From contig JADEXJ010000046.1 in the NCBI GenBank assembly GCA_015207195.1, positions 1 to 40,423 on the forward strand: 40,423 nucleotides of DNA, in the 5' to 3' direction. The notes below the pieces were generated by a model, which ran no database searches, was not told where the DNA came from, and worked only from the letters and a program-made list of their open reading frames with translations. Both the position numbers and the translations under genes were made by a program. Shown piece after piece: positions 1-40,423 of this stretch. Each line of letters starts with the position of its first letter. Position 1 is the stretch's first letter. This stretch comes from Pleurocapsales cyanobacterium LEGE 10410. Lineage in GTDB: Bacteria > Cyanobacteriota > Cyanobacteriia > Cyanobacteriales > Xenococcaceae.

Positions 1-77
1 GGATTCTAATCAGTTTCTCTCGGCTCAACAGGTTCAAAATACACTCAACTTCATTTTCTCACTAGTTACCTAATCTT

Positions 78-344
78 TTGGTGGGAAGGGAGTATGATGC
101 TCGTCAAAAAGCAAATTTAACTCAACAACAACTTGCCGAACTTGTCGGAACAACAGAAACTTTAATTGACGATCTAGAAGAAGCAGATTACGAAGGCAAC
201 TCATTGATAATGCTGCATAAAATTGCGATCGCTCTAAATCAAAAACTTACACTTAATCTCGTTCCGCGCCATAATACCAAACTAGAAACCTTAGAGCGAT
301 CGCTTTTGGCTTTAGGTAAAAGACCAATTTTATATGTTGCTTAA
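78..344 (+). CDS. XRE-family helix-turn-helix protein, antitoxin-like
   Basis: An 88-residue protein that is almost entirely one XRE/HTH_3 helix-turn-helix (about residues 12-57, with LTQQQLAELVGTTETLIDDLE as the helix pair). It ends in a short tail containing LNLVP, as in many HigA-type antitoxins. Such proteins bind DNA and often repress their own toxin-antitoxin operon. The only in-frame starts are TTG at 78 or GTG at 81, and the frame is closed by TAG at 63-65. A strong AAGGGAG ribosome site nearby serves ATG at 94, which is out of frame and stops after 8 codons, so the 5' end may be damaged. No toxin gene is visible in the 77 bases upstream. The HTH assignment is firm; the antitoxin role is inference. 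Confidence 0.6.
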   Translation: MVGREYDARQKANLTQQQLAELVGTTETLIDDLEEADYEGNSLIMLHKIAIALNQKLTLNLVPRHNTKLETLERSLLALGKRPILYVA

Positions 345-364
345 GAAAGAGCTAATTTTAGAGA

Positions 365-703
365 ATGATTCTGATAATTCGCGAACAAGCCACCCCCGAA
401 CAGATTGAACAAATGTCTGAAACTTATCTGGGCTTGATGATTAAATTAGCCGTAGATATTGAGCAAGAAATTTTGGCAGGTGGTGGAGAACTTCACGCTG
501 ACTGCGAACAAACTTTATTAGAAAATGGCAGTCTACAAGAAAATGTTTGGGGTGCTGATTAGTATCCTGAAGTTAGGCGAGTTGGATTTGAATCTCTAAT
601 CAATATCCGCCCGCGTCAACAAAATCGAAGCATGGAAATAAAAGACCCTGTTCTTAGAGAGAAAATTGAAATAATTGTCAGAAATCTTTTGGAGTTAAAT
701 TGA
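365..703 (+). pseudogene. DUF5674-family gene interrupted by an in-frame TAG
   Basis: The first 65 codons give a typical DUF5674 start (MILIIREQATPEQIEQM, then KLAVDIEQEILAGGGELHAD and ENVWGAD). A TAG at 560-562 stops translation, but the same frame continues coherently to TGA at 701-703 with YPEVRRVGFESLINIRPRQQ, NRSMEIKDP and a helical end. The whole reading frame is 112 codons plus stop, the usual length for this family as I remember it. The stop sits directly after GAD, where a Trp codon TGG is likely, so one G-to-A change would explain it. Function of the family is unknown. The end overlaps the next gene by one base (TGATG), which suggests they were once translated together. Confidence 0.65.
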
Positions 704-1065
704 TGGAACGCGAGGCATTATACGAACGCATAAAAATACAAACATGGCAGCAACAATTAGGCAACTTAGCATCAACCTTGGCTACCATATCAACCCAAGC
801 AAGTATTCCTCAACAAGATAAACTAACAACTTATTTACTACGAGACGCTGCTCTAATAATTGAATGGTGTGCAAAAAATGTTCCCGAATCATTTCATCCC
901 GAATTAGCAGCAATTCAAAAAGAGTGTTTGGGTTGGAAACAGGTTTTTCCTCTAGAAGCAACCAGAAACTTATTATCAATTCATACTCGCCATCAGTCAG
1001 ATAGAATATTAGATATGGCAGGATTAGCAAATGATGAAATGAATTTAAAAGCTGTTAATTGCTAA
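703..1065 (+). CDS. hypothetical small helical protein
   Basis: A 120-residue soluble protein with no signal peptide or membrane segment. The likely start is ATG 703, overlapping the stop of the broken DUF5674 gene as TGATG. A TTG three bases earlier is less likely. The sequence is mostly predicted helix, with a Gln-rich N-terminal third (WQQQLGNLASTLATIS), a middle containing IIEWCAKNVPES and a C-terminal helix. I do not recognise the family and give no function. The one-base overlap implies translational coupling to the upstream gene, so loss of that gene may lower its expression. Confidence 0.5.
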   Translation: MEREALYERIKIQTWQQQLGNLASTLATISTQASIPQQDKLTTYLLRDAALIIEWCAKNVPESFHPELAAIQKECLGWKQVFPLEATRNLLSIHTRHQSDRILDMAGLANDEMNLKAVNC

Positions 1066-1101
1066 CTTAAATTGAAGATGATCTAATCAAAGAGCTAGTA
1101 A

Positions 1102-1332
1102 TTTATTGAATTTAAGACTAATCATGCCAATTGGGATGCTCCCGATGCGGCTAAAGCCTTTCTACCCAATTTCTTTGAGAATAAGTATCAACTATCCATT
1201 CTTTTTTCTAGTTCAATTAGGAAGGTTGTATTATTGCCATATCCTGAATCTATTAAAACTATTCCTGGTCTATATACCCTCTATTTAAACTTTTATCTAT
1301 TAATCTTAAGGCTAAGGTGGGTTTTTTCTTGA
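1102..1332 (+). pseudogene. start-less ORF remnant
   Basis: The frame opens after TAA at 1099-1101 and runs to TGA at 1330-1332. Its translation contains plausible protein sequence (NWDAPDAAKAFLPNFFENK, then YPESIKTIPGLYTLYL) but no usable start codon. I do not recognise the parent family. It could equally be a chance open frame; the amino-acid composition is the only support. Confidence 0.25.
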
Positions 1333-1359
1333 ACTCTGGGTCTTCTTGCTCCGTCCTTA

Positions 1360-1378
1360 CGCCGAGGTTTCCTCGGCG
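1360..1378. repeat. perfect GC-rich inverted repeat (8-bp stem)
   Basis: CGCCGAGG, a TTT loop and CCTCGGCG form a perfect 8-bp hairpin. It lies in a roughly 40-base GC-rich patch that ends in a run of seven T at about 1392-1398. It may be part of a small palindromic repeat of the kind that cyanobacterial genomes carry in many copies. As a terminator it would sit poorly, because the T-run is about 14 bases away from the stem. Confidence 0.45.
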
Positions 1379-1538
1379 CGGGCGGTGCGCTTTTTTTCCT
1401 TCTGGTAATGAATTGCCGTGTTGATATAACTCTATATCTAATTTTTATGATAATGCTCAAGTCAATCAGTAAAAGCATTATATCCTATTTTGACTGTCAA
1501 AATTGTTTAAGTCCCACTAATCTAATCTGTTATCTATT

Positions 1539-1799
1539 GTGGAAAACGAATATTCTCATTCTCCGAACCGAAATCAATCAAATCTTGTCTTTGCTTTAGC
1601 TCACGAACTTCAACAATACGTAGATGCAAATGCTGCTCAAATTGACCCTAATATTTATGACAATATCAATCATTGGCGTTCGGGAATTCTCTCTCAAGGC
1701 AGGATTACAGAAGAAGATTTGTCGGAAATAATCAAGTACATTGGAGCAGAGAAGTTACAGGAATTAATCGCGTTAGCTAGTGTCAGAACTACATCATAG
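1539..1799 (+). CDS. hypothetical small protein
   Basis: An 86-residue soluble, helical protein starting at GTG 1539. There is no obvious ribosome site, and no ATG occurs nearby in frame. Visible stretches include LAHELQQYVDANAAQ and a C-terminal part with EEDLSEIIKYIGAEKLQELIAL, which look like two helical hairpins. No catalytic or metal motif is seen. It stands alone between a repeat-bearing gap and a convergent short ORF. I do not recognise the family. Confidence 0.4.
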   Translation: MENEYSHSPNRNQSNLVFALAHELQQYVDANAAQIDPNIYDNINHWRSGILSQGRITEEDLSEIIKYIGAEKLQELIALASVRTTS

Positions 1800-1862
1800 T
1801 TCGTCTAAGAGCAGGCGATCGTATTTTTGGAGAAACTCTTGGACTTCGGGAGGGTAATTCAT
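1794..1862 (-). other. very short ORF, possible gene 5' remnant
   Basis: On the minus strand an ATG at 1862-1860 opens a 22-codon frame beginning MNYPPEVQEFLQKYDRLL and closing with TGA at 1794-1796. The composition is protein-like and it overlaps the 3' end of the convergent 86-residue gene by a few bases. It could be a microprotein or the surviving start of a lost gene. No ribosome site is evident. Confidence 0.2.
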
Positions 1863-1905
1863 TTGCTGACAATAGTTTATTTTAATGCTTCTCGTCCAGT
1901 AGAAA

Positions 1906-2904
1906 ATGTACCCTAATGAGTATAGAAGTAAATATAGCTGCGTTAATCAAACCGTGTCCGAAAAAATTTCTGTTATCGACTTTGCTTCTTTTAGAGAAGG
2001 AAATACATCACAAAGAAGTGCTATTGCTGCCAAAATTTACCGCGCTTGTCATGAAATAGGGTTTATGTATCTCAAAAATCCAGGTATCGATTCGGATCTG
2101 ATTACTGAAACTTTCAAGCGATCTCAAGAGTTTTTCAACCTGACTTTAGCTGAAAAAAATCAGCTGGCATGGTCGGATAAATTTAGCAATCGCGGTTACG
2201 TTGGAGTAGGGCGAGAACGCCTCGACGATAGCAAACCAGGAGATTTAAAGGAAGCATTTAATATCGGTAAAGAAATAGACCCAACACGGTCAAGTACAAC
2301 GCAACCTTCTCTATCTTGCAATCGCTGGCTTGAAGAAGATGAGAGCTTTCGCGACACGATGTTAGATTTCTTCTCTGCCTGTAATAATGTTGCCATGAAC
2401 CTTTGCGAAGCAATGGCGATCGCCCTATCTCTTCCCAAATCTTTCTTGGCTGACAGGCACGATAAACAGGATAACACCCTAAGACTTCTTCACTATCCAC
2501 CCATCGAACAAACTCCCTCACCAGAGCAGTTAAGAGCAGGGGAACATTCGGATTATGGTAGTTTCACCTTTCTATTTCAGGATGCCGTTGGGGGTTTAGA
2601 AGTACGTAACGCCGACGGTGAATGGATCGAAGCACCCTTGATTCTGGGAACCGTCCTGGTCAATACAGGCGATCTGATGCAACGCTGGACAAACCATGTA
2701 TTTTGCTCCACCAAACACCGTGTAAGAATTCCTCATGAGCAAAAAGCCAAGCAATCTCGATATTCAATCGCTTATTTCTGCCATCCCAACCACGATACTG
2801 AAATTAGCTGCCTAGAAACCTGTCAGAGTGGCGAACGTCCTCCTCTCTATCCGACCATTACCGCTGGAGATTATCTTCTTTCTCGCCTTCAGGCTACATA
2901 TTAG
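1906..2904 (+). CDS. 2-oxoglutarate/Fe(II) oxygenase, isopenicillin N synthase family
   Basis: A 332-residue soluble oxygenase of the IPNS/2OG-dioxygenase superfamily. Residues 21-125 form the DIOX_N-like part (ISVIDFASF, then FMYLKNPGI). The jelly-roll core carries the iron ligands His214 and Asp216 in EHSDYGSFTFLFQD and His271 in STKHRV. Arg285 and Ser287 (RYS) match the cosubstrate-binding RxS motif. The family oxidises small molecules with O2, usually with 2-oxoglutarate; the substrate is not readable here. Length is normal for the family. The start is ATG 1906, at the window's first in-frame Met. The gene stands alone and is followed by a terminator-like hairpin. Confidence 0.88.
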   Translation: MYPNEYRSKYSCVNQTVSEKISVIDFASFREGNTSQRSAIAAKIYRACHEIGFMYLKNPGIDSDLITETFKRSQEFFNLTLAEKNQLAWSDKFSNRGYVGVGRERLDDSKPGDLKEAFNIGKEIDPTRSSTTQPSLSCNRWLEEDESFRDTMLDFFSACNNVAMNLCEAMAIALSLPKSFLADRHDKQDNTLRLLHYPPIEQTPSPEQLRAGEHSDYGSFTFLFQDAVGGLEVRNADGEWIEAPLILGTVLVNTGDLMQRWTNHVFCSTKHRVRIPHEQKAKQSRYSIAYFCHPNHDTEISCLETCQSGERPPLYPTITAGDYLLSRLQATY

Positions 2905-2957
2905 GGTTAGTTTCTCACACAAATCTAAGAGAAGTTCTAAATCTCGAACCGCTTTAA

Positions 2958-3188
2958 TTAAAGGCTAAACCATCGCCTTTTTTAGGTAATGTTGCACTGC
3001 CTTCTTATTCTCAGCAACCAAATGTGAATCCCAATCGCGCCTGCGATCAAATCCCCCAACTTTTGAGCGCTCGCTATAATATTTCGCTTGAAGAGGCTCA
3101 ATGGATGGTCGATGAAGCTCGACAACACCAATGGGATGAATCGTATTTTTATTTTAGTTTGGTTGGAGAGATCAAGCGATCGCCTTAA
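2958..3188 (+). pseudogene. start-less ORF remnant, unknown family
   Basis: This frame is open from 2958 to TAA at 3186-3188. It gives protein-like sequence, especially RACDQIPQLLSARYNISLEEAQ and ARQHQWDESYFYFSLVGEIK. No ATG occurs in frame; the only usual start is GTG 3024, without a ribosome site. It reads like the C-terminal 50-75 residues of a lost gene. The terminator-like hairpin lies at its front. I do not recognise the parent family. Confidence 0.3.
2960..2983 (+). terminator. terminator-like hairpin after the oxygenase gene
   Basis: AAAGGC and GCCTTT form a 6-bp stem around a 9-base loop, followed directly by further T residues to 2983. It lies 56 bases after the oxygenase stop codon, as expected for intrinsic termination. 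The stem is short and has three A-T pairs, so strength is uncertain. Confidence 0.45.
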
Positions 3189-3311
3189 AAGATAGAAGAA
3201 ATATAAACAGTTGTCTGGCAATTTTTGCTCGATATAAATGTATATTAATATACCTATTTCCACAGATTTCGTACATAACCGATAATGCGAGCTGATTGTC
3301 CATTCAAAATG
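3189..3311. other. short gap with a 14-bp palindrome
   Basis: Downstream of the CHASE2 cyclase gene (minus strand) lies the perfect AT palindrome GTATATTAATATAC at 3240-3253. It has no adjacent T-run on the minus strand strong enough to call it a terminator. No gene is seen in the gap. Confidence 0.3.
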
Positions 3312-5582
3312 TCAAAGACCTTCTCTGTTTTCCGCAGTCAGTTTCAGAGATTTATAGATAGAGCCTAACTTTGCTGCTATATTTGGGGGTTTGAAGGTAA
3401 AATGAATATAAAAACCATCTTGCTCTACTGGCTTTTCCAAAACCTTGGCATAAATATCTTCGCTAGGTTCTAATTGTTGATTCGGCGTTAATAAATTCAG
3501 CTTAATATTACTCAATCCAGGTGGAATTTCTGATTGTTCTCGATTTTTAACTCTAATTTCAGCCTCATTAGCAGAAAGCCGAATTAAATTCCCCTTAAAT
3601 AGTTGATTACCCACATCCTTTACTTCCAAGACAGCGTATTGGATCGGTATTGGTTCGCATAGGGTGAAAAAAACTTCTTCTTCTGGAGAGAGAAAGAGAT
3701 TGTATTTTCCCGCAATACCATTAACTTGATAGATGGTAATTGGCTTTTGAATTCCTTTTGATAATACTTTTTTTCTTTCTTCGACGATTGCGATTGACCC
3801 AACGTCTTCTAAAGTCTGTTCTGAGATGAGAATTTGACCACCTATAGTGTAGGATTCAATACGATAAGTTATATTGACTGGGGTGCCGACAACACCATAC
3901 TTGCTGCGTTTTTCCGAGCCGATATTTCCTACCACCACTTCACCAGTATTGATGCCAATTCCCATGGTTAACTGGGGTAAATTCATTTGTTTCATTTCTT
4001 GGTTTACCATAGCCATTTTTAACTGCATGGCACAGGCACAGGCAATAGCACGAACTGCATCATCTTTTCTCGTAGTAGGCGCACCAAAGAGAACCAGAAT
4101 CCCATCTCCTTGGAATTCATCAATGGTTCCCTGGTAATCAGCGATCGTATCTGCCATATAGTGTAGATAAATATTAAGGAGCTTAATCACCTCTTCAGGA
4201 AGTAATCGTTCTGATATAGCGGTGAATCCTCTTAAATCAGAGGTCATAATCGTGATTTTCCGTCTTTCACCGCCGAGTTTTAAACCTTCAGGACTTTCAA
4301 GTAAATTGGCGACAACTTGATCGCTTAGATAACGTCCAAATGTTTTACGTATGTCCTGTGCAGTCTTAGCTACATACACTGTGATCGCTAGCACAGCCCC
4401 TCCTAAACCTAAAAATCCTGGAACTACAGGAAGCCACCAACCTCCCAAAAATGCAAGATAAGTGCCGATCAGCAAAGTACCTCCCGCTACCAAGAAGCTA
4501 ACAGAACTGAACCATAAAAGGATTCTTTTCTCCCCGATATAGCGAGACTGCCAGCGCAAGGTTGCCCCAACTCCAGACCAAAAGAAAATCCACAGCCATT
4601 CTTGTAATTCCGACCAGTTTTGCAATAGCAAGCGATTGTCTAGGGCTGCACTAATAATCTGGCTAGTCAAATGGGCATGGATTTCTACCCCAGCCAGGGG
4701 TTTTGGACTTTCAAACAGACTACTGCTATAGGGAGTGTAGAATAAATCGTTGGAACTCTCGGCTACATAACCAATCAAAATAATGCGATCGCGACCCCAG
4801 TTTGGAGGTACTCGATCTTGGAGAATGTCCATTAGGGAAACAGTGTCAAAGTAACCGCTTGCTCCTCGGTAATTTAATAATATTTGATAACCACCTGCAT
4901 CAGCTCGTACATAACCGCCGTCATTAGCCTCAAACGGAGCAAATATTTTCTGACCTAACTGCCAAGAATTAGTATTACCCTCAATAGATTTAGGGGCAAT
5001 GCCGTGATTTTCGAGATAATGTAGAGCCAGATGTAGACTAAAGCTATAGACAGTTTCGCCGTCGGCAGATAAGTAAATCAAACCACGTCGTATTTTTCGA
5101 TCCGAATCAAAGACTAGGTCATTAGCACCAACTCGATCCTTTTTTTTTAGAGCAGCAGGTGGAGCAACTGCCTGAATTCCTGGCTCTCCTGCTACTTTTT
5201 GGATGCCTACTAGATAAGGAGTAGATTCAAAGATCCGAACTAAATCTTGATGACCTGGTTCTACTGGTAAGTCACGATAAACATCCAGACCGATGGCTCT
5301 GGGCTGTTGAGCTATAAGTTTCTCCAGTAGCTGTGCATAAATCCCATCAGGAATGATTGCTGTCTCTAAATTGTGTAAATCTGCCTCATTAATACCGACG
5401 ATGCCAATGCGATTGTCAGGAGATTCTTGGGGACGCAAGCGCATATACTGGTCAAAAACTGACCATTCCCAGGACTGTAACAAACCAGCCGAGCGGATTA
5501 AGATTACCAAAATTGCGATGCAGGGAGTAGTAATCCAGACTCCACGCCCCTGCCAAAAAAGCGATTTTAATTTTGCTCGCAT
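3312..5582 (-). CDS. CHASE2-domain class III nucleotide cyclase
   Basis: A 756-residue membrane sensor enzyme. An N-terminal membrane helix (about 15-33) is followed by an extracytoplasmic CHASE2 sensor (about 40-320), membrane helices within about 328-403, then a class III cyclase domain (about 438-600). The metal-binding Asp449 (TSDLRGF) and Asp493 (GDGILVLFG), the ribose-contact Asn570 and Arg574 (VNITYR) are present. The usual adenine-selecting Lys position carries Glu489 (IDEFQGD), so ATP versus GTP use is open. The C-terminal 620-756 resembles a PilZ-like beta domain (NLIRLSANEAEIRV, YIHFTF), which is inference. It is the last gene of a probable minus-strand operon, 33 bases after the DUF928 gene. 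Confidence 0.88.
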   Translation of the reverse strand: MRAKLKSLFWQGRGVWITTPCIAILVILIRSAGLLQSWEWSVFDQYMRLRPQESPDNRIGIVGINEADLHNLETAIIPDGIYAQLLEKLIAQQPRAIGLDVYRDLPVEPGHQDLVRIFESTPYLVGIQKVAGEPGIQAVAPPAALKKKDRVGANDLVFDSDRKIRRGLIYLSADGETVYSFSLHLALHYLENHGIAPKSIEGNTNSWQLGQKIFAPFEANDGGYVRADAGGYQILLNYRGASGYFDTVSLMDILQDRVPPNWGRDRIILIGYVAESSNDLFYTPYSSSLFESPKPLAGVEIHAHLTSQIISAALDNRLLLQNWSELQEWLWIFFWSGVGATLRWQSRYIGEKRILLWFSSVSFLVAGGTLLIGTYLAFLGGWWLPVVPGFLGLGGAVLAITVYVAKTAQDIRKTFGRYLSDQVVANLLESPEGLKLGGERRKITIMTSDLRGFTAISERLLPEEVIKLLNIYLHYMADTIADYQGTIDEFQGDGILVLFGAPTTRKDDAVRAIACACAMQLKMAMVNQEMKQMNLPQLTMGIGINTGEVVVGNIGSEKRSKYGVVGTPVNITYRIESYTIGGQILISEQTLEDVGSIAIVEERKKVLSKGIQKPITIYQVNGIAGKYNLFLSPEEEVFFTLCEPIPIQYAVLEVKDVGNQLFKGNLIRLSANEAEIRVKNREQSEIPPGLSNIKLNLLTPNQQLEPSEDIYAKVLEKPVEQDGFYIHFTFKPPNIAAKLGSIYKSLKLTAENREGL

Positions 5583-5615
5583 ACGCTGTTAATTTTAATT
5601 TGCTGAAATGAGTTG

Positions 5616-6365
5616 TTAGTTTTTGGGCGTACAGCATTCTAAGATTGGTTTTTTAGCAATGCTCTCAAGATCGATCGACTTTAAAAATTCCGTCCATTCG
5701 GCAGGATTTTCTGTAGATAATTGAGCCATAATATCCAAAGTTTCGTGCCAAATTCTTTGCTGTGCATAAAATTCGGCTTGTTCTAAAAGATTTTTATTGG
5801 CTAATTGTTGCTTGAGAGATAGATCGATTGCCTGGGGCTGAAGCACTCCTGAGACCCACTGATTATGATTTTGGTTTTGGGAATTACAAACTAGAGAGAA
5901 CTTCCATTGATAATTTCTATCTGTTTTTAGAGAAGCATCGGGCGGGATCTTTAATTTGACTATACCTGGAGTAGGAGGGAGTTTAAAGCTGACCGCATAA
6001 ACTTCATCTCCTTGTTCATCTTTGACTAAAAATTCGCCAAACTCTGCTGTATTTGGAGGAACGTACCAATATAGTACAGGATTGGTAGTAGCAGTTATCC
6101 CCACATTAGTGCGCGTTGGCATCAAAGGTGTCAAAGGAATTGTTCGATCGTCTCCACTCGACTCGACACAAGAATTACCCCGCGTACCCCCTCCAGTTGT
6201 TGTTTGAGGAGATCCTCGTTCATTGGTAGGTGGGAATTCGAGACTGATTTTCATCAAAGAGGACTGTGCCAATAATCGCGACGACAGCCCAGAGAAAATT
6301 ATCCCTGTTTGACAGATGAGAACCACCAAAATTCCTGTCGATTTGTAATACTGTTGCCATCTCAT
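5616..6365 (-). CDS. DUF928-family secreted protein
   Basis: A 249-residue protein with an N-terminal signal-like hydrophobic segment (about 10-33, ending LLAQS). The DUF928 body follows: RTIPLTPLMP, PVLYWYVPP, AEFGEFLV, a NYQWKFSLVC strand and a C-terminal helical part with LLEQAEFYAQQRIWHETL. DUF928 occurs mainly in cyanobacteria, often beside CHASE2, CHAT-TPR or haemagglutination-domain genes as I recall; its function is unknown. The gene sits 66 bases after the porin and 33 bases before the CHASE2 cyclase, so it is probably cotranscribed and may act in the same envelope sensing route as the CHASE2 domain. Confidence 0.85.
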   Translation of the reverse strand: MRWQQYYKSTGILVVLICQTGIIFSGLSSRLLAQSSLMKISLEFPPTNERGSPQTTTGGGTRGNSCVESSGDDRTIPLTPLMPTRTNVGITATTNPVLYWYVPPNTAEFGEFLVKDEQGDEVYAVSFKLPPTPGIVKLKIPPDASLKTDRNYQWKFSLVCNSQNQNHNQWVSGVLQPQAIDLSLKQQLANKNLLEQAEFYAQQRIWHETLDIMAQLSTENPAEWTEFLKSIDLESIAKKPILECCTPKN

Positions 6366-6431
6366 GATTTTTATATTTAGTTTGAGAAAATAAATCTTGA
6401 TTCGCTACTTTGACCTTTGATGTTGCAACAA

Positions 6432-8111
6432 CTAAAAATTAAATGTAGTTCTAATACCGCCAATAGCAATATCTTTGTTGTTGGCATCCTGGTTGGGGGC
6501 TGTAATCCAAATTAAGGAAGGGGTGAGGGAGATGTTGTCATTAAGTTGATGTCTGTAATAAGCTTCGATATGCAATGAGGTGTCATTCTCAAATTCGGGA
6601 ATTTCTAGGCTAGTATCTAAACTGGTTAGGGTAGGCTCGACACCCACAATCAAACCCCCTTGATTGCCTTCAATAAATAGATCCAGAAAAGCTGTTTGCA
6701 GTGAATAAGTCCAAATATCGGCATCTCCTTTACCCAGTAACCTCGCTTTAATCAGATTTACCCATCCCCCTACAATAATGCGATCGCCAATCGTATAGTA
6801 GCCACCAATTTGATAAGCATTGCTAGAAACTTCTGCCCCCTCTTCAAAGAAGACCCCAGGATCGTCAAAACGATTGGCTAAGGCAGTGCCGACAAAACCA
6901 TTACCTCTGAATGTCTGTCCGTTATTAAAACCAAAATTGCCGTTATCAAAATAGCCATTTTGATATAAGAGTTGTAAGAAGAAATCGGCAGTGGGATTGT
7001 AATTAATCTGGGCTGAGGCAATATAGTCTCCATTAAATAAACCCCTACTTGATTGAGCATCGTTGGCGAAGGTACTCAAATAAGTCAAAGTTAAGACAGT
7101 TGAGTCTAAAAATTCATAGCTAGCCGATATTCCCGAACCTCCTCCCAACAGATAGATCGGTGGTGCTTCGGCAAAGGCACTCACAGGTCCTTGCCCCAAA
7201 CTATAGCCAGGAAAGAATTGGCGTAGCAGAATTGGGCTAAAGCGATAGCGATTAGCAGCTACAATGTCAATTACAGCTTTATCTCCCAGGGGAAATTGAT
7301 ACTCTAAGCCGATTAATCGCAGACTGTTGGCACTATCGCCAGAACCAGCCGTATCACTTGAGCCTTCTCTAGTTGAACCAACATCAATCCCGCTATTAGT
7401 ACTGGCTAATTCGGGGAAGGTAGTATTAGTTGCCCCCAGGGCGGTTAGTAAAGTATCTCTACCAGTAAAGCTGGTAACTTGACCTAAAAAGAGATTGTAT
7501 TGCATATTAGTTTGCGGATCGCCATCGCCAGAGAAAAAGGTATTAGTTTGAACTCTCAAGTTGCCTAGAAGTTTAGTGGTAGTCGAAAACTGAGTATCTT
7601 CTAGTTGTCCGATAGTGGTTTCTAGGGGATCGAGGCGGCTATTAATTTTAACTAATTCTGCACTGTAATTTTTTTGCAATTTTTCTAAGGTCGCAATATC
7701 TTCTGAGGAGATCTGAGCCTCTCCCGCAGCTAAAAGCTGTTGGATATTTTTCAGGCAAGAATTTAAACCGACGGCAAATTCATAACGAGTTAAAGTTGCA
7801 TGACCTTGATATGTCCCGTTGGGATATCCGCCAATGCAACCATAGCGATCGCTTAAACTCCTCAATGCTTCATCTGCCCAGTCTCCAGCGTTAACATCTA
7901 GTAGTTCAGAAACACGATTAATTTGTTCCATACCGTCTACTACTTCACCCTCAATATCGCCTATGGGAGAAATAAGCTCATTGTTAGATTCAATTGTTTG
8001 GGCTGTGGCTGAATTATTGGCAGTAATTAATATGGTAGAAGCGATCGCGACCGCTTTGGCAGCTTGGGAAAAATTCTGCTTAAGTATGGTTGTTGTTTTG
8101 GTAATATTCAC
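6432..8111 (-). CDS. SLH-OprB type outer-membrane porin ('iron uptake porin')
   Basis: A 559-residue cyanobacterial porin. It has a signal peptide (about 1-38, ending ATAQ), an SLH domain (about 73-125: DWADEALRSLSDRYGC, GYPNGTY, TRYEFAVGLN), a helical linker (about 125-175) and an OprB-type beta barrel to the end. The last residue is Phe, as usual for outer-membrane barrels. The SLH domain anchors such porins to peptidoglycan-linked polymer. Members are annotated as iron-uptake or general porins. The gene follows the RTX protein gene by 46 bases, so the two are likely cotranscribed. The specific solute is not readable. Confidence 0.9.
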   Translation of the reverse strand: MNITKTTTILKQNFSQAAKAVAIASTILITANNSATAQTIESNNELISPIGDIEGEVVDGMEQINRVSELLDVNAGDWADEALRSLSDRYGCIGGYPNGTYQGHATLTRYEFAVGLNSCLKNIQQLLAAGEAQISSEDIATLEKLQKNYSAELVKINSRLDPLETTIGQLEDTQFSTTTKLLGNLRVQTNTFFSGDGDPQTNMQYNLFLGQVTSFTGRDTLLTALGATNTTFPELASTNSGIDVGSTREGSSDTAGSGDSANSLRLIGLEYQFPLGDKAVIDIVAANRYRFSPILLRQFFPGYSLGQGPVSAFAEAPPIYLLGGGSGISASYEFLDSTVLTLTYLSTFANDAQSSRGLFNGDYIASAQINYNPTADFFLQLLYQNGYFDNGNFGFNNGQTFRGNGFVGTALANRFDDPGVFFEEGAEVSSNAYQIGGYYTIGDRIIVGGWVNLIKARLLGKGDADIWTYSLQTAFLDLFIEGNQGGLIVGVEPTLTSLDTSLEIPEFENDTSLHIEAYYRHQLNDNISLTPSLIWITAPNQDANNKDIAIGGIRTTFNF

Positions 8112-8157
8112 TGTATTTATTGGAGTACATAACCACTCAGGCTAGTCAATCTAAGAC

Positions 8158-11028
8158 TCAGGCAAAAATAAAATCATCAGCAGTAAGTTCGTTAAATATT
8201 ACTCCTGCTACATTGGCGAGAGATATTTCTTTACTCGTACCATCTTCAGTAAATTCAGTGGCAATGCTAGTACTCCCCAAATCTCCAAAAGCAGGCAGTA
8301 GTTGCAGATCTTCAAAGGAAGAGACACCTTCAATATCGCTAATATAAATGCGATCTACTCCTAGCTCGAAGTCCATAATAGTATTGCGAGTATCGACCAA
8401 TTCTGGCAGGGATACTCCCTCTGGTAATAGTGCATCAGTTCCTTCAGGATATTCAACCGCAACAGCATCGGGTAATTGTCCCTTAGCAATCCAAAATTCG
8501 TCGCTACCAGCTTCGCCGTAGAGGAGGTTACCTCCACCATCACTAATTTGTAAAGTATCGTTGCCGTTGCCCCCATGTAACTCACTATTACTGCCAGCCA
8601 GCAGATAATCGCTACCATTACCACCATCAATATAGTTACCACCAGAAATTGTTTCTCCTGGTTGACCCACACCAACAGCAGCATTAATAAAATCATTACC
8701 ATCGCCACCAAAAGCGCGATCGCTGACATTAACGAAGATACTATCATCACCTTCATTGCCATAGAGTCGGTTACGACCTAGACCCCCAGAGGCATCAATA
8801 AAATCGTTCCCCCCTTCACCGAATACTTTATCTTCTTTAGTGGCATAGATTTCATCATCCCCGCCACCAGCAAAAATTTGACGGCGACTTTCATATTCTT
8901 CAACCGACCAACCTGTCCCGACGATGGGAGTAGGATTACCTGCACTATCGCGAAAAACATCAAAGGCAAATTCTTCTGCTGGAATTACTAGCCAATCATA
9001 CTGTTCTACAAGCTCTCCGAAAGGTAAAGTCACTACTGTATCAGGGGACAATCCATCTTGAGTATCTTGAGGCAATTGCGCCACTTCATCAGCAACTGTA
9101 TCTAAATCTTTCGTAGTATTGTAAAATTCGAGTGCAATAACGCCTTCCCTCCCAGCTACAGCATAATCTTCTCGTAAAATTTCAATTAAACCTTCTGGTT
9201 TGCCCAAATCACCTTCAAGTACTTGGTATACACCATTGGCAAAAACTAATTCTTGGGTTGAGGGGTTAATCGCTGCATTAATAAAAGTTCCGTCATATTC
9301 AACATTGTCAATCGTTATTGGCTCAACTGTAAAATCGGTAAATCCAGGAGCAACATCATAAACGTATCTGTAAAGATTAGTTTTCTGGGATTCATTAAAG
9401 AAATCTGCTTCATCACCTAGAAAGACTTGTCTATTGGTAGGAATATTTCCTAGGGGAGTTACGGGGGATGGATAAAGTTCGCCAGTCATATTTGGTTCTT
9501 CCAGTGTAGGTATGGAAATGGAAAGTGCTTCTACAGTCTCATTACTAAAATTAGCGATCGCATATTCATTTCCAGGGGCAATATGAACATAAGTATCTCG
9601 ATCGGCAATTTCCACTTCGCCATTAATTTCCACCGCTAGGCGACCTTCATTCACATAAAATAGTTGATGCTCTTGGCTGGTAACTGGATCGGGAAAATCT
9701 GTTGTCGTTTCTAAACTAATTTGCCCTCTAATCTCTCCTGTTTCATTTCCTGTTGTATGAACTTGAAAATAATAATCGCTTTCTGGCGCGCCACCGCGAT
9801 CGATAAATTCAGTCAGATCTTCGGGAATTTCTTGTTCTGATTGATTCCAAACACCGCTAATAGTAGCCGAACCATCATCATTTAGAGTGATATCGAGGTC
9901 GCTTTCTTGTTGTTCGTGGGGATCGAGAATGTTAAAAGCATGAGATCCGTTAGTTCCCGATTCCGCTGCATGAATATGAATCATCGTCACATCATCCAGT
10001 TCATTTTCAGGGGTTTGAGCCGACTCTCCCTCAACTAATTCGCCAAAATCCAAACCAGTAACAGTTAAGCTGTATTCAATGTCTCCCGCATCGTTTAAAT
10101 CTAAAGTAACATTACCCGTGGCGGAAGATTCTGTTGGTTCGACTACTTGCGAACCCGATAAATTAGCATCAACTGAGATCTCCGTAGCTTCTGGGTCGAG
10201 TTCAAATCGATCGTAAGCAAATTTATCACCCGATTCCTCTAAACTCGTTAGAGAAGTATATTCAATGTCAAATTCACCAGTAAAAGTTGGTCTTTGGGGC
10301 AGTCCTTCTTGTTCGCCAGTCGTCCAAACACTAAAACCGTCGATGCCCTTAAGCTCTATTGCTTGCTCTACTACTTCTCCTGTGGCATCTTCTGGTAAGA
10401 CCAGTACATAATCTAGAGCATCCTCTGGTGGTTGATAATTTGGATCTAGAGCAAGTAAAGTAATTCCAGCATTAGTTCTGGCAGAAAATTTAGCTAAGTT
10501 TATAAAATCTTCTGGTAGTGGCTCGCCAAAGGTTGGTATGGGTGCGTCTCTATCTATTACAGACTGTGCTGCAAAATCAAAAAACAGATCTAATGCTCCT
10601 GGAGTAGTCATTGAAAGAGTTCTCGCTCCTGGAGTAACACCAATTACCGATGCAGTTGAATCTAGATTGCGATACCCGTGAGTTTTGTTTATAGGACCAA
10701 ATACCGTTGTTCCTTCAGGTACGACAATACCAAGTTCGCCTTGATCGCCTAAATTAAACTGAAACTCACCGTCTGTTATGTGCCAAATTTCATGCTCGAA
10801 GGGATGATAGTGAGGTGGCGGACCTCCATTGACGGGAAGGAAAAAATCAAAGAAGTTAAAATCAAAGTCTGTTTCTCTGGTGGTAGACAAAGATGTATAT
10901 AGGTCACCAGAGGCATATACTGCTGGACGGGTAGAATCGTCTCGTTCGACTATGGAGTAATCTTCAACTACGCCCGTTGGGATAGTTATTCCTTCTACTC
11001 CAACTGTATTACCCGTGCTATGAGTCAT
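8158..11028 (-). CDS. secreted cupin-CHRD-cupin-RTX protein
   Basis: A 956-residue acidic protein with four recognisable parts. Residues 55-150 form a cupin barrel with likely metal ligands His73, His75, Glu80 (HYHPFEHE) and His117. Residues about 285-440 are a CHRD domain (HIHAAESGTNG, FQVHTTGNETGEIRG). Residues about 450-510 form a second cupin strand set (HQLFYVNEGRLAVEING). Residues about 725-870 hold RTX calcium-binding nonapeptides (GGDDEIYA, GNEGDDSI, GGNGNDTL), followed by an acidic C-terminus ending DFIFA. There is no signal peptide. RTX repeats plus such a tail point to type I secretion; no transporter genes are in the window. It is the first gene of the minus-strand operon. Enzymatic role unknown. 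Confidence 0.85.
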   Translation of the reverse strand: MTHSTGNTVGVEGITIPTGVVEDYSIVERDDSTRPAVYASGDLYTSLSTTRETDFDFNFFDFFLPVNGGPPPHYHPFEHEIWHITDGEFQFNLGDQGELGIVVPEGTTVFGPINKTHGYRNLDSTASVIGVTPGARTLSMTTPGALDLFFDFAAQSVIDRDAPIPTFGEPLPEDFINLAKFSARTNAGITLLALDPNYQPPEDALDYVLVLPEDATGEVVEQAIELKGIDGFSVWTTGEQEGLPQRPTFTGEFDIEYTSLTSLEESGDKFAYDRFELDPEATEISVDANLSGSQVVEPTESSATGNVTLDLNDAGDIEYSLTVTGLDFGELVEGESAQTPENELDDVTMIHIHAAESGTNGSHAFNILDPHEQQESDLDITLNDDGSATISGVWNQSEQEIPEDLTEFIDRGGAPESDYYFQVHTTGNETGEIRGQISLETTTDFPDPVTSQEHQLFYVNEGRLAVEINGEVEIADRDTYVHIAPGNEYAIANFSNETVEALSISIPTLEEPNMTGELYPSPVTPLGNIPTNRQVFLGDEADFFNESQKTNLYRYVYDVAPGFTDFTVEPITIDNVEYDGTFINAAINPSTQELVFANGVYQVLEGDLGKPEGLIEILREDYAVAGREGVIALEFYNTTKDLDTVADEVAQLPQDTQDGLSPDTVVTLPFGELVEQYDWLVIPAEEFAFDVFRDSAGNPTPIVGTGWSVEEYESRRQIFAGGGDDEIYATKEDKVFGEGGNDFIDASGGLGRNRLYGNEGDDSIFVNVSDRAFGGDGNDFINAAVGVGQPGETISGGNYIDGGNGSDYLLAGSNSELHGGNGNDTLQISDGGGNLLYGEAGSDEFWIAKGQLPDAVAVEYPEGTDALLPEGVSLPELVDTRNTIMDFELGVDRIYISDIEGVSSFEDLQLLPAFGDLGSTSIATEFTEDGTSKEISLANVAGVIFNELTADDFIFA

Positions 11029-11609
11029 ATCAATCTCCTGAAGCTATTAGAGTTAATGGAAATCTTGGTTATAGAAGCTGAAATTTGCTTGGTAGAACTA
11101 ATCGCTATTGCTGAGTAATTTCTTTTGCTGAATAAAAATTAAGTAGTAATAGGGAAAAAGTAGAGAAGATATTAACGCCTAAGAAACAAATTAGTCTGTG
11201 GAGGTGGGGAAAGGGTGAAAGGAGAAAGGGGTAATCCCCGCATCTAGGGGAAAAGGCTAGTTTATTTCTTGCTGACATTATGAATCTTGATCTTTTGAAC
11301 GCTGATGTTACGCATTCATCGATCCGTAAAAGCTGGTTAAAGGATTAATTGACTTATACTCATTCCAAATAAGAACCATGTTATGGGTAAGAGAAAATAT
11401 TAGCTAAAACGCATCCCTAAATATTCTTCTCTAGTTATTCTCGATTTATTTTTAAGTTCAAATTAGTTGGACTCAATCAAGCATTTTTTTGATAATTGCA
11501 AATAACTTAAGCGTCTGGTTGCTATTTAGCAGTAGCTCTATATTCTTAGTTTGCATACTTGCAATAATCGACCCATTGTTACGGAATTTTTTATTGAAAA
11601 TTTTGTCCT
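11029..11609. promoter_or_regulatory. divergent intergenic region, no gene
   Basis: This 581-base AT-rich gap separates the minus-strand RTX operon from the plus-strand icfG-type locus, so it should hold promoters for both. A possible sigma70-like pair for the plus strand is TTGCTA (11519-11524) and TATTCT (11541-11546) with a 16-base spacer; this is weak. TTGCAA-type motifs at about 11495 and 11560 could be operator half-sites. No protein-like ORF is visible. Confidence 0.35.
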
Positions 11610-11990
11610 ATGACTCAGTTGCCTACAATGACTAAATCTTCAGCTACTCCCTATAAAAATGCCGTTTTAGACGATCTCGAACTACAAACGGCTCTACAAA
11701 ACATCAATCCTGAATTTGGTGATTTTGTCACTCGCGTTGCTGGCGAAGCTTGGGGGCTACCATTAATCGAGCAAAAAACTAAGGCTTTGATTGTAATTGC
11801 GGTTGATGTAGTCAATCAAAATTTATTAGGTCCTGGTACTCCTTTTGCTGCTCATGTAGATATGGCAATCAAACAAGGGGTAACTCGCGCTGAAATCGAA
11901 GAATTACTCCTATTTTTGTGCGTTTACGCCGGATTTAACAAGGCTGCTGCTAGCTTTGGTGCTTTGAACGAAATTTTAGGTCAATCATAA
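11610..11990 (+). CDS. carboxymuconolactone decarboxylase-like (CMD) protein
   Basis: A 126-residue protein with the all-helical AhpD/CMD fold: TKALIVIAVDVVNQ, then FAAHVDMAIKQGVTRAEIEELL and FLCVYAGFNKAAASFGALNEIL. The family includes gamma-carboxymuconolactone decarboxylase and AhpD-like redox proteins. A CxxC redox pair is absent, so the decarboxylase/isomerase-like branch fits better. The first 30 residues are a poorly conserved extension. It starts at ATG 11610 and is 24 bases before the EthD gene. The N-terminal 95 residues of the giant protein at 13606 are a second copy. A CMD gene also lies at the front of the Synechocystis icfG cluster (from memory). Substrate unknown. Confidence 0.85.
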   Translation: MTQLPTMTKSSATPYKNAVLDDLELQTALQNINPEFGDFVTRVAGEAWGLPLIEQKTKALIVIAVDVVNQNLLGPGTPFAAHVDMAIKQGVTRAEIEELLLFLCVYAGFNKAAASFGALNEILGQS

Positions 11991-12014
11991 ACTGCTTTAG
12001 GAGAAATAAGATAA

Positions 12015-13562
12015 GTGACCATCTTAACTACAACCAGAAAGACTGATTATGCCATACGCGATCGCCAGGGTAGATTAGCTTTTTACGTCTTGCTCTGGAA
12101 ACGCAAAGGTATTGCTCGCGAACTGTTTGATGACTATTGGCGGGACGTTCATGGCCCAGTATGCGCTCGTTTGCCAGGACAGCACCAGTATTGGCAGTTT
12201 CATCTCGATCGCAATGAAGGGGGAATCTGGCCCGCTATTCCTGGTATTGAATATATCTGTCCCGATGAAGACCAGTTCAATGGTATTGCCGAATTGACTT
12301 TTACTAGCGAAGCCGAACGAAATGTTTGGTTTGAATCTGCTGCCATTTTAATGGATGACGAACACAACATCTTTAGTAAAGCGATCGGCTACAATACCAA
12401 CCTTGGTAACTCTGTAACTTATGTGGATGGTATTCCTAGTGGCGAACCTAATGGCAATCTGGGTCTGCTAAAGTTCCATATCATGGTCAGAAAATCAGCC
12501 ACGGCTAGCGTTTCGGCTTTTCGTCAATATCTAACCGAAAGTTATGCTCCTGCGATCGCCCAAAGTGAATCCGTACTCAAACTGCGTTTGCACCTATTTG
12601 AAGAAGTAGACAACTCTCGTCCCGATGCAGCGGGAGTGACCCATACCGAACCACCAGAACAACAATATCAGGCTGCGGTGGAAATTGCTTTTGCCAATCC
12701 TTTGGAGATGGAGAAATTTTTTACTTCCTCTGAATATGCGATCGCTACTCAAGATTTAGCCCAATACGTTGACTGGTTTTTACCTTTCCCCGAACGGACT
12801 GCCTACACCTTTGTTTATGACGGCAACATGACTCTGGCTGGTCAGCGTAGCTCTACTGTTGCCGAATTAATTGCCAATATTGGCGCGACTAATCAACTTA
12901 AGGAGGATGTAACTACTCTCATGCTGCAACAACAACTAATCCAGTCTAACGGCAATAAAGCTAGTAATGGCAGATCGCAAACTGCTCCTACTCCAGTTAA
13001 AAAACGTACTAATTTCTATCAAGATTTAGCAGCCGATTATTCTCGACCTGGATTGGTCACTGCTTATGTGGCAAAGAAACTAATCGAAGATGGCGAGAAG
13101 TTTGCAGCGATGAAAGAACCTACCATCCCAGAAATTAGCCCTCGTTATACCCTCGAACAAATCGAACAAGAAAACAAGGATTGGTGGCCCACTCATTGCG
13201 AAGCTTTGAGACAGGGACGAGGGGATATTTTGACCGATGAATACCGCAACGATCTAGTTTATTTATGTCAAGATGGCCCCTATTACGGTTTAGACCAGCA
13301 AAAAGAGCGAGAAAAGCACTGGTGGGCGTTAATTGCTCAACCTGGAGTAACTATGTGCTGGCCGATCGTTATGTTTCATGGTGAGGTGACTTACTTTGAA
13401 TGGAAATGCGTAGATGACGAAACCAACGAAACCCTGGCAAAAGGTAATGTCACCTGGGTGCGTCGGGGTCACAGAGGCGGGTGTCATCTCAAAACCGAAC
13501 AACTCACCTTCTACCGCGATGTCTATGCTCCAGGTGGCTTGCTGAGTTTAATTACAACCTAG
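12015..13562 (+). CDS. tandem EthD-domain protein with NTF2-like C-terminus
   Basis: A 515-residue soluble protein. Residues about 15-130 form an EthD-type ferredoxin-like domain (FYVLLWKRKG, YWRDVHGPVCARLPG, HQYWQFHLD), and residues about 150-270 a second, weaker one (LLKFHIMVRK, FRQYLTESYAPAIAQ). After a Gln/Asn-rich linker (about 300-340), residues about 370-510 look like an NTF2/SnoaL-type fold (FHGEVTYFEWKC, NVTWVRRGHRGG, FYRDVYAPGG). EthD and SnoaL folds recur in polyketide and aromatic metabolism as small cyclases, dimeric barrels or monooxygenases. Translation starts at GTG 12015 with AGGAGA at 11999-12004. The EthD pair is repeated, highly similar, inside the next gene. Reaction unknown. 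Confidence 0.8.
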   Translation: MTILTTTRKTDYAIRDRQGRLAFYVLLWKRKGIARELFDDYWRDVHGPVCARLPGQHQYWQFHLDRNEGGIWPAIPGIEYICPDEDQFNGIAELTFTSEAERNVWFESAAILMDDEHNIFSKAIGYNTNLGNSVTYVDGIPSGEPNGNLGLLKFHIMVRKSATASVSAFRQYLTESYAPAIAQSESVLKLRLHLFEEVDNSRPDAAGVTHTEPPEQQYQAAVEIAFANPLEMEKFFTSSEYAIATQDLAQYVDWFLPFPERTAYTFVYDGNMTLAGQRSSTVAELIANIGATNQLKEDVTTLMLQQQLIQSNGNKASNGRSQTAPTPVKKRTNFYQDLAADYSRPGLVTAYVAKKLIEDGEKFAAMKEPTIPEISPRYTLEQIEQENKDWWPTHCEALRQGRGDILTDEYRNDLVYLCQDGPYYGLDQQKEREKHWWALIAQPGVTMCWPIVMFHGEVTYFEWKCVDDETNETLAKGNVTWVRRGHRGGCHLKTEQLTFYRDVYAPGGLLSLITT

Positions 13563-13593
13563 AAAGTAGATAGGGAGACGGGGAGTAACAAAT

Positions 13594-13614
13594 AACCAAT
13601 GACCAATGACCAAT
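13594..13614 (+). repeat. heptamer repeat overlapping a start codon
   Basis: Three consecutive heptamers AACCAAT, GACCAAT, GACCAAT (an STRR-type repeat) span the end of the intergenic gap and the first codons of the giant gene. They create two ATGs seven bases apart and in different frames: 13599 (stops after five codons) and 13606 (the true frame). No Shine-Dalgarno sequence is close by. Confidence 0.6.
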
Positions 13615-16600
13615 AATAGGTTTGATGATTTTTTGGCTAGGGTGGCTAGTCAATACAAGCTGCCATTAATCGACCCCAAGACAAAGGCTTTGATTGCGAT
13701 CGCTGTCGATCTGGTCAACGGCATTAATCAAAGTGCCAGTAATAGTTTTGCCAGCACTATACATAAGGCTCGATCGCAGGGAATTACCGATCGGGAAATC
13801 GAAGAACTGTTGTTATTGCTTTGCGTATATGGAGGATTCAATAAAGTCGCTGGCTGCTTCGGAACGCTAAACGAGATTTTAAGTGGTAATGGACAAATGA
13901 TATCTGCAATCAAACAAGAAGATTATGCCATACGCGATCGCCAGGGGAAACTAGCTTTTTACGTGCTGTTGTGGAAACGTAAAAGTATCGATCGCGAATT
14001 ATTCTACAACTACTGGAAAAACGTTCACGGCCCTCTCTGCGCCCACTTGCCAGGACAACATCAATACTGGCAATTTCACTTAGATCGTCACGAAGGTGGT
14101 ATTTGGCCGATGGTGCAGAGCATAGATAACACCTGTGCTGAAGAAGATCGCTTCGATGGCATTGCCGAATTAACTTTTGCTACAGAAGCAGATTTTCAGG
14201 CATATATCCAAGGGTTTGGCATCCTGATGGCTGACGAACATAACCTATTCAGTAAAGCGATCGCCTACAACACGAGTTTGGGCAATTCCCAAACTTATAT
14301 CGATCGCATTCCTACAGGGGAACCAAACGGAGAACTGGGTTTAGCTAAATTCCACGTCATGGTGCAGAAATCTGATGCCGTGAAAGAAGAGGCTTTTCGC
14401 CAATATATGACAGATACTTTTGCCCCTGCTGTGGTGCAGAGCGATTCTGTGATTAAATTCCGACTGCATTTACTAGAAGCAGTAGACAATTCACGCCCTA
14501 GTGACGATGGAGTATGTCGTTCTGAACCCCTAGATAAGCAATATCAAGCTGCTTTGGAAATTGCCTTTGCTAGTCCTTTGGAGATGGAACAGTTTTTTGC
14601 TTCTACTGAATATACTGTTGCTACCCAAGACTTAGCTCAGTATGTTAAAGGGTTTTTCCCTTTTCCCGAACACAGTACCTATACCTTTGTCTACGACGGC
14701 AAAATGACTTTGGCAGGTAAATGTAGTTCCCAAGTTGCCGATCTAATTTTACAAGCAGGGGCGACTAATCAACTTAAAGAGGATGTGGTTGCTTTGATGA
14801 ACGGTACAGAATTAAAACCTCAATCTAGTAATGAAAGTAAGTCGGGATTAGGTCATTATCTCCAAGGAGTTCAACACTTTGGCGTAACCGTCGATGACAT
14901 GGCGCAGGCGATGGAATTTTACATTGAAGTGTTGGGGGGCAAACTGGTCGTCAGTGAAGACGAATTGGTAGGGGATAAGGCACAAAATACCCTGTTTCAA
15001 CAAGAAGAGTTAGAGGCGATCGCTGCTGGAATCGATCCAGACAAGGCCGATATTCCTCATCTCAGGAGTGGTCAAGAAGATGCTTTAGATGTCAGGTTTA
15101 TTTCTTTTGGTAATGTGGTGGTGGAACTACTTCAGCTCAGAAAAGCGGGAAAGCCCAGCCCTCATAAGGGTTCGGTTAGTAGTCGTCCTTCGCATATTGG
15201 TGAGGTTAATGCGATGCACCTTTCTTTCAATGTGAAAGAAGGGATCGATCTCAACCTTTTTGCCCAAATGTTAGAGTCAGAATGCCAGCGTCGAGGCATG
15301 ACCAATGTCGCTTTTAACCGCATCATTCGGGTTAATTCTGAAACAGAGAGAAAAGCGATCGCTCGTAAATACAATTCCTTCAAGTTCTGGAATGAGCCAG
15401 AAGACGAAGAACCAATTGACTGGAGTGCAGATCCGATGGAAGGCTGGTCTTTATTCTATTGTAAAGGACCAAATGGGGAACAATTAGAATTCAACCAAGC
15501 TACCCGTGGTGTTAAAGAAAAGTTTCGCCAAGGAGTTCAAGATTACAACCAGGCAAACGACACGGCTTTTATCTTTCCAGAAGCTGAAGTTACTTCAGAA
15601 ACCAGAGAAAAACTGTATTTTACCTTTAGCTCTCCTGTCAACGCCTCCATAGCAACTGTTTGGTCAATAGTAAAAGACAAAATAGAAAATACGTCTCGCT
15701 ATAACCCCGAAGCGCAAAACGCAGAGATTTTAGCCAGGTATGACGACGGAGTGCTGCGTCAAATGAACGTTTTAGGCATGAAGGTCAAAGAAAGAATTCT
15801 GATTGACGATCGCACTAAAACAATTACCCATACCCTACTAGATAATCCTTGGTTTACTGGCAAGATAGTCAACCAAATTATCTCAGGTCAAAACCCTCAA
15901 GACCCTATAGTTATCGATTATATCTTCGATTGGCTGCCGACCAACACAGAGGGCAAACAGATGGCTGCCAAAATTTTTCCCAATCTACAACAAGCAGTTC
16001 GTAATGCTGTACTTAGTGCCAAAGAAGTTGCCGAACAGCAAAGCCAATCTTTACTCACCTCATTAACCTCAACCTATAGGAGTAAATCAATGTTAGAACC
16101 ATTACCAGGAAACAATGCCGATCTAGTTAAGCGTCTCTTTTCCAGAGGCGAAGCCTTTGACTCGGCAGGATTTGTGACCTTTTTTACCGATAATCCTGTA
16201 TATCAATTTGGTAACTTTGATGTCTGCTTGGATAAACAGGCGATTAAACAATCAGCGGATAACTTCTTTAGTCAAATTAAGGCGGTTTATCACGAAATCA
16301 AAATGATGCAGGAAGTGGGAGATGTGGTGTTTGTGGAAATGGATGTCCATTATTGGCGCAAAGATGGCTCGATGATATCTCTTCCCTGTTGTGATATCTT
16401 CCGCGTTGAAGGGGATAAATTCAGCGAACTAAGAATCTTTATGGACGTTAACCCCGTCTTCGATCCCAGTATTCCCGTACCCAAATCCGCATCAGTGTTG
16501 ACAGCCAGCCAAGGACAAACCCTGATTCCTCCTGGCACGATGAAAAGACACTTTGCCGAACATCCCGAAGGCAAACAACGAGTCGCTGATGGTTACGGAC

Positions 16601-17064
16601 CCAAATGGGCGATCGCAGGGCCTCAATGGGAGATTGCTAGCGATACTCCAGGTTCGTCAGAACAATTAACTGCCGTCGGAGAATTGGCTCAGGCGATCGT
16701 GGCTCAAAATTGGGCAAAAGTTAAAACTTTCCTTACCGATGATATCTTCTACAAAGTCGGTTCGACAGAACCCCGCTATGGCAGACAAGAGGTCGTAGAT
16801 TTCTTTGCTGATACCTTTAGAACTACGGCAGTTTTCACGGGTCATAAGGTGAGAAAGATTTGGCAAGAACCAGATATTATCACCATTGAAATGGATGCTT
16901 ACTATAAGTTGGTTTCTAGTGGTAGACAGGTAACTATTTCTTGCTGCGATATCTATCGTATGAGAGGTAACAAGGTTAGCGAGTGGCGCGTCTATGCCGA
17001 TATGTCCCCCTGGCAAGAATCAACTAACGGTGCGGTATCTAAGCAAACTGTCACGGCGGGTTAA
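13606..17064 (+). CDS. seven-domain fusion: CMD-EthD-EthD-VOC-SRPBCC-SnoaL-SnoaL
   Basis: A 1152-residue soluble multi-enzyme-like protein. Order: CMD (1-95, EEIELL-type helices then VYGGFNKVAG); EthD (105-225, YWKNVHGPLCAHLPG); second EthD (245-365); VOC/glyoxalase (415-650), with plausible metal ligands His424 (QHFGVTVDD), His538 (MHLSF) and Glu628 (EQLEFN); an SRPBCC/AtaL-like domain (668-815, FSSPVNASIATVWSIV, VKERILID); and two SnoaL/NTF2-like domains (835-955 and 1020-1145, RLFSRGEAF, DIFRVEGDKFSELRIF, DIYRMRGNKVSEWRVY). Each family occurs in aromatic or polyketide chemistry, but I cannot name the reaction. The CMD-EthD part duplicates the two preceding genes, and the SnoaL pair duplicates the next gene. 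An internal ribosome site and ATG lie at residue 829. Confidence 0.85.
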   Translation: MTNNRFDDFLARVASQYKLPLIDPKTKALIAIAVDLVNGINQSASNSFASTIHKARSQGITDREIEELLLLLCVYGGFNKVAGCFGTLNEILSGNGQMISAIKQEDYAIRDRQGKLAFYVLLWKRKSIDRELFYNYWKNVHGPLCAHLPGQHQYWQFHLDRHEGGIWPMVQSIDNTCAEEDRFDGIAELTFATEADFQAYIQGFGILMADEHNLFSKAIAYNTSLGNSQTYIDRIPTGEPNGELGLAKFHVMVQKSDAVKEEAFRQYMTDTFAPAVVQSDSVIKFRLHLLEAVDNSRPSDDGVCRSEPLDKQYQAALEIAFASPLEMEQFFASTEYTVATQDLAQYVKGFFPFPEHSTYTFVYDGKMTLAGKCSSQVADLILQAGATNQLKEDVVALMNGTELKPQSSNESKSGLGHYLQGVQHFGVTVDDMAQAMEFYIEVLGGKLVVSEDELVGDKAQNTLFQQEELEAIAAGIDPDKADIPHLRSGQEDALDVRFISFGNVVVELLQLRKAGKPSPHKGSVSSRPSHIGEVNAMHLSFNVKEGIDLNLFAQMLESECQRRGMTNVAFNRIIRVNSETERKAIARKYNSFKFWNEPEDEEPIDWSADPMEGWSLFYCKGPNGEQLEFNQATRGVKEKFRQGVQDYNQANDTAFIFPEAEVTSETREKLYFTFSSPVNASIATVWSIVKDKIENTSRYNPEAQNAEILARYDDGVLRQMNVLGMKVKERILIDDRTKTITHTLLDNPWFTGKIVNQIISGQNPQDPIVIDYIFDWLPTNTEGKQMAAKIFPNLQQAVRNAVLSAKEVAEQQSQSLLTSLTSTYRSKSMLEPLPGNNADLVKRLFSRGEAFDSAGFVTFFTDNPVYQFGNFDVCLDKQAIKQSADNFFSQIKAVYHEIKMMQEVGDVVFVEMDVHYWRKDGSMISLPCCDIFRVEGDKFSELRIFMDVNPVFDPSIPVPKSASVLTASQGQTLIPPGTMKRHFAEHPEGKQRVADGYGPKWAIAGPQWEIASDTPGSSEQLTAVGELAQAIVAQNWAKVKTFLTDDIFYKVGSTEPRYGRQEVVDFFADTFRTTAVFTGHKVRKIWQEPDIITIEMDAYYKLVSSGRQVTISCCDIYRMRGNKVSEWRVYADMSPWQESTNGAVSKQTVTAG
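16078..16092 (+). promoter_or_regulatory. internal Shine-Dalgarno and ATG at the SnoaL junction
   Basis: AGGAG at 16078-16082, a 7-base spacer and an in-frame ATG at 16090-16092 lie exactly at the boundary between the SRPBCC and tandem-SnoaL domains (Met829). Translation from here would give a separate 324-residue tandem-SnoaL protein ending at 17064. This is the spacing of a normal bacterial start, and looks like the retained start of a formerly separate gene. Confidence 0.55.
16525..16586 (+). repeat. 62-bp block identical to 17944-18005
   Basis: The DNA encoding the linker between the two SnoaL domains (IPPGTMKRHFAEHPEGKQRV) is identical over 62 bases to 17944-18005 in the next gene, including all third positions. 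The flanking SnoaL DNA is clearly similar but has many synonymous changes. Confidence 0.8.
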
Positions 17065-17252
17065 GTTTAATGTATTGGTAAGGGTATATCAATATATTTA
17101 AGCTAACAACTCTTCCTGTCACCCCGTCAGATAGAAAACCGAGCATTTTAAGTTCCCTATTTCTTCCCGATTGTTCCCTAATCTCAAACACAAGTCAGGC
17201 ATTGAGATTAATCCATATTTTTACATATCAAGACAATTACGTTTCCTAACTT

Positions 17253-17265
17253 GAGGTAAATGATG
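17253..17265 (+). promoter_or_regulatory. ribosome site that picks the Nif11-SnoaL start
   Basis: GAGG at 17253-17256 precedes two adjacent ATGs at 17260 and 17263. The spacing is 3 bases to the first and 6 to the second, so ATG 17263 is the better start. Confidence 0.5.
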
Positions 17266-18447
17266 TCCAATAACGTCTTAAGTCTGCTAGAGGCTGCTTT
17301 AGAGAACCCTTCTTTGCAAAAACAATTACATACAGCTACGAATCCCGATCGCTTTGTGAATATTGCAGCCGAAAATGGCTATTCTCTAAGCTCGGATGAA
17401 TTAGCCCAAACTCTCGGTCAATTTCACGTGGTTTTTGGTCAGGTAGTTGACTCGATGCTAGAGTCTATTGCACCCAATGCAGATATGAATGGCAATGATC
17501 GCCAGCCCAAAACCGAGAAAATCTCAGGCACAAATGTAGACTTAGTAAAGCGTCTATTTTCTAGGGGTGAAGCTTTCGATCCCGCAGGGTTTGTAACTTT
17601 CTTTACGGACAATCCCGTATATCAATTTGGTAATTTTGATGTTTGCCTAGATAAACAAGCGATTCAAAAATCGGCAGAAAACTTTTTTAATCAAATCAAT
17701 GCGGTTTACCACGAAATCAAGATGATCTGGGAAGTCGGCGATTTGGTCTTTGTGGAAATGGATGTTACCTACTGGCGCAAAGATAATTCAGAGATTTCTC
17801 TACCCTGTACAGATATTTTCCGCGTTGAGGGGGACAAGTTTAGCGAATTAAGAATTTTCATGGATGTCAATCCTGTTTTTGACCCCAGTATTGCCGTTCC
17901 TCCCTCGGCATCGGTACTTACAGCCAGTGCGGGTAAAACTATTATTCCTCCTGGCACGATGAAAAGACACTTTGCCGAACATCCCGAAGGCAAACAACGA
18001 GTCGCCAATGGTTACGCCCCTAAATGGTCGATCGCAGGGCCAGTTTGGGCGATCGCCGAACCAGAGACTAATGCTAAATCTGTCGAACAGTTAAATGCCG
18101 TAGGCGACCTTTCTCAGGCGATTATGGCTGAAGATTGGGCGAAAGTTAAAACTTATCTAACCGACGATATCTTCTATAAAGTTGGTTCGGGAGAACCCCG
18201 CTATGGCAGACAAGAGGTAGTAGATTTCTTTGCCGATACTTTTAAAACTACCGCCGTTTTCTTCGGTCATAAAGTGCGAAAAATCTGGCAGGAACAAGAC
18301 ATTATTTCCCTAGAAATGGACGCTTATTACAAGCTAGTTCCCAGTGGCAGACAAGTAACTATTTCTTGCTGCGATATCTATCGCATGAGAGGCAACAAGG
18401 TCAGCGAATGGCGCGTATACGCAGATATGTCTCCCTGGAGTAATTGA
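17263..18447 (+). CDS. Nif11-domain protein with tandem SnoaL-like domains
   Basis: A 394-residue protein. The first about 55 residues match the Nif11 family (LLEAALENPSLQKQL, then FVNIAAENGYSLSSDEL). Nif11 is best known as the leader of RiPP precursors and as a small nitrogen-fixation-associated protein. After a linker come two SnoaL/NTF2-like domains (about 90-205 and 270-390; RLFSRGEAF, FRVEGDKFSELRIFMDVNP, DIYRMRGNKVSEWRVYADMSPW). These are nearly identical to the last 320 residues of the preceding giant protein, including a 62-bp identical DNA block. A Nif11 domain fused to a folded enzyme-like part suggests docking or targeting rather than a cleaved leader. Start chosen from the ribosome site. 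Substrate unknown. Confidence 0.8.
   Translation: MSNNVLSLLEAALENPSLQKQLHTATNPDRFVNIAAENGYSLSSDELAQTLGQFHVVFGQVVDSMLESIAPNADMNGNDRQPKTEKISGTNVDLVKRLFSRGEAFDPAGFVTFFTDNPVYQFGNFDVCLDKQAIQKSAENFFNQINAVYHEIKMIWEVGDLVFVEMDVTYWRKDNSEISLPCTDIFRVEGDKFSELRIFMDVNPVFDPSIAVPPSASVLTASAGKTIIPPGTMKRHFAEHPEGKQRVANGYAPKWSIAGPVWAIAEPETNAKSVEQLNAVGDLSQAIMAEDWAKVKTYLTDDIFYKVGSGEPRYGRQEVVDFFADTFKTTAVFFGHKVRKIWQEQDIISLEMDAYYKLVPSGRQVTISCCDIYRMRGNKVSEWRVYADMSPWSN
17944..18005 (+). repeat. second copy of the 62-bp block
   Basis: This block is identical to 16525-16586 in the giant fusion gene. It lies in the linker between the SnoaL domains of the Nif11-SnoaL gene. Confidence 0.8.
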
Positions 18448-18517
18448 GTAGCAAGTAGATTCGAGACCCCGCGTCGTCCGAAGGCGCAAGGGAATGCTCG
18501 AATCAGAGTAGCAAGTA
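18446..18517. mobile_element. miniature GC-rich insertion flanked by 12-bp direct repeats
   Basis: GAGTAGCAAGTA occurs at 18446-18457 and 18506-18517. Between them, 18458-18504 begins with GATTCGAG and ends with its exact complement CTCGAATC, and is GC-rich (GTCGTCCGAAGGCGC). This looks like a 47-base palindromic insertion with a target duplication placed at the stop codon of the Nif11-SnoaL gene. It is also possible that the direct repeats are just part of an STRR. Confidence 0.45.
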
Positions 18518-18524
18518 ATTATAC

Positions 18525-18559
18525 TTCTGCCTTCTGCCTTCTGCCCTCTGCCCTCTGCC
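18525..18559. repeat. heptamer STRR, five copies of YTCTGCC
   Basis: Three TTCTGCC followed by two CTCTGCC units make a 35-base tandem array, a class well known in filamentous and unicellular cyanobacteria. It sits in the leader of the DJ-1/PfpI gene, about 40 bases before its ATG. It may form part of the untranslated mRNA. Confidence 0.8.
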
Positions 18560-18598
18560 TACTTACAGATCGAAATTTACATTAAGGAATAAAATATC

Positions 18599-19219
18599 AT
18601 GGCAACAGAATCTAAAGGAAAAATTGGCGTACTGATAGAAGAACATTTCGATGGTACGGAATATCGTCGCTTTAATGAATACTTCCCCCAACAAGGTTAT
18701 GAAGTAGAATACATTTCCCATCTTTGGGGTAATGAATCATTGCGTTTTGGTTCAAATCCCGAAAATGACAAAATTGAATATCACGTTACAGTCACTACCG
18801 AAGTAGCCGATATTAACCCTGCCGACTATAAAGGTATTATTGCGATCGGTGCATATGCCACGGATCGTCTGAGATATCAGGTTAATGTTAGACCAGGTCA
18901 GAAAAATAATGCCCCCGCAGTAGTATTTCTGGGTCAAGCAGCAGCAATAGAAAACCTCAAACTAGGCACTATCTGTCATAGCCTTTGGCTCTTTTGTGCT
19001 GATTCCGATTTACTCAAAGACAAAAAAGTGACCTGCGCCCACAATCTTATTTGCGATGTGGAAAATGCAGGGGCAGAAATCATTTACGACGGCGATGTCA
19101 CCGCAGATTTAGTTATCGACGAAAACCTTGTTACAGGAAAACACCCAGGGGTAGTCGATTTATTTATGGAAGCTTTTGTTAACGAAATCGAAAAAGCTAA
19201 CCAACTTACTTTTGCTTAG
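18599..19219 (+). CDS. DJ-1/PfpI superfamily protein
   Basis: A 206-residue protein with the DJ-1/PfpI fold: KIGVLIEEHFDGTEY at the start with acidic residues Glu14/Glu15, GIIAIGAYATDRLR in the middle, and the nucleophile elbow GTICHSLWLF with Cys126. The usual CHG is CHS here. Family members are amidases, glyoxalases, deglycase-like enzymes or redox chaperones; the loop replacing the Gly prevents a closer call. Downstream sequence ITCAHNLICDVENAGAEI-type strands match the family C-terminus. It starts at ATG 18599 with weak AAGGA upstream. In the icfG-type locus it lies between the SnoaL genes and the AGE-family gene, suggesting a common small-molecule pathway. Confidence 0.82.
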   Translation: MATESKGKIGVLIEEHFDGTEYRRFNEYFPQQGYEVEYISHLWGNESLRFGSNPENDKIEYHVTVTTEVADINPADYKGIIAIGAYATDRLRYQVNVRPGQKNNAPAVVFLGQAAAIENLKLGTICHSLWLFCADSDLLKDKKVTCAHNLICDVENAGAEIIYDGDVTADLVIDENLVTGKHPGVVDLFMEAFVNEIEKANQLTFA

Positions 19220-19385
19220 TCATTACTCAAACTACTACCCACTACCTACTACTGCTTTGTCAATCAATTAGTGACAGGTTAATATTTCTCCCTATCTCCC
19301 TATCTCCCCACCAACCCCAGCCCATCAATTAAAAATTGACAGACTACTACCTACTACCTACTCCCCAATCCCCTCATAAAAAAAA
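19220..19385. repeat. STRR-rich gap
   Basis: This 166-base gap is built largely from short tandem units: ACTACC/ACTACT runs at about 19230-19252 and 19345-19363, and CTCCCTAT repeats at about 19289-19308. CAATTAAAAATTG (about 19327-19339) can form a small hairpin. The only sequence before the next ATG is a run of A residues (19378-19385), and no Shine-Dalgarno is visible. Confidence 0.6.
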
Positions 19386-21206
19386 ATGGCAACTACTGTA
19401 AATTTTCCTTTTTCCGATTCCATTGCAGGTTACGTTACCAGCTACGATGCCGAAAGCGATATTTTTGGTTTAAAAACCTCTGATGGTAGAGAATTTAAAG
19501 TGCAATTGAGTCCTATGGCTTATGCCAAAGTGATTCAAAATTTTGATGAAGGCTATCCCGATGCGACGGGGAATATGAAATCAATGCTCGTCCCAGGGCA
19601 GTATTTGTCTACCTACGGCGTATTTTATCCCGACAGCGATCGCTTTGATGCTAAACAGGTTATTTTTCCTGGGCGTAAAAAGACTGAGTATGTCTTTGAG
19701 AAACAAGACTGGTGGGTTCATCAAATCAATTCCCTGGGCAATTTTTATCTCAAATCTCAATTTGGTGACGGGGAATTTAACTATCGCCACTATCGTACTA
19801 GCCTCGCTCTTTCGGGTCAGAAATCTCAGGTTAGCTTTCGTCAAGAAACTGATACCATTTCCCGCTTGGTGTATGGTTTCGCCACAGCTTTTATGATGAC
19901 TGGCAACGATAGTTTTCTTAAAGCTGCCGAACGTGGTACGGAATACCTACGGGAACATATGCGGTTTGAAGATACCGACGAAGGTATAGTTTACTGGTAT
20001 CACGGTATTGACGTACGGGGAGATAAGGAAGATAAAATCTTTGCCTCCGAGTTTGGCGATGATTATTATGCTATTCCTGCATACGAACAAATTTACGCCC
20101 TGGCAGGACCGATTCAAACCTATCGCTGTACGGGCGATCCGCGGATTATGGCTGATACGGAAAAAACTATTAAACTATTTAACGATTTCTTCTTAGATCA
20201 AAGCGAACAGGGTGGTTACTTCTCTCACCTCGAACCCATGACCCTCGATCCTCGCAGTGAGTCTTTGGGACAAAACCAAGGCAAAAAGAACTGGAACTCT
20301 GTGGGCGACCACGCTCCAGCCTATCTAATCAATCTCTGGTTGGCGACTGGCAAACAAGAATACGCCGATATGTTGGAGTATACCTTCGATACCATCGCCA
20401 AATACTTCCCCGATTACGAAAACAGCCCCTTTGTTCAAGAAAGATTTAACGAAGATTGGTCTCATGATACGACCTGGGGTTGGCAGCAAAACCGCGCTGT
20501 CGTAGGACATAACCTCAAGATTGCCTGGAATCTAATGCGGATGCAAAGCTTGAAAGCTAAAGATGAATACGTCGATTTGGCCACGAAAATCGCCGATCTG
20601 ATGCCCGATGTGGGTAGCGATCGCCAGCGTGGAGGTTGGTATGATGTAGTGGAGCGTCTCTTGGGCGAAGGAGAAACCGTTCACCGCTTTGTCTGGCACG
20701 ATCGCAAAGCCTGGTGGCAACAAGAACAGGCAATCTTGGCTTATCTAATCTTGGCTGGGGTTTTAGAGCGATCGGAATATCATCGTTTTGCCCGCGAAGC
20801 ATCGGCTTTTTACAATTCTAGCTTCCCCGATATCGAAGATGGTGGCGTTTATTTCAACGTCTTAGCCAACGGTATCCCCTTCCTATCTGGCGGTAACGAA
20901 CGAGGTAAAGGCTCTCACTCTATGAGTGGTTATCATTCCTTCGAGTTGTGCTACCTTGCAGCAGTATATACCAACCTGCTAATTACCAAACAGCCGATGG
21001 ACTTTTACTTTAAACCGATGCCTGGTGGTTTCCCCGACGACGTTTTAAGAGTCGCCCCCGATATTCTGCCCCCTGGTAGCATCAAGATTGGCAAGTGCGA
21101 AATTGATGGTGAACCTTACAGTCATTTTGATGCTGATGCCTTAATTGTCAAATTACCTAGAACGAAAGAACGGGTAAAAGTCAAAGTACAAATTGTCCCC
21201 AAATAG
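19386..21206 (+). CDS. AGE-family (N-acylglucosamine 2-epimerase-like) protein
   Basis: A 606-residue protein. Residues 1-140 form an extra N-terminal part, partly beta (GYVTSYDAESDIFGLKTSDG), followed by an (alpha/alpha)6 barrel typical of AGE epimerases/isomerases. Landmarks are VGDHAPAYL, a GHNLKIAWNL motif (family form GHxIEWAW), KAWWQQEQAI (family form KxWWxQxEA) and YHSFELCYL near the end. These supply the conserved His and Arg/Trp residues of the active site. The family interconverts sugars or their derivatives, and some members are cellobiose epimerases. The protein is about 200 residues longer than standard AGE enzymes. An AGE-like gene (slr1855, from memory) occupies the same place in the Synechocystis icfG cluster. 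Sugar substrate unknown. Confidence 0.85.
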   Translation: MATTVNFPFSDSIAGYVTSYDAESDIFGLKTSDGREFKVQLSPMAYAKVIQNFDEGYPDATGNMKSMLVPGQYLSTYGVFYPDSDRFDAKQVIFPGRKKTEYVFEKQDWWVHQINSLGNFYLKSQFGDGEFNYRHYRTSLALSGQKSQVSFRQETDTISRLVYGFATAFMMTGNDSFLKAAERGTEYLREHMRFEDTDEGIVYWYHGIDVRGDKEDKIFASEFGDDYYAIPAYEQIYALAGPIQTYRCTGDPRIMADTEKTIKLFNDFFLDQSEQGGYFSHLEPMTLDPRSESLGQNQGKKNWNSVGDHAPAYLINLWLATGKQEYADMLEYTFDTIAKYFPDYENSPFVQERFNEDWSHDTTWGWQQNRAVVGHNLKIAWNLMRMQSLKAKDEYVDLATKIADLMPDVGSDRQRGGWYDVVERLLGEGETVHRFVWHDRKAWWQQEQAILAYLILAGVLERSEYHRFAREASAFYNSSFPDIEDGGVYFNVLANGIPFLSGGNERGKGSHSMSGYHSFELCYLAAVYTNLLITKQPMDFYFKPMPGGFPDDVLRVAPDILPPGSIKIGKCEIDGEPYSHFDADALIVKLPRTKERVKVKVQIVPK

Positions 21207-21288
21207 TCTATTGCCTTTGATAACGTTTCAAAAATTTGATCTCTCAAATCACGGGCTAAAGCAGCTAAATTATAACTTTTGTCTAATC

Positions 21289-21462
21289 ATGAACATTTTA
21301 GCTATGTGTCCCTGTTGTTCTAACACTCTATTGCACCATTTTAATAGCTATAGAGAATACTGGTTTTGTCGTAACTGTTGGCAAGAAATGCCTGATTTAC
21401 CAGCAGTTAGAGAAGTTAAGGTCGCAAAAGCCAACACCCAATACCCAATACCGTTCGGTTAA
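21289..21462 (+). CDS. small zinc-ribbon-like protein with an element-derived tail
   Basis: A 57-residue protein starting at ATG 21289. Two Cys pairs (MCPCC and FCRNC, about 20 residues apart) form a plausible zinc ribbon, with YREYWFCRNCWQEMPDL typical of a small cyanobacterial family of unknown role. The last codons and the TAA stop fall inside a miniature inverted-repeat element starting at 21447, so the natural C-terminus may have been replaced. The gene lies between the AGE gene and the first STAS gene. An upstream extension to 21193 in the same frame is possible but overlaps the AGE gene and lacks support. Confidence 0.6.
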   Translation: MNILAMCPCCSNTLLHHFNSYREYWFCRNCWQEMPDLPAVREVKVAKANTQYPIPFG

Positions 21463-21568
21463 GCCCCCCAGCCCCCAAATTTGGGGGAGTAAGATTCATT
21501 AAAGTCCCCCAAATTTGGGGGATTTAGGGGGCGAACGAAATAACTTGAAAGACTAACCGAACAGTATT
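21447..21568. mobile_element. 122-bp miniature inverted-repeat element (MITE-like)
   Basis: The ends AATACCGTTCGGTTA (21447-21461) and its complement at 21554-21568 match at 14 of 15 positions. Inside, two identical palindromes CCCCCAAATTTGGGGG (21472-21487 and 21506-21521) plus flanking GCCCCC/GGGGGC allow one long hairpin. There is no ORF. AGCCAACACC occurs at 21429-21438 and again at 21570-21579, a possible insertion-related duplication. Such elements are moved in trans by a transposase elsewhere in the genome; none is seen here. Confidence 0.7.
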
Positions 21569-21581
21569 GAGCCAACACCTA

Positions 21582-21616
21582 CTAACAACTAACAACTAAC
21601 AACTAACAACTAACCA
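21582..21616 (+). repeat. heptamer STRR (CTAACAA) ending at a start codon
   Basis: Four exact copies of CTAACAA and a fifth CTAACCA run without interruption into ATG 21617 of the first STAS gene. The array replaces any Shine-Dalgarno sequence there. Confidence 0.85.
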
Positions 21617-21961
21617 ATGGAAATCAACCTTAGAAAACTCCAAGAAATTCAGGTAGTAGAGTTAATAGGAGATGTAGATGCTAGCACCGCACCAGAAGTG
21701 CAGCAAGAAATATTACCCCTAGCGCAGCCCAATAGTAAACTTTTGCTGGATATGAGCCAAGTGCCTTATATGTCTAGTGCGGGCTTACGGGTATTGCTAT
21801 CTTTATATCGTCAAGCTACGGCACAAGATGGAAAGCTAGTTTTAGTGGGACTTTCTGAAGATTTACAAGACACTATGTCCGTCACGGGATTTCTCGACTT
21901 TTTCGCTACTGGTGACACCCTCGAAGCTGGATTAGCTCAACTTAAGGAGACAGTAGCATGA
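21617..21961 (+). CDS. STAS-domain anti-sigma factor antagonist
   Basis: A 114-residue single STAS domain of the SpoIIAA/RsbV kind. ELIGDVDASTAPEVQQEI forms the first strand-helix, and YMSSAGLRVLL carries the regulatory serine (Ser54 by alignment). In partner switching the unphosphorylated form binds an RsbW-type kinase; phosphorylation releases it and a PP2C phosphatase resets it. Both enzymes are encoded at 24489-26358. The gene overlaps glgX by 4 bases (ATGA), so the two are translationally coupled. Its position matches slr1856 of the Synechocystis icfG cluster, from memory. Confidence 0.9.
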   Translation: MEINLRKLQEIQVVELIGDVDASTAPEVQQEILPLAQPNSKLLLDMSQVPYMSSAGLRVLLSLYRQATAQDGKLVLVGLSEDLQDTMSVTGFLDFFATGDTLEAGLAQLKETVA

Positions 21962-24087
21962 CCATCACCGAACGTATCGATATACATCCCACCCACAACT
22001 ACGAGAATTATAAATTGCGTCGGGGTAAACCTTTTCCCTTTGGTGCGACTCTAGTACCAGGAGGTGTTAACTTTTCGATTTTTTCCAGTCACGCCACCTC
22101 CTGCACCCTAGTGCTATTTAAAAAACACGCGGAACAACCAATGGTGGAAATTCCTTTTCCCGAAGAGTTTCGCATCGGTAATGTGTACTGTATGGTGGTC
22201 TTCGATCTTGATTACGAGAACTTAGAATACGGCTATCGTATGGATGGACCCAATGACTTTGCTGCTGGTCAATGGTTTGATAAAACTAAAATCCTGAGCG
22301 ATCCCTATGGCAAAATTATGGGTGGTCGAGATGTTTGGGGGGTTCTGCCCGATTGGAACGATATCTATCAACATCGATCGCGCATTGTCTTTGATGATTT
22401 TGATTGGGAAGATGACCGCCCCTTAGAAATCGAACCCGAAGACCAGATTATCTATGAAATGCACGTCCGCAGCTTTACCCGCGATGCTTCTTCTGGAATT
22501 AAGGAAAAACATCAGGGAACTTTTGCAGGTATTCGGGACAAGATTCCTTATCTCAAAGAATTGGGAGTTAATGCGATCGAGTTGATGCCGATTTTTGAAT
22601 TTGATGAATTTGAAAATAGCCGTATTAACCCCGAAACAGGGGAAATGCTACTCAACTACTGGGGTTATAGTACTGTAGACTTTTTTGCTCCCAAGGCAGG
22701 TTATGCTGCTACGGGCAAATTGGGGATGCAGGCAGATGAGTTAAAGGCTTTGGTTAAAGAATTACACAAAAACGGCATTGAAATTATCTTAGATGTGGTC
22801 TTTAACCACACAGCAGAAGGTAACGAACAAGGACCGACAATTTCTTTTCGGGGTATTGATAACAAAACCTACTATATGCTGACCCCTGAAGGGTATTATT
22901 TCAACTTTAGTGGCTGTGGCAATACCCTTAACTGTAATAATCCCATCGTTCGCAATCTAGTTCTCGACTGTTTACGCTATTGGGCAGAAGAATATCACAT
23001 CGATGGTTTTCGCTTTGATTTGGCATCAATTTTAGGACGAGATCCCTGGGGTTTTCCCTTGGCTAACCCACCCCTGTTAGAAAGTCTAGCTTTCGATCCC
23101 ATTCTTGCTAAATGCAAACTAATTGCCGAAGCTTGGGATGCTGGCGGTTTATATCAAGTTGGTTCTTTTCCTGCTTATGGACGCTGGGCAGAATGGAATG
23201 GTAAATATCGCGATACCCTGCGGAAGTTTATCAAAGGAGATGCCACCGTTGGCGAAATGGCGCAAAGATTGCAAGGATCGCCCGATCTCTATGCCTGGGA
23301 AGGACGCGCCCCAGCTACTTCGATTAATTTTATTACTGCCCACGATGGTTTTACCTTAATGGATTTGGTTTCTTATAACGGGAAACACAACCAAGCCAAC
23401 GGCGAAAATAACAATGATGGTGATAATAGTAACGAAAGTTGGAACTGTGGTTGGGAAGGTGTAACCGACGATCCAGCAATTAATGCTTTGCGACGGCGAC
23501 AAATCAAAAATGCTGTAGCTATGTTAATGGTAAGTCAGGGAGTACCAATGATTCTTATGGGAGATGAACTGGGACGCACCAAACACGGTAATAATAATAC
23601 TTACTGCCACGATAACCAACTAAACTGGCTCGATTGGCAACTATTAGAAACCAACGTAGACTTATTTCGATTTTTTAAGCACTGTATTGCTTTCCGCAAA
23701 GCTCACCCTGTATTGAGAAATCGCCAGCACTTTCAAAATCAAGATTATGTGGGTAGCGGTTATGCAGACATTACTTGGCATGGTACAAAAGCCTGGAATG
23801 CAGATTGGTCGCCCGATAGTCGCTCTCTAGCTTTTATGCTCTGTGGCAAACACGCCCGTCAAGGAACTTTTACCGATAACTACATTTATGTCGCTATGAA
23901 CGTCCACTGGCAAGCAAATTGGTTTGAATTGCCTGGTTTACCAACAGGGATGAATTGGCACGTCTTCGCTAATACTGGCGTACCTTCACCCGCAGATATT
24001 TGGCAACCAGGAACAGAACCTCAACTAGAAAATCAAACGGGAATGTTATTGGGCGATCGCTCGGTCGCAATTTTAGTTGGTAAGTAG
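21958..24087 (+). CDS. glgX: glycogen debranching enzyme GlgX (isoamylase type)
   Basis: A 709-residue GH13 debranching enzyme that hydrolyses alpha-1,6 branches in glycogen in the cytosol. Residues about 20-130 are the CBM48-like N-terminal domain (FPFGATLVPGGVNFSIFS). The catalytic barrel has ILDVVFNHTAEG, the nucleophile Asp354 (DGFRFDLAS), the acid/base Glu391 (IAEAWDAGG) and His462-Asp463 (TAHDGFTLMDL). Length is normal. It starts at ATG 21958 inside the stop of the STAS gene. Its place between two STAS genes suggests that glycogen breakdown is expressed or controlled together with the partner switch. Confidence 0.95.
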   Translation: MTITERIDIHPTHNYENYKLRRGKPFPFGATLVPGGVNFSIFSSHATSCTLVLFKKHAEQPMVEIPFPEEFRIGNVYCMVVFDLDYENLEYGYRMDGPNDFAAGQWFDKTKILSDPYGKIMGGRDVWGVLPDWNDIYQHRSRIVFDDFDWEDDRPLEIEPEDQIIYEMHVRSFTRDASSGIKEKHQGTFAGIRDKIPYLKELGVNAIELMPIFEFDEFENSRINPETGEMLLNYWGYSTVDFFAPKAGYAATGKLGMQADELKALVKELHKNGIEIILDVVFNHTAEGNEQGPTISFRGIDNKTYYMLTPEGYYFNFSGCGNTLNCNNPIVRNLVLDCLRYWAEEYHIDGFRFDLASILGRDPWGFPLANPPLLESLAFDPILAKCKLIAEAWDAGGLYQVGSFPAYGRWAEWNGKYRDTLRKFIKGDATVGEMAQRLQGSPDLYAWEGRAPATSINFITAHDGFTLMDLVSYNGKHNQANGENNNDGDNSNESWNCGWEGVTDDPAINALRRRQIKNAVAMLMVSQGVPMILMGDELGRTKHGNNNTYCHDNQLNWLDWQLLETNVDLFRFFKHCIAFRKAHPVLRNRQHFQNQDYVGSGYADITWHGTKAWNADWSPDSRSLAFMLCGKHARQGTFTDNYIYVAMNVHWQANWFELPGLPTGMNWHVFANTGVPSPADIWQPGTEPQLENQTGMLLGDRSVAILVGK

Positions 24088-24139
24088 TTAGTGGTTCGTA
24101 GAGAATCACAGTTAGTTTGGTCAATTAAGGAGAAAAATA

Positions 24140-24469
24140 ATGGCTTTTACAGCAATTTCAGAAATCAACGATGATATCGCCAAAATTACTTTATCTGGAG
24201 AATTAGATGCCAGCACTGCTCCAATTTTTAAAGAAGAAGTCGAATCAATAGCAGGACAAGATATTAGCAAACTGGTCTTATTGACCGAAGACTTGGAATA
24301 TATGTCTAGTGCAGGTTTGCGAGTACTAATTTTCTCCAAGCAAAAAATGGGCGCTGATGTGCAACTTTATGTAGTTAGCCCCCAAGAAATGGTCTTGGAT
24401 ACCCTAGAAAAAACTGGCTTCCACCACAGTGTAACTATCGTAGACGAATACGCAGCAGTTGCCAGGTAA
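24140..24469 (+). CDS. second STAS-domain anti-sigma factor antagonist
   Basis: A 109-residue single STAS domain. ITLSGELDASTAPIFKEE and EYMSSAGLRVLIFSK closely match the first STAS protein; Ser57 is the likely phosphorylation site. AAGGAGA at 24127-24133 provides a good ribosome site for ATG 24140. It lies directly before the PP2C gene, as slr1859 does before icfG in Synechocystis (from memory). Two STAS partners for one kinase-phosphatase pair could give separate outputs. Confidence 0.92.
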   Translation: MAFTAISEINDDIAKITLSGELDASTAPIFKEEVESIAGQDISKLVLLTEDLEYMSSAGLRVLIFSKQKMGADVQLYVVSPQEMVLDTLEKTGFHHSVTIVDEYAAVAR

Positions 24470-24488
24470 ATAAAACAATTTGATTAAA

Positions 24489-25898
24489 ATGATGAGCGAT
24501 CGCAATTTATCTCCCGAACTGTTAGAGCAAGAATTAGCGTCTTTGCGTCAAGAAGTTGCCACGCTCAAGACTGAGAAAGCAGCTTTTGAAGTTCAACAGA
24601 AATTATTAGAAAATTTGGTCGATCTCGAACACTCTTCCGCTCAAGGAGAAGTGCTGCAAGCTTCTCTACAAGCCACATTAGATTTGGTTACGGCTTTAAC
24701 CGATGCCGAAAAGGGTAGTCTATTTTTACTCGAAGCTTCGGGTAAGGTAGTTGATGCGATCCTTTCTCGTGCTGAAGTTACTCCCAAACAGCGGGCGAAA
24801 CTAATTGGCAACGTCTTAGATCGAGGATTAGCTGGCTGGGTGTGCGATCGCCGTGAAATCGGTTTAATTAGCGATACCGAACATGATACTCGGTGGTTAA
24901 CTTTGCCCGATCAACCTTATACGGTGCGTTCTGCTTTAGCCGTTCCCATTCAAAGAGGCGAGCAATTATTGGGCATTCTGACTCTATTACATCCCGAACC
25001 AGATCACTTTAGTCCTGAATTAGCTCGACAAATAGATCTAACCACAAATCGATTAGGTTTAGTCTTAGAAAATGCGCGACTTTACTTTCAATTAAGACAG
25101 TATTCGGCAGCATTAGATAACGAACTAGAAACAGGTAGACAAATCCAAATCGACTTTTTACCCGATCGTGTCTATCAGCCTCCTAATTGGGAACTAGCAG
25201 CTTGTTTTCATCCTGCCAAACAAGTGGCTGGAGATTTTTATGATACTTTTCCCTTGGGTAACTATGTGGGATTGGCGATCGCCGATGTCTGCGACAAAGG
25301 AGTAGGGGCAGCATTTTTTATGGCGTTGATGCGTAGTCTAATTCGGGTGTTTTCGGGACAAACTCAACTAGATGGCTTATCTATTGTGACGGGAGAAGAT
25401 CGTCAACTATTACCCAAACTGTCTTCTCAAACTCAAGCTCTCCAAGCAGTAGAACTGACTAACCAGTATGTGGCTCAAAACCATTGGAAACTGAGTATGT
25501 TTGCCACCATGTTTTTTGGCGTGTTAGACCCAGCTACGGGCTTATTAACTTATATCAATGGCGGACACGAGCCTCTATTTTTGGTTAATAATTCTGGCAT
25601 CAAACAGACTCTCAACCCTACAGGACCCGCAGTAGGCATGATGCCTAATATGAAATTTGGGATCGCACAAGTTCAGTTTGAATCGGGAGATATTTTGCTG
25701 GGCTATACCGATGGCGTAACCGAAGGCAAAAACACCGACGGAGAATTATTTACTCCCCAACGTTTGCGATCGCTCCTCGAACATCCAGCTAAATCTGCTG
25801 GCGAACTACTAACGCGAATTGAAACCAAATTGTTTGACCACATCGACCGAGCAATTCAGTTTGATGACATCACCATGTTAGCTGTGCAAAGACTTTAG
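24489..25898 (+). CDS. icfG: GAF-PP2C serine phosphatase, IcfG/RsbU type
   Basis: A protein of about 469 residues with an N-terminal coiled coil (about 8-45), a GAF sensor domain (about 55-195, VTALTDAEKGSLFLL and RSALAVPIQRGEQLLGIL) and a SpoIIE/RsbU-type PP2C domain to the end. PP2C metal-site motifs are visible: VAGDFYDTF, GLAIADVCDKGVGAAFFM, YINGGHEPLFL, GYTDGVTEG and DDITMLAV. It should dephosphorylate the STAS partners in response to a GAF ligand. In Synechocystis the orthologue in the same gene order is IcfG, needed to coordinate glucose and inorganic carbon use. ATG 24489 or 24492 is a better start than TTG 24480; no strong ribosome site is present. Confidence 0.9.
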   Translation: MMSDRNLSPELLEQELASLRQEVATLKTEKAAFEVQQKLLENLVDLEHSSAQGEVLQASLQATLDLVTALTDAEKGSLFLLEASGKVVDAILSRAEVTPKQRAKLIGNVLDRGLAGWVCDRREIGLISDTEHDTRWLTLPDQPYTVRSALAVPIQRGEQLLGILTLLHPEPDHFSPELARQIDLTTNRLGLVLENARLYFQLRQYSAALDNELETGRQIQIDFLPDRVYQPPNWELAACFHPAKQVAGDFYDTFPLGNYVGLAIADVCDKGVGAAFFMALMRSLIRVFSGQTQLDGLSIVTGEDRQLLPKLSSQTQALQAVELTNQYVAQNHWKLSMFATMFFGVLDPATGLLTYINGGHEPLFLVNNSGIKQTLNPTGPAVGMMPNMKFGIAQVQFESGDILLGYTDGVTEGKNTDGELFTPQRLRSLLEHPAKSAGELLTRIETKLFDHIDRAIQFDDITMLAVQRL

Positions 25899-25926
25899 CA
25901 ATTAACAATTAAAAATCAACAATTAG

Positions 25927-26358
25927 ATGCGAGTAATAGAAACTTTAACTGTTCCTGGAACTGTAGATTCCTTAAGCAAGATCGCCGAATATGTTAAACA
26001 AGTGGCAACTATTGCCGAATTAAACCACAAAGCAACTTACAAACTACGTCTGGCTGTAGATGAGATTGCCACCAATATTATTACTCACGGTTATGCAGAA
26101 GCGGGACTAACGGGAGAAATATATCTACGTGCCGATCTGGACAATTCTCGTCTCACTTTAGCGATCGAAGATACGGGGGCAATCTATAACCCTGATGAAA
26201 AAGCTGTCCTCCAACATGAATATTTAAGTCAAACGTTAGAAACAAGAGAGGCAGGTGGTTTGGGCGTTCATCTTGTTTTAGCCAGCGTTGATGAATTCCG
26301 TTACGAACGAGCAGGCGATCGCAACCGCAACATTTTTATCATGCACCGAAATCAATGA
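25927..26358 (+). CDS. RsbW-like anti-sigma/serine kinase (HATPase_c)
   Basis: A 143-residue GHKL ATPase of the RsbW/SpoIIAB type. The N box is LRLAVDEIATNIITHGY, followed by the G1 motif IEDTGAIYNP and the GGLGVHLV glycine box. Such kinases phosphorylate STAS antagonists and bind a sigma factor or other target. No sigma factor gene is in the window, so the target lies elsewhere or is not a sigma factor. It starts 28 bases after icfG and overlaps the amylase gene by 4 bases (ATGA). It corresponds in order to slr1861 of Synechocystis, from memory. Confidence 0.92.
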   Translation: MRVIETLTVPGTVDSLSKIAEYVKQVATIAELNHKATYKLRLAVDEIATNIITHGYAEAGLTGEIYLRADLDNSRLTLAIEDTGAIYNPDEKAVLQHEYLSQTLETREAGGLGVHLVLASVDEFRYERAGDRNRNIFIMHRNQ

Positions 26359-28214
26359 ACAATTATCGATCGACAATCATTCCCCACATCTCAGAAAAGT
26401 CTAGTCAAGAAACTAGTTCGGACTTTGAATTCTTATTTGCCAGGGCGATCGAGTTTCGCCAAGAGACAATTTATTTTATTATCGTCGATCGCTTTAATGA
26501 TGGCGACTCTGACAATAATCCAGGCTGCAATCCCCAGCTTTACGATCCAACTCGTCAACAGTGGGGTAAGTATTGGGGAGGTGATTTACAGGGAATTATC
26601 GATAAATTAGATTATCTCAAAGGTTTGGGTGTAACTGCACTGTGGATTTCTCCTTTATTCGAGCAGGTAGAAGAACTACAGTTCGATCGCGCTGCGATGC
26701 ACGGATATTGGACAAAGGATTTTAAACGGATTAACCCCCGCTTCTTGGCAAAAGGTGAGGACAATTCTCTATCTAAATGTACGGTCTTAAATCGACTAAT
26801 TACAGCAGCCCACGATCGCGGACTAAAGTTGATTTTAGATATTGTTTGTAATCATAGCAGTCCTGATGTCAATGGTCATAAAGGAGAACTTTACGACGAT
26901 GGAAAACTGATTGCCGATTTTTATAACGATACGAATAACTGGTATCATCACAACCCCGAAATTACGGACTGGGAAGATGAATGGCAGCTTTTATATGGTG
27001 AGATGGCAGGACTAGCTACTTTTAATGAGAGCAATCTTGACTTCCGTAACTATATGAAATCGGCAATTAAGCAGTGGTTAGATCGGGGTATTGATGCCTT
27101 GCGAATCGATACGGTAAAACATATGCCGATCTGGTTTTGGCAAGAATTGATTACCGATATTCAAACCCATAAACCTTCTACCTTCATGTTTGGGGAATGG
27201 GGTTTTAGTAAACCTTGGGAGCAAAAATCGGTAGACTTTGCCAATTTTTCGGGGATGTCGATTTTAGACTTTGGCTTGTGTGAAGCAATTCGCAGTGCTT
27301 TAGCCAAAGAAGATGCTAGGGGATTTTATCTAATTAAAAAAGTCTTCGATCTCGATCGCCTCTACTATCGGGCAACGGAATTGATTACCTTTATTGATAA
27401 TCACGATATGCCCCGCTTCCAAAGTTTAAACGCCGATCCAGATAATTTACGAATGGCGATCGCCTTGTTGATGACTTCCCGTGGCATTCCCTGTATTTAT
27501 TATGGAACGGAGCAATATTTACATAATGATACCAATGGCGGTGAAGATCCCTATAATCGCCCCATGATGGATAATTGGGACACTAATAGTCCGCTTTATC
27601 AGGATATACAGCTATTTTCTAAGTTAAGACGACTCAATCCCGCCGTATCTCTAGGCAGTCAGGTAGAAAAATATATTACTACCGATATCTATTGTTATAC
27701 TCGCAGCTATCGAGATTCTCGCTGTTTTGTGGCAATCAATCGCGGTAAGAGTACCACCATTAATGTAAATACTAACTTAGAAGATGGTGAATATCGTTGC
27801 TTACTAACACAACGTACTTTTCAGGTTCGCAACGGCAAATTATCGGGATTAGAATTAAGCTCTCAAGAAGTGATTATCCTCAGCTATATTGGCGATCGCG
27901 TTAAGGGTCAGACGATCGCTAGAGTCCAGTTAAATGGCATTAGCACTCAACCAGGAGAAACAGTAGTAGTTACAGGAGATTGTCCCGAATTAGGTAATTG
28001 GGATATCAGTAAAGCCTACGCTTTAGAATACATCAACTCTAATACCTGGTTTGGCGAAATTCCCTTTACAACTAGTTCGGGTAAAGCAATTTCTTATAAA
28101 TATGCTGTGCAGCGCGAAAATGGCTTGCCAATCTATGAAAACGTGATCTCCCATCGTTGGATTTTAGCCGAGGATGGCATTGTAAAATGGCAAAACATTT
28201 GGGGACAAAGCTAA
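26355..28214 (+). CDS. CGTase-like GH13 amylase with CBM20 starch-binding domain
   Basis: A 619-residue alpha-amylase-family enzyme. The (beta/alpha)8 part has DRFNDGDSDNN and YWGGDLQGI as in cyclodextrin glucanotransferases, LDIVCNHSSP, the nucleophile Asp252 (ALRIDTVKHMP), the acid/base Glu281 (MFGEWGF) and Asp351 (IDNHDMPRF). Residues about 515-615 form a CBM20 starch-binding domain (PGETVVVTGDCPELGNWD). It should act on alpha-1,4-glucans; hydrolysis versus transglycosylation is open. No signal peptide is present, unlike most secreted CGTases, so it probably acts on internal glycogen. Its start overlaps the RsbW-like gene by 4 bases, tying it to the partner-switching operon. Confidence 0.9.
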   Translation: MNNYRSTIIPHISEKSSQETSSDFEFLFARAIEFRQETIYFIIVDRFNDGDSDNNPGCNPQLYDPTRQQWGKYWGGDLQGIIDKLDYLKGLGVTALWISPLFEQVEELQFDRAAMHGYWTKDFKRINPRFLAKGEDNSLSKCTVLNRLITAAHDRGLKLILDIVCNHSSPDVNGHKGELYDDGKLIADFYNDTNNWYHHNPEITDWEDEWQLLYGEMAGLATFNESNLDFRNYMKSAIKQWLDRGIDALRIDTVKHMPIWFWQELITDIQTHKPSTFMFGEWGFSKPWEQKSVDFANFSGMSILDFGLCEAIRSALAKEDARGFYLIKKVFDLDRLYYRATELITFIDNHDMPRFQSLNADPDNLRMAIALLMTSRGIPCIYYGTEQYLHNDTNGGEDPYNRPMMDNWDTNSPLYQDIQLFSKLRRLNPAVSLGSQVEKYITTDIYCYTRSYRDSRCFVAINRGKSTTINVNTNLEDGEYRCLLTQRTFQVRNGKLSGLELSSQEVIILSYIGDRVKGQTIARVQLNGISTQPGETVVVTGDCPELGNWDISKAYALEYINSNTWFGEIPFTTSSGKAISYKYAVQRENGLPIYENVISHRWILAEDGIVKWQNIWGQS

Positions 28215-28284
28215 ATCATTTAAATTCCCCAGGTCAAACCGATTTTAGTTGTTAGATAAATAGTAGATTAAATCCTGAAAAATT

Positions 28285-29664
28285 ATGTTTAATAAAATCT
28301 TGAGCAGTGTGGATCGAATATGGCGCGACTACTCGTATTTTCTGTTGTGTGGCTTATTAGCGATCGCAATTATTGTAACTGACATTCACCCCCTAAGATC
28401 CCAGAGATTCGCTTCTAGTCAACCCGATCCCAAACCCAAGGCAGAATTAGTAGACCTCGAAAAGTTTTCTGATATGGTTGCCAAGCTAGAAGCAAAATGG
28501 GAAGCAGATTATGAGGGCTATTTTGACCGTGATTTTGACCATAGTTCGAGATCGGCAAAACAAATTGCACGACGTTTATCCGAAGTTAAAGAACAAACAA
28601 ATATAAACCCCGCAGTTATTTGGGCTGTCCCTCAAGATGATTTTTTACAGTTGATGCTAGTTACCCCCAACAATCAATTCGTAGTCAAAAAGATCCCAGG
28701 TGCAAATCGAGATCGCTTAAGCCAAAGAATTAGTGAGTTGGAAACAGCAATTGCAGATCCCACCTCACTCAAGTATTTGCCCCCTGCAAGACTAATTTAT
28801 AACTGGCTATTTAAACCTTTAGATCCTTATTTAAAAACCGAACAAATTGATACAGTTTTACTTTGTACTGGACCCACTCTTCGCTCTTTACCCTTTTCTG
28901 TACTCCACGATGGAGAACAGTTTGTCATTGAAAAATATAACATCGCTCGCATACCTGCATTTAGTTTGACAGATACCAGCTACGAACCCAAATCGTCTCA
29001 TAAAGTCTTGGCGACGGGTGCGTCAGAATTTGAAGATTTGCCACCGTTACCAGGAGTAGAGGTCGAATTAAATACCATCGTGCCAAAATTGTGGTCTGGA
29101 AAAAAAATATTCAATCAAGACTTTACCGTTCAAAATCTCAAGCAAGCCCATCAGTCAGAAGGGTTTGATATTATTCATGTTGCTTCCCATTCCGAATTTC
29201 TGCCAGGAACTCCCGAAAACTCTTATATTCAGTTTAGCGATCGCAAGTTAGGTTTAGATCGACTTACTCAATTGCAATTGGATCTACCTCAGGTGGATCT
29301 GTTGGTTTTAAGTAGTTGTGAAACTGCTTTAGGCAATGAAGATGCAGAATTTGGTTTTGCAGGGCTAGCGATGCAGGCGGGGGTAAAATCGGCTTTAGCT
29401 AGTCTCTGGAGGATTAGCGATGCGGGAACGGTTGTTTTGATGAGCGAATTTTATCAACAGTTAAAATTAACTTCCATTAAGTCAGAAGCCTTGAGAAAAG
29501 CTCAACTAAACATGTTGCAGCGAAAAGTTTATCTAGAAGGAAATGAAGTTAGAGGTTCAAAAATAAAAGTCAATTTAGCTCCTAATACTAGCGAAGCAGA
29601 ATTACAAAACTTCGATCATCCTTTTTACTGGGCGGGTTTTACTATTATTGGCAATCCTTGGTAA
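28285..29664 (+). CDS. membrane-anchored CHAT-domain protein
   Basis: A 459-residue protein with one N-terminal membrane helix (about 17-33) and a long spacer (about 50-180), then a CHAT caspase-like protease domain (about 185-459). The predicted catalytic dyad is His302 (VASHSEF) and Cys345 (LSSCETALG), followed by the conserved GFAGLAMQAGVKSALASLWRISD. CHAT proteases cleave partner proteins in several bacterial systems; the target here is unknown. It follows the amylase gene by 70 bases and precedes the MBL gene by 5 bases. Unlike the second CHAT gene at 35105 it lacks TPR repeats. Confidence 0.85.
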   Translation: MFNKILSSVDRIWRDYSYFLLCGLLAIAIIVTDIHPLRSQRFASSQPDPKPKAELVDLEKFSDMVAKLEAKWEADYEGYFDRDFDHSSRSAKQIARRLSEVKEQTNINPAVIWAVPQDDFLQLMLVTPNNQFVVKKIPGANRDRLSQRISELETAIADPTSLKYLPPARLIYNWLFKPLDPYLKTEQIDTVLLCTGPTLRSLPFSVLHDGEQFVIEKYNIARIPAFSLTDTSYEPKSSHKVLATGASEFEDLPPLPGVEVELNTIVPKLWSGKKIFNQDFTVQNLKQAHQSEGFDIIHVASHSEFLPGTPENSYIQFSDRKLGLDRLTQLQLDLPQVDLLVLSSCETALGNEDAEFGFAGLAMQAGVKSALASLWRISDAGTVVLMSEFYQQLKLTSIKSEALRKAQLNMLQRKVYLEGNEVRGSKIKVNLAPNTSEAELQNFDHPFYWAGFTIIGNPW

Positions 29665-29669
29665 GCATA

Positions 29670-30431
29670 ATGAAGTTACTTTTTTTGGGTTCTGGCTCTG
29701 CTTTTACAGTAGGAGCAGATAACTTTCAATCCAATATGCTATTGATTGATAACGACAATAATAAATTACTAATTGATTGTGGTTCTGATATTAAATTTTC
29801 TTTGTATCAAGCAGGTTTTTCTCATACAGATATTACTGATATCTATATCAGTCATCTACACTCAGATCATGTAGGAGGTCTAGAATATATTGGCTTTAGT
29901 AATAAATTCGATTCCAAATGTTCCAAGCCAAACCTTTATTTAAGTAAAGATATCGCTTTAAAATTATGGCAACAAACTTTGTCTGGTGGCATGAGTTCTA
30001 TTGATGGTGATTTAGCACAATTAGATACTTTTTTTAACGTAAACTTTATTGAATACAATAGTTATTTTACCTGGCAAGAAATAAAGTTCTATTTAATCAA
30101 AGTTGTTCATGTAAACAATGGATATTATTTAATGCCAAGCTATGGCTTGTTTTGCGAAATTAATAAAATAAAAATTTTTATTACTACAGATACACAATTA
30201 TATTTAGAAACAATGCAAAAATATTATGATAGTGCCGATCTCATATTTCAAGACTGTGAAACTGCTAAATATCCTAGCAAAATTCATGCTCATTACAATC
30301 AATTGGTCCAATTGCCTCAAAAAATAAAAAAGAAAATGTGGCTTTATGGATATCAACCAGGAACATTGCCCAATTCTCAACAAGATGGGTTTTTAGGTTT
30401 TGTTAAACGGGGTCAAATATTTGAATTTTAA
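29670..30431 (+). CDS. metallo-beta-lactamase-fold hydrolase (RNase Z / phosphodiesterase-like)
   Basis: A 253-residue MBL-fold protein: LLFLGSGSAF at the start, the metal motif HLHSDH (His62, His64, Asp66, His67), a later VVHVNNGYY, ITTDTQ and a C-terminal HAHYN that can supply the remaining ligands. The layout resembles RNase Z-type and cyclic-nucleotide phosphodiesterase-type MBL proteins more than beta-lactamases. The start is ATG 29670, five bases after the CHAT stop, which indicates cotranscription. Its DNA is visibly more AT-rich than its neighbours (for example 30140-30200), a possible sign of transfer. Substrate unknown. Confidence 0.82.
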   Translation: MKLLFLGSGSAFTVGADNFQSNMLLIDNDNNKLLIDCGSDIKFSLYQAGFSHTDITDIYISHLHSDHVGGLEYIGFSNKFDSKCSKPNLYLSKDIALKLWQQTLSGGMSSIDGDLAQLDTFFNVNFIEYNSYFTWQEIKFYLIKVVHVNNGYYLMPSYGLFCEINKIKIFITTDTQLYLETMQKYYDSADLIFQDCETAKYPSKIHAHYNQLVQLPQKIKKKMWLYGYQPGTLPNSQQDGFLGFVKRGQIFEF

Positions 30432-30458
30432 AAATATTGGCATTGCTGGATCGAGGTA

Positions 30459-30505
30459 TGATTTTCTCCTAAGTAGACAAAAACTGGATAGATTGGAGAA
30501 AATCA
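30459..30505. repeat. 11-bp inverted repeat with 25-base loop
   Basis: TGATTTTCTCC (30459-30469) and GGAGAAAATCA (30495-30505) are perfect complements. They lie 28 bases after the MBL stop, in the gap before the convergent hydrolase gene. This could be a bidirectional transcription barrier or the end of a small element. There is no adjacent T-run. Confidence 0.4.
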
Positions 30506-30576
30506 GCTTCATATTGATCTAAGTCAAATAGAATACGACGTAGATGATCGAAACCCGTAACGAAAAATGTTTTGAG
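30469..30576 (-). pseudogene. short start-less ORF remnant
   Basis: On the minus strand 35 codons stay open between TGA (30577-30579) and TAG (30469-30471). They read FFVTGFDHLRRILFDLDQYE and on to FLST. The composition is protein-like but no start codon is present, so this looks like a decayed gene end. I do not recognise the parent. Confidence 0.25.
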
Positions 30577-30604
30577 TCAACTAATACCATTTCTCTATAT
30601 TGAG

Positions 30605-31783
30605 TTAATATTCAAATTTCTCAAGATTATCATCCTGTAAAGAATCGACCAAATTCAGCTTTAAAGATTGATGAGCAATTGATTTAACATAGCTGCTGCT
30701 GAGAAATTTTTGATAACGATCATTTACCAAATAAGACTGCATAAATGCCAAACTCATAGCTTGAAAGTATTGTTGGTATCTTGGTAAAGATTGGTTGGTA
30801 TATACTTCAAGATTTTCTGAATCGTTATATGTATGACCTTTTTCAATTAACAGTAAATATTTATCGGCATTTTCTAACCAGGTAAAAGGGATAATTTGTT
30901 CTATTAAGGCGGGGGTAATAAAATCTTCACTACCTGCAACTAAAGTAACGGGAACGTTAATTTGACTCAAACCCGACTGACCAAAAATACTGCTAACCAT
31001 TGGATTAAGAGCAAATACCGCTTTGATTCTAGGATCGGATAAGGGAATATCTTCGCTGGTAGATAACTCCGCAGCCAAACATTGAAATACCAAAGAAGGA
31101 TTAAATAAATCGGGCTTATTCGCTTCAGTTTGGCAATAAGATTTTAAAGATTGCAAATTGTGTTTTGCACCAGCTAATGCTAACGCAGTAGAACCCCCAA
31201 AAGAGTGACCGATAATTCCTACTTGTTCTAGGTTTAATCGACTGTTAGCAGGAGAGTTATTTGATTTGCGCTGTAGTTCATCTAATAGAAACGAGATGTC
31301 TTGCGGGCGATCAATAAACTCTTGGGCTTCAATTATTTCGCGATTCTTTCCCTGAAAGAAATTTTCAACTCGTAGGCGATCGCTTCCTGGATGGTTAATA
31401 GTTATTGCTGCCAAACCATGACTTGCTAAATGTTGCGCTAAATAAGCAAAATTGTCGCCATCTGCACCCAATCCTGGAGAAATTACCACCACAGGTATAG
31501 ATAGGTTAGTTTGAGGACGATATAGTTGGGCAGAAAAAGAGCGATCGCGTTTGGTGTCATTGAGAGTTAGAGTTTTTTGTTTCCAGGTAAACGTTCCTGA
31601 CTTTCTGATATCTAATTGTTGATTAAAATCAATTTGTGGTTCATCTTGGGCTGCAATATTTGCCTGCTGTTCTATAGTTGCGATCGCCTGTTGAGTTTGT
31701 TCGATTAGCCTGACAAAAATGTAGGCAAGTTCGATACTATTTTCGCCATTGATATAAAATAAATAAGAATACAAATTTTTCAT
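30605..31783 (-). CDS. alpha/beta hydrolase (dienelactone hydrolase/PAF-acetylhydrolase-like)
   Basis: A 392-residue serine hydrolase. VVVISPGLGADGDN gives the oxyanion-side turn, GHSFGG contains the nucleophile Ser194, AGSEDFITP carries the acid Asp287 and EKGHTYND the His317. The N-terminal 1-70 is a helical lead-in (LIEQTQQAIATIEQQA, SGTFTWKQKTLTL). Cyanobacterial homologues often have an extra N-terminal DUF1400 region and signal peptide, as I recall; none is present, so the gene may be 5'-truncated. Upstream (31859-31955) lies an anomalous GC-rich patch that could mark the break. Substrate unknown, probably an ester or lipid. Confidence 0.8.
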   Translation of the reverse strand: MKNLYSYLFYINGENSIELAYIFVRLIEQTQQAIATIEQQANIAAQDEPQIDFNQQLDIRKSGTFTWKQKTLTLNDTKRDRSFSAQLYRPQTNLSIPVVVISPGLGADGDNFAYLAQHLASHGLAAITINHPGSDRLRVENFFQGKNREIIEAQEFIDRPQDISFLLDELQRKSNNSPANSRLNLEQVGIIGHSFGGSTALALAGAKHNLQSLKSYCQTEANKPDLFNPSLVFQCLAAELSTSEDIPLSDPRIKAVFALNPMVSSIFGQSGLSQINVPVTLVAGSEDFITPALIEQIIPFTWLENADKYLLLIEKGHTYNDSENLEVYTNQSLPRYQQYFQAMSLAFMQSYLVNDRYQKFLSSSYVKSIAHQSLKLNLVDSLQDDNLEKFEY

Positions 31784-32282
31784 GTCATTAAATATACTTT
31801 ATTTTGTAGTACAATTTTAGTCGATATACCGCTTGATCGTCCGTTTTAAGGAAATATGTCGCGGGCATTCTACCGACGGCTTCCCTACGAACCACGTGGA
31901 CTTACCTGCCTTACCTGCGGGCGGACTTTCAACTCCTTGTCGCATTCCGCGGTCATAATAGTCGTCTGTAATAATAATTTTATAGTTCCCCAAATGCTGG
32001 ATTTTATCTCAGCAAAGATGCGCTAGTACCGCTTATCTTAAGTAGCGAGTAGCGAGTTAGATATGGCTAGGGTTTGAAGTTAACTAAATGGTGTCTTGTC
32101 TTCACTTACGTCTATATCTACTAGTCTCTCAATTAAAAGTTGCGATCGCCCGACAAAAACTCTGGAAATTCAATCTATCAATTATGACTGTATTTATTAA
32201 GCTTCAATACGACTGAACTCTGATATTATTCTAAGCGTAATACCAAACTACAGTTTTTCAACCACAATAAGGCTTTTCAATC
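31784..32282. other. divergent gap with a GC-rich patch
   Basis: No gene is visible in this 499-base region between the hydrolase (minus) and the haemagglutination-domain gene (plus). A patch at about 31859-31955 is GC-rich and full of short repeats (TTACCTGCC/TTACCTGCG, CCACGTGG, CCGCGG) against AT-rich flanks, like the patches at 1350-1392 and 18458-18504. GTAGCGAGTAGCGAGT at about 32041-32057 is an STRR-like repeat. Promoters for both neighbours should lie here. Confidence 0.45.
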
Positions 32283-35099
32283 ATGAGCGGGAATAGTCAA
32301 TGGCGATCGCACTGGTATATTGTTGCAGCTAGCAGTATAGCTTTAGTTTCCAGCCCCGTTCAGGCTCAAAGCAATATCGTACCTGATAACACTTTAGGCA
32401 AAGAAGCCTCGGTAGTCACTCCCAATGCTGACAATCCACTCATCGAACAAATTACGGGAGGCGCACAGCGAGGACAAAATTTATTTCATAGCTTTGAAGA
32501 ATTTAATGTTGGCGAAGGCAGTGCAGTATACTTTTCTAGTCCCAACGCAGATATTGCGAATATCCTCTCACGAGTTACGGGTAATAATGCTTCGGAAATC
32601 TTCGGCGCCTTAGGCACATCTGGCGCATCACAACCCGATCTATTTCTCATTAACCCCAACGGAATTATCTTCGGCGAGAATGCCAGTCTCAATGTTGGTG
32701 GTTCTTTTTTCGCGACTACTGCCGATAGTATTCAGTTTGACGAAGAGGGTTTTTTTAGTGCTAGCGATCCTGAAACTCCGCCCTTACTGACAGTGCAGCC
32801 ATCAGCTTTTTTATTTAACCAGATTAATCCAGGTACGATTACCAACCTGTCTACCGCCAATGCAGGAACAGACCCTACAGCAACGGCAAACTTATTTGGC
32901 TTACGAGTACCCGATGGCGAAAACTTCTCTTTGTTTGGAGGAGACATAGAAATTAACTCTGGTGGAATAGTAGCGTTGGATGGCGGAATAAATATCGCTG
33001 CTATTAGTTCTGGAGGAGTTGAATTGGATTCAAATTACAACTTTGGTATTGCCGATAATTCAGTTCGGGGAAATGTATCTCTAACCAACCAAGCAGGCTT
33101 ATTGAGTTCGGGAAACAACGGTGGAAAAATTGCGATCGCAGCCGAAAATATCGATATATCTGGTAACAGTACCGTCTTCACGGGAATCCTGAGTAATTTG
33201 GGTTCGACAGAAGCACAAGCAGATAATATTGTTTTAGACGCTAATAATATTGCAGTTGATAGTAGCTTTGTTTTTAATCGCATCAATGAAAACGCTACTG
33301 GCAAAAGTGGAGATTTATTAATTAATACCAACAACCTTTCAATTACTAATGGTGGACGAATAGGTGTACTAACTTTAGGTAGGGGAGATACGGGAGATGT
33401 AATTGTTGATGCCAGTGAATTAATTACATTAGATAGCACAGATACTGGCTCTTTTACGGGTATCTTGGCTCAGACTTCAGAATCAGGTACAGGAAATGTA
33501 GGTCAGATAGAGATTGAAACTCAAAATTTAAACATCGCTAACAATGCGCGAATTGCAACTAACACCTTTGGCGTGGGTGATGCTGGCGATTTGAGTATTC
33601 AAGCTCAAAGCCTTAAGATCGTTTCAGGTGCGCAATTATCAACCAGTAGTTTGGATCGGGGTCAAGGCAATGCTGGTAATATAGCGATCGATGCTAATAA
33701 CATTTTGCTAGACGGTGGAGAGAACAATATTTTCACTGCTATTACAGCTTCTATCGACACGGAGGCTAGTGGTGAAGGAGGCAAAATCGATATTGGTAGC
33801 AATCGGTCTATAGAAAGGCTCACAGTTACCAACGGAGCGCAGATATTAACCAATATTTTTGGGAATGGCGATGGAGGTGAAATTACCATAAATGCTTCAG
33901 AACAAGTATTAGTCAGCGGAGAAAATACCAGAGTCAAAGCCGATCTGGTTTCGACTGCCAATAGTAATGGGATACAAGGCGGAAATTTGACTATTGATAC
34001 GAAGCAGCTTGTAGTCGAAGATGGTGCACAGGTATCTACCACTACTTTTGGTCGCGGTGATGCGGGAAACTTAATCGTTAACGCTTCAGAATTTGTCGAA
34101 CTTAGAGGAGAAGATAACAATGGAGTGCTTGATGAGAATGGTAATCTGGTCGTAGATGAGAATGGCATTCCTATTGGCAGATTTCCAGGTGGTTTGTTTG
34201 CTCAAGTCGATCTCAATGGAGTAGGAAGAGGCGGAAACTTGACAATAAATACGCCAAATTTAAGTATTAGCGACGGTAGTAAGGTTCAGGTAGCAACTTT
34301 TGGTAAGGGTGATGCGGGAGAATTAAATATAAACGCCGAGCAAATAAATATTTTTAACACTCCTGCATCGAGTATATTTTCTACTGGCATTTTCGGTTCT
34401 GTTGAGATCGCTCCCAGAACAATTGATTTGCCAGAGGGGAATGGTGGCGATATTAATATTGCAACATCACAATTAAATGTAGCCAATGGTGGAAAGGTTT
34501 CTGTAACTACCAGAGGAATTGGCAATGCAGGAACTTTAAATATCACAGCGACTGACTCTATCAGAATCAGCGGTGTCGATCCTCAACTCAATAATGGTGA
34601 TTCTCTAATTGGTGCAGATGTGACGGAGAACGCAACTGGTAGAGGAGGAGATATCAATATTGTTACAGGAGATTTGACAATAAGCGATCGCGCCGATCTT
34701 ACCGTTAGCTCTCTGGGAACTGGCAGAGGTGGAAATCTGACCGTGCGAGCTAACAACTTGACTTTAGATAATAATGCAGCGATCGATGCTCAAACTCTCA
34801 CTACCGACGTAGGCAACATCAATCTCAGCGTCACCGATTTAATTACCCTAAACAACAACAGCAATATTACTGCTACCGCAGGAACGGCGCAGGCGGGAGG
34901 AGATGGAGGCAATATTAACATTGATACCCTGTTTATCGTCGCTTTCCCCGATGATGTGATGGTTTCAACGTCGGAGGAGCGAGTTGTTGAAGCAAAAGGA
35001 TGGCGAACTAAGCCCGATGGCACGGTTGTCTTAGTTGCTGAAAATACTCCGAGTATGGCAATCCCCTGGCTGGATTCTTACAGTTGCAACACCCTGTAG
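32283..35099 (+). CDS. filamentous haemagglutinin N-domain (TpsA-like) secreted protein
   Basis: A 938-residue secreted protein. A signal peptide (about 1-28, ending VQAQS) leads into the two-partner-secretion haemagglutination domain (about 30-160: LFHSFEEFNVGEGSAVYF and the hallmark LINPNGIIFGENASLNVGG). The remainder is a right-handed beta-helix of repeated strands (GDAGNLIVNASEFVEL, GRGGNLTINTPNLSIS), and the end has the cyanobacterial GWRTKPDGTVVL motif. TPS proteins are exported by a TpsB (ShlB-type) pore; none is encoded in the window. The next gene starts five bases after its stop, so it is cotranscribed with a TPR-CHAT protein. Confidence 0.9.
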   Translation: MSGNSQWRSHWYIVAASSIALVSSPVQAQSNIVPDNTLGKEASVVTPNADNPLIEQITGGAQRGQNLFHSFEEFNVGEGSAVYFSSPNADIANILSRVTGNNASEIFGALGTSGASQPDLFLINPNGIIFGENASLNVGGSFFATTADSIQFDEEGFFSASDPETPPLLTVQPSAFLFNQINPGTITNLSTANAGTDPTATANLFGLRVPDGENFSLFGGDIEINSGGIVALDGGINIAAISSGGVELDSNYNFGIADNSVRGNVSLTNQAGLLSSGNNGGKIAIAAENIDISGNSTVFTGILSNLGSTEAQADNIVLDANNIAVDSSFVFNRINENATGKSGDLLINTNNLSITNGGRIGVLTLGRGDTGDVIVDASELITLDSTDTGSFTGILAQTSESGTGNVGQIEIETQNLNIANNARIATNTFGVGDAGDLSIQAQSLKIVSGAQLSTSSLDRGQGNAGNIAIDANNILLDGGENNIFTAITASIDTEASGEGGKIDIGSNRSIERLTVTNGAQILTNIFGNGDGGEITINASEQVLVSGENTRVKADLVSTANSNGIQGGNLTIDTKQLVVEDGAQVSTTTFGRGDAGNLIVNASEFVELRGEDNNGVLDENGNLVVDENGIPIGRFPGGLFAQVDLNGVGRGGNLTINTPNLSISDGSKVQVATFGKGDAGELNINAEQINIFNTPASSIFSTGIFGSVEIAPRTIDLPEGNGGDINIATSQLNVANGGKVSVTTRGIGNAGTLNITATDSIRISGVDPQLNNGDSLIGADVTENATGRGGDINIVTGDLTISDRADLTVSSLGTGRGGNLTVRANNLTLDNNAAIDAQTLTTDVGNINLSVTDLITLNNNSNITATAGTAQAGGDGGNINIDTLFIVAFPDDVMVSTSEERVVEAKGWRTKPDGTVVLVAENTPSMAIPWLDSYSCNTL

Positions 35100-35104
35100 T
35101 AGTT

Positions 35105-37669
35105 ATGATTAAAAGAACTCTGGGATGGTTTCTGCTGGCATTACTGCTTGTAATCTTGCCAATACAGCAGATAGGGGCAAAGGATACCGTTTTGGTGCGA
35201 TCGCCTGCTGCTAATTCAACACCAGTCATTCAGTCAAAAAACCAACCGCAATCTTTAATCGAACGGGGAAGATTACTTTACGAAGCGGGAAAATATGCCG
35301 AAGCGATCGCAATTCTCCAGCCAGCACTCGCGCAATATCGTGACCAGCAGGATTTGGTAGGAATGGCGATGGTGTTTAATAATCTGGCACTAGCTCATCA
35401 ACAGCTAGGACAGAACGATCTGGTGGCGGATAACTTAGACAGAAGTTTTACTCTGATCGATAGCGCACCCCAATCGGAGGCACGACAAATAGTTCTGGCT
35501 CAGGCATCGGAAATTAAGGGTAAATTAGAGCTAGAGCGAGGTAGGGGGCAACAAGCCTGGCAGGAGTGGGAACGGGCAGCCATTTACTATCAATCCCTCG
35601 GTAATCTTACGGGAAGGATTCGTAGTCAGCTTGGTCAAGCCCAGGCACTACAATCCTTGGGATACTATCGTCGTGCTTTAAAAACTCTCCAACAGATACA
35701 AGCCGAACAGAGCGAACAAAAAAATCCCCTAGTTTGGCGATCGCTGGGTAATACCTATTTGGCGATTGGAGAACTAGAGCGGGCGGAATCTGCTTTGAAT
35801 AACAGTCTGTCTTACATCCAACAATCTGATGTTTACCAAGATGAGGTGAGCGCAGCATTTCTTAGTCTGGGTAATTTGGCTCGTTCTCGACAGGATACTG
35901 CCAAAGCAATTGACTATTATCAACAGGCGATCGCTACTGCACCAAATCTAACTGCTGAGGTTCGGGCAAGATTGAATCTAGTGAAGATCTCCAACCCCAG
36001 CAAAGGTGATTATCAAGAGCAGTTGCGCCAAATAAAGCCTCTTATCTTTCAATTACCCTCAAATCGTACGACTGTCTACGCCAAGCTCAACTACGCTCAA
36101 AGTATTTTAAAAACCGATGCTCAACCACGGACAACCTCGGTAAAAACGAGCTTACAAACGGCGATCGCCGAAGCCCGTCAGCTAGAAGATCTGGCAGCAG
36201 AAGCTTACGGATTAAAAAGCTTGGGTAGATTTTACGAACTACAACAACAATGGCAGCAAGCGCAAGAGACTACCCAACAGGCTTTATTGATCGCCCAACA
36301 AATAAATGCCAGAGACATTGCCTATCAGGGAGAGTGGCAACTAGGCAGAATTTACCAAGCCCAGCAACAGCCAGAAAGAGCGATCGCTGTCTATCAGCAG
36401 GCGGTAGAAAATCTTCAGTCTTTACGTAACGATTTGGTAGCGGTTGACTCGGAAGTGCGGTTTACCTTTAGAGAAAGCATCGAGCCAATTTATCGCGAAT
36501 ATGTCAGCTTACTGCTCGATTCCCCCAAACCTACAGAAGGTAATTTAATTGCAGCGAGAAACGCGATCGATTCTTTGCAGCTTGCCGAGTTAGAAAATTT
36601 CTTTCAGGCTACCTGTCTCGATGCCCAACCAGTGATTATCGATCGCATTACCGATACCGAAGATCTCAATACTGCCGTCGTCTATCCTATTGTCTTGAAA
36701 GATCGTTTTGAAATTATTCTCAAACTGCCCCAACAACCACTACGGCATTACACTACTCCGATCGCAGATCCAGAGCGAACCGAAAGAATTTTAGTCCGAC
36801 TCAGCCAAACTCTAACTCAGCGCAATAGCAGTGAAACCCTACCTTTATCCCAGTTGGTATACAGTTGGATTCTCGAACCCGCAGCCTCAGATCTCGCCAA
36901 TAGCCAGATCGAAACCTTGATTTTTGTCCTGGATAGTTCTCTACGAAACATTCCCATGGCTGCCTTATACGATGGAAAACAGTATTTAGTTGAAAAATAT
37001 GCCGTCGCTATCACACCAGGTTTACAGCTAATTCAACCCCAGGCGATCGCCAACCGACAGCTTAGAGCTTTAACCGCAGGCTTGAGCGAGGCAAGGGCGG
37101 GGTTTCCCCCTCTACAGTTTGTTAACCAAGAATTAGACAAAATTCAATCGCAAATCGCCACTTCAGAGCAGCTATTGAATCGCAGCTTCACCAACGAGGC
37201 TTTAAGAGCTAAAATTGCTCAACTACCTTTTCCTATAGTTCATTTAGCAACCCACGGACAGTTTAGCTCACAAGCTGAAGATACCTTTATTTTGACCTGG
37301 GATCAACGGCTAAACGTCAATCAACTAAGTAAGCTGTTGCAGGCAGGCAGTCAGAATGCAGAGCAAGCAATTGAGTTATTAGTACTTAGTGCTTGTGAAA
37401 CTCTATCAGGCGATCGCAGGGCAGCTTTAGGATTAGCAGGAGTGGCAGTGAAAGCTGGAGCCAGAAGCACCCTAGCAACTTTGTGGCGAGTCAATGATGA
37501 GGCAACGTCTTTGTTTATGGGGCAATTTTATCAAGAACTAGCTAACCAAGAGCGAGCTGTTACCAAAGCTCAAGCCGTGCGTAAGGCGCAGTTATCTTTA
37601 CTAAAAAGCGATCGCTTCAAGCAGCCTCATTTTTGGTCTTCTTATGTACTTGTTGGCAATTGGCTATGA
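35105..37669 (+). CDS. TPR-CHAT protein with signal peptide
   Basis: An 854-residue protein. It has an N-terminal signal or anchor helix (about 5-25), TPR repeats (about 48-450: YEAGKYAEAIAILQPAL, NNLALAHQQLGQ, LGRIYQAQQQPERAIAVYQQ) and a CHAT protease domain (about 530-854). The predicted catalytic pair is His717 (HLATHGQF) and Cys764 (LSACETLSG), followed by GLAGVAVKAGARSTLATLWRVND. Start ATG 35105 is preferred to TTG 35084, which would overlap the upstream gene. It sits five bases after the TpsA-like gene. In cyanobacteria this pairing is common; the CHAT protein may process the haemagglutinin-like partner, which is inference. Confidence 0.9.
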   Translation: MIKRTLGWFLLALLLVILPIQQIGAKDTVLVRSPAANSTPVIQSKNQPQSLIERGRLLYEAGKYAEAIAILQPALAQYRDQQDLVGMAMVFNNLALAHQQLGQNDLVADNLDRSFTLIDSAPQSEARQIVLAQASEIKGKLELERGRGQQAWQEWERAAIYYQSLGNLTGRIRSQLGQAQALQSLGYYRRALKTLQQIQAEQSEQKNPLVWRSLGNTYLAIGELERAESALNNSLSYIQQSDVYQDEVSAAFLSLGNLARSRQDTAKAIDYYQQAIATAPNLTAEVRARLNLVKISNPSKGDYQEQLRQIKPLIFQLPSNRTTVYAKLNYAQSILKTDAQPRTTSVKTSLQTAIAEARQLEDLAAEAYGLKSLGRFYELQQQWQQAQETTQQALLIAQQINARDIAYQGEWQLGRIYQAQQQPERAIAVYQQAVENLQSLRNDLVAVDSEVRFTFRESIEPIYREYVSLLLDSPKPTEGNLIAARNAIDSLQLAELENFFQATCLDAQPVIIDRITDTEDLNTAVVYPIVLKDRFEIILKLPQQPLRHYTTPIADPERTERILVRLSQTLTQRNSSETLPLSQLVYSWILEPAASDLANSQIETLIFVLDSSLRNIPMAALYDGKQYLVEKYAVAITPGLQLIQPQAIANRQLRALTAGLSEARAGFPPLQFVNQELDKIQSQIATSEQLLNRSFTNEALRAKIAQLPFPIVHLATHGQFSSQAEDTFILTWDQRLNVNQLSKLLQAGSQNAEQAIELLVLSACETLSGDRRAALGLAGVAVKAGARSTLATLWRVNDEATSLFMGQFYQELANQERAVTKAQAVRKAQLSLLKSDRFKQPHFWSSYVLVGNWL

Positions 37670-37778
37670 TATTACCATAATTGGGAGATATGCTTACGAT
37701 CCCGAATCGACCCCACAAGTCGGAGAACTAGATAGGAAATAGGGGATCTTTCAAATAATTGAAAATAGTAAGCTCTCC

Positions 37779-38219
37779 CTATCGTTGTAGAGCGTTAATG
37801 AACTGTTCTGGCTTTTCGACACTAAGTAATAGTGCATAACCTAATGATGTAGGTAAATATACAATGCGTTCGTTACGTGTCAGATAAACAAGTGCTTTGT
37901 CTCCATTGTGTAGTCGAAACCAACCAGAAGAATATCCAGGCAGCCCCGTTCCTAATGTACGACGCTTGAGTGAGTATTCAGATCTGCGGTTGAGATCTAA
38001 TATTTGGGCTTCAGACACTTTCAGAGATTCCAAGGGAATTGTACGTCCCCAAAAATCCCCGACAAGTTGGAGTCGATCGCTTTTTAGTTCAACTCGCGAA
38101 TTTAGAGAGGAATATCCTGTGTAAAACAAGGCTGCTAGTACTAAAGACAAAAGAAGAGTGATCATTGCCAGAAACCACAAGGGTTTTGAAGAGGCGGGGC
38201 TGATTGAAAAAACTTCCAT
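37779..38219 (-). CDS. small membrane protein with bacterial PH-like domain
   Basis: A 146-residue protein. A hydrophobic helix at about 13-36 (WFLAMITLLLSLVLAALFY) is followed by a bPH_5-type domain: RLQLVGDFWGRTIPLESL, RTLGTGLPGYSSGWFRLHNGDKALVYLT and VYLPTSLGYALLLS. The family is found in many bacteria with unknown function, usually as a membrane-tethered PH-like barrel facing one side of the membrane. It stands alone and is divergent from the kinase gene. No catalytic residues are apparent. Confidence 0.75.
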   Translation of the reverse strand: MEVFSISPASSKPLWFLAMITLLLSLVLAALFYTGYSSLNSRVELKSDRLQLVGDFWGRTIPLESLKVSEAQILDLNRRSEYSLKRRTLGTGLPGYSSGWFRLHNGDKALVYLTRNERIVYLPTSLGYALLLSVEKPEQFINALQR

Positions 38220-38513
38220 AATAAAAATTACCGTATCATCAGTTAGAGATTACCTCACCGTTCTCATTTGTCTCCCCATTCGAGGACAACGCTTCTTAAA
38301 AGATACCGCAACCCATCCAACTCTAAGTATTTTTGATCTTGACCTAGTACGCAAACGGTAAGATTTAATTATAGATTTAGTTGCCAATAGCATTATTACC
38401 TAAAATTTTTCCTAAAAAGCGGAAAATATCCAGAGAAAAAAAATTCTCCTACAATAATCAAAGAATTATGTCTCCTGAGAATTAAATATTAATTGCACAA
38501 TGATGCTCAAGTT
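38220..38513. promoter_or_regulatory. divergent intergenic region, no gene
   Basis: A 294-base AT-rich spacer between the PH-like gene (minus) and the kinase gene (plus). It must contain both promoters. I see no clear -35/-10 pair, riboswitch fold or protein-like ORF. Confidence 0.35.
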
Positions 38514-40423
38514 ATGCAGGGAACAATTATAGGCTCACGCTATCGGGTAATTAGATACATTGCCAAGGGAGGATTTGGTAAAACTTTCTTAGCAGAAGAT
38601 ATTCAATTACCAGCAAAAGATAAGTGCGTTGTTAAGCAGCTTTATCCCAGCATAGATGAGCCTGATTTTGTCAAAATAGCCAGGCGTTTGTTCAAAACTG
38701 AAGCTGAAACCTTATACAATTTGGGCAACCATGACCAAATTCCTCAACTTTTAGCCTATTTTGAGGAAGATGAAAAATTTTATTTAGTACAGCAATACAT
38801 AGAAGGTCATACTCTGAGTGAAGAACTTGCGGACATACCTTGGTCAGAAGATCGAGCGATCGCTTTACTCAAAGATTGTTTGGGTATCCTAGATTTTGTT
38901 CACGGCAAAGGCGTAATTCACCGTGATATCAAGCCCGATAATCTAATTCGTCGTAGTTGCGATCGTAAGCTAGTACTGGTAGATTTTGGTACTGTCAAAG
39001 AGATTATTGCCGAGCAAACTCGGTTAGTTCCTACGACTGTGGCAGTAGGGACCAAAGGCTATATGCCCTGCGAACAAGCAAGAGGAAAACCGCGCACTAC
39101 TAGCGATCTATATGCGCTAGGAATTATGGCAATTGAGGCTTTAACGGGAATAGATCCGATTGAGTTAGAAGAAAATGACCATGGAGAGATTATCTGGCAA
39201 GATCTAGCCCAATGCAGCCTGCAACTCAAGATCATTATCTCTAAAATGACACGATACCATTTTCAAGAACGCTATCAATCTGCTAGAGAAATTTTGGCAG
39301 CTTTAGCTGATTTGAACGATCGCCAGACGGCTATTGCTCAAACAGGCGTTAGACATACACCTACGACTGAGCTTAGTGGATCGCAATTGGTCAATCGGAC
39401 TGGCAATCCTCAGTCTAACCTAACCGAATCCCAGGCTGTAGCTAATAATGCCTCGCGTTTGACTCTTAATAACCCAGCAGCATCCTCAAATGTTTCGTTA
39501 GCAAATAATACTCAACCGCAATTAAAGTCTCCACGCTCCAAGCTGGTAGAAAAGGAATCTAATTCCACCTCCCAGAAGCCAAAATCTGGAAAAACTTTAA
39601 TTACTTTGGGGGTAGCCTTGACAGTAGGGGCGATCGCCTCTGGAGGGATGTATCTGCTAGAGCAACAAAATGCCAAAACAGGACGACAAGCAAGTCTAGC
39701 CCAGCAAATAAACCATTTTAACCAAATGGTAGAACGACAAGACTATCAAGCCTGTTATGAAGCAGCAATTGAGTTGAAAGCTGAAGCTGCCCAAGTAGAC
39801 CAAGCAAAAATAATGCCTCTGGAGCAACAGCAGGAATTTCAGGCTCAGTGTGGTTTAGCCCTAGCTAGAGAAGCAGGAGAGAATCTTGAGTACAGCCAAG
39901 CCGTTGCGATCGCCGAAACTTTACCCCCAGGTACTTCGGTAGATACAGAAATCGCCCAACAACTAGAATCGTGGTCAGAACAATTACTGCAAGAGGCGAC
40001 TAGACTCTACAAACAAGAAGGGAAGCTAGAACAGGCTCTAGAAATAGTCAAACAAATACCGCAAAACATTGCTGTCCAATTGCAAGTGAGCGATGCTAAA
40101 AATAGTTGGCAAGCAGAACATCAAAACAATCAAGCAACTATAACCCTGGCTCAACAAGCCCTAAGTGAAGAACAATGGCTCAATGCCAAACAAGAAGCAA
40201 CTAAGGTCAAAAATTCAGCTTCAATGTATTGGCAAGAACAAGCCAGAGCAGTTATTAACCAGGCAGAAGAGGGAATTGCAGCTAGTACTCCCGTAGCCGA
40301 ACCTGAAGAGGCTTCTGTAGAAGAGAACACCACCGCCCCCGTCGCCGAGCCTGAAGAGGCTTCTGTAGAAGAGAACACCACCACCCCCGTCGCCGAGCCT
40401 GAGCAGCCTGTAGAAGAGAACAC
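38514..40423 (+). CDS. Ser/Thr protein kinase (Hanks type), 3' end beyond window
   Basis: 636 complete codons are visible and the gene continues past the edge. The kinase domain (about 8-270) has the glycine loop KGGFGKT, Lys41 (VVKQL), the catalytic loop HRDIKPDN with Asp138, DFG (Asp157) and YMPCEQ in the activation segment; all key residues are present. A low-complexity linker (about 275-360) leads to a membrane helix (about 360-382), then a helical extracytoplasmic part with LARQAGEN/QALSEEQW-type repeats and an acidic PVAEPEEASVEENTT repeat. This is the standard layout of cyanobacterial PknB-like kinases. Start ATG 38514 is favoured over TTG 38493. Target unknown. Confidence 0.9.
   Translation, partial: MQGTIIGSRYRVIRYIAKGGFGKTFLAEDIQLPAKDKCVVKQLYPSIDEPDFVKIARRLFKTEAETLYNLGNHDQIPQLLAYFEEDEKFYLVQQYIEGHTLSEELADIPWSEDRAIALLKDCLGILDFVHGKGVIHRDIKPDNLIRRSCDRKLVLVDFGTVKEIIAEQTRLVPTTVAVGTKGYMPCEQARGKPRTTSDLYALGIMAIEALTGIDPIELEENDHGEIIWQDLAQCSLQLKIIISKMTRYHFQERYQSAREILAALADLNDRQTAIAQTGVRHTPTTELSGSQLVNRTGNPQSNLTESQAVANNASRLTLNNPAASSNVSLANNTQPQLKSPRSKLVEKESNSTSQKPKSGKTLITLGVALTVGAIASGGMYLLEQQNAKTGRQASLAQQINHFNQMVERQDYQACYEAAIELKAEAAQVDQAKIMPLEQQQEFQAQCGLALAREAGENLEYSQAVAIAETLPPGTSVDTEIAQQLESWSEQLLQEATRLYKQEGKLEQALEIVKQIPQNIAVQLQVSDAKNSWQAEHQNNQATITLAQQALSEEQWLNAKQEATKVKNSASMYWQEQARAVINQAEEGIAASTPVAEPEEASVEENTTAPVAEPEEASVEENTTTPVAEPEQPVEEN
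40290..40423 (+). repeat. 48-bp coding tandem repeat in the kinase tail
   Basis: Two full 48-base units (40290-40337 and 40338-40385) encode the 16-residue repeat PVAEPEEASVEENTTA or -TTT. A third, partly deleted unit (PVAEPEQPVEEN) runs to the window edge. The units differ at only a few bases, so copy number may vary between strains. Confidence 0.85.

Follow-up and report, generated by a model that had tools for sequence, protein, structure and literature searches.

An open reading frame in the window (the whole 40,423-nucleotide stretch of Pleurocapsales cyanobacterium LEGE 10410 DNA analyzed here) begins with ATG at position 13606 and encodes a chain of 1152 amino acids in which seven domains of five kinds follow one another. 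This seven-domain fusion is genuine, and its architecture and operon context are secure; it is probably a metabolic enzyme with an accessory role in an icfG-type operon. Its parts are as follows.

13606..17064, + strand: seven-domain fusion protein, 1152 aa
13606..13896, + strand: CMD domain, aa 1-97 (Pfam, alignment A1)
13897..14310, + strand: EthD domain a, aa 98-235 (Pfam, alignment A1)
14311..14811, + strand: EthD domain b, aa 236-402 (second Pfam EthD stretch)
14848..15597, + strand: VOC domain, aa 415-664 (Pfam, alignments, stand-alone relatives)
14875-14877, 15124-15126, 15217-15219, and 15487-15489, + strand: codons of VOC residues H424, E507, H538, and E628
15598..16041, + strand: SRPBCC (AtaL-like) domain, aa 665-812 (Pfam AtaL, relatives, structure model)
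16102..16461, + strand: SnoaL domain a (SnoaLa), aa 833-952 (Pfam)
16666..17025, + strand: SnoaL domain b (SnoaLb), aa 1021-1140 (Pfam; nearest solved relative limonene epoxide hydrolase)

A Pfam profile scan of the window protein at the curated bit cut-offs, together with scans of 20 fusion homologues taken one by one (E up to 0.01), bore out the first-pass annotation, which had placed these seven domains in a single chain. Over the whole window protein, EthD scored 56.7 bits (cut-off, 22) and SnoaL_2 scored 78.4 bits (cut-off, 27), each in two stretches. CMD reached 27.5 bits at aa 21-82 (cut-off, 23), covering only positions 19-76 of the 84-position profile, and the best Glyoxalase/VOC stretch (27.8 bits; cut-off, 20.6) spanned residues 422-478, the N-terminal module only. 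VOC thus passed its cut-off, whereas SRPBCC fell just short in the window copy: the AtaL/SRPBCC match at 683-804 (E = 8e-6; profile positions 19-131 of 143) scored 26.1 bits against a cut-off of 27. Among the homologues, EthD and SnoaL_2 were each found in 20/20, Glyoxalase in 19/20, CMD in 15/20, and AtaL in 11/20.

A sequencing or assembly join of separate genes can be rejected, because the same architecture occurs in many genomes and dN/dS is about 0.13. The fusion in genome G016 is 80% identical to the window copy from end to end, with a dN of 0.125 and a dS of 0.98 over 1148 codons. All seven domains occur in the same order in 11 of the 26 fused proteins laid out, a figure that includes the window copy and also L009, in which only 24 CMD residues match. 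The linear order is kept in all 26, but modules are optional: CMD is missing from 4, SRPBCC from 11, and SnoaLb from 8, one of which (L064) is truncated where its contig ends. Since CMD, SRPBCC, and SnoaLb are each absent from some fusions, an obligatory seven-step line is not indicated, and the earlier proposal that substrates are channelled from step to step in a set order found no support. The separate CMD, EthD-EthD, and SnoaL-SnoaL copies directly beside the fusion also count against it. Literature word searches, which covered few subscription papers, returned no published description of the fusion; in the text examined of PMC7261140, a table names a CMD gene, and EthD and SnoaL are not mentioned.

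AlphaFold gave a poor model of the whole chain (mean pLDDT, 52). Ten-residue blocks reached 68-87 in SRPBCC, 56-83 in SnoaLa, and 68-91 in SnoaLb and lay mostly below 55 in CMD, EthD, and VOC; neither EthD nor VOC could be interpreted from the model. The VOC segment modelled alone reached a pLDDT of only 38, from which two beta-alpha-beta-beta-beta modules could not be read; hence, the VOC assignment rests on sequence. A fold search with the whole model was led by limonene epoxide hydrolase (aligned region not reported) and also matched MonBI-MonBII and Lsd19 (3rga), the latter loosely (331 columns; rmsd, 9.9; TMt, 0.42).

The VOC domain carries a conserved putative metal site. H424, H538, and E628, previously put forward as metal ligands, are invariant, and E507 is a fourth candidate. 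All four are unchanged in 16/16 rows of alignment A2, from which three near-duplicate fused rows of A1 were omitted, and in 10/10 rows of alignment A4, 7 of which are stand-alone VOC proteins (stand-alone matches H5, H7, H8, and H16 were left out of A4). Of five stand-alone relatives scanned, three cover roughly positions 1-92 of the 121-position Glyoxalase profile, and the other two match its start only. FosB matches the N-terminal end of the domain, where the QHxGxTV start aligns His on His; a second, C-terminal piece aligns the GPxGxxxEF end Glu on Glu but is nonsignificant alone. No solved relative gave a significant match across both modules. The domain shares four conserved His/Glu positions with FosB, glyoxalase I, and methylmalonyl-CoA epimerase and differs from them in its length of about 250 aa, its long inserts, and its fusion to other domains.

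Several of the remaining domains look catalytically altered or degenerate. EthD domain a keeps H141 (codon 14026-14028) of the FxxYWxxxHxP motif, a His present in 19/20 rows. EthD domain b lacks the motif His and instead has F272, invariant in 20/20 rows, the correspondence of F272 to H141 being judged by eye. CMD matches PcaC-type carboxymuconolactone decarboxylases (4g9q, 2q0t, and 2af7) in sequence, but the fused window copy is short at its N terminus, lacking about 25 residues present in most relatives (alignment A1). By eye, this CMD lacks the CxxC motif of AhpD, and an AhpD-type peroxidase was rejected. The predicted succession in SRPBCC is strand-helix-strands-long helix, and a VOC-less relative in Nostoc NIES-3756 is annotated "AtaL-like protein." The closest solved sequence to SnoaLb is limonene epoxide hydrolase 4r9k (E = 2.4e-7). 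The catalytic triad of that enzyme, R99/D101/D132, corresponds in pairwise alignment to Met, Ala, and Val in SnoaLb, ruling out an epoxide hydrolase identity.

The genes surrounding the fusion are these.

11610..11990, + strand: stand-alone CMD protein (slr1853-like by annotation), homologue of the fused CMD
12015..13562, + strand: EthD-EthD-upC protein
17260..18447, + strand: Nif11-SnoaLa-SnoaLb protein, about 84% aa identity to the fusion tail
18599..19219, + strand: DJ-1/PfpI protein, with an ICHS stretch at the position of the nucleophile Cys
19386..21206, + strand: AGE (N-acylglucosamine 2-epimerase) family protein
21617..21961, + strand: STAS anti-sigma-antagonist (slr1856-like by position)
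21958..24087, + strand: GlgX/isoamylase (slr1857-like by position)
24140..24469, + strand: second STAS protein (slr1859-like by position)
24480..25898, + strand: GAF-SpoIIE phosphatase (IcfG, slr1860-like)
25927..26358, + strand: HATPase_c_2 anti-sigma kinase (slr1861-like)
26355..28214, + strand: alpha-amylase with CBM20, overlapping the end of the kinase gene

The row of STAS, isoamylase, STAS, SpoIIE phosphatase, and HATPase kinase genes is of icfG type, and, by analogy with Synechocystis PCC 6803, the fusion is in an icfG-type carbohydrate and carbon-signalling operon. This context had escaped the first-pass annotation. The Synechocystis icfG operon (slr1852-slr1862), which the portions of the literature examined tie to carbon and glucose control (PMC8670252, PMC12329169, and PMC3564720), likewise has AGE, STAS, isoamylase, second STAS, IcfG phosphatase, anti-sigma kinase, and CMD (slr1853) genes, a match made by gene description and position. 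It differs in that no EthD, VOC, SRPBCC, or SnoaL fusion is mentioned in those portions; nor do they name a substrate for the CMD, DJ-1, and AGE-type genes. The very conserved upC domain, to which we infer that slr1852 corresponds, had no significant match in Pfam (E = 0.1), NCBIfam (0.1), or PDB (1). Stray Pfam matches of upC to the C-glycoside deglycosidase beta subunit (E = 0.14) and Metallophos (E = 0.19), each in 1/16 members, were not used. Across 26 loci, chosen because they matched and in some cases cut by contig ends, a upC-bearing gene is present in 24, DJ-1 in 21, AGE in 20, GlgX in 20 (4 of these being a 47-49% paralogue), and STAS in 17, with phosphatase and kinase genes in 6 each within the stretches available. 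Neighboring genes are mostly on the same strand as the fusion.

The CMD, EthD pair, and SnoaL pair of the fusion are homologous to the separate genes directly beside it. The view that its domains normally stand alone agrees with the occurrence of all five kinds as separate genes elsewhere: CMD, EthD-EthD pairs, and VOC as genes of their own and SRPBCC and SnoaL as adjacent genes. One unfused layout (L099) reads CMD, EthD-EthD, upC, DJ-1, AGE, STAS, GlgX; stand-alone VOC genes lie beside upC and DJ-1 in L063 and L102; and the window's own genome holds a second, unfused set spread over contig C199. In the tree, fused and separate copies share sequence within several lineages (AU test, P = 5.9e-78, for a group named after the tree was seen), with L013 and L015 showing no such sharing. 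Identical runs between fused and separate copies extend to 512 nt (L008), 257 nt (L001), and 335 nt (EthD, L018), although such long runs could be assembly artefacts; in the window itself, the run is only 62 nt. The sharing points to gene conversion or independent re-fusion. The operon's own smaller genes may have been duplicated and joined to give the fusion, with VOC and SRPBCC genes incorporated as well, and gene conversion may have kept it like its neighbors.

A tentative division of labor can be proposed. The two EthD repeats would pair intramolecularly into an alpha+beta barrel in which one site (H141) works; VOC, rather than being an extradiol dioxygenase, would be a metal-dependent isomerase or epimerase with a glyoxalase-I-like His/Glu/His/Glu set; binding pockets or acid/base catalysis would come from SRPBCC and SnoaL; and the CMD of the window lineage would probably be structural. 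Fusing these domains would fix their stoichiometry and draw the sites together. Such a protein may be an accessory isomerase- or lyase-type enzyme whose substrate is a small carbonyl metabolite, and because its neighbors include AGE, DJ-1, isoamylase, and amylase, that substrate might derive from the breakdown of sugar or glycogen, as a small carbonyl or enolisable product.

An unlikely alternative is an enzyme that tailors or degrades aromatic or polyketide-type compounds, with a single intermediate channelled from domain to domain along the chain. The make-up of EthD, SnoaL, AtaL, CMD, and VOC families and the fixed linear order would suit it, as would a 2OG-Fe(II) oxygenase gene in the window, albeit about 9 kb upstream. 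Gene contexts elsewhere also lean this way: rhizobial VOC relatives adjoin a quinol-monooxygenase-type gene at both annotated loci (with an SDR gene as well in Phyllobacterium), Caballeronia SRPBCC-NTF2-SDR genes adjoin aromatic dioxygenase and gentisate genes, and HpaB-type hydroxylase and tryptophan halogenase genes occur in the vicinity of a Gloeothece CMD/upC/EthD set. These contexts speak for aromatic or redox rather than sugar chemistry and so count against a sugar-derived substrate. However, no polyketide synthase or ring-cleavage family was found among 26 window ORFs scanned (a set without ORF 38493-40421, which runs off the window end), and a polyketide cluster reading of the neighborhood was rejected on those ORFs. 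The icfG/glycogen type of the operon, the optional modules, the replaced residues at the SnoaLb triad, and the missing His of EthD domain b likewise tell against this alternative. The aromatic and polyketide frame of the earlier annotation therefore does not fit this neighborhood, although some noncyanobacterial relatives do adjoin aromatic degradation genes.

A reading in which VOC as a glyoxalase and DJ-1 as its partner would detoxify reactive carbonyls, or glycation products, arising from sugar and glycogen breakdown is a specific form of our preferred explanation and, so specified, seems quite unlikely. It would account for the VOC His/Glu/His/Glu set, the nearby DJ-1/PfpI gene, and the sugar epimerase and glucan-degrading neighbors, but its substrate is wholly conjectural, the nearest solved VOC relatives by sequence are FosB, and glyoxalase I is far shorter than the fusion VOC. 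A non- or weakly catalytic scaffold or sensor, whose pockets bind a carbon metabolite and report to the IcfG phosphatase/kinase module, would fit the co-located STAS, phosphatase, and kinase genes, the degenerate-looking domains, and the tolerated module loss, but it is improbable given VOC ligands strictly conserved even in stand-alone relatives outside any icfG operon, AGE, GlgX, and amylase neighbors that are enzymes, and no signalling domain found in the chain by Pfam.

In sum, our preferred reading of the fusion remains that of a metabolic enzyme accessory to an icfG-type operon. More speculatively, it and its neighbors may form an undescribed metabolic branch wired into IcfG partner-switching. 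In this branch, one chain built around a VOC isomerase and able to swap modules would act on a glycogen- or sugar-derived carbonyl, and its domains would be continually copied in both directions between the fused gene and the separate genes beside it. The gathering of five kinds of small domain into one protein of an operon long tied to carbon and glucose control suggests that these domains work together, and the VOC site offers a testable candidate catalytic center in one protein to purify rather than many. Sequence sharing between the fused and separate copies, in turn, provides a clear natural case for the concerted evolution of protein domains.

The open reading frame at 13606-17064 (+ strand) holds 1152 open codons, and Pfam recognizes in its product CMD, two EthD domains, Glyoxalase (VOC), AtaL, and two SnoaL_2 domains, with the match to AtaL (an SRPBCC family) falling slightly below the cut-off. 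When 20 aligned homologues (alignment A1) were scanned singly, EthD and SnoaL_2 were found in all 20, Glyoxalase in 19, CMD in 15, and AtaL in 11. Rows without a match mostly lacked the segment itself: VOC is absent from locus L019, and CMD from L006, L015, L016, and L019, with only a remnant in L009. The domain list CMD-EthD-EthD-VOC-SRPBCC-SnoaL-SnoaL given in the first-pass annotation is thus correct.

Pattern-based scanning of the species genomes in GTDB 220 returned 22 loci; from these and the regions of relatives, 26 proteins with EthD-EthD joined to VOC (the window's included) were laid out from at most 25 genomes and scored for each domain by BLAST with the window's own domains. The relative genome G016, which encodes a closely similar fusion, contributes two of them, one cut by a contig end. 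All seven domains were present in 11 of the 26, including L009 with only 24 residues of CMD; the others lacked SRPBCC alone (six), SRPBCC and the second SnoaL domain, SnoaLb (three), SnoaLb (two, one being the cut copy), CMD and SnoaLb (two), CMD and SRPBCC (one), or CMD, SRPBCC, and SnoaLb (one). Domain order was identical in all 26. Looking for the architecture in other genomes, a check proposed earlier, recovered it in full in some and in constant order in all; the accompanying claim of channelling through a fixed order of steps was not borne out, and the loss of modules in many fused proteins counts against an obligatory seven-step sequence. A sequencing error joining separate genes is ruled out by the joined proteins at other loci among the 26 and by the comparison of the whole fusion with that of G016 (dN 0.125, dS 0.98 over 1148 codons).

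Because the 26 loci were picked for matching the query, these proportions cannot be extended to cyanobacteria in general. In an evenly drawn sample of 386 cyanobacterial genomes, 28 gave any match and five had EthD and VOC in a single open frame, the window's own genome being counted each time; at most two candidates were scored per genome, so pieces are undercounted. Matches were found in 15 of 60 relatives (own genome included) and in 3 of 12 other genomes of the genus, only one of these strongly, with a stand-alone VOC. The distribution is patchy. Such modules also lie on large plasmids of Gloeothece (L106) and Nostoc NIES-3756 (L107), the latter bearing icfG-type genes and a fusion that lacks VOC; carriage on large plasmids may explain the patchiness.

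The VOC domain is the likeliest catalytic core. H424, H538, and E628, previously named as its metal site, do not vary across the 16 rows of fused VOC in alignment A2 or anywhere in A4, which sets three fused VOC proteins beside seven that stand alone, from other cyanobacteria, Phyllobacterium, and Rhizobium; E507, which had not been named, is equally invariant in both. The A2 profile matched FosB at the N-terminal module, placing H424 on the FosB His, and E628 aligned with the Glu of the PDGxxxEF end, a piece that was non-significant alone. Having four ligands across both modules is in keeping with glyoxalase I or methylmalonyl-CoA epimerase rather than with extradiol dioxygenases. Structure prediction of the whole chain and of the VOC domain alone gave no confident model, so it is from sequence that we infer an assembled site of H424, E507, H538, and E628. 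The rhizobial stand-alone relatives L103 and L104 have about 55 additional N-terminal residues, with a weak, below-cut-off match to a TAT signal model in L104, and these proteins may be exported.

Other domains appear altered or short. The motif His of the first EthD domain (H141) is kept in 19 of 20 A1 rows, and the corresponding place in the second, judged by eye, is Phe in all 20. SnoaLb is closest in sequence to limonene epoxide hydrolase, which also tops a fold search with the model of the whole chain; the three catalytic residues of that enzyme, R99, D101, and D132 (places that agree with the chain numbering of the alignment), align with Met, Ala, and Val. The fused CMD of the window and G016 is without about 25 N-terminal residues found in most Nostoc copies. 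Given these features, several domains may not perform their textbook reaction. The fusion start codon lies inside a short CCAATGA-type tandem repeat (13590-13615, by eye), possibly the site at which CMD lost its N terminus.

On the same strand, the fusion is preceded by genes for a stand-alone CMD and an EthD-EthD-upC protein and followed by genes for Nif11-SnoaL-SnoaL, DJ-1/PfpI, AGE epimerase, STAS, GlgX, STAS, SpoIIE phosphatase, HATPase kinase, and alpha-amylase. Further features are as follows:

3312-6365, - strand: adjacent CHASE2-adenylate/guanylate cyclase and DUF928 genes
8158-11028, - strand: divergent cupin-CHRD-RTX protein, 956 aa
13020-13562: upC domain, which makes up the last 180 aa of the EthD-EthD-upC protein
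17260-17440: Nif11-type leader domain, N terminus of the SnoaL-SnoaL protein
21460-21565, between AGE and STAS genes: CCCCCAAATTTGGGGG-rich inverted-repeat element (by eye)
28285-37669, downstream of the operon: CHAT protein, MBL-fold protein matching the Anti-Pycsar Apyc1 model, TPS-secretion and TPR-CHAT genes

By gene content, this neighbourhood matches published descriptions of the Synechocystis icfG operon: slr1852-1862 form an operon with AGE (slr1855), STAS (slr1856), GlgX1, and IcfG (PMC8670252); slr1853 is a CMD (PMC3564720); and slr1857 is an isoamylase, slr1861 an anti-SigC kinase, and slr1856 and slr1859 putative antagonists, in an operon linked to carbon and glucose growth (PMC12329169). 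Close to the fusion, 14 of 26 loci carry a cupin-type homologue, with the CHRD domain in 10. CHASE2 and DUF928 genes are also adjacent on the NIES-3756 plasmid, upstream of the CMD gene, and the pair possibly belongs to the same signalling neighbourhood. The odd pairing of Nif11 leader with SnoaL-SnoaL recurs in 13 proteins of the SnoaL tree set, the window's included, and the inverted repeat resembles a small mobile or palindromic element.

Within stretches of unequal length at the 26 fused loci, with a few matches on the opposite strand, we counted DJ-1 in 21, AGE in 20, GlgX in 20 (four being a 47-49% paralogue), STAS in 17, and phosphatase and kinase in six each. Un-fused sets keep similar company: L099 has CMD, EthD-EthD, upC, DJ-1, AGE, STAS, and GlgX consecutively; an Ignavibacteria MAG (L022) has DJ-1, upC, EthD-EthD, CMD, GlgX, and AGE; a stand-alone VOC adjoins upC in L063 and L102; and separate EthD-EthD and VOC genes lie <2 kb apart in three small-genome relatives (L090-L092). 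The window's own genome has a second, un-fused set dispersed across a 50-kb contig (C199). The window's upC domain shares 62-88% identity with those of other cyanobacteria and 67% with an Ignavibacteria copy, and upC had no significant relative in Pfam, NCBIfam, or PDB. The domain occurs in 25 of 386 genomes, in 22 of them in a short open frame, which suggests a stand-alone protein.

The AGE, DJ-1, isoamylase, and amylase neighbours lead us to guess at a sugar-derived carbonyl as substrate, a doubtful proposal drawn from operon context. The first-pass annotation looked instead to aromatic metabolism; in Caballeronia, SRPBCC adjoins SnoaL in the order of the fusion with aromatic-degradation genes alongside, which favours that reading and counts against the sugar-carbonyl one. 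In both of the annotated rhizobial loci examined, VOC has a quinol-monooxygenase-type gene next to it (among the rhizobial-type matches H4-H8, H5 and H7 were left out and H8 is without annotation).

The CMD-EthD-EthD half of the fusion is 62% identical to the two upstream genes, and its tail 83% identical to the downstream gene. In a 34-row SnoaL tree, the fused tails are not a single group (single clade rejected, p-AU 5.9e-78, for 26 of 34 rows from L001-L004, L008, L011, L013, L015, L018, L055, L095, L096, and the window, the group having been named after the tree was seen). They group with their own lineage's separate copies in three lineages:

Lineage 1: window, G016, L008
Lineage 2: L018, L095, L096
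Lineage 3: Nostoc/Komarekiella L001-L004, L011

Fused tails of L013 and L015 lie apart from the separate copies of their lineage, and those of L007, L009, L010, and L012 make up a distant cluster that includes no separate copies. In the EthD-pair tree, a strain's fused copy clusters with its separate one in L012 and L014, with good support, and in L010 (98/77) and L018 (88/95), with support under the tool's mark; the window's copies do not cluster in this way. Identical runs between fused and separate copies reach 512 nt (L008), 335 nt (L018, EthD), and 257 nt (L001), with only 62 nt in the window and 35 nt in L055 and L013. Gene conversion fits this sharing best; repeated fusion may instead have produced it, and assembly errors in single strains may lie behind the identical runs.

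The constituent domain families and the icfG operon are already known. In the literature searched, no paper describing the fusion was found, and neither the family of fused proteins nor the way its modules vary nor the sequence it shares with neighbouring genes appears to have been described there. We propose that the fusion serves the icfG operon as an accessory enzyme, joining parts that work elsewhere as separate proteins.
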